A DNA stretch of 64,000 bases from Manis javanica (taxonomy: Eukaryota > Chordata > Mammalia > Pholidota > Manidae), in assembly GCF_040802235.1 (NCBI RefSeq), contig NC_133161.1, positions 45,435,001 through 45,499,000 on the forward strand, written 5' to 3'. The notes under the pieces are model-generated. The model was not told where the DNA came from. It worked only from the letters and a program-made list of their open reading frames with translations, and ran no database searches. Shown one piece after another: positions 1-64,000 of this stretch. The translations under genes and the position numbers were made by a program. Positions within the stretch are counted from its first letter, which is position 1. Each line of letters starts with the position of its first letter.

Positions 1-134
1 TTTATCACTCTCATCACAGAAATTCCAAGGGTTTTAGGAGCCTGTGCCAGTAACCGGAGGAAGACCAAATATATATTTATTATAAATCACAATAGCACAA
101 CCACACTTTCACTAACAAGTTCCCAAGGCACTTA

Positions 135-2489
135 CAGAAATACCTAGGAGTTACTGAGGGTTTGGTTCCAGGCCACTGCAATAGAGCGAATATCCTAATG
201 AGTTAAATGAATATTTTTGTTTTCCAGTGCATATAGAAAGTTTTACACTTTACTTAGTATATTAAGTGTGCAATAGCATTGTCTAAAAAATAAAATATAT
301 ACAAATAATTTAAAAATATTGCTAAAAAGTGCTAATTATCTTAACTTTCAGTGAGTCATTATCTTTTTGCTGGTAGAGGGTCTTGCATTGTTGACAGCTG
401 CTGACCATGAGGGTGGTGCTTGCTGACGGTTGGGTTGGCTGTGGCAATTTCTTAAATTAAGATAACAATGCAGTTTGCCATATAGATAGGCTCTTCCTTT
501 CAAGAGGATTTTTTCCATAACATGTGATGCTGTTTGACAGTATTTTACCCACAGTAGAAGTTCTTTCAAAATCGGAGTCAGTCCTCTCAAACCCTGACAG
601 TGCTTTATCAACAAAGTTTATGTGATATTCTAAATCCTTTGTTGTCATTACAAGTCTTCACAGCATCTTCACCAGGAGTAATTTCATCTCAAGAAACCAA
701 TGTCTTTGCTCATTCATAAGAAGCAATCTGTCACCCATTCAAGATTTATGAGACTGCAGCAATTTTATCACATCTTCAGGCTCCACTTCTAATTCTAGTT
801 CTTTTGCCATTTCCTCTGCATCTGCAGTTACTCCTTCCACTGAAGCCTTGAACCCCTCTCAAGGTCATCGTTGCGGGTTGAAATCAACTTCTTCCTAACT
901 CTTGTTCATGTTGATATTTTGACCTCTTTCTATGAATCAAAAATGTTCTTAATGGTATCTAGAATGGCAAATCCTTCCCAGAAGGTTTTCAATTTACTTT
1001 GCCCAGATCGATCAGAGGAATACTATCTACGGTAGCTATAGCCTTATGAGACGTATTTCTTAAATAATAAGACTTGAAAGTTGAAATTGCTCCTTGATGC
1101 ACAGGCTGCAGAATGGAAGCTGTATTAGCAGCCATGAAAACAATACTAATCTCATCGTACATCTCCATCAGAGCTCTTGTGTGACCAGGTGCATTGTTAA
1201 TGAGCAGTAATATTGTGAAAAAATATATTTTCTTAGTAGTAAATCTCAACAGTGGGTTTAAAATATTTAGTAAACCATGCTGTAAAGTGAGGTGCTGTCA
1301 TCCACGCTTTGTTGGTCTGTTGACATAGCTCAGGCAGAGTAGATTTAGCATAAGTCTAGCATTTTCAGAATGGAAAATGAGCATTGGCTTCGATTTAAAG
1401 TCACCAGCTGCATTAGCTCCTAACAAGACAGTCTGTCAGCCTGTTCTTTGAAGCCAGACACTGACTTCTCATCTCCAGCTATGTAAGTCCTAGATGGCAT
1501 CTTCTTCCAAAAGAAAGCTGCTTTGTCTATATTGAAAATCTGTTGTTTAGTGCCGCCACCTTCATTATCTTAGCTAGATCATCTGGAGAACGTACTGAAG
1601 CTTCTACAGCAGCACTTACTGCTTCACCTTCACTTTTACATTATAAAGATGGCTTTTTTCCTTAAACCTCATGAACCAATCTTCAAACTTTTCTTCTGTA
1701 CCTTCTTTACCTCTCTGCCTTCACAAAATTGAAAGGTCTTGATCTGGATTAGGCTTTGGCTTAAGGGATTAGGCTTTGGCTTAAGGGAATATTGAGGTAG
1801 GTTTGATCTTCTATCCAGACTACTAAAACTTTCTCCATATCAGCAGTAATATTGTTTTACTTTCTCATCATTACGAGTTCACTGAAGCAGAACTTTTAAT
1901 TTCCTTCCATAACTTTTCCTTTGCAATCACAACTTCCCTATTTGGCACAAGAGGCCTAGCTTTCAGATTATAAGCTTTGACATGCCTTCATCACTAAGCT
2001 TAATCATTTCTAGCTCTTGATTTAAAATGAAAGACATTCAACCCTTCTTTTCATTTGAATACTTAGAGGTCATTGTAGGGTTATTAACTATCCTAACTTC
2101 AATATTGTTGTGTCTCTTGTAATAGGGAGTCTCTAGGAAAGAGAGAGAGATGGGGCAGCAGCTGATCAGTGGAACAGTCAGAACATATACAACATTTATT
2201 GATTAAATTCACCGTCTTCTGAGTGTGGTTTATGGTGCCAAAAACAATTATAATAGTAACATCAAGGATTACTGATCACTGGATCACCATAACAAATATA
2301 ATAATGAAAAAGTTTGAAATATTCCAAGAATTACCAAAATGTGACACAGAAACATGAAGTGAGTAAATGCTGTTGGAAAAATAGCACGAACAGAACTGCT
2401 CGATGCAAGGCTGCCACAAATTTTCAATTGTAAAAAACATGGATTTATCTGCAAATCAAATAGAAGTAAAATAAAACAAGGCATGCCTA
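135..2489 (-). mobile_element. Tigger1-type (pogo/Tc1-mariner) DNA transposon, decayed
   Basis: Near full-length element of about 2.35 kb. The left end (acagaaatacct..., followed by tttggttccagg) and the right end (aaaacaaggcatgcct, 2472-2488) resemble the Tigger1 inverted termini. A TA dinucleotide lies outside each end (133-134 and 2490-2491), as expected for a TA target duplication. The transposase is on the minus strand. A fragment at 989-1249 reads [17 protein letters not shown] and [20 protein letters not shown], which is the DDE catalytic-core region of pogo/CENP-B-like transposases, with VHQG where family members have MDQG. A C-terminal piece follows at 348-614 in another frame. Stops and frameshifts break the gene throughout, so it is a fossil shared among placental mammals. 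Confidence 0.88.
989..1249 (-). pseudogene. Tigger1 transposase, catalytic-core fragment
   Basis: An 86-residue open stretch inside the Tigger1 element. It matches the DDE-domain part of pogo-family transposases by the NNAPGH and TSILQP-like motifs (here ASILQP). The enzyme would have cut and pasted the element at TA sites. The reading frame is lost on both sides: the remaining transposase sequence toward 2.0 kb and toward 350 lies in other frames with stops. It is a molecular fossil with no expected product. Confidence 0.8.
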
Positions 2490-2550
2490 TACTGTAAGTA
2501 CTTCCTTGAATTAAAAATTATTGTGTTCACATTTTGCCTTCCCTCTGGAC

Positions 2551-2762
2551 TAGGGCTTTTCTATCCTGACACTGATGATACTTGGGGCGTGCTGATTTTG
2601 GGGGTGGGGCAAGTAGGGGGAGTAACTTTCTGTCCACTGCAGGATGTTAAGCAGCATCCTGGCCTCCACCCACTAGATGCCAATAGCATTCCCTCAGTTA
2701 TGACAACCAAAAATGTCTCCAGACATGCCAAATATTTGCTCTGGGTTGAGAAACTCTTCTCT
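2551..2762 (-). repeat. MER5A-like hAT-Charlie MITE
   Basis: The stretch contains the characteristic MER5A blocks in reverse orientation: aggatgttaagcagcatcc, cactagatgcca, tgacaaccaaaaatgtctcc and the terminal gggttgagaaact. It is an old non-autonomous DNA transposon with no coding capacity. Confidence 0.75.
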
Positions 2763-3664
2763 AGGCTATAAACATCCCAAGAGTCAGGAATTTAATGTTT
2801 TCTAAGTACCCTTTCCCTCCCACTCCCCTAGAACAGTCTTTTGTACACAATAGGCAGTTGCTGAATAAGAGAGCCCAAAGGAAGTGAATACAGGTGAGTT
2901 AAGTCACCTTTATTAGAAAGTCTCAAAGCATATACACTACTAGTAACCTAGTGTCCTTCTATTACCTAAGAAGAGTAATTTAAAACCACTAATTACAATC
3001 TGCAGATTCTTCATTTTGTAGGCATTTGTTTTTCAAATTATAACTTCTTTGAGATGAGATCAGAGCCCTCTCTGGTTTCACGTGAGCCACTCAATACACA
3101 GGTTAACACCAGACAGATTTTTTAATATGTTCCAGGATGAGTGAATGACAACTTTATTAATAAATGTTAAAAACCATGATACTTGCTGATGATGGAGAGA
3201 AAAAAAGCTGTGTCTTCATCTTCAAACACAGTAGTCTATACTAAAGCACAAGAATTACTATGGTGAAACAAAATCCTGTAATAGCTCAACAAAAGTGACA
3301 GATATGCATTATTGACAGACATGATGTTGGCATCTCAGTGCCCACACCTATTGAAATGACTCTACTACACAGATTTTATTTTAAAAAGTGATGCAACCTG
3401 GGAGAGACATATTTTAGTACATCAGTACTAAAGTTAAAGGCTCCAAATGCTACAGTTAACGTATCTTGAATTCACTCAGTAAGGAAAACTATATGCTTCC
3501 ATATGCTGAAATGCATAATTTCTTCTCTGTGTTGAGTTTTTGTTACTTTTCTTTCTCCAAAAAATATTAAATTCCAAGGTAGTCAAGCATTACATGAGAC
3601 TAAGCATCACCTGTAAGCCCCATTGTTGCCTCCTTTCACATGGCTAAGACAAATAATATTTTAC
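2763..3664. other. PLEKHA8 intron 4 (part), no recognised feature
   Basis: AT-rich intron sequence downstream (in gene sense) of PLEKHA8 exon 4. I see no exon-like open frame with splice sites and no clear repeat family. Confidence 0.5.
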
Positions 3665-3789
3665 CTCTGAATTGGACACACCAGCTGTGGTCACTTCCTT
3701 TGTTTTATCTACTTGCTGAACGAGGAGGTCACAGTAAAGTCTTAGTTCCGACATTTTCGTTTTCAAGTTTTCAGTGTTTTCAGCAAACT
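3665..3789 (-). CDS. PLEKHA8: PLEKHA8 (FAPP2) coding exon 4
   Basis: A 125-bp exon encoding residues 105-146, reading [19 protein letters not shown]... and ending [10 protein letters not shown]. This is the recognisable linker after the PH domain of FAPP2, the Golgi PI4P-binding glucosylceramide transfer protein. The acceptor is attcag at 3790-3792 on the minus strand and the donor is GTAAAA just below 3665. The phase fits: exon 3 leaves one G, and G plus AG makes Glu105; the exon ends on a complete codon. The segment is predicted helical and polar. Later exons, including the glycolipid-transfer domain, lie beyond the left edge of the window. Identity rests on memory of the mammalian protein and on exon phase. 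Confidence 0.93.
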
Positions 3790-4774
3790 CTGAATAACAA
3801 AATGATGATAATGTAATGACCAGAATGAATAAATAATTTACTACGTGGATAGTACACCACACAGATAGCAGAATACATAACCTATGCCTAAAGTCAGATG
3901 TTTACAGTATGGTTTAAGGATATGATAAAGGTGAAGATAGAGGAGCAAGAAAAACAGAAAATGGAGATTTCCAGTCTTTTAAAATATCCTACATCATTTC
4001 TTGAGCCAATATATTGAATCAACAGTACAGGAAGAAGGAAACAGTATTACTTCTGATCCACTTATGTCAGAACTGTGAGCAGAGTCAAAGGTTCAGAGTT
4101 TGGTTGCAGTTCTGCTGATATGGTGCTCAAATCTGGGAAACAGTGTTCTGTAACATTCAATTACCACTAAAACCTCATTAATTCAGAACACTAGTCCAGT
4201 GTGCTTCCTGTCAAGGCAGCTGGCACCCTCTGTGCACCTGCTGCTCCCTCATTAGCATAGCATTCCAGCTACCCTGGCACCGAGGGCTCAGCTCTCTTTT
4301 CTTCCTGATGAAAAAGGTGAATGTTATCACCTGATCTGAGTCAAAGATGACAGTTTCTAGAATTTGCTCCCAATTTAGCATGAAAAAACAGCCAATGAAG
4401 AGGACATTTTACTGTGTCTACTTGAAACGTTAAGTACATCTGCCACAGCTCTCATAAGAAAGGTTCCCTGAAACACTTTCCAGAGGCTCCTCTCTCCCAC
4501 CAATCTCAAGTATACATATAGTATACATATAGGGCTAAGGGACTGAGAAGGTGGTGCCTAGGGCTCAGGCAATAAGCCCTGGATTCTGGACCCAGTCCAA
4601 ACAGAGGTTATGCCAGGTTCTCAAGAGACCCAGTGATATCAAGCTAGTGAGCATTAAGCATTGGCAACCTAACAATTAAGTAGCCATCCCATCTCAAGGA
4701 AAGGAAGGGGAAAGCAGGTGTTAACTGAAGAAAGAACCCTGACCCAAGTTCTTAGTTCAGCTACTTTTTACCGA

Positions 4775-4985
4775 AGATCTATTTTATGCCAGACTGAGTA
4801 CTAGACAGTTTCATATCATCACTAATCTTCATGGTAATCCTTTTTAGTAGGCTATTACTTCTTTCTAAAGTATGAGGAAACTGAGGATCAAAGAGTTTAA
4901 GTGACCTATGTCAAAATCACAAAGCCAGTAACCTGGAAAGTCATGATTTGAGTCCAGTTCTATTTGGCTCCTGTACTGTATTATG
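4775..4985 (-). repeat. MIR SINE (PLEKHA8 intron 3)
   Basis: The segment contains tatgaggaaactgagg followed by tttaagtgacc and cacaaagccag. This is the reverse complement of the MIR core and 3' region. It is an old, diverged tRNA-derived SINE. Confidence 0.7.
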
Positions 4986-5164
4986 TTATGCTAAGAAAGA
5001 AGAGTTAGATAAAGAGAGTGGTTTAAATTCCACTGAGATATATAGCATTTGCATGATACTAAAAGCTGGCTAGGTGGTCAGAGGCAAGGTAAGAAATATG
5101 GGAACACAGAGATGCCATTAGGTAATCCCCACAGTTCTCAGACCAGAGGATAATCAACACTTGC

Positions 5165-5320
5165 CTTTTTCCTTCTGGGTCCTACTGTCTGTCAGGCAAG
5201 CCTTGGCTGACCCCAGTGCTACCAGCCACCGCTGTCTCTCAGCCACACTTCTGGCTTTCAGGTAGAAATATTGCTCCCCAGGGATTATCAGGTCCATGCG
5301 TGTATTATCTACAGAATGAA
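5165..5320 (-). CDS. PLEKHA8: PLEKHA8 (FAPP2) coding exon 3, end of PH domain
   Basis: A 156-bp exon encoding residues 53-104, reading [20 protein letters not shown], then [20 protein letters not shown], then [11 protein letters not shown]. It holds the C-terminal strands and the alpha-helix of the PH domain; the W of RQRWLVALG is the conserved PH-helix tryptophan. The acceptor is ctcccag next to 5320. The donor on the minus strand reads AAAAAG|GCAAGTG, a GC rather than GT donor. It is the only choice that joins exon 4 in frame (G plus AG gives Glu). Exons 1 and 2 supply 157 nt, so the phase is consistent. The PH domain binds PI4P and ARF1 at the trans-Golgi. Confidence 0.93.
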
Positions 5321-6324
5321 CTGGGAGCAAGGAGAGGGAGATCAGAAATCTAGAACAGCTCTATCTGGGTAGCCTCCACCCCACCTAAATTCTTGAGCTC
5401 AACTAGTGCCAGACACTGAAGGCTTCTTCTAAGAGAGGATGACAGGCCTTCTTCCTCTCCTAGTTTCTTTCTAAACATCTCGGCTGATGAAGAGGGAAAA
5501 TCCTGGAAGTGACTCTAAGGTATCACCAAAACTTTGGTCTAAAAAAGAATCACCCAATTCTCCTTAGGATCTTTTATCAGAATAGAAAAGGAATTTCCTC
5601 TCTAGCTTGTATAGGTAAAGGCCAAAAAGACTTGCATGCCAACAAGCTCTTTATCTCCTTGGGATTACTGGAAAGCAATCAAGAACACAGTATTTTTCCT
5701 TTTCTACTTTCCTTCAGAAGTCAGATCAGAAGTGTGAGAATTCCGTCAGAGCCCTTCAGGAGAAGGCACATGCAAACCACACTCTCTTTCACCCTCTACT
5801 CCCACCCCCAAAATTCCCTTCCAATTGTTTTCTCTTCTACTCTGTTTCTCAGCCTCATCTTCTCAGCATGTCCCAAGTGTCCCAAAACCAAGAAGTAAAG
5901 GCTATTTGCAGGACTGTTAGGTGTTTGGTTGCTTCTTTTGAGTATGTGGTGGTGGCAAGAGGGGTGTGTGTTGTGTCGTGATTTAAACACAGAAGTGTCT
6001 GATGCTGCAGTAAAAAGACTTAAGTCAGCTTTACAAATAGTCACTGGCCCCAGATGAACACATGACTAACGAATGAGCACTAGGTGTGTGGTTAAGCACA
6101 GTGCTCTCATTTATCTCTGACTGCCCCTTAATCAACTTCCTTATAAAACTTGGCTGCAGTTTGAGGTCTTATTTGCAAAGCTTTCTTTTGGGACACAACA
6201 CTATGTATCTTTGTCAGTACTACAGGAGCAGCAGAGAAAGGCACCCAGAGGCCAGTGCTTTTTATATTTGTGGGGGTAGGGGTGACAGAGAAAAGTAAGA
6301 CTTCCTAGTCTCCTGGTTTCTCAC

Positions 6325-6441
6325 CTTGAATTTCACAGACTGCCATTTGGATGCTCCCCTTGCAACCTTTCCAGGCATCTTCAGGAGAATCATAATAGGA
6401 TAATATTCCCCCACAGAGAAGGAACCATCGAGGCTGCCAAC
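6325..6441 (-). CDS. PLEKHA8: PLEKHA8 (FAPP2) coding exon 2, PH-domain core
   Basis: A 117-bp exon encoding residues 14-52, reading [20 protein letters not shown] and then [18 protein letters not shown]. The WQPRWF turn after the first strand carries the arginine that contacts the PI4P headgroup in FAPP-type PH domains, and the following loop is used for membrane wedging. The acceptor is ctgtttcag next to 6441 and the donor is CAAG|GTGAG at 6325/6324. The exon begins with the last two bases of Gly14 and ends with the first base of Val53, matching exons 1 and 3. A shadow frame gives a longer open stretch here but lacks this homology. Confidence 0.95.
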
Positions 6442-7909
6442 CTGAAACAGAAGCCAGAGCATGGTCTCCATTACTGTCTGCATGCCAGGTACCTCCCAGA
6501 ACACAGAACGAGGACCTGATAAGAGATGCTAGGTCCCTGCTCTAAAGAACTTACATTTCAGGGGAGACTCTAAGGGGGAAGAAGTAGCCTAGAAAATACC
6601 TGTATGTTTGATCCCATTTTTGTGAAATAAAAACAAACACCCACAGAGGCATATCTTTTTAGTCACATAATACATAGAAGTCCGGAAGAATCAGAAACAC
6701 ATAGTGATGATTCTCCAGGTAATGGGATTACCAATGATTTTTACTCCCTTTTTCTCTAATACAGTACTAGTAATCTGTTTTTTCATTTTTCCCAGATAAA
6801 AATATTACTTTCCTAACCAATATTATCACACACTTGTTCTCCTCCCTTCTGCTCAATAAAAATTATTCCAAACCTAGAAATGATGTAAAGATTCTATTGC
6901 CTTCAATGTCATACAGAGTGCTAATAGGCCTGCCTAGGGTCAGATGATCTGTAGGAAAAGGTTACTTTGACTTACTATTTAGTACTGATCCACTGAAATG
7001 GAGTAATCTTAAAACAGTCAAAGACCTGACTACTTTTACTTCATAGCATTTCAGGGGACAAACCATATATAGTCAAGATATACATCTTATTTAGACCCCT
7101 AACACAACCTATATTCTAGTCAAACCAGATTTATTTTGCTGTGTTCCCACTTCTGGGCTTTTGCTCAAGATGGGTCTTCTTCCTAAAATGCCTTGTCATT
7201 CTCCTAAGTCAGGTTTACTTTTTTCCTTTCTGTGAAATGCCAACATTAAAGCCCTTTAGGGATACGTTTATCTCATGAGACTCTTCTGGGTTGAGGAAGC
7301 CTGAGAGAAGGCTGGGAGGAGCTTTTGGCAGAGCCACAGGGGCTGTCTAGATAAAGACATCTGATGATGGATCCTTGGGGGTTGATTCACACAAACAAGG
7401 GCTTGAGACTCAGAAAGAGCTGTTTCAGTCCCAAGTCAGAAAGCAGGAGAAGACCAACGTCCCAGCTCAAGCAACAAGGCTGGTAGAGTTCCCTCTTATT
7501 CAGCCCTTTTGTTCTATTTAGGTCTCTGCACGAGACCCATTCAGATTAGGAAAAGCAATCTACTTTACTTGATCTACCAATTCAAATGTTCATCTCATTA
7601 AGAAACACCCTCACAGACATACCCAGAATGATGTTTGGCCACATGCCTGGGCACCACTTGGCCCAAGCAAATTGACACATAATTAACCATCATACACCAC
7701 CAATTTTAAGACATACCATATTCTACGCAACATAAGAAATAAAAAATTACCTGCCCATTAAGCAAAGGCATGGAACTTATTTTAAGATGCTTCCTGATTT
7801 GTTGAAATGTGAAAATCATGCCTAAAATTTTTAAAAATATGACACTAAATTAGGTTTACCTTAAGGAATCTGAAAAATGTGAAATAGCACCCTCCTCCCC
7901 AACATATGG
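6442..7909. other. PLEKHA8 intron 1, 3' part; no firm feature
   Basis: Unique-looking intron sequence. The part near 7120-7260 (gcttttgctcaagatgggtc...) is weakly L2-like. No exon with splice sites was found. Confidence 0.4.
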
Positions 7910-7927
7910 TTTTGTTTGCAGTAAGTT

Positions 7928-10900
7928 ATTTTTTTAGCTTTAAAAAATTATTTTTATACATATATATATTTTTTATTAGGGTATCATTGATACACAACCT
8001 TATGCTCAGGTTTCACATGAGCAACATTGTGGTTACTACATTCCCCCCTATTATCAAGTCCCCACCACATACCCCATTACAGTCACTGTCTATCAGCATA
8101 GTAAGATGCTATAGAGTCAATACGTGTCTTCTCTGTGCTATACTGCCTTCCCTGTGACACCCCCCTATATTATGTGTGTTATTCATAATACCCCTTAATT
8201 TCCTTCTCCTTCCCTTCCCACCCACCCTCTCCAACCCCTTTTCCTTTGGTAACTGCTAGTTCCTTCTTGGCATCTGTGAGTCTGCTGCTATTTTGTTCCT
8301 TCCATTTTTGCTTTGTAGTTATATTCCACAAATGAGTGAAATGATTTGGTACTTGTCTTTCTCTGACAGGCTTATTTTACCCAGCATAATACCCTCTAGC
8401 TCCAACCATGTTGCTGCAAATGATAGGATTTGTTTTCTTGTCATGGCTGAAGAATATTCCATTGTGTATATATACCACATCTTCTTTATCCATTCATTTA
8501 CTGATGGACACTTAGGTTGCTTCCATGTCTTGGCTATTGTAAATAGTGCTGTGATAAACATAGGGGTGCATATGCCTTTCTGAATCTTGTTTTCTTTGGG
8601 TAAATTCCTAGGAGTGGAATTACTGGGACAAATGGCATTTCTAGTTTTAGTTCTTTGAGAAAGCAGAGGATCTCAACAGACACTTCTCCAAAGAGGAAAT
8701 TCAGATGGCCAACAGGCACATGAAAAGATGCTCCACATCACAAATCATCAGGGAAATGCAAATTAAACCACAATGAGATGTCACCTCACACCAGTTAGGG
8801 TGGCCAACATCCAAAAGACAAGCGACAACAAGTGCTGGCAAGGGTACAGAGAAAGGGGAACCTCCTACACTGCTGGTGGGAATGTAAATTAGTTCAACCA
8901 TTGTGAAAAGCAATAGAGAGCTCTTTATATATTTTGTATATTAACCTCTTATTGGATATGTCATTTATGAATATATTCTCCCATACTGTAGGATGTCTTT
9001 TTGTTCTGCTGATGGTGTCCTTTGCTGTACAGAAGCTTTTTAGTTTAACGTAGTCCCATTTGTTTATTTTTGCTTTTGTTTCCCTTACCCAAGGAGATTT
9101 GTTCAGGAAAAAGTTGCTTGTGTTTATATTCAAGAGATTTTTACCTATGTTTTCTTCTGAGTTTTATGGTTTTATGACTTACATTCAAGTATCTGATCTA
9201 TTTTGAGTTTACTTTTGTGTATGCAGTTAGACAGTAATTCAGTTTCATTCTCTTATATATAGTTGTCCAGTTTTGCCCACACCAGTTGTTGAAGAAGCTG
9301 TCATTTCTCCATTGTATATTCATGGCTCCTTTATCATATATTAATTGGCCATATATGTGTGGGTTTATATTTGGACTCTCTATTCTATTCCATCGGTGTA
9401 TGGTTCTGTTCTTGTGCCAGTTCCAAATTGCCTTGGTTACTGTGGCTTTGTAGTAGAGTTTGAAGTTGGGAAGTGTAATAATCCACCCCACTTTATTCTT
9501 CCTTCTAATGATGGTTTTGGCTATTCGAGGTCTTTTGTGGTTCCATACGATTTTTAGAACTATTTGTTCTAGTTTGTTGAAGAATGCTATTGGTATTTTG
9601 ATAGGGATTGCATTGAATCTGTGGATTACTTTAGGCAGGATGGCCATTTTGACAATATTAATTATTCCTACCCATAAGCATGGCATGTATTTCCATTTAT
9701 TGGAGTCTTCTTTAATTTCTCTCAAGAGTGTCTTGTAGCTTTCAGGGTAGAGATCTTTCATTTCCTTGATTAGGTTTATTCCTAGGTCTTTTATTCTTTT
9801 TGATGCAATTGTGAATAGAGTTGTTTTCCTGATTTCTCTTTCTGCCAGTTCATTGTTAGTGCATAGGAATGCAACAGATTTTTGTGTATTAATTTTGTAT
9901 CTGGCAACTTTGCTGAATTCAGGTATTAGTTCTAGTAGTTTTGGAGTGGTTTCTTTAGGGTTTTTTTATGTACAATATCATGTCATCTGCAAACAGGGAC
10001 AGTTTAACTTGTTCCTTGCCAATCTGGATGCCTTTTATTTCTTTGTGTTGTCTGATTAATGTGGCTAGGACCTCCAGTACTATGTTGAATAAAAATGGTG
10101 AGAGTGGACATCCTTGCCTTGTTCGTGATCTTAGAGGAAAGGCTTTCAGTTTCTCACTGTTAAGTATAATGTTGGCTGTGGGTTTGCATTTGTGGTCTAT
10201 ATTATGTTAAGGTACTTGCCCTCTATACCCATTTTGTTGAGAGTTTTTATCATGAGTGGATATTGAATTTTGTCAAATGCTTTTTCATCATCTATGGGAT
10301 GATCATGTGATTTCTGTTCTTTTTGTTGATGTAGTGGATGACGTTGATGGATTTTCTAATATTGTACCATCTTGCATCCCTGGAATAAATCCCACTTGAT
10401 CATGATGGATGATCTTTTTGATGTATTTTTGAATTTAGTTTGCTAATATTTTGTTGAGTATTTTTGCATCTATGTTCATCAGGGATATTGGTCCGTAATT
10501 TTCATTTTTTGTGGTGTCTTTGCCTGGTTTTGGTATTACTGTGATGCTAGCTTCACAGAATGAGTTTGGAAGTATTCCCTCCTCTTCTATTTTTTGAAAA
10601 ACTTTAAGGAGGATAGGTATTAGGTCTTCTCTAAATGTCTGATAAAATTCAGTAGTGAAGCCATCTGATCCGGCAGTTTTGTTCTTGTTTAGTTTTTTGA
10701 TTACCAATTCAATTTCATTGTTGGTAATTAGTCTGTTCAGATTTTCTGTTTCTTCCTGGGTCAGTCTTGGAAGGTTTTATTTTTCTAGGAAGTTGTCCAT
10801 TTCTTACAGCTTATTCAATTTGTTAGCATATAATTTTTCATAGTATTTCTCTAATAATTCTTTGTATTTCAGTGGTGTCCATTTAATGATTTTTCCTTTC

Positions 10901-11864
10901 TAATTTCTGATTCTGTTTATGTGTGTAGACTCTTTTTTTATTGATAAGTCTAGCTAGGGGTTTATCTATTTTGTTTATTTTCTCAAAGAACCAGCTCTTG
11001 GTTTCATTAATTCTATTGTTTTATTCTTCTCAATTTTAAAAATTTATTCTCTGATCTTTACTATGTCTCCCTTTCTACTGACTTTGGGCCTCATTTGTTC
11101 TTTTTCCAATTTCATTAATTGTGAATTTAGACTGTTCATTTGGTATTGTTTTTCTTTCTTGAGATCGTCCTGAATTGCTATATAGGTCCCTCCTAGAACT
11201 GCCTTTGCTGCGTCCCACAGAAGTTGGAGCGTTGAGCTGTTGTTTTCATTTATCTCCATATACTGCTTGATTTGTTTTAATTTGGTCATTGACCCACTGA
11301 TTATTTAGGAGCATACTGTTAGGCCTCCATATATTTGTGGGCCTTTTTGTTTTCTTAACACAATTTATTTCTAGTTTCATACATTTGTGATTTGAGAAGC
11401 TGGTTGGTACAATTTTAATCTTTTGGAATTTACTGAGGCTCTTTTTATGGCCTACTATATGATCTATTCTGGAAAATGTTCCATGTGCACTTGAGAAGAA
11501 TGTGTATCCTGTTCCTTTTGGGTGGAGTGCTCTGTAGATGTCTGGTAGGTCCATCTGTTCTAATGTGTTGCTCAGTGCCTCTGTCTCCTTACTTATTTTC
11601 TGTCTGGTTGATCTGTCCTTTGGAGTGAGTGGTGTGTTGAAGTCTCCTAAAATGAGTGCATTGCATACTATTTCCCCCTTTAATTCTGTTAGTATTTGTT
11701 GTACATATTTGGGTTCTCCTATGTTGAGTGTATAGATATTTATAATGGTTATATCCTCTTGATGGACTGATCCCTTTATCATTGTATAACGTTCTTCTTG
11801 GTCTCTTGTTACTGTCTTTGTTTTGAAGTCTATTTTATCTGATATAAGTATTGCAATTCCTGCT
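7928..11864 (-). mobile_element. 5'-truncated L1 with 18-bp target-site duplication and internal inversion
   Basis: An L1 insertion read on the minus strand, from its 3' end near 7928 (L1 3'UTR, then the ORF2 C-terminus) to ORF2 endonuclease sequence near 11864. The identical 18-mer ttttgtttgcagtaagtt flanks it at 7910-7927 and 11865-11882, so this is one retrotransposition event. ORF2 survives only in pieces, for example endonuclease at 11246-11782, reverse-transcriptase start ([12 protein letters not shown]) at 10435-10707 and C-terminal parts at 9198-9761 and 8319-8561. Many stops and shifts make it clearly older than the young pair further right. About 255 bp at 8661-8915 are inverted relative to the rest. 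Confidence 0.92.
8661..8915 (+). repeat. Inverted ORF2 segment inside the 7.9-11.9 kb L1
   Basis: Within an L1 otherwise on the minus strand, this piece reads in the plus sense: cacttctccaaagaggaaat, catgaaaagatgctcc and ctgctggtgggaatgtaaat. These encode the ORF2 C-terminal FSKE..IQMA..HMKRCS region and the part before it. On both sides the minus-strand L1 resumes, with roughly 15 bp missing at the left joint and about 45 bp at the right joint compared with the young copies. Confidence 0.85.
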
Positions 11865-11882
11865 TTTTGTTTGCAGTAAGTT

Positions 11883-13740
11883 TTGAAAGTAGCTGGTAAA
11901 ACTATGTAGTAACTGAAATGATACCTTCCCTGTAACAGGTTCTATATTTACCTAGAAGTTCTAATTAAACTAGAGGAAGTTCAAAATACCTTTATTCTGT
12001 AGTTTGTAACTACAAAAAACTATGACCAAGAAAAACTTCTTTAAAACATAAAGTTCCTGGAATTTCAGAGGGCATGATAAGAGACCACAGATATCTCACT
12101 CCTATTATACAAAATTCAAAGGCAGAGTAATGGGGAATCCTGAGTAGTATTGGGACACACTGCTCTTTCATGATGTCCAGTCCTGGGAAGCTCAGATACA
12201 GCTCAGAAATGATGAACGTAGAAGAAAAGAGGCAGCGTATATTAACTGTACTTCAATAAAAGAAAGGAAGGAAGGCAAAAAGAGAGGAAGGGAGGGATAG
12301 TGGGAGGAAGGAAGGAAGAAAGAAAAGAGGCATGGATGATGAGCAGGCCATTAAACCATTTCTTCATTCAAAGTAATATGCAATTACCCTGGTTAATGTT
12401 ACATATCAGCTTGACTTGGCTAAGGGAGGCCCAGATGCTGGTAAAACAATTTTTCAAGGTATATTTGTGGGGGTGTCTCTGGGAAAAATTAGCATTTGAG
12501 TCATGAGACTGAGAATACCCTCACCAATATGGGCAAATATCAACCAATCTACTGAAGACCTGAATAGAACAAAAAGGCAGAAGAAGGGCAAATGTGCTCT
12601 TTGCTGGACCTGAGATACCCATCTTCTGTCCTAAGACACTGGTATTCCTGGTTCTCAGGCTTTTGGACTCAGACCAGGACTTACACTGAATTGTATCACC
12701 AGCTTCCCTAGTTGTCCAGCTTGCAGAGAGCAAATCATGGGACTTCTCAGTCTCTATAAGTGCATAAGCCAATTCCTATATAAATCTCCTCATTAACAGA
12801 TAGAATGACAGACAGACATATCTCCTACTGGTTGGGTTTCTCTCAAGAACTCTGACTAAACACTTGGAGATGATAAAATATTCAAAATAACAAAAGGGCA
12901 GATGAAAACTGTGGGTCTACACCAGTCCCTGGTCCATCAGACAATCATTAGAGTATCTTCATGTTCAACCCCCTCCCTTTTTTGCTATCGTTTACTGGAG
13001 ATAGAATGAGGCATTAGCCAATCTCCCTCCTTGGAGGGATTAGACAAGACATTTCAGTGAGCAGTGAAGTTTTAGCTCATGTAAGCTACCACTGCCAGGG
13101 GTGGGATAGGGAATAAAAAAATGCCAATTTCACATACTTTGTATTACCCTGAATCATTTCATTACAAAAGGTATAGAGGACATTTATTTTTGGCAACCTA
13201 GCATCCACCCCCACCCTGACCCCCCCACCCTGCCATTTCCATTACCCAAAACTCTATCCAAATAGTTTGGGTGGGACTGACGAATTCCATGGTGGCTGTG
13301 TGATTAGATTGAGATGGAACTTCATATCCTCTGTCCTCAACGAAACATTCTAAAACAGGCAAGTAACCCAGCCAAAGAAAACTCTGGGACTTTTGCTAAG
13401 ATGGGGGAAAGGCAGAAAGAAATGAAGACTGTCTCTTTTTCCCTTGGTCTTGAAGTCGTTTGCCTGGAGCTGTTTTTGCCATCACATGGAACCTAAACAT
13501 GATTCACACATAAGGGGAAAGTGGGTGAGACTATTGATGGAGGCAGTAAAAGGAAGCAAATCTAGATGACAGTTTTGAATACCTCAATCAGACCATGTCA
13601 TACCAATAGATAAGATACCCTCTGGACTTTTCAGTTAAGTGAACCAATAAATACCACTTTTTTATTTCAATCTGAGCTGGTTTTTCTGTAAATAAAAAGA
13701 TTTCTAAAGTGTGACATAATTATTTCACTAAATGTAGTAA
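11883..13740. other. PLEKHA8 intron 1, mixed sequence with a purine tract
   Basis: A purine-rich simple stretch (gaaggaagg/ggaaggaagg types) lies at 12255-12332. At 12370-12870 there is probably an ancient interspersed repeat: it ends with gggtttctctcaagaactctgact, a sequence common at the edge of old mammalian repeats, but I cannot name the family safely. The remainder shows nothing recognisable. Confidence 0.45.
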
Positions 13741-13779
13741 TGCACTTGACAAAATCTACTAATACCCTTTCATAATAAA

Positions 13780-14320
13780 CACTCTCAACAAACTAGGAAT
13801 AGAAAAGAACTTCAACCTGAAAGGGACTCTAAAAAAACCCAGAGTTAACATCATATTTAATGACAAAAGACTGTATGCTTTTCCCCTAAGATTAGAAAAA
13901 AGATGAGGATGCTTGCTCTCTACTACTTCCATTTAATGTTTTATTGGAGGTTCTAGCCAGGGCAATTAGGGTACAAAATGAAATAAGAGGCATTCAGATT
14001 AGAAAGGATTAAGCAAATCTATCTCTATTCACAGATATGCTTTTGTGTTAAAAATAGTAATAATAATAATAACCACACCTAACGAAGCCACTAAAAAACC
14101 TATTAAAATAAATGAGTTCAGCAAGGTTGCAAAATATAAGACCAATACACAACTATCAACTGTATTTCTATACAGTTGCAATGAGCAATCTGAAAATGAA
14201 ATTAAGAAAACTGCATTTACAAAAAGAATAAAATGCATAGGAATAAAACAAGAACAGAAGTGTAAAACTAATACTCTGAAAACTATAAAACACTATTCAA
14301 AGAAATTAAAGATTTGAAGA
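13780..14320 (+). repeat. Old L1 ORF2 fragment
   Basis: A plus-strand L1 ORF2 fragment reading through the region around the reverse-transcriptase active site and beyond. Recognisable blocks are cccctaagattag, ggttctagccagggcaatta, cattcagattagaaagga and ataaatgagttcagcaaggt. It has many indels and no TSD was found. Confidence 0.75.
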
Positions 14321-14984
14321 TCAATACTCTAAAATTTCCCAGCTTGTTCTTTTCTCATATACTGCAAATGTCTTTCTATACTTAATTGACAGCAATGGTT
14401 TGCAAAATTCACTTTTTTCAGTTCAAATAACGTTGTATATAAAAAAATTTTTTCAATAAGCATAACTTTCTTCAAAAAATGTACTTATATGTAGATCTAA
14501 AATGATATAGCTCATGTTCATTTTGCCCTATGTTTTCTCCCTTTTTTATTTCACAACAGCCACCATTTAAAATTCAAACTTCTTAAGTAGAGATGTTCTT
14601 TTCCCTTTAAGGATCCAAACCAAAAAAACTGATTTCCTTAAAGATCCAAACCAAAAAAGTAATTACTCACTAAAAAATACTGTAGCTTCCCTTCTTTTTT
14701 ACTCAGCAGCCTCGTGACAAGTAGATCATATAAACACATCAACAAAAAACAAAAACAAAACTGTACTTCATTAAAAAGACATGATTTAAAAAATATTTAT
14801 CTTAAAGTTTACACAGTTAAATTTCTTCTTTGGTTGATAGTTCTGAGTTTTGATGATCAAGATACAGAAAAATTCCATTATCCACCCCCCCACTGAAATT
14901 CCTGTGTGCTACCCCTTTGCAGCCCTCCCCCCGTACTTTACCCCTGGTCAGCCACTGTTGTGTTTTCATTTTAAATTGAAAATA

Positions 14985-15580
14985 TTTTCTAATCTTGAAG
15001 ACTTCCTCTTGATTCATGGGTTACTTAGAAATTGCTGTTTAATTTCCTAATATTTGGGAATTTTGTACATCTTTATGTCATTGATTCTAGTTTACTGTTG
15101 TTAATGACACAGAACATTCTTTTACATTTGGCAGAGTTTCTATTGTAGCCAAAATACGGCTGATTTTAGTGAATGTTCCAAGTGCATTTGAAAAAAAAAA
15201 TGCTGTATTCTGCTGTTGTTTGGGGACTACTTTATAAAAGTCAATTAGGTTATATTGGGTGATAGTGTTTACAGATCTTCTACATCTTTGGATGATTTAT
15301 TATTTGTTTTGTGGATTACTGAAAGAAAAATGTTGAAGTTTCCAAGTATAATTGTGGATCTCTCTCTTTTTCAGTTCTGCTCCATATATTCTGACATTCT
15401 GTTTTTTTAGATGTATAATCATTTAAGATTCCTATGCCTTTTTAATGAATTGACTGTATAATAATATGCAATGCCTTCTTTATCCCTTGCAATTTTTCCT
15501 GTTCTATAGCCTACTTTGTTTAATATTAATATAGCCAATTCAACTTTTGATTAGTGTTTGTTTGGTATACCTTTTCCTGT
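14985..15580 (-). repeat. Old L1 ORF2 (endonuclease region) fragment
   Basis: Antisense L1 sequence, for example gggttacttagaaattgctg, gaatgttccaagtgcatttg and tgttgaagtttccaagtata, corresponding to the ORF2 endonuclease part. It is separate from the next element because that one begins with its own 3'UTR at about 15590. Confidence 0.7.
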
Positions 15581-15589
15581 CTTTTTATT

Positions 15590-16612
15590 TAACTTTAAAT
15601 TTTAGAGCAATTTTAGGTTTAAAACAAAGTTGAGAGAAAGGTACTGATTCCCCACATGCCCCCCACCTGAACACTTGCATAGCCTTCCCCATTATCAATA
15701 TTACTTACCAGAATGGTATGTTTTTTACTATTTACATTAATGCACCATAATCACCCAAAGTTCATAGTTTACACTAGAGTTCACTCTTGGTGTTGTACAT
15801 TTTATGGATTTGGACAAATGTATAATGATATATATCCATCATTATTCATCTCCCACCACAACTCTCCACCGCTCACCTATCTTTATTGTCTTCATAGTTT
15901 TTGCCTTTTCCAGAGTTGGATTCAGTATGTAGCCTTTTCAGATTGGCTTCTTTCACTTAGTAATATACATTTAAGGCTACTCTATGTCTTTTCATGACTT
16001 GATAGCTCATTTCTTTTAAGCACTGAATAATTTCCCATTGTCTGGATAGATCACAGTTTATCCATTTACCTAATGAAAGACATCTCGGTTGCTTCCAAGT
16101 TTGGGATATTATGAATAAAGCTGCAATAAAGATCCTTGTGCAAGTTTTTGTGTGGACCTATGTTTTGGGCAGGCATAAGCTTTCGACTCCTTTGGGTAAA
16201 TACTAAGGAGTGAGATTGCTGAATCATGTGGTAGGAGTATATTTAGTTTTGTAAGAAACTGTCAAACTGTCTTCTAAAGCAGCTGCACCATTCTGCATTC
16301 CCATAAAATAATGTTTAAGAGTTAACCCTGTTATTTCCACATCCTTGTCAGGATTTGGTGTTGTCAGTGTTCTGGATTTTGGCCAAATAGATGTGTAGTG
16401 GTATCTCATTGTTGCTTTAAGTTGCATTTCCCTGATGACATATGATGTGGAGCTACTTTTCATATGCTTATTTACCATCTGTCTATATTCTTTGGTGAGT
16501 TGTCTGTTATGGTCTTTGGCCCATTTCTTAATCAGGTTCTTTCTTTACTTATTGTTGAGTATTAAGAGTTTTTTTGTATATTTTGGATAACAGTCCTTTT
16601 ATCAGATGTGTC
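15590..16612 (-). repeat. Ancient L1 (L1M type), segment 1 of 3: 3'UTR and ORF2 C-terminus
   Basis: It begins with an L1M-like 3'UTR (ttttagagcaattttaggtt, attgagag-like block, ccccacctgaacacttgcat) and passes into ORF2 C-terminal sequence. It is interrupted at 16612 by young L1-A and resumes at 25391. Continuity is shown by the L1-A target duplication and by the ORF2 order across the joint. Confidence 0.85.
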
Positions 16613-16637
16613 TTTTTTTTTTTTTTTTTTTTTTTTT

Positions 16638-16960
16638 GAGAGGGCATCTCTCATATTTATTGATCAAATGGTTGTTAACAACAATAAAATTCAGTATAGG
16701 GGGGTCAATGCTCAATGTACAATCATTAATCCATCTCAAGCCTAATTCTCGTCTGTCTCCAATCTTCTGAAGCATAACGAACAAGTTTTTACATGGTGAA
16801 CGAATTCTTACAGAGTGAATAAATTCTTACATGGTGAACAGTACAAGGGCATTCATCACAGAAACTTTCGGTTTTGATCATGCAATATGACCTATAAACC
16901 ATCAGGTCAAATATGAATATTCATTTGATTTTTGTACTTGATTTATATGTTGATCCCACA
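16638..16960 (-). mobile_element. Retroviral LTR (U3-R, 323 bp) forming the 3' end of L1-A
   Basis: On the minus strand a polypurine run (GGAGAAA, 16961-16967) is followed by TGTGGGATCA, a typical LTR start. The sequence runs 323 bp to a poly(A) junction. The signal AATAAA (16656-16661) lies 18 bases upstream of that junction. The same 323-bp extent occurs in copy B (26364-26686) and in the third copy (41866-42188), so all three were copied from RNA polyadenylated at this LTR site. The U3 part holds three ~19-bp direct repeats (16779-16838). U5 is absent, as expected for an RNA 3' end. Confidence 0.75.
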
Positions 16961-17598
16961 TTTCTCCTATTATTATTATTATTTTTATTTTTAATAAAAT
17001 GCTGAAGTGGTAGGTAGATGCAAGATAAAGGTAGAAAACATAGTTTAGTGCTGTAAGAAGGCAAATGTAGATGATCAGATGATCAGGTGTGTGCCTATGG
17101 ACTAAGTATTAATCCAGGCTAGACAAGGGCAGCAAGACATCCACGGATGCAGAAGATTTCTCTCAAAGCAGGGGGGGGTGAGGTTCTGAGCCTCACCTCT
17201 GTTGATCCCCAAATTCTCACCTGATGGCCCCCCTGCGACTGTGCCTGTCTTAGGTTGTTCCTCCCTTGAGGAATCTTACCCGTCTCTGGCTAACCAGTCA
17301 TCTTCCGGGGCCATACAGGGAAATGTAAAGTTGGTAAGTGAGAGAGAAGCCATATTGTTTGCAAAGGTTAGCTTTTTACTTCTTTGCAGATTTATGCCCT
17401 GTGGCTTCTATGCCCAGCACTTGTCTCGAGGTATCTTTACCACCTGGAGGAATTATGATACTCGGTAAATTCGATATGAGGCACGAATTCTATTTAAGGT
17501 TTGTAATTAGGAAGGAAGAAGAAAAGCTATAGATGTAGCATATGAAGGAAACTTGGGAGGATTGATTATTTCTTTGACATATCTTCTTGTATAGTACC

Positions 17599-18040
17599 TT
17601 AAGTATGTATAGGTTTTAAACTACTAACTAATTTGCACACACATATTAACATAATAGGAATACGGTGACTTAAACAAAGCAAATCTATAATTACCAGCCA
17701 TCTCCAGTGAAGCCAAGAAAACCATTTAGGCACCCTAGGCATTTGTGAAAATTTATCTATAATATGATGGATATTTTCCAACTGTACTTGAACCATCAGA
17801 CAAATTAAAGCAGCCCATTTCTGGGATCTGTTCACATCCCATATGTTCTTTTAACCATAGATAGTCTATAGTCATGAGATTTTGGGGTGCTACAACTTGC
17901 ACCCCTCCCAACCCCTGGTTGAGTTCCAACAGTACAGATCCAGTCAAATTCGTTGTCTCACTGTATGCACATGCCAGCCTAGACATCTCCCTCCTCCTTC
18001 TTATGGCAAGTCCAGGAGACGGTGGGCTGGATGCAGCCAC
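17599..18040 (-). pseudogene. Retroviral env transmembrane-subunit remnant in the L1-A tail
   Basis: Two overlapping minus-strand frames (18040-17753, then 17835-17599) carry features of a gamma/betaretroviral TM subunit. These are a LQNLMTIDYLWL stretch resembling the LQNR..iDyLl segment, followed by a C-x6-GC pattern in place of the usual C-x6-CC, then FNLSD. Further on there is a tryptophan-rich segment and a hydrophobic, cysteine-bearing stretch like a membrane anchor. The two parts are out of frame, and no surface subunit or fusion peptide was recognised. It is a broken fragment carried as L1 3'UTR. The family assignment is by motif only. Confidence 0.65.
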
Positions 18041-18300
18041 AACCGCAGCATCGTCCGGATGCCTGTGGAGGCTTTTTGATGATCATCCCCCGGCACGAGT
18101 CCTCCAGAGAGTGCTGATGCCGGAAGCTCCTCCTCATATCGTATCTTAGTTCATTTTCTGGGTATCCAAGCTAGGCCTTGATCTTCTGCGTAGAAACAAA
18201 CAGACCCTTTGCCCACACTTTGACATGCCCTCTATACCACTGTGCAGAACTCATTGGAGGTCAGCACACAGTAACTGCTTTTTTTTTTTTTTTTTTTTTT

Positions 18301-18477
18301 AATTAAGAGAAAGGAATATTATCAGAAAAGAGTACCTCCATAGCTGATCATCTGACACCCTTTAAGTGATCAACATTAAGGATATTTAAAGCATGCGTTG
18401 ATCTTTGATTTACCAATAGTTTTATCCTGTTAATGAGTAATCCCCTTTTCTTTCTTTCTTTCTTTTTTTTTTTTTTT
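18301..18477 (-). repeat. Intervening segment between two A-rich tracts in L1-A tail
   Basis: About 145 bp (18301-18445) of non-L1, non-env-like sequence, followed on the right by a T/C-rich tract (18446-18477, A/G-rich in L1 sense). On the left is a 22-base T run (18279-18300). The same arrangement occurs in copy B (28017-28202, T run at 28003-28016). The pattern L1 3'UTR, A tract, short segment, A tract, long segment, poly(A) is what serial 3' transduction would leave. Confidence 0.6.
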
Positions 18478-18819
18478 AAATTTTTAATCTACCCTTACAT
18501 GAAGAATACTATGTTTACTATGCTCTCCCCTATATCAGGTCCCCCCTAACAACCCCATTACGGTTACTGTCCATCAGCTTAGCAAAATGTGGTAGAGTCA
18601 CTACTTGTCCTCTCTGTGTTGTGCAGCCCACCCTCCCCTTTCTCCCTCCCCCCCATGCCTGCTAACGTTAATTCCCCCCTCCTTCTTCCCCCTCCTTATC
18701 CCTCCCTGCCCACCCATCCTCCCCAGTTCCTTTCCCTTTGGTACCTGTTAATCCATTTTTGGGTTCTGTAATTCTGCTGCTGTTTTGTTCCTTCAGTTTT
18801 TCCTTTGTTCCTATACTCC

Positions 18820-21800
18820 TCAGATGAGTGAAATCATTTGGTATTTCTCTTTCTCCGCTTGGCTTATTTCACTGAGCATAATACTCTCCAGCTCCATCCA
18901 TGTTGCTGCAAATGGTTGGATTTTTCCACTTCTTATGGCTGAGTAGTATTCCATTGTGTATATGTACCACATCTTCTTTATCCATTCATCTACAGATGGA
19001 CATTTAGGTTGCTTCCAATTCTTGGCTATTGTAAATAGTGCTGCGATAAACATAGGAGTGCATCTGTCTTTCTCAAACTTGATTGCTGCGTTCTTAGGGT
19101 AAATTCCTAGGAGTGGAATTCCTGGGTCAAATGGTAGGTCTGTTTTGAGCATTTTGATGCACCTCCATACTGCTTTCCACAATGGTTGAACTAATTTACA
19201 TTCCCACCAGCAGTGTAGGAGGGATCCCCTTTCTCCACAGCCTCGCCAACATTTGTTGTTGTTTGTCTTTTGGATGGCAGCTATCCTTACTGGTGTGAGG
19301 TGATACCTCATTGTAGTTTTAATTTGCATTTCTCTGATAATTAGCGATGTGGAGCATCTTTTCATGTGTCTCTTGGCCATCTGTATTTCTTTTTTGGAGA
19401 ACTGTCTGTTCAGTTCCTCTGCCCATTTTTTAATTGGGTTATTTGTTTTTTGTTTGTTGAGGCGTGTGAGCTCTTTATATATTCTGGACGTCAAGCCTTT
19501 ATCAGATCTGTCATTTTCAAATATATTCTCCCATACTGTAGGGTTCCTTTTTGTTCTATTGATGGTGTCTTTCGCTGTACAGAAGCTTTTCAGCTTAATG
19601 TAGTCCCACTTGCTCATTTTTGCTGTTGTTTTCCTTGCCCGGGGAGATATGTTCAAGAAGAGATCACTCATGTTTATGTCTAAGAGGTTTTTGCCTATGT
19701 TTTTTTCCAAGAGTTTAATGGTTTCGTGACTTACATTCAGGTCTTTGATCCATTTTGAGTTTACCTTTGTATATGGGGTTAGACAATGGTCCAGTTTCAT
19801 TCTCCTACATGTAGCTGTCCAGTTTTGCCAGCACCATCTGTTGAAGAGACTGTCATTTTGCCATTGTATGTCCATGGCTCCTTTATCAAATATTAATTGA
19901 CCATATATGTTTGGGTTAATTTCTGGGGTCTCTAATCTGTTCCACTGGTCTGTGGCTCTGTTCTTGTGCCAGTACCAAATTGTCTTGATTACTATGGCTT
20001 TGTAGTAGAGCTTGAAGTTGGGGAGTGAGATCCCCCCTACTTTATTCTTCTTTTTCAGGATTGCTTTGGCTATTCGGGGTCTTTGGTGTTTCCATATGAA
20101 TTTTTGAATTATTTGTTCCAATTCATTGAAGAATGTTGCTGGTAATTTGAGAGGGATTGCATCAAATTTGTATATTGCTTTCGGCAGGATGGCCATTTTG
20201 ACGATATTAATTCTTCCTAGCCATGAGCATGGGATGAGTTTCCATTTATTAGTGTCCCCTTTAATTTCTCTTAAGAGTGACTTGTAGTTTTCAGAGTATA
20301 AGTCTTTCACTTCCTTGGTTAGGTTTATTCCTAGGTATTTTATTCTTTTTGATGCAATGGTGAATGGAATTGTTTTCCTGATTTCTCTTTCTATTGATTC
20401 GTTGTTAGTGTATAGGAAAGCTACAGATTTCTGTGTGTTGATTTTGTATCCTGCAACTTTGCTGTATTCCGATATCAGTTCTAGTAGTTTTGGAGTGGAG
20501 TCTTTAGGGTTTTTTATGTACAGTATCATATCATCTGCAAATAGTGACAGTTTAACTTCTTCTTTACCAATCTGGATTCCTTGTATTTCTTTGTTTTGTC
20601 TGATTGCCGTGGCTAGGACCTCCAGTACTATGTTAAATAACAGTGGGGAGAGTGGGCATCCCTGTCTGGTTCCCGATCTCAGAGGAAATGCTTTCAGTTT
20701 CTCGCTGTTCAGTATAATGCTGGCTGTGGGTTTATCATATATGGCCTTTATTATGTTGAGGTACTTGCCCTCTATACCCTTTTTGCTGAGAGTTTTTATC
20801 ATGAATGGATGTTGAATTTTGTCAAATGCTTTTTCAGCATCTATGGAGATGATCATGTGGTTTTTGTCTTTCTTTTTGTTGATGTGGTGGATGATGTTGA
20901 TGGATTTTCGAATGTTGTACCATCCTTGCATCCCTGGGATGAACCCCACTTGGTCATGGTGTATGATCCTTTTGATATACTGTTGAATTCTGTTTGCTAA
21001 TATTTTATTGAGTATTTTTGCATCTACATTCATCAGGGATATTGGTCTGTAATTTTCTTTTTTGGTGGGGTCTTTGCCTGGTTTTGGTATTAGGGTGATG
21101 TTGGCTTCATAGAATGAGTTTGGGAGTATTCCCTCTTCTTCTATTTTGTGGAACACTTTAAGGAGAATGGGTATTATGTCTTCTCTGTGTGTCTGATAAA
21201 ATTCCTAGGTAAATCCGTCCGGCCCCGGGGTTTTGTTCTTGGGTAGTTTTTTGATTACTGTTTCAATTTCTTTGCTTGTAATTGGTTTGTTTAACTTTTG
21301 TGTTTCTTCCTTGGTCAGTCTTGGGAGGTTGTATTTTTCTAGGATGTTGTCCATTTCTTCTAGGTTTTCCAGCTTGTTGGCATATAGGTTTTCATAGTAG
21401 TCTTTAATAATTCTTTGTATTTCTGTGGAGTCTGTCGTGATTTTTCCATTCTCATTTCTGATTATGTTGATTTGTGTTGACTCTCTTTTTCTCTTAATAA
21501 GTTGGGCTAGAGGCTTATCTATTTTGTTTATTTTCTCGAAGAACCAGCTCTTGGTTTCGTTGATTTTTGCTATTGTTTTATTCTTCTCAATTTTGTTTAT
21601 TTCTTCTCTGATCTTTATTATGTCCCTCCTTCTGCTGACTTTAGGCCTCATTTGCTCTTCTTTTTCCAGTTTTAATAATTGTGATGTTAGACTATTCATT
21701 TGGGATTGTTCTTCCTTCTTCAAGTGTGCCTGGATTGCTACATACTTTCCTCTTAAGACTGCTTTCGCTGCATCCCACAGAAGTTGGGGCTTAGTGTTGT

Positions 21801-22662
21801 TGTTGTCATTTGTTTCTATATATTCCTTGATCTCTATTTTGATTTGTTCATTGATCCATTGATTATTTAGTAGCATGTTGTTAAGCCTCCATGTGTTTGT
21901 GAGCCTTTTTGTTTTCTTTGTAGAATTTATTTCTACTTTCATACCTTTGTGGTCTGAAAAATTGGTTGGTAGAATTTCAATATTGTGGAATTTACTGAGG
22001 CTCTTTTTGTGAGCTAGTATGTGGTCTATTCTGGAGAATGTTCAATGTGCACTTGAGAAGAATGTATATCCTGTTGCTTTTGGATGTAAAGTTCTATAGA
22101 TGTCTATTAGGTCCATCTGTTCTAGTGTGTTGTTCAGTGCCTGTGTGTCTTTACTTATTTTCTGCCCGGTGGATCTATCCTTTGGGGTGAGTGGTGTGTT
22201 GAAGTCTCCTACAATGAATGCATTGCAGTCTATTTCCCTCTTTAGTTCTGTTAGTATTTGCTTCACATATGCTGGTGCTCCTGTATTGGGTGCATATATA
22301 TTTAGAATGGTTATATCCTCTTGTTGGACTAAGCCCTTTATCATTATGTAGTGGCCTTCTTTATCTCTTGTTACTTTCTTTGTTTTGAAGTCTATTTTGT
22401 CTGATATTAGTACTGCAACCCCTGCTTTCTTCTCACTGTTGTTTGCCTGAAATATGTTTTTCCATCCCTTGACTTTTAGTCTATGCTTATCTTTGGGTTT
22501 AAGGTGAGTTTCTTGTAAGCAGCATATAGATGGGTCTTGCTTTTTTATCCATTCTATTACTCTATGTCTTTTGATTGGTGCATTAAGTCCATTTACATTT
22601 AGGGTGACTATTGAAAGATATGTACTTATTGCCATTGCAGGCTTTAGATTCGTGGTTACCAA
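18820..22662 (-). pseudogene. L1-A ORF2 (endonuclease-reverse transcriptase), two in-frame stops
   Basis: A single frame of 1281 codons, close to the usual ~1275-residue L1 ORF2p. The N-terminal APE-type endonuclease has [16 protein letters not shown] and VGDFNTPL. The reverse transcriptase has LSLFADDMI as its catalytic box. The C-terminal zinc knuckle has [18 protein letters not shown] (C-x3-C-x7-H-x4-C). A TGA at 22042-22044 replaces the Gly codon after SSAH; copy B has GGA. A TAG at 21205-21207 follows PGPDGFT and is shared with copy B. No frameshift was found. ORF2p nicks DNA and reverse-transcribes L1 RNA at the target. This copy cannot make it without readthrough. Confidence 0.93.
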
Positions 22663-22830
22663 AGGTTCAAGGTTAGCTTCTTTAGTATCTTACTGCCTAA
22701 CTTAGCTCGCTTATTGAGCTGTTATATACACTGTCTGGAGAGTCTTTTCTTCTCTCCCTTCTTATTCCTCCTCCTCCATTCTTCATATGTTGTGTGTTTT
22801 GTTCTGTGCTCTTTTTAGGGGTGCTCCCAT

Positions 22831-23754
22831 CTAGAGCAGTCCCTGTAGGATGCCCTGTAGAGGTGGTTTGTGGGAAGCAAATTCCCTCAGCTTTTGCTTG
22901 TCTGGGAATTGTTTAATCCCGCCATCATATTTAAATGATAGTCGTGCTGGATACAGTATCCTTGGTTCAAGGCCCTTCTGTTTCATTGCATTAAGTATAT
23001 CATGCCATTCTCTTCTGGCCTGTAGGGTTTCTGTTGAGAAGTCTGATGTTAGCCTGATTGGTTTTCCTTTATAGGTGACCTTTTTCTCTCTAGCTGCCTT
23101 TAAAACTCTTTCCTTGTCCTTGATCCTTGCCATTTTAATTATTATGTGTCTTGGTGTTGTCCTCCTTGGATCCTTTCTGTTGGGGGTTCTGTATAATTCC
23201 ATGGTCTGTTCGATTATTTCCTCCCCCAGTTTGGGGAAGTTTTCAGCAATTATTTCTTCAAAGACACTTTCTATCCCTTTTCCTCTTTCTTCCTCTTCTG
23301 GTATCCCTATAATACGAATGTTTTTCCTTTTGTATTGGTCACATATTTCTCTTAGTGTTGTTTCATTCCTGGAGATCCTTTTATCTCTCTCTCTGTCAGC
23401 TTCTATACGTTCCTGTTCTCTGGCTTCTATTCCTTCAATGGCCTCTTGCATCTTATCCATTCTGCTTATAAATCCTTCCAGGGATTGTTTCACTTCTGTG
23501 ATCTCTTTCCTGACATCTGTGATCTCCTTCCGGACTTCATCCCACTGCTCTTGCATTTTTCTCTGCATCTCATCCCACTGCTCTTGCATTTTTCTCTGCA
23601 TCTCATCCCATTGCTCTTGCATTTTTTTCTGCATCTCTGTCAGCATGTTCATGATTTTTATTTTGAATTCTTTTTCAGGAGGACTAGTTAGGTCTGTCTC
23701 CTTCTCAGGTGTTGTCTCTGTGATCTTTGTCTGCCTGTAGTTTTGCCTTTTCAT
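22831..23754 (-). CDS. L1-A ORF1 protein, intact, 307 aa
   Basis: The open frame begins MKRQNYRQTKITETTP and ends GILQGLL. An N-terminal charged part is followed by a coiled coil (about residues 30-115) with three consecutive 11-residue repeats of the MQRKMQEQWDE type. Next come an RRM-like domain (KNIRIIGIPEEEE, about residue 145 on) and a C-terminal domain (ARREWHDILNAMKQKGLEPR and RLSFKYDGGIKQF). L1 ORF1p is a trimeric RNA-binding chaperone that packages L1 RNA in the cytoplasm. It lies 168 bp upstream of ORF2, the normal L1 arrangement. The length is within the range of mammalian ORF1p, although human is slightly longer. This is the only uninterrupted L1 protein in the window. Confidence 0.93.
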   Translation of the reverse strand: MKRQNYRQTKITETTPEKETDLTSPPEKEFKIKIMNMLTEMQKKMQEQWDEMQRKMQEQWDEMQRKMQEQWDEVRKEITDVRKEITEVKQSLEGFISRMDKMQEAIEGIEAREQERIEADRERDKRISRNETTLREICDQYKRKNIRIIGIPEEEERGKGIESVFEEIIAENFPKLGEEIIEQTMELYRTPNRKDPRRTTPRHIIIKMARIKDKERVLKAAREKKVTYKGKPIRLTSDFSTETLQARREWHDILNAMKQKGLEPRILYPARLSFKYDGGIKQFPDKQKLREFASHKPPLQGILQGLL

Positions 23755-25375
23755 TGTGATAGAGATAGTTTGCAGAGCTGGTACAAGTGACCGCTGGAAG
23801 AGCTTCCCTTCTTGTTGGTTTGTAGCCTTTTCCTGGGAGAATAGCGACCTCTAGTGGCTTGTGCTGGGCAGCTGTGCGCAGACAGGACTTCTGCTTCCTG
23901 CCCAGTTGCTTTGAGGTTTATCTCCGCTGTTGCTGTGGGCTTGGCCTGGCTGGGGCTGTTCCTCCAAAATGGTGGAGCCCCGTTGGAGGGGGAGCAGCCA
24001 GGAGACTATTTATCTCCGTAAGGGGCCTCTGTGCTCCCTGCTGCCCAGGGGGTTAGAGTGCCCAGAGATCCCCAGATTCCCTGCTTCTGGTCTAAGTGAC
24101 CTGTCCTGCCCCTTTAAGATTTCCAAAAAGCACTCTCCAAACCAAAACAACAACAGCAACAATGAGAGAGGGAACAGAAAGAAAGAGAAAAAAAAAAAAA
24201 GGAAAAAAAAAGGAAAAAACAAGCGATTTTTTTTGTTTTTTTTTTTTTGTCCTCAGGTGCCGGTCCCAGGCACCCGCTCACTGGTCCTGCTGCCCTGTCT
24301 CCCTAGCACCAGGGTCCCTGTCCTTTCAAGGCTTCCAAAAAGCACCCACCCACCGGTCCCGCAGGGAAGGAACGCTCAATATTCTTTGTCCTCAGGCACT
24401 GGTCCCACGCACCCGCTCACCAGTCCCGCCGCCCTGCCTCCCTAGCACCGGGGTCCCTGTCCCTTCAAGGCTTCCAAAAAGCACTCGGCAAAAAGAGAGA
24501 AAAAAAAGGGGAAAAACGCGCGATTTCTTCCGTCCTCAGGTGCTGGTCTCAGGCACCCACCCACCGGTCCCACAGGGAAAAATGCGGGATATTCTTTGTC
24601 CTCAGGTGCCGGTCCCAGGCACCGGCTCACCAGTCCCGCCGCCCTGCCTCCCTAGCACCGGGGTCCCTGTCCCTTTTAGGCTTCCAAAAAGCACTCGCAG
24701 AAAAGAGAAAAAAAAAAGGGGAAAAACGCGCGATTTCCTCTGTCCTCAAGTGCCGGTCTCAGGCACCCGCCCACCGGTCCCGCAGGGAAAAACGGGGGAT
24801 ATTCTTTGTCCTCAGGCGCCGGTCCCAGCCACCCGCTCACCAGTCCCGCCACCGTGCCTCCCTAGCACTGGGGTCCCCGTCCCTTCAAGGCTTCCAAAAA
24901 GCGCTCGCCCAAAAGAGAAAAAAAAAAAAGGGGAAAAACGCGCGACCTCCTCCGTCCTCAGGCACCGGTCTCAGGCACCCGCCCCCAGGTCTCGCAGGGA
25001 GAAACGCGGGATATTCTTTGTCCTCCGGCGCCATTCCCAGGCACCTCCTCACCGGTCCCGCCACCCTGCCTCCCCAGCAACGGGGGCCCGTCCCTCTAAG
25101 GCTTCCAAAAAGCGCTCGCCAAAAAAAAAAACCGCTCCGGTTTCTCTCCACCCGCCGGGAGCCGGGGGGAGGGGCGCTCGGGTCCCGCCGGGCTGGGGCT
25201 TGTATCTTACCCCCTTCACAAGGCGCTGGGTTCTTGCAGGTGTGGATGTGGTCTGGATGTTGTCCTGTGTCCTGTGGTCTCTATTTTAGGAAGATTTTTC
25301 TTTGTTATATTTTCATAGCTCTATGTGTTTTTGGGAGGAGATTTCCACTGCTCTACTCACGCCGCCATCTTGGCC
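23755..25375 (-). promoter_or_regulatory. L1-A 5'UTR with ~210-bp tandem monomers
   Basis: The 1.62-kb GC-rich leader contains repeated units anchored by cttccaaaaagc at 24332, 24471, 24681, 24891 and 25102 (spacings 139, 210, 210 and 211 bp). Each unit has an A-rich block plus two CCGGTC-containing blocks. The extreme 5' end carries CAAGATGGCGGC, the YY1-like start-site element of L1. By analogy with mouse L1 monomers these units probably act as an internal promoter; this is inference. Confidence 0.75.
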
Positions 25376-25390
25376 TCAGATGTGTCTTTT

Positions 25391-26332
25391 ACAAATCTTT
25401 TATCTCAATCTCTTATTTATCTGCTAAGTCTCTTGATATTGTCTTTTACAGAGCAGAAAATTTTAATTTCAATGAAGTTCAGCTTATCCAGTATTTCTTT
25501 CATGGATTGTGTGTTTGGTATTATATGTAAAAAACCATCACAATACCCAAGGTCATCTAGGCCTTCTTTGTTACTTTCCAGGAGTTTCATAGTTTTGCAT
25601 TTTACATTTAGGTCTATGATCCATTCTGAGTTAATTCAGGTGAAGGGAGTAAGTCTGTTTAGATTCATTTTTCTGGATGTGGATTTCCAGTTGTTCCAGC
25701 ACCATTTGTTGAAGAGATTACATTTCCTCCATTGTACTGCCTTTGCTCCTTTGTCAAAAATCACTTGTTTGTATTTATGTGGATCTACTTCTGGGCTCTC
25801 CATTCTGTTCTGTTGATCTATTTGTCTATTCTTTCACCAATACCACACAATGTTGACTACTGTAACTTTACGGTAAGTCTTGAAATTAAGCAGTGTCAGT
25901 CCTTCAGCTGTCTCCTTCAATATTGTGTTGGCTATTCTGGGTCTTTCTCCTCTCCAGATAAACTTAGAATCAGTTTGTTGACATCCATATAATAACTTGC
26001 TGTGTTTCTGATTAGGATTGCACTGAATAAACAGAACAAGTTGGAAGAACTGACATCTTGACAAACAGTGAGTCTTCCTATCCATGAACATGGAATGTCT
26101 CTCCATTTACTTAGCTTTTATTTGATTTCATCCCCCAGTTTTATAGTTTTCCTCATATGGATCTTGCACATATTCTGTTGGATTTATAAATAAGTATTTC
26201 ATTTTGGGTGTGTTAATGTAATAGTACTGTGTTTTAAAATTCAAATTCCACTTGTTCACTGTTGGTATACAGGAAAGCAACTGATTTTTGCATATTAACC
26301 TTGTATCCTGCAACCTTGTTGTAATCACCTAT
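25391..26332 (-). repeat. Ancient L1 (L1M type), segment 2 of 3
   Basis: Antisense ORF2 sequence that continues segment 1 (ttacaaatcttttatctcaa... to ttgtatcctgcaaccttgtt). It is bounded by L1-A on the left and L1-B on the right. A decayed frame reads ERPRIANTILKE, the conserved ORF2 stretch before the thumb region. Confidence 0.88.
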
Positions 26333-26363
26333 TACTTTCAGTTTTTTTTTGTTTTTTTTTTTT

Positions 26364-26686
26364 GAGAGGGCATCTCTCGTATTTATTGATCAAATGGTTG
26401 TTAACAACAATAAAATTCAGTATAGGGGGGTCAACGCTCAATGTACAATCATTAATCCATCTCAAGCCTAATTCTCGTCAGTCTCCAATCTTCTGAAGCA
26501 TAACGAGCAAGTTCTTACATGGTGAACGAATTCTTACATAGTGAATAAATTCTTACATGGTGAACAGTACAAGGGCATTCATCACAGAAACTTTCGGTTT
26601 TGATCACACATTATGACCTATAAACAATCAGGTCAAATATGAATATTCATTTGATTTTTGTACTTGATTTATATGTTGATCCCACA
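26364..26686 (-). mobile_element. Retroviral LTR (U3-R, 323 bp) forming the 3' end of L1-B
   Basis: Same 323-bp LTR as in copy A. The polypurine tract AAAGGGAGAAA (26687-26697) is less eroded here than in copy A. LTR start TGTGGGATCA, AATAAA at 26382-26387, poly(A) junction at 26363/26364. Confidence 0.75.
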
Positions 26687-27326
26687 TTTCTCCCTTTATT
26701 ATTATTATTTTTTTTATTTTTAATAAAATGCTGAAGTGGTAGGTAGATGCAAGATAAAGGTAGAAAACATAGTTTAGTGCTGTAAGAGGGCAAATGTAGA
26801 TGATCAGATGATCAGGTGTGTGCCTATGGACTAAGTATTAATCCAGGCTAGACAAGGGCAGCAAAACATCCACGGATGCAGAAGATTTCTCTCAAAGCAG
26901 GGGGGGTGAGGTTCTGAGCCTCACCTCTGTTGATCCCCAAATTCTCACCTGATGGCCCCCCTGCGACTGTGCCTGTCTTAGGTTGTTCCTCCCTTGAGGA
27001 ATCTTACCCGTCTCTGACTAACCAGTCATCTTCCGGGGCCATACAGGGAAATGTAAAGTTGGTAAGTGAGAGAGAAGCCATATTGTTTGCAAAGCTTAGC
27101 TTTTTACTTCTTTGCAGATTTATGCCCTGTGGCTTCTATGCCCAGCACTTGTCTCGAGGTATCTTTACCACCTGGAGGAATTATGATACTCGGTAAATTC
27201 GATATGAGGCTGGAATACTATTTAAGGGTTGTAATTAGGAAGGAAGAAGAAAAGCTATAGATGTAGCATATGAAGGAAACATGGGAGGACTGATTATTTC
27301 TTTGACATATCTTCTTGTATAGTACC

Positions 27327-27770
27327 TTAAGTATGTATAGGTTTTAAACTACTAACTAATTTGCACACACATATTAACATAATAGGAATACGGTGACATA
27401 AACAAAGCAAATCTATAATTACCATCCATCTCCAGTGAAGCCAAGAAAACCATTTAGGCACCCTAGGCATTTGTGAAAATTTATCTATGATATGATGGAT
27501 ATTGTCCAACTGTACTTGAACCATCAAATTAAAGCAGCCCATTTCTGGGATCTGTTCACATCCCATATGTTCTTTTAACCATAGATAGTCTATAGTCATG
27601 AGATTTTGGAGTGCTACAACTTGCACCCCTCCCAACTCCTGGTTGAGTTCCAACAGTACAGATCCGGTCAAATTCGTTGTCTCACTGTATGCACATGCCA
27701 GCCTAGACATCTCCCTCCTCATTCCTATGGCAAGTCCAGGAGACGGTGGGCTGGATGCAGCCACAACCAC
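27327..27770 (-). pseudogene. Retroviral env TM-subunit remnant in the L1-B tail
   Basis: An open frame of 147 codons covering the same env TM-like region as in copy A. It has LQNLMTIDYLWL, a C-x6-GC pattern in place of C-x6-CC, then a Trp-rich segment and a hydrophobic stretch. Compared with copy A, 4 bp are missing just after the FNL codons (near 27527). This puts the two halves of the region in one frame and removes the SD that follows FNL in copy A. The continuous frame is therefore a secondary accident and not evidence of selection. No signal peptide, surface subunit or fusion peptide is present. Confidence 0.6.
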
Positions 27771-28546
27771 AGCATCATCCGGATCCCTGTGGAGGCTTTT
27801 TGATGATCATCCCCCGGCACAAGTCCTCCAGAGAGTGCTGATGCCGGAAGCTCCTCCTCATATCGTATCTTAGTTCATTTTCTGGGTATCCAAGCTAGGC
27901 CTTGATCTTCTGCATAGAAACAAACAGACCCTTTGCCCACACTTTGACATGCCCTCTATACCACTGTGCAGAACTCATTGGAGGTAAGCACACAGTAACT
28001 GCTTTTTTTTTTTTTTAATTAAGAGAAAGGAATATTATCAGAAAAGAGTACCTCCATAGCTGATCATCTGACACCCTTTAAGTGATTAACATTAAGGATA
28101 TTTAAAGCATGCATTGATCTTTGATTTACCAATAGTTTTATCCTGTCAAGGAGTAATCCCCCTTTTCTTTCTTTCTTTCTTTTCTTTTCTTTTTTTTTTT
28201 TTAATTTTTAATCTACACTTACATGAAGAATACTATGTTTACTATGCTCTCCCCTATATCAGGTCCCCCCTAACAACCACATTACGGTTACTGTCCATCA
28301 GCTTAGCAAAATGTTGTAGAGTCACTACTTGTCCTCTCTATGTTGTGCAGCCCACCTTCCCCTTTCTCCCTCCCCCCCATGCATGCTAATCTTAATACCC
28401 CCCTTTTTTCCCCCCCCGCCCCTTATCCCTCCCTGCCCACCCATCCTCCCCAGTTCCTTTCCCTTTGGTACCTGTTAGTCCATTTTTGGGTTCTGTAATT
28501 CCGCTGCTGTTTTGTTCCTTCAGTTTTTCCTTTGTTCCTATACTCC

Positions 28547-31500
28547 TCAGATGAGTGAAGTCATTTGGTATTTCTTTTTCTCCGCTTGGCTTATTTCACT
28601 GAGCATAATACTCTCCAGCTCCATCCATGTTGCTGCAAATGGTTGGACTTTTCCACTTCTTATGGCTGAGTAGTATTCCATTGTGTGTATGTACCACATC
28701 TTCTTTATCCATTCATCTACCGATGGACATTTAGGTTGCTTCCAATTCTTGGCTATTGTAAATAGTGCTGCGATAAACATAGGGGTGCATCTGTCTTTCT
28801 CAAACTTGATTGCTGCGTTCTTAGGGTAAATTCCTAGGAGTGGAATTCCTGGGTCAAATGGTAGGTCTGTTTTGAGCATTTTGATGAACCTCCATACTGC
28901 TTTCCACAATGGTTGAACTAATTTACATTCCCACCAGCAGTGTAGGAGGGTTCCCCTTTCTCCACAGCCTCGCCAACATTTGTTGTTGTCTGTCTTTTGG
29001 ATGGCAGCTATCCTTACTGGTGTGAGGTGATACCTCATTGTAGTTTTAATTTGCATTTCTCTGATAATTAGCGATGTGGAGCATCTTTTCATGTGTCTCT
29101 TGGCCATCTGTATTTCTTTTTTGGAGAACTGTCTGTTCAGTTCCTCTGCCCATTTTTTAATTGGGTTATTTGTTTTTTGTTTGTTGAGGCGTGTGAGCTC
29201 TTTATATATTCTGGACGTCAAGCCTTTATCGGATGTGTCATTTTCAAATATATTCTCCCATACTGTAGGGTTCCTTTTTGTTCTATTGATGGTGTCTTTT
29301 GCTGTACAGAAGCTTTTCAGCTTAATGTAGTCCCACTTGCTCATTTTTGCTGTTGTTTTCCTTGCCGGGGGAGATATGTTCAAGAAGAGGTCACTCATGT
29401 TTATGTCTAAGAGGTTTTTGCCTATGTTTTTTTCCAAGAGTTTAATGGTTTCATGACTTACATTCAGGTCTTTGATCCATTTTGAGTTTACCTTTGCATA
29501 TGGGGTTAGACAATGGTCCAGTTTCATTCTCCTACATGTAGCTGTCCAGTTTTGCCAGCACCATCTGTTGAAGAGACTGTCATTTTGCCATTGTATGTCC
29601 ATGGCTCCTTTATCAAATATTAATTGACCATATATGTTTGGGTTAATTTCTGGGGTCTCTAATCTGTTCCACTGGTCTGTGGCTCTGTTCTTGTGCCAGT
29701 ACCGACTTGTCTTGATTACTATGGCTTTGTAGTAGAGCTTGAAGTTGGGGAGTGACATTCCCCCCTACTTTATTCTTCTTTTTCAGGATTGCTTTGGCTA
29801 TTCGGGGTCTTTGGTGTTTCCATATGAATTTTTGAATTATTTGTTCCAATTCATTGAAGAATGTTGCTGGTAATTTGAGAGGGATTGCATCAAATCTGTA
29901 TATTGCTTTGGGCAGGATGGCCATTTTGACGATATTAATTCTTCCTAGCCATGAGCATGGGATGAGTTTCCATTTATTAGTGTCCCCTTTAATTTCTCTT
30001 AAGAGTGACTTGTAGTTTTGAGAGTATAAGTCTTTCACTTCTTTGGTTAGGTTTATTCCTAGGTATTTTATTCTTTTTGATGCAATGGTGAATGGAATTG
30101 TTTTCCTGATTTCTCTTTCTATTGCTTCGTTGTTAGTGTATAGGAAAGCAACAGATTTCTGTGTGTTAATTTTGTATCCTGCAACTTTGCTGTATTCCGA
30201 TATCAGTTCTAGTAGTTTTGGAGTGGAGTCTTTAGGGTTTTTTATGTACAGTATCATATCATCTGCAAATAGTGACAGTTTAACTTCTTCTTTACCAATC
30301 TGGATTCCTTGTATTTCTTTGTTTTGTCTGATTGCCGTGGCTAGGACCTCCAGTACTATGTTAAATAACAGTGGGGAGAGTGGGCATCCCTGTCTGGTTC
30401 CCGATCTCAGAGAAAATGCTTTCAACTTCTCGCTGTTCAGTATAATGCTGGCTGTGGGTTTATCATATATGGCCTTTATTATGTTGAGGTACTTGCCCTC
30501 TATTCCCATTTTGCTGAGAGTTTTTATCATGAATGGATGTTGAATTTTGTCAAATGCTTTTTCAGCATCTATGGAGATGATCATGTGGTTTTTGTCTTTC
30601 TTTTTGTTGATGTGGTGGATGATGTTGATGGATTTTCGAATGTTGTACCATCCTTGCATCCCTGGGATGAATCCCACTTGGTCATGGTGTATGATCCTTT
30701 TGATATACTGCTGAATTCTGTTTGCTAATATTTTATTGAGTATTTTTGCATCTACATTCATCAGGGATATTGGTCTGTAATTTTCTTTTTTGGTGGGGTC
30801 TTTGCCTGGTTTTGGTATTAGGGTGATGTTGGCTTCATAGAATGAGTTTGGGAGTATTCCCTCTTCTTCTATTTTGTGGAACACTTTAAGGAGAATGGGT
30901 ATTATGTCTTCTCTGTGTGTCTGATAAAATTCCTAGGTAAATCCGTCCGGCCCTGGGGTTTTGTTCTTGGGTAGTTTTTTGATTACTGTTCCAATTTCTT
31001 TGCTCGTAATTGGTTTGTTTAACTTTTGTGTTTCTTCCTTGGTCAGTCTTGGGAGATTGTATTTTTCTAGGATGTTGTCCATTTCTTCTAGGTTTTCCAG
31101 CTTGTTGGCATATAGGTTTTCATAGTAGTCTTTAATAATTCTTTGTATTTCTGTGGAATCTGTCGTGATTTTTCCATTCTCATTTCTGATTATGTTGATT
31201 TGTGTTGACTCTCTTTTTCTCTTAATAAGTTGGGCTAGAGGCTTATCTATTTTGTTTATTTTCTCGAAGAACCAGCTCTTGGTTTCGTTGATTTTTGCTA
31301 TTGTTTTATTCTTCTCAATTTTGTTTATTTCTTCTCTGATCTTTATTATGTCCCTCCTTCTGCTGACTTTAGGCATCATTTGTTCTTCTTTTTCCAGTTT
31401 TAATAATTGTGATGTTAGACTATTCATTTGGGATTGTTCTTCCTTCTTCAAGTGTGCCTGGATTGCTATATACTTTCGTCTTAAGACTGCTTTCGCTGCA

Positions 31501-32390
31501 TCCCACAGAAGTTGGGGCTTAGTGTTGTTGTTGTCATTTGTTTCTATATATTCCTTGATCTGTATTTTGATTTGTTCATTGATCCATTGATTATTTAGTA
31601 GCATGTTGTTAAGCCTCCATGTGTTTGTGAGCCTTTTTGTTTTCTTTGTAGAATTTATTTTTACTTTCATACCTTTGTGGTCTGAAAAATTGGTTGGTAG
31701 AATTTCAATATTTTGGAATTTACTGAGGCTCTTTTTGTGAGCTAGTATGTGGTCTATTCTGGAGAATGTTCCATGTGCACTTGAGAAGAATGTATATCCT
31801 GTTGCTTTTGGATGTAGAGTTCTATAGATGTCTATTAGGTCCATCTGTTCTAGTGTGTTGTTCAGTGCCTGTGTGTCTTTACTTATTTTCTGCCCGGTGG
31901 ATCTATCCTTTGGGGTGAGTGGTGTGTTGAAGTCTCCTACAATGAATGCATTGCAGTCTATTTCCCTCTTTAGTTCTGTTAGTATTTGCTTCACATATGC
32001 TGGTGCTCCTGTATTGGGTGCATATATATTTAGAATGGTTATATCCTCTTGTTGGACTGAGCCCTTTATCATTATGTAGTATCCTTCTTTATCTCTTGTT
32101 ACTTTCTTTGTTTTGAAGTCTATTTTGTCTGATATTAGTACTGCAACCCTTGCTTTCTTCTCACTGTTGTTTGCCTGAAATATGTTTTTCCATCCCTTGA
32201 CTTTTAGTCTATGCTTATCTTTGGGTTTAAGGTGAGTTTCTTGTAAGCAGCATATAGATGGGTCTTGCTTTTTTATCCATTCTATTACTCTATGTCTTTT
32301 GATTGGTGCATTAAGTCCATTTACATTTAGGGTGACTATTGAGAGATATGTACTTATTGCCATTGCAGGCTTTAGATTCATGGTTACCAA
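28547..32390 (-). pseudogene. L1-B ORF2, TAG stop plus frameshift
   Basis: The frame is open from the start at 32390 through a complete endonuclease domain ([22 protein letters not shown] and NFSDHKGMK, the catalytic E, D/N and SDH positions) to PGPDGFT. There a TAG at 30933-30935 interrupts it, at the same codon as in copy A. The reverse transcriptase (LSLFADDMI) continues in the same frame to about 29755. There one extra base, compared with A (gtgacattcccccc versus gtgagatcccccc on the plus strand), shifts the frame. The C-terminal half with the zinc knuckle follows at 29758-28547. Total span is 3844 nt, one more than copy A. Confidence 0.92.
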
Positions 32391-32558
32391 AGGTTCAAGG
32401 TTAGCTTCTTTAGTATCTTACTGCCTAACTTAGCTCGCTTATTGAGCTGTTATATACACTGTCTGGAGAGTCTTTTCTTCTCTCCCTTCTTATTCCTCCT
32501 CCTCCATTCTTCATATGTTGTGTGTTTTGTTCTGTGCTCTTTTTAGGGGTGCTCCCAT

Positions 32559-33445
32559 CTAGAGCAGTCCCTGTAGGATGCCCTGTAGAGGTGGTTTGTG
32601 GGAAGCAAATTCCCTCAGCTTTTGCTTGTCTGGGAATTGTTTAATCCCGCCATCATATTTAAATGATAGTCGTGCTGGATACAGTATCCTTGGTTCAAGG
32701 CCCTTCTGTTTCATTGCATTAAGTATATCATGCCATTCTCTTCTGGCCTGTAGGGTTTCTGTCGAGAAGTCTGATGTTAGCCTGATGGGTTTTCCTTTAT
32801 AGGTGACCTTTTTCTCTCTAGCTGCCTTTAAAACTCTTTCCTTGTCCTTGATCCTTGCCATTTTAATTACTATGTGTCTTGGTGTTGTCCTCCTTGGATC
32901 CTTTCTGTTGGGAGTTCTGTGTAATTCCATGGTCTGTTCGATTATTTCCTCCCCCAGTTTGGGGAAGTTTTCAGCAATTATTTCTTCAAAGAGACTTTCT
33001 ATCCCTTTTCCTCTTCTTCTTCTGGTATCCCTATAATACGAATATTATTCCTTTTGTATTGGTCACATATTTCTCTTAGTGTTGTTTCATTCCTGGAGAT
33101 CCTTTTATCTCTCTCTATGTCAGCTTCTATACGTTCCTGTTCTCTGGCTTCTATTCCTTCAATGGCCTCTTGCATCTTATCCATTCTGCTTATAAATCCT
33201 TCCAGGGATTGTTTCACTTCTGTGATCTCCTTCCTGACATCTGTGATCTCCTTCCGGACTTCATCCCACTGCTCTTGCATTTTTCTCTGCATCTCATCCC
33301 ACTGCTCTTGCATTTTTCTCTGCATCTCTGTCAGCATGTTCATGATTTTTATTTTGAATTCTTTTTCAGGAGGACTAGTTAGGTCTGTCTCCCTCTCAGG
33401 TGTTGTCTCTGTGATCTTTGTCTGCCTGTAGTTTTGCCTTTTCAT
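32559..33445 (-). pseudogene. L1-B ORF1, frameshifted by a 4-bp deletion
   Basis: Same start as copy A. The coiled-coil part is open at 33445-32999 and the C-terminal domain at 32930-32559. A 4-bp loss in the codons for the run of glutamates (near 33013; GIPEEEE in copy A) breaks the frame. It has two, not three, of the 33-bp coiled-coil repeats. The length difference from A (37 bp) equals 33 plus 4. Confidence 0.92.
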
Positions 33446-35236
33446 GGTGATAGAGATAGTTTGCAGAGCTGGTACAAGTGACCGTTGGAAGAGCTTCCCT
33501 TCTTGTTGGTTTATGGCCTTCTCCTGGGAGAATAGCGACCTCTAGTGGCTTATGCTTGTCAGCTGTGCGCAGACAGGGCTTCTGCTACCTGCCCAGTTGC
33601 TATGGGGTTTATCTCCGCTGTTGCTGTGGGCTTGCCCTGGCTGGGGCTGTTCCTCCAAAATGGTGGAGCCCCGTTGGAGGGGGAGCGGCCGGGAGGCTAT
33701 TTACCTCCGTAAGGGGCCTCTGTGCTCCCTGCTTCCCAGGGGGTTAGAGTGCCCAGAGATCCCCTGATATTCCCTGCCTCTGGTCTAAGTGACCTGTCCT
33801 GCCCCTTTAAGACTTCCAAAAAGCACTCTCCAAACCAAAACAACAACAGCAACAATGAGAGAGGGAACAGAAAGAAAAAAAAAGGAAAAAACACGCAATT
33901 TTTTTCTTTTTTTGTCCTCAGGTGCCGGTCCCAGGCACCCGCTCACTGGTCCTGCTGCCCTGTCTCCCTAGCACCAGGGTCCCTGTCCTTTCAAGGCTTC
34001 CAAAAAGCACCCACCCACCGGTCCCGCAGGGAAAGAATGCTCGATATTCTTTGTCCTCAGGCGCTGGTCCCAGGCACCCGCTCACCAGTCCCGCCGCCCT
34101 GCCTCCCTAGCACCGGGGTCCCTGTCCCTTTAAGGCTTCCAAAAAGCACTCGCCAAAAAGAGAGAAAAAAAGGGGAAAACGCGCAATTTCCTCCGTCCTC
34201 AGGTGCCGGTCTCAGGCACCCGCCCACCGGTCCCACAGGGAAAAACGCGGGATATTCTTTGTCCTCAGGTGCCGGTCCCAGGCACCCGCTCACCAGTCCC
34301 TCCGCCCTGCCTCCCTAGCACCGGGGTCCCTGTCCCTTTAAGGCTTCCAAAAAGCACTCGCCAAAAAGAGAGAAAAAAAGGGGAAAACCGCACGATTTCC
34401 TCCGTCCTCAGGTGCCGGTCTCAGGCACCCGCCCACCGGTCCCACAGGGAAAAACGCGGGATATTCTTTGTCCTCAGGTGCCGGTCCCAGGCACCCGCTC
34501 ACCAGTCCCGCCGCCCTGCCTCCCTAGCACCGGGGTCCCTGTCCCTTTTAGCCTTCCAAAAAGCACTCGCAAAAAAGAGGAAAAAAAAGGGGAAAAATGC
34601 GCGATTTCCTCTGTCCTCAAGTGCCGGTCTCAGGCACCCGCCCACCGGTCCCGCAGGGAAAAACGTGGGATATACTTTGTCCTCAGGCGCCCGCTCACCA
34701 GTCCTGCCGCCCTGCCTCCCTAGCACCGGGGTCCCTGTCCCTTTAAGGCTTACAAAAAGCGCTCGCCAAAAAGAGAAAAAAAAAGGGGAAAAACGCACGA
34801 TTTCCTCCGTCCTCAGGCGCCGGTCTCAGGCTCCCGCCCACCGGTCCCGCAGGGAGAAATGCGGGATATTCTTTGTCCTCAGGCGCCAGTCCCAGGCACC
34901 TGCTCACCGGTCCCGCCACCCTGCCTCCCTAGCAACGGGGGCCCGTCCCTTTAAGGCTTCCAAAAAGAACTTGCCAAAAAAACCCGCTCCGGTTTCTTTC
35001 CACCCGCCGGGAGCCGGGGGAAGGGGTGCTCAGGTCCCGCCGGGCCGGGGCTTGTATCTTACCCCCTTCGAAAGGTGCTGGGTTCTTGCAGGTGTGGATG
35101 TGGTCTGGATGTTGTCCTGTGTCCTGTGGTCTCTATTTTAGGAAGATTTTTCTTTGTTATATTTTCATAGCTCTATGTGTTTTTGGGAGGAGATTTCCAC
35201 TGCTCTACTCACGCCGCCATCCTGGCTCCGCCCCCC
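33446..35236 (-). promoter_or_regulatory. L1-B 5'UTR with ~210-bp tandem monomers
   Basis: The leader is 1.79 kb. Anchors of the repeated unit fall at 33997, 34136, 34344, 34553, 34749 (cttac variant) and 34957, one unit more than copy A. Spacings are 139, 208, 209, 196 and 208 bp. Promoter role is inferred from L1 5'UTR position. Confidence 0.75.
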
Positions 35237-35252
35237 TACTTTCAGTTTTTTT

Positions 35253-37230
35253 GTGAGTTCTTTTTGATTTTTCTACACAGGAAATCGTGTCATCTGTGAA
35301 CAAAAAGAGTTTTATGTCTTTCTTCCCAATCAGTATAATTTTTATTTCCTTTTCTTTCCCTATTTGCAAGGACTTCCAGTATCACATTAAAAGTTGTGGT
35401 AAGAGGGGAGGACATCCCTGCTTTGTAACTGATCTTCGTGGGAAAGCTTTTAGTTTCTCACCATTAAGTATGATGTTAGCTGTAGGTTTTTGCAAATAGT
35501 CTTTATTAAGTTGAGAAAGTTCTCCTCTATTCCCAGTTTACTGAGTTTTTATCATGAATGGAAACAGTGCTTTTTCTGTATCTATTGATATTGTCATTTT
35601 TCTTTTGTAGCCTGTTGATGTGATGGATTACATTAATTGATTTTCAAATGTTGAACCAGTCTTGCATATCTGGGATAAATTCCACTTGGTCATGGTGTAT
35701 AATTCTTTTTATACACTTTTCAATTTGATTTGTTGATATTTTGTTGAGGATTTTTACATTTACATTCCTAGCCTTTTATTTTTAATCTATATCTTGTATG
35801 TAAAGTAGGCTTCTCATAGCACATAATTTGGTCTTTTAAAAATCCTATCTGACAATCTGTGCCTTGTAAGTCATCTTTTAGACCATTTACATTATTATCA
35901 GGTCAGTTGGAATTGGGGCCATAGTTTTATTATTTTTCTGATTGTTTCCTGTTTTGTTTAATACTTTGTTCTCCCTTTTCCTGTCTTCTTTTGGATTACA
36001 TGATTATACTTTATTTATTGAATTTTTTGCTATTATCTCTTGGTATTTTTTCATTAGTTGCTCTATGGATTATGATATAAATATCTAATTTTTCAGTCTA
36101 CTTAGAATTAACATTTTACCATTTCAAGTAAAACATGCAAGTCTAAAGCCATATAAGTCCTTTTAGTCTTTATATTAGTTTTCATATGTATAACATCTAC
36201 ATACAATGACCACCCCCACTGACAATGTAATGTTTGCTGCCAACAGTCATACACATTTTAAAGAACTTGAGAGAAAAACAGTCTATTGTATTTACCCAGA
36301 TATTTATCATTTCTGTTGCTTTTCCTTTAATCATGATGTTCTAAGTTTCCCCTGGTATCACTTCCCTATAGCATTTCTTTAATAATAGTTTTCCTTCATC
36401 TAAGGATGTTTTTATTCTGACTTCACTTTTGACGAGTATTTCATTGGATATAGAATCTGTGTTGATAATTCTTTACTTTCACCACTTTAAAGATGTTGTT
36501 CCACTGTCTTCTAGCCTCCATATTTTTTTATCAGAAATTCCAGATATTGAAATTGTTCTTTTCCTATTGCATTATTTTTTTCTCCTCTTGCTGCTTTTGG
36601 TATTTTCTTAGTTTTCAGCAGTTTCATTATGATGTTTGTGGCTATGTCTGTCTTTGAGTTCATACTGCTTGAACCTGGAAATTTGTAGCTTTCACCTAAT
36701 TTGGGAAGTTTTCGGTTATTTTTTTCAAACCCTTATTTTCACCAATGTCTTTCTCCTTACCCCTTATTCCTGCTCCAATGCCACAATGTTAGACCTTTTG
36801 TTATTGTCCCACAGGTCCCTGAGGTTTTATTCATTTTTCCCCCCATTTTTTTCTTTGTTCTTCAAATGAGATAATTTCTATTGGCTTATCTTCAAATTCA
36901 CTGATTCTTTCCTGTGTCATCTGTAGTCTACTGAACCCATCTACTGAACAATTTTTTTAAATTTCAGATATTGTATGTTTTAGTCCTAAAATGTCCATTG
37001 ACTCCTTTTTAATAGCTTATATTTCTCTGCCAAGAATCTCTACCTTTCTGTTTCAAGAGTACTCATTAATATCATGTTGGTCATTCAAGTTTTGTCTTCC
37101 TCCCTCAGTCTGCCTGCTATGATTTACTTTTCAGAGCCTTCAGGTGGTTGCTTTTAGTACTTTGCTTAGAGGTTTTAGTTGTAATCACTGGGAGAGAGGC
37201 TACAGTGGGGTCACTCCATCTTGACCCAAT
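35253..37230 (-). repeat. Ancient L1 (L1M type), segment 3 of 3
   Basis: It resumes the ORF2 reverse-transcriptase region directly after L1-B (cgtgtcatctgtgaacaaaa, gaggacatccctgctttgta, tggataaatt-like blocks). It then jumps at about 35765 to sequence resembling the ORF2 start and ORF1 (ttggtattttcttagttttcagc...), implying an internal deletion. It ends near an AAC-repeat at 37231-37250. Confidence 0.75.
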
Positions 37231-37249
37231 AACAACAACAACAACAAAA

Positions 37250-38950
37250 ACAATTAGTAGGATGCCAAGTGAACTGTCAGTTTTATGCTAGCAAACATTT
37301 CTTTAGAAATTTTGCCAATAAGGTGTTAAGAGGAAACCGTAAGTTTGTAATCTTATTGTTTCACAGACAAAAATAAAAAGAAATCATCACATTGTAAATT
37401 TTTAAAAATCTATAACGAAATGCTGCTGTGTACATATGCAGAAAAACAAGTGGCTACTTAAATACATCATAGAAAATTAAGCCAAAAGTAAACAAAAAAC
37501 TGAAAGAAGGGTACGTTTTCATCAACCATAAGAGGAGAAAACTAATGACTACAATTAAGTAGGTAAGGAATGGGAGAAGCAAAAACTAAGTCCCCTTTTC
37601 AGCCTTAGTTTCCTTTTCTACAGAATTATAGCATGAGCTTAACAGTCTCTAGCAGTCTCCTTCAGCCTTCAAAACCTGTAAACCTCTACCTAAACACAAA
37701 GTAACAGAAAACTCAATTCTTTCCCAGAATCTTTCAAGAGAAAGAAACTAATGTCAAGAAAGTAAAGTGAGATCAAATTTCTTACCAGGATAGACAATCT
37801 TTCTGAAGTGGTAAGTCAAGACTTAATTTATTCACCATAAATTATGGTTGAGGTATTCATAACCTATATACATTGTATTATGTACAAAGATATGATAATG
37901 GTGAAAAAAATCTACCATTTTTAAATTGAAACTCAGCACAATTATTGACCTCTGATCTCGCCTTGGTGTTTTCCACTGTCCAGCCCTGCGAGCTCAGCCT
38001 CATCAGAGCCCTCCCCCATAACTCAGCTTCCCTCGGGGAGCTCCAGACAAGACAGTGGATAATAAAATCTTTGGGTTCCTCTGCCAGGTCAGTTGGTAGA
38101 AGTTTTGCTGCAGCTGGGGAGGATGAAAAAGAAGAGACACCCCTAATTGCAGCAGATAATAACCAAGCATTAGCTGAATTATAGGTTTCTTAATTTACCA
38201 TTAATTAATTCACAAAGCATTTTATGAGCACTTATAATCAGCCAGACTTGAAGATTTAGAGAAAAGAAGATTCCAGTCTTCAAAGACTGACAGTCTACTG
38301 GAGAGCCAGGCATGCAGATGGTGAGGAGACAAGCTATAATTACAATATAGTTCATCAAATTCTCTTTAGAACCTTCTGTTAGAGCCTGTTGTAAATCACC
38401 TGTCCTGTATGCTTTCCACTACCAAACTGGGTATTTATTTATTTGTTTGTTTTATTTCTTTGTCCTGGGTAATATCTCTTACACGTCCTACCATCTCTTT
38501 ATTCAGGAGAATAGGGTCAAGAAATTTTGGGTCAAGTTTAGATTCCTAACATCCAGATGTATCATATAGAGCATGCCACTTAATTACTCTGGGTATTATT
38601 TTCCAATTTATAAACAGAGAGCTCAACTAAACTTACTTGTAACATGTTATTTTCCTTCTGATTATATCTCTCATAACAAACCCAACAACCTCTTATCATC
38701 CTAGCTCCGAACGTGAAGGTCACTTCTGCCTATCCCTCCATGACAGTCACTAAGCCCTTTCCAATCACCCTCACTTCTATTCTTGGCTTCAACTTTCCAC
38801 TGTGCCCATACTGGGGCATCCAGTGTAAAATCATGGAAAGGACACACAATCAGGCAGATCTGACTCAAGACTTTTTTGCCATAATGTTCTAAGTTGATTA
38901 TTTATCTGTGAACCTTAGTTTATTCATCTGTGAAATGAAGGATAATGCCT
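37250..38950. other. PLEKHA8 intron 1, no recognised feature
   Basis: AT-rich intron sequence. An open stretch at 37945-38184 has no family resemblance and no splice support. Confidence 0.45.
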
Positions 38951-38959
38951 CCTTTCTGT

Positions 38960-39330
38960 ACTTCCTTCATCTTGACCCTGTATTTCAGTTTTCCCTCCTC
39001 ATCATGTTTCAGTCAGCTGAATCTTCCTTAAGTACTGTTTTTACCTGCTCTTTTCTCCTACTCAGAAACTCAAAGTGACTTCCTGCAATACCAACTAAAT
39101 TCTCAGGCTTGGCTTGGTTTAATGATCTAATCCCATGCAAACAATACCCCAGTATTTCCTCCTGCTCCCAGAAAAGAGCTTTCCTTTCTGGGGCTGCTGG
39201 TTTCTTCAATGAGGGTCACTACTGTTCCCTTATCTTCCTCCTTCTGTCCAGGACAATTCCACCCACCTTTTGGCCTTATCTCCTCCATGAAGTTTTCCCT
39301 GACCACTCCTGAAAAAGGATTATCTTCACT
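38960..39330 (+). repeat. Probable L2 LINE fragment
   Basis: The segment has the composition and blocks of L2 3' ends: repeated cttcctt, cctccatgaagttttccctg and accactcc. A related tail (gtctggtaaaaagttgatgc, tgaatgaatgattgac) appears near 39820-39880 and could be the end of the same element interrupted by other sequence. Confidence 0.5.
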
Positions 39331-39879
39331 TTTCTTAACAGGTATGCATGCCTGTTTGTTTTGACCAGTTTTACATCTTCCTCACAGTTTACTTTCTTCT
39401 CTCCTAACTTCTGGCTACTTACACTGGCCTCAGAAGTTGAAGGGCTGGTTGCCATCAAAGTTGTATATATTGGCCAACAGAGGCAGAGAAGCAACAGGAC
39501 ATCTGTGATATCAACCTGGATGACCAAAGACTTTAACACTGCAGTTGTCAGGGTGCCTCAAGTTTGTTTTTGAAGTACCAGTAAAGACACCAGAGGGTGA
39601 TAGGTATTACACCTAGGGACCACAAACATGCAATATGGTCTCTAAGCCTTGTCAAACTACATGGTCAGACCAACCACATGAAAACTTAAAGGTCAAAATC
39701 ATAAATTTAGTTTAGGAGGGTGTTCTCACAGTTGAGATGGATTTCCACCAATCTCTAATCTCTTTAGAAAAAGGATCATGTCTTAAAAACAATATCCCCA
39801 ACACCCACACAGAGAGTCTGGTAAAAAGTTGATGCTCAGTGTTTTTTGTCATTCACTCAGTGAATGAATGATTGACTAA

Positions 39880-40830
39880 ATGGGGGCTATTATACCGAGT
39901 TAAAAGTAGATTGTTGAAACCATTCCTTTGGTATTAAAAAATTAAGACAGAGCCATTCCTCTATCTGAAAGACATGGAGTAGATTCTCAAGCAAATTATA
40001 TCTAGGCATAGGAAAATGAGAGGCCAACCCTCTCTCAGGCTAACTCTGTAAGTACCATCAATTTCTCCATGTCTCCTGGTACTGTCACACCCTCCACAAG
40101 ACCACTTGAAATGGATCCAGGGAGACAAATGACCACAGCATTTTTTAGACTTACCCACTCTGTTTTTCATCTGTCTTATGTCCAACAATAGCTCCACTGC
40201 CTGTGTTTTTTTTTTCTGTCTGTTTTAAATCTATTCCTAATGGAATTTAGTAGGCTTTTGCTCACTTCTAAACAACATGAAAGTAATGGTAATAGGAAAT
40301 GGTAAGGATTAAACACAGAGTACAATATGAGAACAATGGTCCCCAGGCTTCTTCAATCTACATGCCATTTCAAATGACATAAGACTCCATGGATCACTCT
40401 TAGTACCTCCAGCCATACCACACAACAAAATCAGTGGGGAGACTAGTGCTGTTTTTGATGGAATGCTAATGATGCAATGGTCTAACATCTCTTACATTCC
40501 TTAACAAATTATTAATTCACTTTTGCTGGAAGCAAAATACAGGCCAGTGTCACAAAATTACATGATCTATAATCATCATTCATCCAAAAGGATGACTGAC
40601 ATAGGACTGCAGAAATCAATTCCAAAAATCTGAGTTTATTTGCATCTTTTCCTTTATATATACACCTCTCCAATTTCCAAAAGGATGATTTAAGGAGTTC
40701 AGGATACATATATTCTCAGTAGCCATGAGAAACCACAATTTGTACCAACTAATATAAACAAACTGAATTTTCTGGCATTATTAATCAAACAGCCATCTAA
40801 TTAACCTATCCTTAAGTGGACTATATACCA
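39880..40830. other. PLEKHA8 intron 1, no recognised feature
   Basis: No splice-supported exon and no identifiable repeat apart from a short T run near 40207. Confidence 0.4.
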
Positions 40831-40834
40831 AGCA

Positions 40835-41015
40835 GGTTCAAGTATGCTAGGGATTTCACCTTTATAACAAACCTGGTATGGCTATTATTCTTACTGTCAC
40901 CTTAAAACTGAGGCTCAGGGAGATCAAGTAACTTGCTCAAAGTGTCAGCACTGGTAAGTAGCAGAACAGAGGTTTGAACCCAGGGCTTTCTGACTCCAGC
41001 CTTTTGGCCTTTTGC
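40835..41015 (-). repeat. MIR SINE
   Basis: Reverse-oriented MIR: aaactgaggctcagggagat, aagtaacttgctcaaagtg, gaggtttgaacccagg and ctgactccag are the antisense counterparts of the MIR core. Confidence 0.8.
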
Positions 41016-41109
41016 ACTCAAGCATTCAAATATACTGGCCCATCACACTGTCACTGAAACCATGAATAAAGAGCTGAACATCACTGAACATTCATATGCA
41101 AACAATGAA

Positions 41110-41329
41110 GATGTACCCTTACCATACATCAAACACAAAAGCTAATTCCCAATGGATCAAAGACCTAAATGTAAAGTTTTATAACTAAAACTATAAAAAC
41201 TTTTAGAAAAAAACACAGGAATAAATCATGACCTTGTGGCAGGCAATGGTATCTTAAGATATGACTATAAAAGCACAAGCAATAAAATAAAAAATTGATA
41301 AACTGAACATAAAAATTTAAAAAATTTGT
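41110..41329 (+). repeat. Old L1 (L1M type), left part of an interrupted element
   Basis: Plus-strand ORF2 C-terminal sequence (ccaatggatcaaagacctaa, atgtaaagttttataactaa, gaaaaaaacacaggaataaa). It is interrupted after 41329 by the tail insertion and resumes at 42201. Confidence 0.85.
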
Positions 41330-42200
41330 TACAACCCTTAAATAGAATTCGTGCCTCATATCGAATTTACCGAGTATCATAATTCCTCCAGATGGTAAAG
41401 ATATCTCGAGACAAGTGCTGGGCATAGAAGCCACAGGGCATAAATCTGCAAAGAAGTAAAAAGCTAACCTTTTCAAACAATATGGCTTCTCTCTCACTTA
41501 CCAACTTTACATCTCCCTGTATGACCCCGGAAGACGACTGGTTAGCCAGAGACGGGTAAGATTCCTCAAGGGAGGAACAACCTAAGACAGGCACAGTCGC
41601 AGGGGGGCCATCAGGTGAGAAATTGGGGATCAACAGTGGTGAGGCTTAGAACCTCACCCCCCCTATTTTGAGAGAAATCTGCATCCGTGGATGTTTTAAG
41701 GCCCTTGTCTAGCTTGGATTAACACATAGTCTACAGGCACACACCTGATCATCTACAATTGCTCTCTTACAACACTAAACTATGTTTTCTACCTTTATCT
41801 TGCATCTACCTACCACTTCAGCATTTTATTAAAAATAATAATAATAATAATAATAAAGGGAGAAATGTGGGATCCACATATAAATCAAGTATAAAAAGAA
41901 AACGAATATTCATATTTGACCTGATTGTTTATAATTCATAATGCGTGATCAAAACCGAAAGTTTCTGTGATGAATGCCCTTGTACTGTTCACCATGTAAG
42001 AACTTATTCACTATGTAAGAATTCGTTCACCATGTAAGAACTTGCTCGTTATGCTTCAGAAGATTGGAGACTGACGAGAATTAGGCTGGGGGTGGATTAA
42101 TGATTGTGCATTGAGCATTGATCCCCCTATACAGAATTTTATTGTTGTTAACAACCACTTGATCAATAAATATGAGAGATGCCCTCTCACAAAAAAAAAA
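41330..42200 (+). mobile_element. 5'-truncated insertion of the env-LTR L1 tail
   Basis: About 870 bp that match, in opposite orientation, the distal tail of L1-A (16638 to about 17510) and L1-B. It ends with the 323-bp LTR (41866-42188), the polypurine tract (41855-41865), AATAAA at 42165-42170 and an A tail. The 17-mer aaatttaaaaaatttgt flanks it (41313-41329 and 42201-42217; the first As overlap the tail). This is an L1-type retroinsertion. It lacks all L1-coding sequence, so it is a severely 5'-truncated copy of the chimeric L1 or an independently mobilised retroviral 3' end. It shows several substitutions against A and B, so it may be somewhat older. Confidence 0.9.
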
Positions 42201-42217
42201 AAATTTAAAAAATTTGT

Positions 42218-43205
42218 GCTGAAAAATGATATTATCAAGAAAGTGAAAAGCAATCTACTGAATAGGAAAAAGTATTTGCAAATCATGTATCTGATAAGGA
42301 ATTCATATCCAGAATAAAGAACTCTTACAATTCCATAATGAAAAAATAAGCAACTCAATTAACAAATGGGCAAAGGATGTGAAAACAGACATTTTTACAA
42401 AGAAGATATACAAATGGCTAACAAGCACATGAAAAACTGATCAACCTCATTAGTCATTAGGAAAATATAAGTGAAAACCACAATGAGATACCACTTAATA
42501 CTCACTAGGATGGATATAATAAAAAAGACAGACAGTAACAAGTATTGGCAAGGATGTGGAGAAATAGGAATCTTCTTTCATAATGGATAAAATGTAAAAT
42601 GGTAGAGCAACTTTAGAAAATAGTTTGGCAGTCCCCCAAACTGTTAAACAAAGAGTTAACATAGGACCAAGCAAGTCCACTCTGAGGCTTACATTCAAAA
42701 GAAATGAAAACATGTCAACACAAATGTTCACAGTACCATTATTCATAATAAGCTAACAAAAGAAAGAAAAAAAGTGGAGCAACCCAAATGTCCATCAAAT
42801 GATGGATAAACATAATATGGTATGTCCATACAATGGAATATTATTTCTTAATAAAAAGTAATGAAGCACTGACACACGATACAGCACTGATGAACCCAAG
42901 AGACATTATGCTAGGTAAAAAGAAGTCAGTCACAAAAGACCACATAATGTATGATATGAAATGTCTAGAATAGGCAAATTTATACAGATAGAAAATAAGT
43001 GGTTGTCAGGGCAAGAGAGGTGGGGTAAGAGTGACTGCGAATGGGTACTTTGATTTTTTTGGGGGGATAATGCAAAGGTTTTAAAGCTGATTATAGTGAT
43101 GGTTGTACTTTGTTAGTATACTAAAAACCACTAAGTAGTGCACTTTAATGGGTGAAATTTATGATAGGTGAATTATCTCAATGAAGATCCTAAAAAAACA
43201 GTAAC
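42218..43205 (+). repeat. Old L1 (L1M type), right part: ORF2 C-terminus and 3'UTR
   Basis: It continues the element at 41110-41329 with atctgataaggaattcatat, acaaatgggcaaaggatgtg and aggatgtggagaaatag, then an L1M 3'UTR (ggtgggg..., ttatagtgatggttgtac, aattatctcaatga) to about 43205. Confidence 0.88.
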
Positions 43206-43754
43206 AAAAACGGCTGACCTATGGTTGTGAGACCATGAGAATCTTGCTCTGAATCACTCACATTCCAGATGTCCTCCGGTTTACACAGCACAAACATACA
43301 CAAACAAGAGTCACCTTCTACCACCTGACACACACAATTATAACACCTCCTCAGACAACCATTTGGTCAGCACGATGCAAGTTTTTATTTTTGGAATGCA
43401 GTGCTGCAATGTACATAATATGGTATATCCATACAATGTACATCCTAATCTTCTGGAGGGGCTCAAGAAACCTGCAGTTGGCTGATCTCATGGCAGCATT
43501 CCTGTCTGTTGAGTGGACAGGAAAGTAACCTAAAACTGAAAAGTAGAAAATTCACAGCACAGCTCGGAAAATTTCCTTGTGAACAAAACATATGCACAAC
43601 AGTGGGCAAAGTCTTCCTTACTCCTGAACTCCTTCCCACCTCCCACCCCCAAAAAGAATCCGCTATTCTAGGTCAGAAACTTTAAATATAGGTGCATTAT
43701 GAATCAGCTCGAATTATATAATTATCAAGCAGGAAGGACCTTTAAAAATGTTAC
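43206..43754. other. PLEKHA8 intron 1, no recognised feature
   Basis: Nothing assignable was seen. Confidence 0.4.
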
Positions 43755-43945
43755 ATAGTGGAGCACTGACTCTGGAACAACTTACTAACTGTGTGACCTT
43801 GGATCAGTTCCTTCACCTTTGTGTCCCAATGTCTTCATCTGGAAAATGGGAATAATAAAGGCAACAGCTTCTTAAAATTGCTGTGAAGGTTAAATGAGCT
43901 ACTATGTAAAATGTTTAGAACATTATAAGTGTTAAGTTTTTATTA
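43755..43945 (+). repeat. MIR SINE
   Basis: Plus-strand MIR: gactctggaacaacttact, tgtgtgaccttggatcagt, catctggaaaatgggaataa and gaaggttaaatgagcta match the core and 3' half. Confidence 0.85.
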
Positions 43946-44669
43946 CTCTTAAAATATTAACTGGTGAATCTCATCATTTTGATGGAGGAAGGCACTAAAG
44001 CTCAGAAAGGTCAAGTGACTCTGAAGCTTGTAGTGATGGAGCTGGTATCAGACTTGAAGTCTCTCTGACTCTTCAATTAATGTTCTACTACAGAGCATTA
44101 CGTTATAACCACACATGTGTAATATCCCTTCATTAACTTCTAGGGCTTGAAAGATACAAATGACAAACATACAGTGCCTAGTGCTATGTCTTACACAATA
44201 GGTATTTGGGAAATGTTTAATCCATTCCATCTTTAATTCCAGGTTTAATTTTCTAATATCTGAAGAGAGGGCTTGACACTAAATCCTGCAATGTCCAATG
44301 TTCTTCTGCTCAAAGGGAAGGATGGCTCAGAACTGTGGAAGAAAATAAGTATATACCTTTTTTTTCTTTCATTTTCCTCTGAAGGAACACAGTGTACCTG
44401 AGTATGCCTAGTTTATTAGGGAAAAGAGATTTTTCTTCCTTCCTCTTTCTGTATTTTAGCAGTACATTCATGTAAGCAACTTAAGATTCTATTCGCAGGG
44501 CCTGATGATTTTCCAATTTTCAGTAATGGATTATCAGTTTAATTGAACAGGCAAAATAAGCTCACAAAAAACTGTAAGTTAGCAAAAACCAGTAAATGCA
44601 GCCAAAATATGCTTTTAAACAATCTCACCTTACACACACATACACATACAAAATCACTCCATAGTGTTT

Positions 44670-45150
44670 AAGCCGGCCTATGAAGTCCTGCATTATCAGA
44701 CCTCCCACCCACCCCTGCAGCCCTGCTGGAGCTGCACTACTCCCAGCGCTCCTGCAATGCGGGTGTTCCTTTCCTCTCCTCAAACTCCCCAGTCTCTATC
44801 CTGCTTTAGGGCCTTGACACTGACATTCCCTGTGCCTACAGTTCTTCCTTATAGGCTCCAGCTGCACCTTGGCCTTGGTTTTGCCACCTAGCTAGCTTCT
44901 ATTTACACTTCAGGCTCCACTTATATCTTTTCTTCAAAGAGTCCTTCCCCAGCAACCCAAACTAGCCTCTTCTCTTCCTCCTCCCTCAAATCATGCACAT
45001 GTGGAACATGCTTCTAACCACTTATCCAATGAATGTCTTTCTCCCCCATGAAAATGTAAGCTCAAGGAAGGCAGGTGCTATGTCTGTCTTGTTCACCATG
45101 GCTTGCCCTGTGCCTACCAGTAGCCAGCACAGAGCAGGTGGTGAATGAAA
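44670..45150 (+). repeat. L2 LINE 3' region
   Basis: Plus-strand L2 blocks: ttagggccttgacactgaca, ttccctgtgcctacagttct, aaaatgtaagctcaaggaag, gcaggtgctatgtctgtctt and gtgcctaccagtagccagc, ending before gtgaatgaaa. Confidence 0.8.
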
Positions 45151-45154
45151 TCAA

Positions 45155-47260
45155 CATCTTTCAAGGATTCAAAGGATCAGCTGATAAGTTGATTTCCTAA
45201 CTTCTCCACTCAAATTTGACACAAGGCATCCCATATCAAGCTGTGGGCATGACAGAAATACACAGACTATATAAACAGATAATGTATTCCCTTTAAAGAA
45301 AAATTCAGAGTGAAAACTTGCACTGGGAATATATATATTTTAAAATACTGTATGTAAAACCGTAAGAAAAAAATGTTACTTTAAAAAACTACAGAAGAAG
45401 AAAAAGTGGTGATGTCTTTATGAAAGCTTGTCATTAACACTTAGATTATGTTCTTTTTGGGAGACTAACTTACACAGAAGGGTGGAAGAAACAAGAATGC
45501 ATTTGTTCCTCCTAGGTCATACCATTACTTTCTAAGGTAAATTTATCTTCTAATGAAAAATAATGTATTGGGCCATAATTCTAAGTATATCCAGGAAAAG
45601 TACTCAGTGGTGAGATGAAATTCTATGAACAATGTGCCGACAATGAGGCAACATGTGGGCCAAGGAAACAAGCAGCATGATGTTAAGGACAGCTACCTCC
45701 GGCAATGGCTTCAGGGCACCTTTTCTTTAGGGCTTCCACACTGGCACCACTCACAGAATTCACTTCTTTTACTTGGGGCAGAAAAAAGTAGACTGTTTTC
45801 CAGTAGAGTAGATGGTACAGACATCACATGATAAAGATTCCAAAGAATCCTTCCAGAGAAAATTCACTTTATTGAAGGATACAGAAAAACAGTCAGGAAA
45901 AAAAAAGAAAGCATTTCATGACCAGGAAGTAGGTGTACCAAGAGACTAAACTTTGCATATAAAGGAAGAGGAAAGGCAAAAAAGCAGTTGGGGGGTGGTG
46001 TGTGTGTGTGTGTGCAGGGGGGAGGGGTTGGTAGGGAGATGGAAAAAAGTGCACAGAATGAAAGAAAAAAAGTTAGAAAACATGTGTGATGGAAAGGGAT
46101 GAAATTTTATTCAAAGGCATTAAAGTCTATACACATCAGAGCTTAGAGATACCTCAAACGGAAAATTACCTGATCAAGCATCCACCCAATAGGTTAGTAG
46201 AGTATGTCTCTGACATTAACCAAAGCCCAACCATAAGTTACCCACATTTAATGTACCTGCTTGACACCAATGAAGGTCCTAAGCAAAGGCACAGTCTTCT
46301 AAAACATCTCTCCTCATTCAGTCCCTACTAATGATTAGAGAAAAATAAACAGAACTCACTTTTAACCACACTTCACATAAGTTAGAGATTCTGGGTACAC
46401 CCAACAGGTGCACTTTAGGCTGTGCTGTGTAACCTCATCAAAATCACTATGCTAACTGATCCTCCCAGACACATCGTCCTTCAAACAACACAAAGCATCA
46501 CCACAGGACAACCTTTAAGAAACTGTCCTTTCAAAGGAAGGATGGGAAAATATATCCTCCACTGTAAGACATATCGAGAATATTTCTGATTTCAAATACA
46601 TTGCTATTAAAATTAAAAGTGCCTAGCTCATTTTCTATAATAAAAAGGTTAATTCCAAAAAGGTGCCTAGTAGTTTCCAGCACACAGAAGGCTTTTACAA
46701 AATATTGCTTGCACAAATGAAAAAATGCTCTTTCTGAATCATAATTACAGTTGGAGGACAGTTATGAGCTCAAGATAGGAAGAAAGTACTTCCACTGATT
46801 GGTAAAGGGGCAGGGTATTATTTTTAAGCCATTCTGCTCAGGAGGGCAATAAAACAGTATATTTGTTTTTATTTTAGGGCAATTTCTGGGTCTGTGAGAC
46901 AAAAAGAAATACTCAGGGAGAAAACCAAAAATCCTGTGCATATTTTGGAGTTTTGAAACTGTTGAATGCAACTCTGATACCTTGGTCTGCAAGCAGGTAA
47001 CTTAGAGGGTGACAAAGGAAAAGGGTTTGTACTTAGGGTTTTTTTTTTTGAAAAAGGACCTTTCACCTCTGGAATTCCAGATTGCTGCTGGCATTCATCT
47101 GAAGCCTTCCGACCTACCTGCTGGCCAGGCAAAACCAGCTCCTCCGCTCTAATTCCAGAGACTCCTACAGGAACCCACCGCAGGAGTCAGGGCCCCCCTC
47201 CCTCTGACACCGGGAGCCACCGTGCCTTTCAAATCACCCCAAATCTTAGTATTTGGTAGC
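45155..47260. other. PLEKHA8 intron 1, 5' part; short TG repeat
   Basis: A short (TG)n with neighbouring G-rich sequence lies at about 45997-46030. Otherwise it is unique intron sequence with no supported exon. Confidence 0.4.
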
Positions 47261-47289
47261 TTTCCTTATGTGAAACGGTAGCCACTGCC

Positions 47290-48060
47290 TCACCCAGCTC
47301 CAATAGGGGGCTGTGTCCGTACAGCACGGGTGACAGGGTCCTGTGAGAGAACCGCTCTCCCGGTCCGTGCGGCCTCTCGGGTCTCAGGAAGGACCGCGAC
47401 CCCCACCCCAGGAGCCACCCTCCTGCCGCTCAAACAAAGGACCCGGCCTTGGGGCGCCCCCGACTCACCGCTCAGATAGTTGGTCCACTTATACAGCACC
47501 CCCTCCATGGCGCCCGCGGCCCCTGCGCCTGCGCCGAGCCGGGGCCACTTCCCCTCGCCCCCCGGCCCCCTCACAGCCCCAGGCCCCAGGGGGAGAGGAG
47601 CACCGGCAGCAGGGCCATCGCCTGGCGCTGCCGAGCCGCCCACTCCTGGCGCCGGGCTCGGTGCGGGGACGCCCAGCCGGCCTCACATCTTTGGCCCGGG
47701 GGCGGGGTCACTGCGGCGGCCTTGGCACCTGAGGACGCGGCCCGCCGGTGATCCCGCGCGGTGAAGCCGGCGCGGTGTCCACAGTAGACCAAGGCACTGG
47801 GTGGGCCCGAGTGGAGGCTGAAACCTCCAATGTGCCCCCAGCAAGGTAGCCGGACGCTGGCGGCGCCACCGCGCACTACCGCAGCCCTAGACCTGCGGGG
47901 CCCGGGACCCGCTCGCGCATGCTCAGTGCACAGCTGGTGCGCACGTTCCCAAAATCCACTCCGGGATGTGGCTGCGACCTCGGCGGCAGAGCCCGCAAAG
48001 CTGGCGAGGTCCTCAAGGAAACTGAGTCCTGCGCGGCGGCCTCGGGAGTGGCTGAAGGGG
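47290..48060 (-). promoter_or_regulatory. PLEKHA8: PLEKHA8 CpG-island promoter and 5'UTR
   Basis: A strongly GC- and CpG-rich block surrounds coding exon 1. The sequence upstream of the start codon (47509 rightward) has no TATA box. It contains GCGCATGCTC at 47915-47924, one base from the NRF1 palindrome. The exact start of transcription cannot be read; it probably lies between 47.55 and 47.9 kb. The several long open frames on both strands here are a result of GC richness. Confidence 0.75.
47469..47508 (-). CDS. PLEKHA8: PLEKHA8 (FAPP2) coding exon 1
   Basis: A 40-nt coding part reading MEGVLYKWTNYLS plus the first base of Gly14. The start codon (47506-47508) lies in the strong context GGCGCCATGG. 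The donor reads GAGCG|GTGAG at 47469/47468. [20 protein letters not shown] is the first strand and turn of the PI4P-binding PH domain, with Lys7 among the headgroup contacts in FAPP proteins. Intron 1 then runs 41.0 kb to exon 2 at 6441 and carries nearly all the L1 load of the window. Confidence 0.95.
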
Positions 48061-48069
48061 TAAAGGGAG

Positions 48070-49009
48070 GCCTCTGGGACAAGTGTGGGATGCAGTCCTG
48101 TTAATGGGGCCGTAGACAGGTCGGGCCCCGCCTATGCTGTTTCGGAGTCAACTTGGCCCCCTAGGGTATTCCTTGGATTCTAGTCCCCTGGGTGCAAAAA
48201 CTTGAGATAAGTCTCAAGACTGTAATTTATCCCACACACTCGAGGTACCCAACAACAGGGTGTGTGGAGATGATGGGAGTTTCACGAAGAATACTGTGGC
48301 CAGTGTAAACAGATGTCTAAACTCTAAAGGCGTCGCTACTGTAAGTGTGGTCCCTGGACAAAAACGTGGTCATTACCTGGGAGCATGTCAGAGTTACAGA
48401 ATGCTCCTAGCCTAGACCTCCTGAGTCAAAACCTGCATTTTAACAACATCCTCCGGGGATTCCTATGCATACTTAAGTGTGAGAAAGTAATGTGTTAAGG
48501 ATAACTGACCGGGTGTTAACTCTTAAGTTGAAAGACCGGTTACGAAATAAAGTGTACAATATGATCCAAATTATTTTAGCCACATGTCACAGAAGCATGC
48601 ACCAAAAGGTTAAAATGATTATTGGTGGATGATGGTATAGACAATTTTTTTCTTTTCTGTTTTTTTCTTTTACTTAAGTTGCCATATCTAGCAAATAAAA
48701 ATACAGAATTAATTCGTTGTTTATCTGAAATTCAAATTTAACTCAACTCCTGTATTTTAACTGGAAAACCTACGTTAGTGCTTTCCGGTTTCTTCTAAGT
48801 CAAGTACAATGAATATGTGCTGCTTTTGAAATAAGGTGAAAATTTTAAAAATAAAAATTAAACTAAGATGGGCCCATGTAACTCATAACTGTGATTACTA
48901 TTTCTTCTTTAAAGCGGAGGTTTGCACGTTCTTATCCTTGATAGAAGCTATTATTGTCACTCTACACTAAGGCCACCAAAGTTATAATTAGCAACAGTAA
49001 CATTATGCA
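48070..49009. other. Intergenic region between PLEKHA8 and FKBP14 promoters
   Basis: No gene was recognised. Sequence composition drops from the CpG island to AT-rich. Confidence 0.5.
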
Positions 49010-49435
49010 GTGTTGTAGTATGAATCAAAAGACCTGGTTTGAAGGCAGAGCTCAACTGCTTTGGGACCCAGCAACCTTAAGCAGGACACTTAACGTCTCC
49101 TAGGCTCATTTTGCCAGTCTTTTATTTATTTATTTGTTTGTTTGTTTATTATTAAGGTATCATTGATATACTCTTATGAAAGTTTCACATGAAAAACAGT
49201 GTAATTACTACATTTACCCATATTATCAAGTCCTCCCCATACCCCATTGAAGTCACTGTCCATCAGTGTAGTAAGATGCCACAGAGTCACTACTTCTCTT
49301 CTCCGTGCTACACTGTCTTTGCCAATCTTTTAAATGGGACAAAAGAACCTGCTTTACTGACAATGTAGTGAGGTTCACGCCAGGGAACCCGCTCTGTGGC
49401 CCCTACAACACTTTTAAATCTTTACCCTTCATATT
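49010..49435 (+). repeat. MIR SINE split by an L1 3' fragment
   Basis: The left half (ccttaagcaggacacttaac, tcctaggctcattttgccag) ends at about 49124. The right half resumes at about 49333 (aaatgggacaaaagaacctg) in correct MIR order. Confidence 0.7.
49125..49317 (-). mobile_element. 5'-truncated L1, 3'UTR only
   Basis: The segment matches the L1 3'UTR at 7960-8160 (attaaggtatcattgatata, tgtccatcagtgtagtaaga, acagagtcactact). It is flanked by tttgcca(g/a)tctttta at 49110-49124 and 49318-49332, a 15-bp duplication with one mismatch. It inserted into the MIR described separately. Confidence 0.85.
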
Positions 49436-49539
49436 GTTAAATAGCAGGAGTCTTAGATTGGTGGGATCCTGGGAGGCCTCCCTCTGACTGCGAGAGTAAA
49501 CAAGTCTTTCCTGATACCTCTACCTTTTCACCTAGCCCC

Positions 49540-50001
49540 GAACCTCAGGCCGGCGTAAATTTGCCGAAGGAGTTTCCGGTTAGCTCTGCACCCCACCTCT
49601 CCCGCAAAGTCTGGAGGCTGTGGAATTCTTCACTCCGCCAGGCTCTAGGACATTCCGGGTGATTCGCCGGTGGGCGCCTGTCCCGTCCCGCCCAGCTGTA
49701 ATTCGTCCAACGTCATTGGCTTGAGAAGCACCTACGACGGCATCACAAGCCAATGGGAGGCCGATCTTCCCAGGCGGCCGCTATGTAAGAGCCAGTCAGG
49801 CCCTGCTTTGGGTTTAACTCTTTGAAGGTCAGTTCGCAGTGCGTGGGAAAGTTGTCGGTGGTAAATGTGCCACGTCTGCTAGGAATGGGGCGTCATGAAC
49901 TTGCCAGAAGCCGTTGCCCTTAAGCCTTCAACTGCATTCTCAATTCTGTGAGGGAGGCCCTTTCTCTGTTTTTGTAGGAACTTCTTTCCTGCTCCAGCAC
50001 C
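49540..50001 (+). promoter_or_regulatory. FKBP14: FKBP14 promoter and 5'UTR
   Basis: GC-rich region ahead of the FKBP14 start. An inverted CCAAT box (cattggc, 49714-49720) follows an ACGTCA half-site for CREB/ATF (aacgtcattgg), and a direct CCAAT (gccaatggg) lies at 49749-49757. No TATA box was found at a usual spacing and no complete ER-stress element (CCAAT-N9-CCACG). Transcription probably begins near 49.8 kb. Start-codon context is CAGCACCATGA, with A at -3. Confidence 0.65.
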
Positions 50002-50198
50002 ATGAGGCTTTTCCTGTGGAACGCGGTCCTGACGTTGTTAGTCACTTCTTTGATTGGGGCTCTGATCCCAGAGCCAGAAGTGAAGATTGAAGTGCTCCAG
50101 AAGCCGTTCATCTGCCATCGCAAGACCAAAGGAGGGGATTTGATGTTGGTGCACTATGAAGGCTACTTAGAAAAAGACGGCTCCTTATTTCACTCCAC
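50002..50198 (+). CDS. FKBP14: FKBP14 (FKBP22) coding exon 1
   Basis: It encodes residues 1-65 plus two bases of Thr66. A hydrophobic signal peptide (MRLFLWNAVLTLLVTSLIGA) directs the protein to the ER. Then begins the FKBP peptidyl-prolyl isomerase domain with GGDLMLVHYEGYLEKDGSLF. Cys38 here and Cys96 in exon 2 are positioned for the domain's disulfide. The donor is CCAC|GTAAGT at 50198/50199. The four exons together give 636 nt, which is 211 residues plus stop, the length of the human protein. FKBP14 speeds prolyl isomerisation and helps folding of procollagens, including type III, VI and X; its loss causes kyphoscoliotic Ehlers-Danlos syndrome. Confidence 0.97.
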
Positions 50199-52529
50199 GT
50201 AAGTATGCCCCGCAGGTAAAACAATAAAGAACCCATCCACCTAGGCTAGCTGTCGGGCAGGAAACGTAGCCTATACCAGATTTTATGTATCTTTTAAAAA
50301 AATCGAGACATCTCATTTCCTTCTTTGGGGAAATTGTTTAAAGCCACTCTTATATAACGAGTCTTTTGAAGGTCTTATTGGAAACAGGTGGTATGATAAA
50401 TTTTTTTATTATAAAAATTAGAACTAGAATCTTTGAAATGCTGCGCACGAAAAAAAAAGCTTAAAGGAATTCTCATTTCTCAAACTCCATTCCTGAGGGA
50501 AAATGATGTGATTCCATTTACAGTTCGTTTAGGTGAAATTTCCTTCAAACTTTTTACAGCGACTTCATGAGCAGAATAAACAGTTATTTAATTGCTTATT
50601 GTAGAACATGCTAATACTAGTTAGTCCATTGACCTATTTAACTTGTTCTGAAGATGACCTTTTGGCCAAGGCATTGGACCATGATTTGTTTCATCATTTG
50701 TTTCTTTCTAGAAATTGAAAGACTTCATTGATGGGTGTGGGTGTGGTTATGGAAGATTAACCCAAAACCTACAGTGAAGGATTTTCAGGTGGTTACACTT
50801 TATTTATGTTCTATAAACAAAGAATTTGTAACATGGAAAAGTTTTACAAATGTAATGATTTCCAGTTAGGCGTTGATTTTCTTCATTCCAAAATTATTTA
50901 TTAAGTATTTCCTTTGTGTTAGGCCCTGTGCTTGATACAAGGGAGATCAAAACTTTTTGGCTTCTCTCTACCCTCATCCAATCTATCAAACCTTTGTTGA
51001 GCGACCACAAGTCAGGTCCTAGGGTTTTAAAGATGACTAAGAGCCGGTTCTTGTCCTATAACAGTACCCTGTCAGCAGTAGGGAAGAAGACAAGTCAATA
51101 CTCATGCAATGGAGTACAGAATATTCCACGTACTCACAAAGCATAATGGAGCCTGGAATTAATTATGCTCTGAAAGGTGGGGAAAGAGAAAGACTTATCA
51201 AAGATCATACTTGAGATGGGCGTTGAAAGATGGGTGGAGGGTTCCAGGTGGAAAATGCGGGTGGAGAGAGGACTTTCCAGGTAAATAGAATGGAATGAAC
51301 TGAAGCAGTGAAGCTTGGTGGCCCATCTTAGACCTGTTCTCTGATCAACTGCTTTTACTGGGCATTCAGACCTGGTCTGTTGTGAGGTTTTGGAGAAGTG
51401 ATTGGCACTCTTTTCTGAACTATGTTAGACCTTGCAAAAGATTCCAAAATGATGGCCTCCCATAGAATTTTCAAAAGCCAGATCTTATCACCAAGGCTAG
51501 TTCCATGGTAGATGTCAAACAATATCATGATTTGCATTTTAAATTTTCAATTACATTCTTATTTTGCATCTGATCTCTTTTAGACCCAGCATGATTTCTC
51601 TTAGGTCTTAAAACCAAAAACCTTTGTGGACTTTGGTCGTAGCCATGGGACATGACATCATTTAGCAATTTGCTACTAAAGTTCTAGTACTGGTTGAGGG
51701 GACTGTTGTCATGCAGCCTCCATGTGTATGGTCAGGAAGTACTAATCTTGAGTATTAAGAAGCACCATCACATGATTGGTTTATAAAACATGTTCACCAT
51801 TTCTAGAACCATAGCCTATGTGGAGAATAGCTTAAATCCTTCAGCCATGATAAGAAATGTGCCAAAACTGTAGACAGTGCTGGATAGAGACTGTTGCCTT
51901 CTTTATTCTTTTCTAGCCTTCCCAAATACAGTTGACATTTTGTTACTTTGACCATGGGGGGACATCAAGGAAAGGAGAAAGTGATTCCCTTTACCTAGAT
52001 TTAGTAACAGTGATTCCCATGAAACCTAGTATCTCATCTGCAAAGATATTCTTAAATAGAACACTTTCCTTATTGCACCAACAGGGAACTACGGGCTCAG
52101 ACACCCTCAAGCCTCCACCAGTAGCTTGGGTGGTTGGTTTTCTTAGGCTGACTTCAGCTCATGAGCCAGGATATCTTGACCATCCTCTTTTTCCTCTGTC
52201 CTTGAGGGCCCACTCCTCTAGGCTTTCCTGCATAGACCCAACAGTAGACCCCTGTGGAGAGAACTGGGCTGGGTCTGAGTAGGGATTCCGCGTCAAAGAG
52301 CAACCTTTTCCCCTTACCGGAGCCATCAGCAGGCTGTACATCAGGAAAGTTTGTAGACAGGGTATAAGATGCTGTGCTCCTGACTCTCCTGTGTGCATGT
52401 GGGTGTAGATTCACAAGTGTTGGCAGTAACATCTTAGCCTCTCCTCCTTCTCAAACTCAGCCATTTTCCATTATTTTCTCCCTCTTCTCCTAACTTGGGG
52501 CCTTCCTGGCACAGCATCACTTTGGAGTT
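50199..52529. other. FKBP14 intron 1, 5' part; no recognised feature
   Basis: Intron sequence with no supported extra exon. Open frames near 51.9-52.4 kb have no family resemblance. Confidence 0.45.
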
Positions 52530-52690
52530 AGGTCAAATACTGGCACACTTAACCTCAGTTTCCTTCTCTGTACTATGGGGAAATAATGGTACTTACCTCA
52601 TATGATCATTGTTAGAGTTAAAAGAGGCAAAGCATTTAGGGTAATACCTAGTATACAATAAATGCTCAAATAATTGTTAATTGTTTTTAT
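52530..52690 (+). repeat. MIR SINE (FKBP14 intron 1)
   Basis: Plus-strand MIR 3' half: cttaacctcagtttccttct, ggtacttacctcatatgatc, cctagtatacaataaatgct. Confidence 0.75.
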
Positions 52691-52917
52691 TATCATTCCC
52701 TCTGCCCTTTTCTAGTTGCATCTACTGTGTGAAATTTGCATCAAGAAATATGCTCAGTAAATTGAATTTTATAAAGTTGATTTGGTTTTGTGTGTTGTGT
52801 GTGTAGCTATTTTCATTAGTTTCCACATTTAACCACTTATAGGTAGAAAAAAATGCACCACAACAATAAAAAGAATAAAATACTAAAGAGTTCTAATGTG
52901 TTTTCTTTCTATCATAG

Positions 52918-53069
52918 TCACAAACATAACAATGGTCAACCCATTTGGTTCACCCTGGGGATCCTGGAGGCTCTCAAAGGTTGGGACCAGGGCTTAAAGG
53001 GAATGTGTGTAGGAGAGAAGAGAAAGCTCATCATTCCTCCTGCCCTGGGCTATGGCAAAGAAGGAAAAG
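52918..53069 (+). CDS. FKBP14: FKBP14 coding exon 2, FKBP active-site core
   Basis: A 152-bp exon encoding the rest of Thr66 to the first base of Gly118. It starts after tatcatag and ends AAAAG|GTAATA. It contains [20 protein letters not shown] and [13 protein letters not shown]. Trp88 and Tyr111 match FKBP12 Trp59 and Tyr82, the floor and rim of the isomerase pocket, so the catalytic fold is complete. Phase agrees with exon 1 (AC|T) and exon 3 (G|GT). An unspliced frame running upstream from 52853 is not coding. Confidence 0.97.
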
Positions 53070-53334
53070 GTAATAATAACTCTACATTTTTACTACAGCA
53101 CTAGAGTTCTCTGGATTAGGAGACAGTAGTTAGTGTAGCTACTATGTATTTTTTTTTTCCTAAAAATAGAGGATAATTATTTCTTTGGGAAATATAATTA
53201 TGTCATGGCTATCCTTTCAAATGCCAATTAAAGCTGTAGTATTATTTGGTCAACTGGGCTAATAATGATAAAAGGTTCTGGAGCCTTCAACTCTATTATT
53301 AACAATTAGCTACCATATTAATCAATATAGTGAA

Positions 53335-53485
53335 TTTTTAAGAAGTTTATTGTGGTACAGTATACATAACAGTGTTTATTATTTTAACCATTTTAAGTAT
53401 ACAGTTCAGTGGCATTAAGTACATCACATCGTTGTGCAAGCATCACCATCATCCATCTCCAGAAGTTTTTCATCCTCCCCTACTG
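53335..53485 (-). repeat. L1M 3'UTR fragment (FKBP14 intron 2)
   Basis: Antisense L1M-type 3'UTR: ttattttaaccattttaagt, atacagttcagtggcattaa, gttgtgcaagcatcaccatc. Confidence 0.7.
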
Positions 53486-54161
53486 AAACTCACCAATTAT
53501 TTTAACAATGGAAAAAGAAAGATTACTCAACATAAGTGTTTTGATGAGTTGAGTATTTGACATACAGAATACTAAGGCATAAGTACTGTTTTGGATACAG
53601 GCTGTGTGTGACTCACAACTGAATTCCCACAACAAAGCTTTTACTGGAGGTTCCTTTCCCTCTGGCTTTAAAGTTGGTTTGCAGAGTTTTTGATAATTTA
53701 TTTTTTAAAAATAATACAGTGACATGAAATAAGTGTAATAAAACAGCAAATGGGCTAAAATGGGCTAGCTGGTCCTGGGAACCTTCATGCCATTTTGTTC
53801 CAGGGTAGGCATATACACCTGCCATTTGACTGGGAACCCATTCAGCTTTCCTGAGGGCCACATGAGGCCAGAAAATGTTTTGTGCATATGATATGCATGT
53901 GTCCTATAATTGCTTTATTGTAATTTAACCAAAGGTAACAGTCAGGTATCAGGAGAAAGATTTGTGAATAGGTAATGTCCATTACCGCATTGCTTTTAGT
54001 AGCAGAAAAATTGGAACCAATGTAAGTGTATAATGAGCAGCGTCTAGCTAAATAAAATATGTTCCAGTTACTTAAAAAATACAATTCAAAAATTTAAAAA
54101 TTTATATCCAGGAAGTATATGATGTCATATGTAAAAGTAGAAAATAAAGCTATAGTGTATA

Positions 54162-54486
54162 GAGTTGACCTTTGAACAACACAGGTTTGAACTGTGTGGG
54201 TCCACTTATATGCAGATCTTTTTCATTAAATAAATTAGAAATATTTTTGGTGATTTGTGAAAATTTGAAAAAATATTTTCTTTAGCTTACTTTATGGTAA
54301 GGATACAGTATATAATACATTAACATATAAAATATGTATTAATCAAACGTGTATTATTGGTGAGACCTTCTGGCCAACAATAGGCTGTTCGGAGCTAAGA
54401 TTTGGGGTAATCAAAGTTAATATGCAGATTTTTGACTGTATAGAGGTTCAGTTCCCCTAACCTCTGCCTTGTTCAAGGGCCAACTG
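54162..54486 (+). repeat. MER2-like non-autonomous Tigger element
   Basis: Terminal inverted repeats gagttgacctttgaacaaca at the left and gttcaagggccaactg at the right are flanked by TA on both sides (54160-54161 and 54487-54488). Internal blocks (ggtttgaactgtgtgggtcc, tattatt..., cccctaacctctgcc) match MER2. About 325 bp, no coding capacity. Confidence 0.85.
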
Positions 54487-54488
54487 TA

Positions 54489-55559
54489 TACTATGTTAGT
54501 AAGTATTGAAGAAAAGTATATATGCATACAAAGTGAAATCACAAGGAAATAAATAAGAATGTTAACTTTTTTATTGGCCTGTAGGGCTGGGAGTTATTTT
54601 TATTTTTGTTCCTTTCTCATACAAATTCTCTACAATGAGCATGTATTAACTACGTAATGAAGGAAAAAAACATTTAAATAATCATCAGAACTAGACAGAG
54701 CCACTCTGAACAATAGAAATAAAGACTTCACAGCATCCTTAGGTCTAAGCTTACCCATTTACAAAGTGGGAATCCTAGCCCCAGTTTTCTGAGAAGAAAA
54801 TAGGTGTCATATATGAAGCATTGTATCTTCTAAAATGGAACATATATATATAATCTTATGCATAGAATGGGATTTGCTTACCAAATTCAATTCCTTAATT
54901 TAATAATCCTCTTTTGAGAAGAAAATCAAGTATCTAGAAAATGTTTCTCTGATGTTCAAACATATTTTTCACCTTCCTGCTTCTTTGTCTCACCTTAATA
55001 TTTATATATAATTAGTCCATTACTCTTTCTCTATGCTACATTTAACTCACTTTTACTTCATAACAAGTAAAGATCTGATTTGAATCATTTCCTTTAAACT
55101 GAGTGTCATGAAACTAATTTTGCTAATATATTTAACACTAATTTTGTAGTCCTTTAGTTCCATACTTGCATGCCCTCTCTGTCCAGATCTTGAATGGTAA
55201 GCTTAGACACACAGTGTAAGTTTTGTTTTCTTTAGCACTTACAAATGCTCCTTCATGGAAATATGTGGGATGGGGGCTAAGAAATATTTGTAATGTTTAC
55301 CCAGGCCTATGTGTTAAATATAGCTCTAAGGAAACCCATTGAAAAAAATCATCCATGCTTCCCAGAAATTTATTTTTAGAGATTTTTAATCTCCTTTCTC
55401 AGAAATTTTTCAAATTTCTCCCCTCTAATAAAATTTCTTCAAGATATGTATAATGTTCTATGTCAGAGGGGGTGTTTCCTAACTTATGAAATTGTTGAAC
55501 CTTACTGTATTTAAAGCCTGTAAAAGAATTATATCTTAGTAAAATATATTGAGAGTTTT
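54489..55559. other. FKBP14 intron 2, no recognised feature
   Basis: AT-rich intron sequence with no supported exon or repeat. Confidence 0.45.
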
Positions 55560-55564
55560 CTATT

Positions 55565-55750
55565 TATCAAACATAATGCTAAGTAATTTGCACGGGTTTA
55601 TCTCCTTTCATTCTCTCAGCAGACTCCTGAGGTGGGCAATATTGTCATCTGCATTTTACAGATGAGGCAACTGAGGTTTAGAAAGGGGCAGAAGCTTCAG
55701 TCCCAGATAGTATGACACCAGAATTCACTTAATTGCAATACTGCCTCCCA
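55565..55750 (-). repeat. MIR SINE (FKBP14 intron 2)
   Basis: Reverse MIR: cattttacagatgaggcaac, tgaggtttagaaaggggcag and ttatctcctttcattctctc. Confidence 0.8.
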
Positions 55751-56168
55751 GTGGTAGAAATGGCAGTACTGTATGTATTACTAGGTCACAACTTTCTGAT
55801 TCCATAGTAAATCTCTTGTACTTTGACTCACAATAATCTAAAGCCCTTTAAGTCATTCTTGACATGTGATATATCATATCTTAATTATATTTGAAATTGA
55901 ATACCCAGGCCATTAGGCACATCTGTGTGTGTGTGTAACAATTTTTACTAGTTTGGAATATTCCTTCTTTTGATCTACTAGTTTGAAATATTCCTTCTTT
56001 ATTCTATTTGAGTAAAATATAAGTAATTTCCATCATACATGACAGTCATAGGAAGGTTCTTCATTTACTTCACTTAAAGGAATATTTTTCCCAGTACCAT
56101 AAGTTTTCTAGCATCAAAACTTTGTGGTCTTTTTAGTAAAACTTAACCCCCCTCTCTCTTCATGTCAG

Positions 56169-56296
56169 GTAAAATTCCCCCAGAAAGTACATTGATATTC
56201 AATATTGATCTCCTGGAGATTCGAAATGGACCAAGATCCCATGAATCATTCCAAGAAATGGATCTCAATGATGACTGGAAACTCTCTAAAGATGAG
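56169..56296 (+). CDS. FKBP14: FKBP14 coding exon 3, end of FKBP domain and EF-hand 1
   Basis: A 128-bp exon, residues 118-160 in part, from catgtcag|GTAAAA to GATGAG|GTAACC. It finishes the FKBP fold with PPESTLIFNIDLLEI and then encodes the first EF-hand, loop DLNDDWKLSKDE (residues 148-159). This loop has acidic or amide residues at positions 1, 3, 5 and 12 but Trp where Gly is usual at position 6. EF-hands in FKBP14 bind calcium and mediate dimer assembly in the ER lumen. Confidence 0.97.
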
Positions 56297-57229
56297 GTAA
56301 CCTTTCCTTCCTTCTACTCTTTCTTCCTTTCAGGTCATTTTTTTAGAAATTTATTTTTTTAGAAATTTATTTTTATTTGGGTAAAATGTTACTTTCTTAA
56401 AATACTGGTGCTTGGAAAATTGACTTTTTCAGTGGAAATCATTGCTTTGGAAAGAAATACATTGAGAGAAATTCATTGGCATATAATATAAAAATACATG
56501 AGAAGTATATGGAGAGAAACTTTTCATTCTTTTGCTTTTTTTCTTTCTTCCAAATACTTAAGGTTCACTATATCTTGCCTTCACCCTGAGTTTTTGAAAG
56601 ACCTATTTTGCCAAGATAATTCCCATTTTGAAGTTACTGTATAAGACCATAGAAATGTCCTGAGAAACATCGCAAATGGACAGTTTCTATTTAAAACTAT
56701 AGACTGGCTGTTAAGTGCATTTTTGTAGTGATTTCCTAGCAAATAGCAGCAAGCAACTTAACATGCTCAGTTTTGTACATGTTAGAACCTGAAGAAAGCA
56801 AACTCCAGTCTGGATTTTTCACAGCAGGAGGCACCTTTCCCAACCCTTCAAAGTCCTGGTGTTGGAGTAAGCAGAAAGGAAAATGTCGCCACCCTATAAT
56901 TTATTCAGGCTTTTGCAGCCATTGCTACAAATACCTGTCTTAGTCTGGCTGTTGTGGGGAAAGAAGTGGAGGTAGATATTGATTCCTGTGTTTTTTATCT
57001 ACCCCTATTCTCCATTCTGGCTTGGTTGGTCAGAAATCAGGTCCCTTTTTATGCTTGGTCAATTTCATTCTAATGGCCAGGAAATGATTTAAGTCTTGAA
57101 TAAGCTAAGTTGTTAAGAACGAAGAGGTCATGATATTTAGCTACTAAATTTATAATGCCTCGTAATATTACCAGTCATAGGACTTTTTCTATCCAAGATA
57201 AATTTTAATTCCCTTTCATTTAAAAAATC
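56297..57229. other. FKBP14 intron 3, 5' part; no recognised feature
   Basis: No supported exon or named repeat. A short direct duplication (tttttttagaaatttatttt) lies near 56338-56372. Confidence 0.4.
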
Positions 57230-57545
57230 TTGAATATACAACACATTCACATTGTTCAAATAATCAATTTTAAGATATTTATTAAGAAATCTTTCTCCCT
57301 CCCATATCTTCTTGTACCGTGTGATCTATCCCCTTCTATATCCAGTTTTATGAGTTTCTATTGTATCTTTCCAGTGTTTCATTATGCAAATATAAGCAAA
57401 CATAAATATATATTTTTATTTCCCCCTTTCTTGCACACAAAATAGTATGTTATACATAATATTTGGTATCTTGCTTTACTCATACAATATATCCTAGAGA
57501 TATATTCTACATTAATCCATAGAGCTTCATCATCTTTTTTTTCTA
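57230..57545 (-). repeat. Possible old L1 3' fragment (FKBP14 intron 3)
   Basis: The segment contains ttcaaataatcaattttaag, cctagagatatattctacat and tccatagagcttcatcatct, similar to antisense L1M 3' sequence. The match is weak. Confidence 0.35.
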
Positions 57546-58330
57546 AACTGCATTAAATCACCTGAATCTTAAAAATAAATATATACCATATGTTTGCATG
57601 TTGATGGCAGCATGGTGGGGGTGGGAAGGATTTGAAATTGCTTGTCTAACAGAAGGAATAATAGGGATATGATTAAAAATGAAAATACAGGTTGAACTAC
57701 ATTATGGTGAACCTAGTGGGTAATTGGAGGCAGTATTTTGTTTGTCTTTAAATACTTGAATGAAAAACAGAAATTTTTACTCTAACTACTCATTGGGTTG
57801 GATTTTTGCTTTAATTTTGGAGATTGGAAGGTCATGTGGCATGATCACAGCCAGGTCCACATCATGTGCTATTCCCAGACACTTGCTTACATTTTTAAAA
57901 AGCCATCATTTAATCTGATTTTAAAAGAAATAGCTGGGATTCTGACCCTAGTTAGAAAATAAGATCTGGAGAATTTAATGAATTGAAATACAACAGTCTT
58001 TCAGACGCTTGGCTTTATTTAAACTCAGATCAAGAACAGGCAGTCTGCTGTCAGTGGGTGTTTTTCAAATGATATAATCTTATCTTTGCCTCTGAGCAAT
58101 ATTTATGTCAGTATAGAATATTGTTTCTAAGTACATGCAAAATAGCAACAGGTTTTAAGAAAAAAATCCCCTATAATTATTTTACTGTCATTAGAAATAT
58201 ACCATAAAGTAGTTGTTTAGTAGTTGTTATATATGATTAAATGAATTACTGGTCTACTTTGTGATATTGATTAGCTCAGTATGGGTGTCTTATGAATTAG
58301 AATTATTAATGGGATTCATTTTTTTTGTAG

Positions 58331-58489
58331 GTTAAAGTGTATTTAAAGAAGGAGTTTGAAAAGCATGGTGCGGTGGTGAATGAAAGTCATCATGATGTTT
58401 TGGTGGAGGACATTTTTGATAAAGAAGATGAAGACAAAGATGGTTTTATATCTGCCAGAGAATTTACATATAAACATGATGAATTATAA
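58331..58489 (+). CDS. FKBP14: FKBP14 coding exon 4, EF-hand 2 and ER retention signal
   Basis: The final coding exon, starting after ttttttgtag, with stop TAA at 58487-58489. It contains KKEFEKHGAVVNESHHD with an N-glycosylation sequon (Asn176-Glu-Ser). A canonical EF-hand loop follows, DEDKDGFISARE (residues 192-203), with D, D, D, G, I and E at positions 1, 3, 5, 6, 8 and 12. It ends YKHDEL, so the last four residues HDEL form the KDEL-type ER retrieval signal. All functional parts are intact. Confidence 0.97.
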   Translation, partial: VKVYLKKEFEKHGAVVNESHHDVLVEDIFDKEDEDKDGFISAREFTYKHDEL

Positions 58490-61400
58490 AGATACAGCTG
58501 CTCATTTTATATAGCATCCATTCTTAAAGAGAAGGCAATCAACTCTAAAGAAAGTCTTAGTTTTTAAGAATGTTCTGTTCTTACATTGTTTTTGTTTTTT
58601 CGAAATATTATTTGAAGAACCCCTCAGGGTTTCTACGTACCCATTTCTTTCTGGTGAGTTATTAGGAAAAAAAAATTAATTTGTCTTTTAGTAGAAGACT
58701 CTGGACCATTTTCCCCTTTTACCTATGAAGCCTCATGTTTTACTTGCGTAATTTTAAAATATTGCAACTGTGAGCATACCCAACATAAGACCAGGTCATA
58801 GCACAAATTAGGACCCTTTATTTCTGCTCCCCTCTCTTCTCTCCAAATTAGATACTGATATTTGAAAAGTCTTTTACAATAGTCCAAGGCTTACTGTTTT
58901 CATGTTATAATGAAACAGTGTGTCTGCCTTTGATCCCTGCTTGAAGGCAACAAGAAAGTGGTTGTTGAACTGGTGAACAGTTACTGCTTTACTGAGGAGA
59001 TGTGCAATGCTGAAGTGAGTCACAAAGTTGATAAATTATAAATATGTATACATTGAATATTCTTTCTTGGCCTTAAGCTATATATGGTTTGATTTTTCTA
59101 GTGAAAAATAACCTGTCATGGGAAATAGGACAAGTTATTTATGTATTTTTTTCTTCCTAATAAAATGTGTCAAAATATTGTAGAGGAGGTAAAGAATTGT
59201 ATTTAATCAGTATTTTACTTTTTAAAGCTAGCAGATTACCACTCCTAGTTCTTTAATGTCAAAAATCTATAACAAGTATGTAACAGTACAATAACTTTGA
59301 ATCCTAAGGGAAATTAGTGAGCCAAGGAAAATTTTCATATTTCTGCCTTGATAAAAAGTGAGGCAGATGCACAGCAATCACTATTGAATAGAGATCTAAT
59401 CTGGGTCAAAAAACTGATAGAATTTTATGTTCAGTTGGCTTTTATCCTTAATGCTTTTTAAAAGTGCCCAAATCTCAATATACTACTAATAATTCCTTGT
59501 AGTTTACAAAGTGTTCTCAAGTACATCATTGTCTTTGCTCCTTATTCTGAAGCCCGTGAAAAAATCTGATGGATCTTAATATGCCTGTTTTATAGGTGTG
59601 GAAATTATCATTCAAATAGTTTGTCATGCCCAAGGTCAACAGCTAATTTGTAGATGAACTAGATTTTCTATCCTCAAGTAGGCTTTCTGCTGCCCTCTAC
59701 TATTGAAAAAGTAAATTTTTCTTTGAATTCACTGTGCCCAATGCGCTCTTCATTTGCTATCCTAGCAGTCAGTTTTGGTTTTTGTCTTTAGGTCCTCATC
59801 CTTTGAAGATGGTTTACTGTCTGTTTCTGGTGCTTTATAAGTCTATGAGCCAGGCTTTGGTTTCATTGAATACTCTTGGGGTTAACACTGAATTGCCTCA
59901 AAAACCCTGCGCAGTGAGAGGGTCCAAGTGTGTGTCTTAGTCCTTTAATTCCTGCTTACCTCTAGGTTTTTCTTTTCTCTTTTTTTAAGAATTATGAACA
60001 ATGGTTATATCATCTATAGACTACTTTCACTGATTGCATATTGACATTTTCCTCACTAAAACAAAATTCTTGGTCTTGTATTGTCGCTGTCATTTTCCTA
60101 AACCTAAGATTCTTCAATACAGAAAGCCTTGTGCTGTGTTATGGGGAGAAAGAAGTAGTTTGATCTATGGTTCTACTTCTTAGGAACATTATTGGTGGTA
60201 CTGTTTATGGTAGAACAAGAAAAGTAAACAGAATTATGATGATTCAAGTAGCATATTTCCTTATCTCATGAATTTGTATCAATTCCCATCTGTATTTAGA
60301 CACAAGTATGAAATGAAAACATATAACTAGGTTATGATTGTTTTTAAGTTACCTGCTTTTTTGGTTAACTGCACCTTTGTGCCTTTCCATTTGTGGGAAT
60401 GATCAGACATGAACTGTGACCTCACTTTATGTAATTGGACTCATTAATACTGCTAGATGTGTTATATTTAAATCCATATGATTATGTTGTGCTATTCTTT
60501 TAAAAATAAAATCTATTTGGGAAATAATTGGTTTTATGAAAAATTTTCAAGCGCCACTTTCCTTAGTAGCTTTATTGGTTTTCTTAACTGTTATTGTAGA
60601 TTTTATGTCAAAACTAAGTGAGGAAGATGTACAGGTTACATATATTTGTAAGGAAAGCTGGGGTTTGGTTTAAATTTTAAGTTTTGAAATAGTGTTAAAC
60701 CTTGAGCATTGGGGGCTATAGTTAATAGTGAATTTTTGGTACTGGCAGCAGTGGTTTTTGCTTTGTTTGCTTGCTTTAGTGGTAGTTATCACTGTTGTTT
60801 AAGTTTGGGATTTTATGGTATGTCACAGGTAGACAGGATGATGATTAATGCCTACTGAGTAAATTAATGCTGTAAAATACCCTATATAATTAAGTGAAAG
60901 TCTGTATTGCCATAAAAATTATAAGAAAATGATTTTTGATTCAGATGGGTGATTAGCCATTTAGATCTTTCCTTGCAGAAATGAATTGGTACCTCACCTT
61001 ATTCATGATACAGGATATTGCTTACATCCATAATGATATTTAGATATAAGCATGCTATCTCTCCCCACGGAGTTGAGTGGATGGTGATTTCTCAGTGTTG
61101 TTGGAAATTGCAAGAGGACAAAAAGGAAATTGGTGGAATGTTGTGGGGGAAAAAATACATCTCTCAACTTTTTATTAAAAAAGCAAATTATCATTGTAAT
61201 AATAACCTTGGGAAAAATAATAAGGAACTTATTTTCCAGAGATGTAGAACTCTTAGACATAAGACTTTTTTGTTTTGCTTTCTTTCTTACCTACTTAGTT
61301 TGAATTGAAATCTAAAATGTCAAACATAATTATAAATTCATATACCCTTTTGAAAACATTAAAATTACAGTACTTCCATCTCTTATTGTCTGTAGCATTC

Positions 61401-62875
61401 TTTTTAGTAGGATTTGCATATTCCCCATAGTATAATGAAATCCATACATTCTTACATGGGTTTGGAGTCTCTATTCTGCATTTTAACCTACTTGCTAGAT
61501 GAGTCTAACCTTTGAGAGACAATTAACTTCACTAACTCTCTGCCATTGAATATGTCTCCTATACTTTCTGATATTGCTGGTAATTTACTTATAATTCAGA
61601 TAAAATCTCCTAGTATTTCTTCACGTGAAACCAACAATAATCTCTTTTTACCCCTTCAGCTTGAAGTTTACCAAAGGGATTAAGTGGCTCACTTTGATAT
61701 ACACAGATTATTGCTAAAGAAAGGAAAAGGATAAAAACAGTTGGAAGATTCTGGGAGATCTGCAACAGATAGCATACTGTCTGGATTATTTTGTTTACCA
61801 TTCTTTGTGTTCCTGTACTGCTAATAAAACTTCTGACATAAAATGGATGACTTTAGTGAGTATGAGTCAGCCAATAATTTACAAAGCCGATCTAAGTGCT
61901 TATGAGCTAGACTAACATCAATTTTGTTTTATGATCTAAAAACAAATGACTTGAGGTTTTAATCTAAAAATTGCTGAGGTTTTACTCTAAAAATCCAGAG
62001 TAAAGTGAATGCTGTCCCCTTGGCCTCTAGTAACAGCTAAATTATATCCCACTTGGGGATTTCTGGGGATTTACAAGTCATTTCATTAATTTAAAATTCC
62101 ACACTAGTAGGATAAAGATAATTTCCTCTCCATTAAACAGTTGCCTTAAAAAGAATTCTACACACAATGTAAATTGAAGTATTGAGGGACAGTTTTCATT
62201 ATTATAAAGAATGAAGTAAGGATATGAAGACCCTTTGGGGCTAAGTTCCAATTTCTTGTATCTTTTTCTCATTCATTTGTTGGGCTTACTTACCCTGCTG
62301 GAGTGCATTTTATGTTAATATAACTCTGAAGCTGATTTTTACCTCTGGGTATGAGACCAGCACATTGTAACATTCAGCCACATGTGGTACTTCTCATCTG
62401 ACTGTATCTCCTGGAATTGTTGTGTAGCTATTTTGTGCAGAATACATTCTGTTCAAGACATTCAAGATTTTTAAAAATGTTCTTAAGTTAGTAGCTAATT
62501 TTAATTAAGTGGGTAATTATACTTGTGTAGAAGAACCAAGAAAAGAAGTAGTGCAAATATAGGAGATTTGCCTTAAAATAAGAGACAGAATTTTACAGTG
62601 AGAAAATTGGGAAGAATTTAAAAAGGATTTCACACTGAAATCCTGATTTGAATTGCCAGATTTCCTCACAGCATAATTGTCTCTCCTGCTATCTTCATAA
62701 CAATGTTTCCTTGAAACTATTCACTTAAGTTTTTCCTTGTATTATTTTGGCTACATTTTATAAGGTATAGAATCTTTTACAAAATGTCATGTACTTTTTT
62801 TCTTGCTACATGCAGTAGTATTCAAGGTTATATGTTTTGTATCCTAATTGTAAAGAAAATAAAGTAACCTACTAA
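58490..62875 (+). other. FKBP14: FKBP14 3'UTR candidates and downstream flank
   Basis: AT-rich sequence after the stop codon, with possible poly(A) signals AATAAA at 59159-59164, 60505-60510, 61823-61828 and 62858-62863. Which are used cannot be read from the sequence; the first would give a 3'UTR of about 0.7 kb. A weak reverse MIR-like stretch lies at about 59490-59690 inside it. No further gene was seen. Confidence 0.55.
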
Positions 62876-63051
62876 AGTTAATTGATTCCCACTCATATTA
62901 AGACTGAACAGTAAATCAACTCTGCTTCTTAAATTGTCTTTTTCTAACATTTTAACTACTATTGTAATAATTCTTCAAAGCTATTAACTTTTTATCATTC
63001 ACTTAGTTCCTCTAAGCCGTTGGGAGAGCATTGTGTATTTTCCTCCGTCCT

Positions 63052-63847
63052 TGTGCCCGCCACAACAGGGAATTGAAGGACAGAGACACAGTAGTGAAGC
63101 AAAGTAAAAAGTTTTATTTAAAGTTCTTTAAAGAGAGAAAAAGTGCAGCAGGCAACCTCAGTGAGGAGACGTGTCCTGCAAGGTTGGAGAGAGAGAGAGT
63201 TTAAAGTTAAAAGGTTATCCACTTAGTGTGGGCAACCTCAGAGAGAGGAGCTCGCCAGAAGGTCGGGGTTCCTCCATTTAAAGATTCTTCAGGAATGTGA
63301 CTTAAGGGCTGGGGGTGCAGACTTGTTAAGTGGTCTCTGAATTAACACAAGGAACTTCCTGCTCTGATTTCTCCCTGGGATACCGGGTTTTGGTCTGGGA
63401 GCATATCAGACAAGACCACCTGCCCAGCCCCCAAGGTGGGCTGAGTTATTGTCTGTTTGCTAAAGAGTAAGTTAAGAATCTTACTTCTTAACTTCCTGAG
63501 TATTGAAATGCAATCTTATTTTTAAGATGAAATTCTTCCTGCCTTTTACTATGTTGTTTATGGCTGGGCCTGCATGCTAAATTAGTTGCCAAGGTCTCAA
63601 ATTACTTGATTAGGGCTGAAGGAATAAAAAACAGCATATAGATAGGTTAAAAAAATAAGCTGAGCTTGCATGATTAACACAATAAAGACATGGGCTATGA
63701 TGAAGTACCCTCTTTTATCTGGGGAATGTTCAAACATTCCAGGCCAACTTACTCCTGGTTTTTTGACCTTTTACTGATTAACTCTGGGTCCTTTTCTTTG
63801 GCCTTACTCTCTTTCCACCCTGCTCATATCTATTTTCCTGCCTAACA
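63052..63847 (-). mobile_element. Probable solo LTR of an endogenous retrovirus
   Basis: On the minus strand the block starts TGTTAGGCAGG and ends GTGGCGGGCACA, LTR-like TG...CA ends. It contains AATAAA (63113-63118 on the plus strand as tttatt) about 60 bases before the end, in the order U3, R, U5. No gag, pol or env is attached, so it would be a solo LTR from recombination. The flanking bases do not show a clear 4-6 bp duplication, so the limits may be off by some bases. Its family is unlike the LTR in the L1 tails. Confidence 0.5.
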
Positions 63848-63869
63848 AAGCTGAATGATATTCAATGAT

Positions 63870-64000
63870 TCTCTGTTTTTTCTTTGAGGTAGTATATTTT
63901 ATTTTTATAAAATTAATATGTAGTATGATGAATTTTAACACTTAAGTGAATTTTAGGATAATCACAGAGTTATGCAATCACTACAGTCAATTTTAGAATA
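63870..64000 (-). repeat. L1M 3'UTR fragment at the right edge
   Basis: Antisense L1M-like blocks: gtagtatgatgaattttaac, cacagagttatgcaatcact, agtcaattttagaata, running off the window. Confidence 0.55.

Follow-up and report, generated by a model that had tools for sequence, protein, structure and literature searches.

In L1 3' transduction families, the polyadenylation signal of the L1 is skipped and the RNA is polyadenylated further downstream. In hominids, the SINE-R end of SVA is the closest analogue of the pangolin L1 tail described here; according to passages of PMC12593883, SVA is a composite without open reading frames (ORFs) that needs L1 in trans, whereas in the pangolin the same kind of end is found on a full-length L1. 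Human 3' transduction families, as outlined in passages of the same source (PMC12593883), share with the pangolin elements the skipped L1 signal, the extra 3' sequence and the downstream polyadenylation. Human SpIREs are insertions of spliced L1 RNA, and the 5'UTR splice forms given for them in passages of PMC5860796 recur in the pangolin (loci L029 and L032). Passages of PMC12584738 report alpharetrovirus-related endogenous retroviruses (ERVs), ERV-Alpha-Mpen, from the Chinese pangolin and place some of their LTRs in groups with Manis javanica LTRs in Dfam. The literature listings and passages covered made no mention of an ERV-tailed L1, which does not imply absence from print.

The window, a stretch of 64,000 nucleotides of the Malayan pangolin (M. 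javanica) genome, contains three copies with a common retroviral tail of approximately 1.64 kb. Copy A (16617..25377, minus strand; target duplications 16604-16616/25378-25390, AGATGTGTCTTTT) and copy B (26349..35236, minus strand; target duplications 26333-26348/35237-35252, TACTTTCAGTTTTTTT) are full-length L1s with ORF1, ORF2, target duplications and a 3' poly(A). They are 96% alike across 8.5 kb and their target duplications differ, which agrees with the preliminary description in that the same tail is present on two independent insertions. The tails occupy 16638..18277 in copy A and 26364..28001 in copy B (both minus strand) and lie 3' of the L1 3'UTR, as had been proposed. The ORFs of copy A extend over 18820..23850 (minus strand; ORF1 stop-to-stop 23850-22831), and ORF2 is broken by stops in both copies (in copy A, stop-to-stop stretches 22689-22042, 22041-21205, and 21204-18820, minus strand). 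The third copy, previously noted as consisting of this end only, is a 5'-truncated insertion in the opposite orientation (copy C, 41330..42198, plus strand; 92.5% identity over 896 columns) with its own 19-bp duplication (41311-41329/42199-42217). An older partial L1 without the tail (7980..11920, minus strand), whose 3' end retains AATAAA, served for comparison.

The tail is not a chance likeness; it is carried by an amplified L1 lineage. The junction of A-run and tail occurs at 14,777 places (7,367 + 7,410) in the genome to which the window belongs, and the backward-read control at none, which bears out the earlier proposal that the chimera had become the amplifying lineage. The genome search with the 1,641-base tail (16638-18278) suggested in the preliminary description was run and yielded many near-identical copies: 2,951 first-look candidates were obtained, and the 40 that were scored match at 98-100% over essentially the whole length. 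Among the youngest sampled members, ORF2 differs by a fraction of a percent.

The retroviral character of the tail is based on an envelope TM region, for which an open piece of copy A (17756..18082, minus strand) matched the alpharetroviral ASLV TM subunit 4jpr with an E-value of 3e-6 (phmmer against PDB). In copy B, the TM frame is open over 159 amino acids (27327-27806, minus strand). The env-like region reported from the letters alone did not vanish in the searches; the match was stronger in an older tail copy (E 3.2e-10), as is expected for a decaying viral gene, and Pfam returned no family for the seven pieces of the tail that were searched, TM pieces included. The rear piece of the TM region gave no useful match in PDB. 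An IMG/VR search with the TM piece returned seven stretches with no relative among them, and a search with the tail end returned none. The single Rfam match of the tail, PCA3_2, was rejected (15.9 bits, E 0.22; gathering score 100). A second open piece of 26 amino acids (18154..18231, minus strand) resembles an integrase C-terminus by eye and recall, with no support from PDB or Pfam searches. The ERV-Alpha-Mpen elements offer a lead to a candidate donor of the tail.

Downstream of the TM region, a purine tract (GGAGAAA, 16961..16967, minus strand; AAAGGGAGAAA in many older copies) stands directly before TGTGGGAT at the start of an LTR-like end (16638..16960, minus strand; start TGTGGGATCA), which stops at the poly(A) site, 18 nt past an AATAAA (16656..16661, minus strand). 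The polypurine tract and the LTR-like end cut 18 bases after the hexamer had been noted before, and both elements are present. The end might instead be no LTR at all, but an env fragment followed by a chance purine tract and TG, with an ordinary signal, cellular or derived from L1, used for polyadenylation. We regard this as very improbable, because the order of TM, purine tract, TG start, and AATAAA suits a retroviral 3' end, although no U5 (expected past AATAAATATGAGAGATGCCCTCTC), PBS, 5' LTR or second LTR was seen. The LTR-like start also occurs behind a non-purine flank at 79 places starting at TGTGGGAT, which could be 5' truncations of the tail. Where the flanks were foreign, a start variant, GATTAATA, was present in 9 of the 64 readable rows, compared with none of 47 fetched-tail rows; it suggests independent LTRs, though weakly, since the sampling of the two sets differs. 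The motif GATTMAY was discarded as a mark of separate ERV LTRs, as 4,881 exact places carry it behind the purine tract, that is, in tails. The old tails among those fetched bear GATTCAC.

Between the L1 and the tail, the arrangement is more complex than the single A-rich tract described initially. A middle segment of approximately 145 nt (18301..18446, minus strand), with a pyrimidine-rich stretch ahead of the acceptor discussed below, and a second A-run (18279-18300, minus strand) follow the A-tract of the L1. The middle segment, an intron ending at the first base of the tail, and an exchange of the tail's front were missing from the earlier account.

The reading we favor, with moderate confidence, is that a Malayan pangolin L1 lineage gained an ERV 3' end by 3' transduction and then amplified, being sometimes spliced and having the front of its tail exchanged once. 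The donor would have been an alpharetrovirus-like endogenous provirus whose env lacked most of SU, and the ancestral L1 would have shared the orientation of the ERV end and been located about 150 nt upstream of it. The L1 RNA may have run past the L1 site, taken the poly(A) signal of the LTR, and been retrotransposed. The source locus, an L1 beside the transduced sequence, was not found among the fetched loci, and no source provirus was seen. Alternatively, a polyadenylated retroviral RNA could have been the first template of reverse transcription, with the enzyme then switching to the poly(A) of an L1 RNA, so that the L1 was joined upstream in a single insertion. The A-run that directly precedes the tail in unspliced copies is what would be expected if the poly(A) of an L1 lay at the joint, and the exchanged front indicates that such switching may happen in this lineage. 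However, the A-run is preceded by the approximately 145 nt that do not belong to the L1 3'UTR, with no AATAAA 10-30 nt ahead of it, and hence does not resemble the usual end of an L1, unless one also assumes a transduction at an earlier step. Template switching at the origin is a tentative and rather unlikely explanation. The middle segment and the second A-run as such fit it and transduction equally well.

Under the favored transduction, the signal of the LTR-like end would have taken over from that of the L1. All 26 rows with a readable LTR-like end (one locus twice) have AATAAA there, a count favored by the finding pattern itself. In contrast, the L1's own end in the tail lineage reads GATTAAA in 22 of 23 rows and GATCAAA in one; its hexamer is ATTAAA, whereas the older tail-less L1 of the window has AATAAA. 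This difference makes a takeover plausible, and judged from the sequences, the tail lineage plausibly relies on the LTR-like signal for its RNA 3' end. The earlier statement that the LTR signal replaced the one of the L1 holds for the changed hexamer and for the ends located 18 nt past the LTR-like AATAAA; the takeover itself is plausible.

The tail starts exactly at a splice acceptor. In copy A, an intron of 467 nt (18278..18744, minus strand) begins at a GT donor within the 3'UTR of the L1, 75 nt past the ORF2 stop (AACAG/GTACC, 18745/18744), and runs to the acceptor AAAAG/CAG (18278/18277); its removal deletes both A-tracts together with the poly(A) site of the L1. The expected spliced junction was detected at 92 places in the genome (backward-read control 0). 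Among 48 distinct fetched loci (six were fetched twice and each counted once), exact exon joins were found as ACTAACAG/CAGTT in 14 and as ACTAACAG/TTACTG in two; the second acceptor, 3 nt further in, makes this a NAGNAG acceptor. These exact GT...AG joins in integrated copies are SpIRE-like and show that the L1 RNA is at times spliced from this donor to the first tail base or 3 nt further. In locus L051, the 5'UTR donor is joined directly to the tail acceptor. An ORF2-to-tail join in locus L024 was rejected as a splice, as the L1 side has no GT at the join. Nonsense-mediated decay follows a limit of approximately 50-55 nt beyond the stop, and the exon junction, 75 nt after the stop, lies past it.

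Retroviral env splice acceptors lie near the integrase end. The tail begins exactly at an acceptor near the end of what resembles an integrase, and spliced copies are found among both old and young copies; the tail could accordingly have been captured by splicing of a read-through L1 RNA from the 3'UTR donor to the env acceptor of a downstream provirus, with the spliced form being the original one. This is improbable, given the 92 spliced vs 14,777 unspliced places and an old-type copy (L052, 18 of 18 readable sites of old type) that is unspliced and contains the middle segment. On the same unbiased counts, the spliced form was rejected as the main or original one; spliced copies had looked frequent with an early pattern that excluded A-runs by design. 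The integrated spliced RNAs are a small minority.

Comparison of old and later copies revealed that the tail is a mosaic, whose front part appears to have been exchanged later. Between old, mid, and young groups of 4, 3, and 9 copies, picked after seeing the tree and with most old copies selected for being spliced, the net divergence of old vs mid copies was 10.4% in the first 450 nt of the tail, 1.9% in 450-1450, and 0.75% in ORF2. Of 57 fixed old/later differences, 43 lie within the first 450 nt and four past 680. At locus L029, 42 of 43 sites in the front are of the later type, but 9 of 13 in the rear are of the old type. In the favored reading, a more divergent relative later replaced the front 450-680 nt or so on a single occasion, perhaps through RNA template switching or else through a second capture; the remainder of the tail and the L1 were kept, and the 3' end thus behaves as an exchangeable module.

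If the 3' end was repeatedly taken from or exchanged with ERVs and the TM frame kept as useful to the element, the lineage would represent L1s endowed with a third reading frame of retroviral origin. We consider this reading very improbable. Of the 10 copies in which enough sequence was available, 6 have an open TM frame of approximately 164 amino acids, and 17 of the 33 fixed old/later differences in this frame are at third codon positions, which could equally trace the evolution of the virus itself. Relative to copy B, substitutions in 20 copies were distributed over the codon positions as 163/197/283, which is equivocal as to coding constraint; 16 of the 20 have no in-register stop, yet 11 contain a frame-shifting gap.

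The pangolin lineage permits tests of what an L1 requires at its 3' end, of any benefit of an LTR signal for the export or polyadenylation of L1 RNA, and of the cost of a 3'UTR intron. Many annotated pangolin LTR and env matches may be L1 tails, in which case the number of pangolin ERVs could be overestimated. Compared with human 3' transductions, the pangolin end is present in thousands of copies, brings along a poly(A) signal of retroviral type, and has in part been replaced. In contrast to SpIREs, the intron is located in the 3'UTR behind ORF2, its acceptor lies at the retroviral tail, and the ORFs are left whole. The copies are not SVA or SINE-R members, which combine hexamer, Alu-like and VNTR parts with a HERV-K10-derived end and have no ORFs; they are L1s with ORFs and an alpharetroviral env match. 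Their tail comes from a different retrovirus than SINE-R, with the TM region better kept. An autonomous L1 with a retroviral 3' end parallels the SINE-R of SVA, in another branch and with another virus.

The minus strand of the window carries two full-length L1s, at 16617-25377 (copy A) and at 26349-35236 (copy B), each with its own target duplication. They are 8.8-8.9 kb long and 96.2% identical across 8,536 aligned columns. Downstream of the ORF2 stop of copy A (18820), the 3'UTR terminates in an A-tract with GAAA units and is followed by approximately 145 nt, a second A-run, and a retrovirus-like tail of about 1.64 kb (18277 to 16638, minus strand). Copy C (41330-42198), orientated opposite to copies A and B, comprises only the final ~870 nt of the tail and has a 19-bp duplication. 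An older L1 without the tail (about 7980-11920; 84% identity to copy A, 2,968 columns) retained AATAAA at its 3' end. In the 5'UTRs of copies A and B (24342-25131 and 34007-34980), a unit of ~210 bp is repeated in tandem about four to five times, the number not being the same in the two copies; the arrangement is reminiscent of the monomers of mouse L1. ORF1 contains a coding repeat of 33 bp (MQEQWDEMQRK-like), with three units in copy A (23537-23637) and two in copy B (33261-33328). Elsewhere in the window, a GC-rich stretch with open frames overlapping on both strands (47290-48131) is perhaps a CpG island.

The 109-aa open piece of the copy A tail (17756-18082) matched the TM subunit of ASLV in a PDB search (E 3e-6 and 3.4e-6). 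The corresponding unaltered piece of the older copy L038 matched it better (E 3.2e-10), as decay of a viral gene predicts, and also matched a GP2 ectodomain, which belongs to the same broad class (E 1.4e-5). Pfam gave no match in five tail pieces of copy A and two from older copies, and a 26-aa piece resembling an integrase end by eye yielded nothing beyond chance matches in PDB. Judged by length, SU is largely missing. The purine tract GGAGAAA lies immediately 5' of TGTGGGAT, a longer form, AAAGGGAGAAA, being seen in many older copies, and poly(A) begins 18 nt after the AATAAA of the LTR-like end. Within this end, a 19-bp unit is repeated in tandem about three times (16779-16840, 26508-26566, and 41988-42043), as in a U3 enhancer array.

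The M. javanica genome (2,559,957,944 bases in 63 contigs, including the window) was searched with the tail, giving 2,951 first-look candidates; the 40 scored were each 98-100% identical. The A-run/tail junction was found at 14,777 places with ≤3 mismatches (backward-read control 0), a count covering only copies long enough to include it. A tree built on 1.8 kb of ORF2 in 20 copies placed copy A and the loci L030, L032, and L047 in a tight group, whose short end branches (0.0006-0.0017) indicate that the lineage was recently active.

Whether the LTR-like end also exists independently was approached via TGTGGGAT behind a non-purine flank, found at 79 places genome-wide (control 0; one mismatch in 13 of the 79). 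These could be 5' truncations at that point. The GATTAATA form was present in 9 of 64 readable rows of this set versus 0 of 47 rows of fetched tails, a contrast that is only suggestive of independence. The GATT form was rejected as an ERV marker because it stands behind the purine tract at 4,881 places. Five LTR-like starts on another contig (G000:C8 572677, 621173, 669635, 728140, and 790561; same strand, spacing 48-62 kb) look like a tandem segmental duplication.

A search pattern designed to exclude A-runs matched 5,499 places and yielded copies in which the L1 3'UTR (...ATGGACTAACAG) is fused directly to the tail. At the same site copy A reads AACAG|GTACC, with AAAAG immediately before the tail; the directly joined copies thus lack a 467-nt GT...AG intron. 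The junction lies 75 nt 3' of the ORF2 stop. Two spliced joins, ACTAACAG|CAGTT and ACTAACAG|TTACTG, were found, as expected from a NAGNAG acceptor. The 48 distinct fetched loci, a non-random sample with duplicates taken out by hand, comprised 14 of the former, 2 of the latter, 20 unspliced, and 12 other. Splice joins in the 5'UTR were also present (L029 and L032), and in L051 the tail is joined straight to the 5'UTR donor. Spliced and unspliced copies intermingled in the trees, which fits recurrent splicing rather than a single deletion. Genome-wide, the ACTAACAG|CAGTT join occurred at 92 places versus 14,777 unspliced, so splicing is a by-product. In six loci (L009, L010, L013, L014, L015, and L021; about position 1509, query orientation), the insertion starts exactly at the tail's first base behind a TTTAAAA-like flank; this reflects either chance or a 5' truncation that coincides with the exon boundary.

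The LTR-like signal is the sole one kept in spliced RNA. With copy A counted twice in both lists, the L1's own end read GATTAAA in 22 and GATCAAA in 1 of 23 readable rows (AATAAA in 0), and the LTR-like end read AATAAA in 26 of 26, the pattern used to find these rows itself containing AATAAA. We infer that the lineage needs the LTR-like signal.

The tail is a mosaic. Between old (n = 4) and mid (n = 3) copies, grouped from the tree, mean net divergence was 0.0075 in ORF2, 0.019 in tail positions 450-1450, and 0.104 in positions 0-450; between mid and young (n = 9) copies, the values were 0.004, 0.0195, and 0.019. Of 57 fixed differences, 43 fell within the first 450 nt and 4 past 680, the optimum of a one-break model favoured over a uniform one (likelihood ratio 56). 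Since divergence within groups showed no comparable step along the tail, either the tail front was exchanged or two captures took place. L029, with a front of the later type and a mostly old-type rear, supports exchange. The oldest copy, L036, is mixed, with 30 old-type and 6 later-type sites in its front.

The papers, covered in part, contained no description of an L1 with an ERV tail. ERVs of alpharetrovirus-like type are reported from the Chinese pangolin (PMC12584738). Spliced L1 insertions in human are termed mostly dead ends, and one 5'UTR class of them has 116 genomic copies (PMC5860796). The SINE-R end of SVA (PMC12593883) has the same make-up as the pangolin tail, but the latter sits on an autonomous L1.
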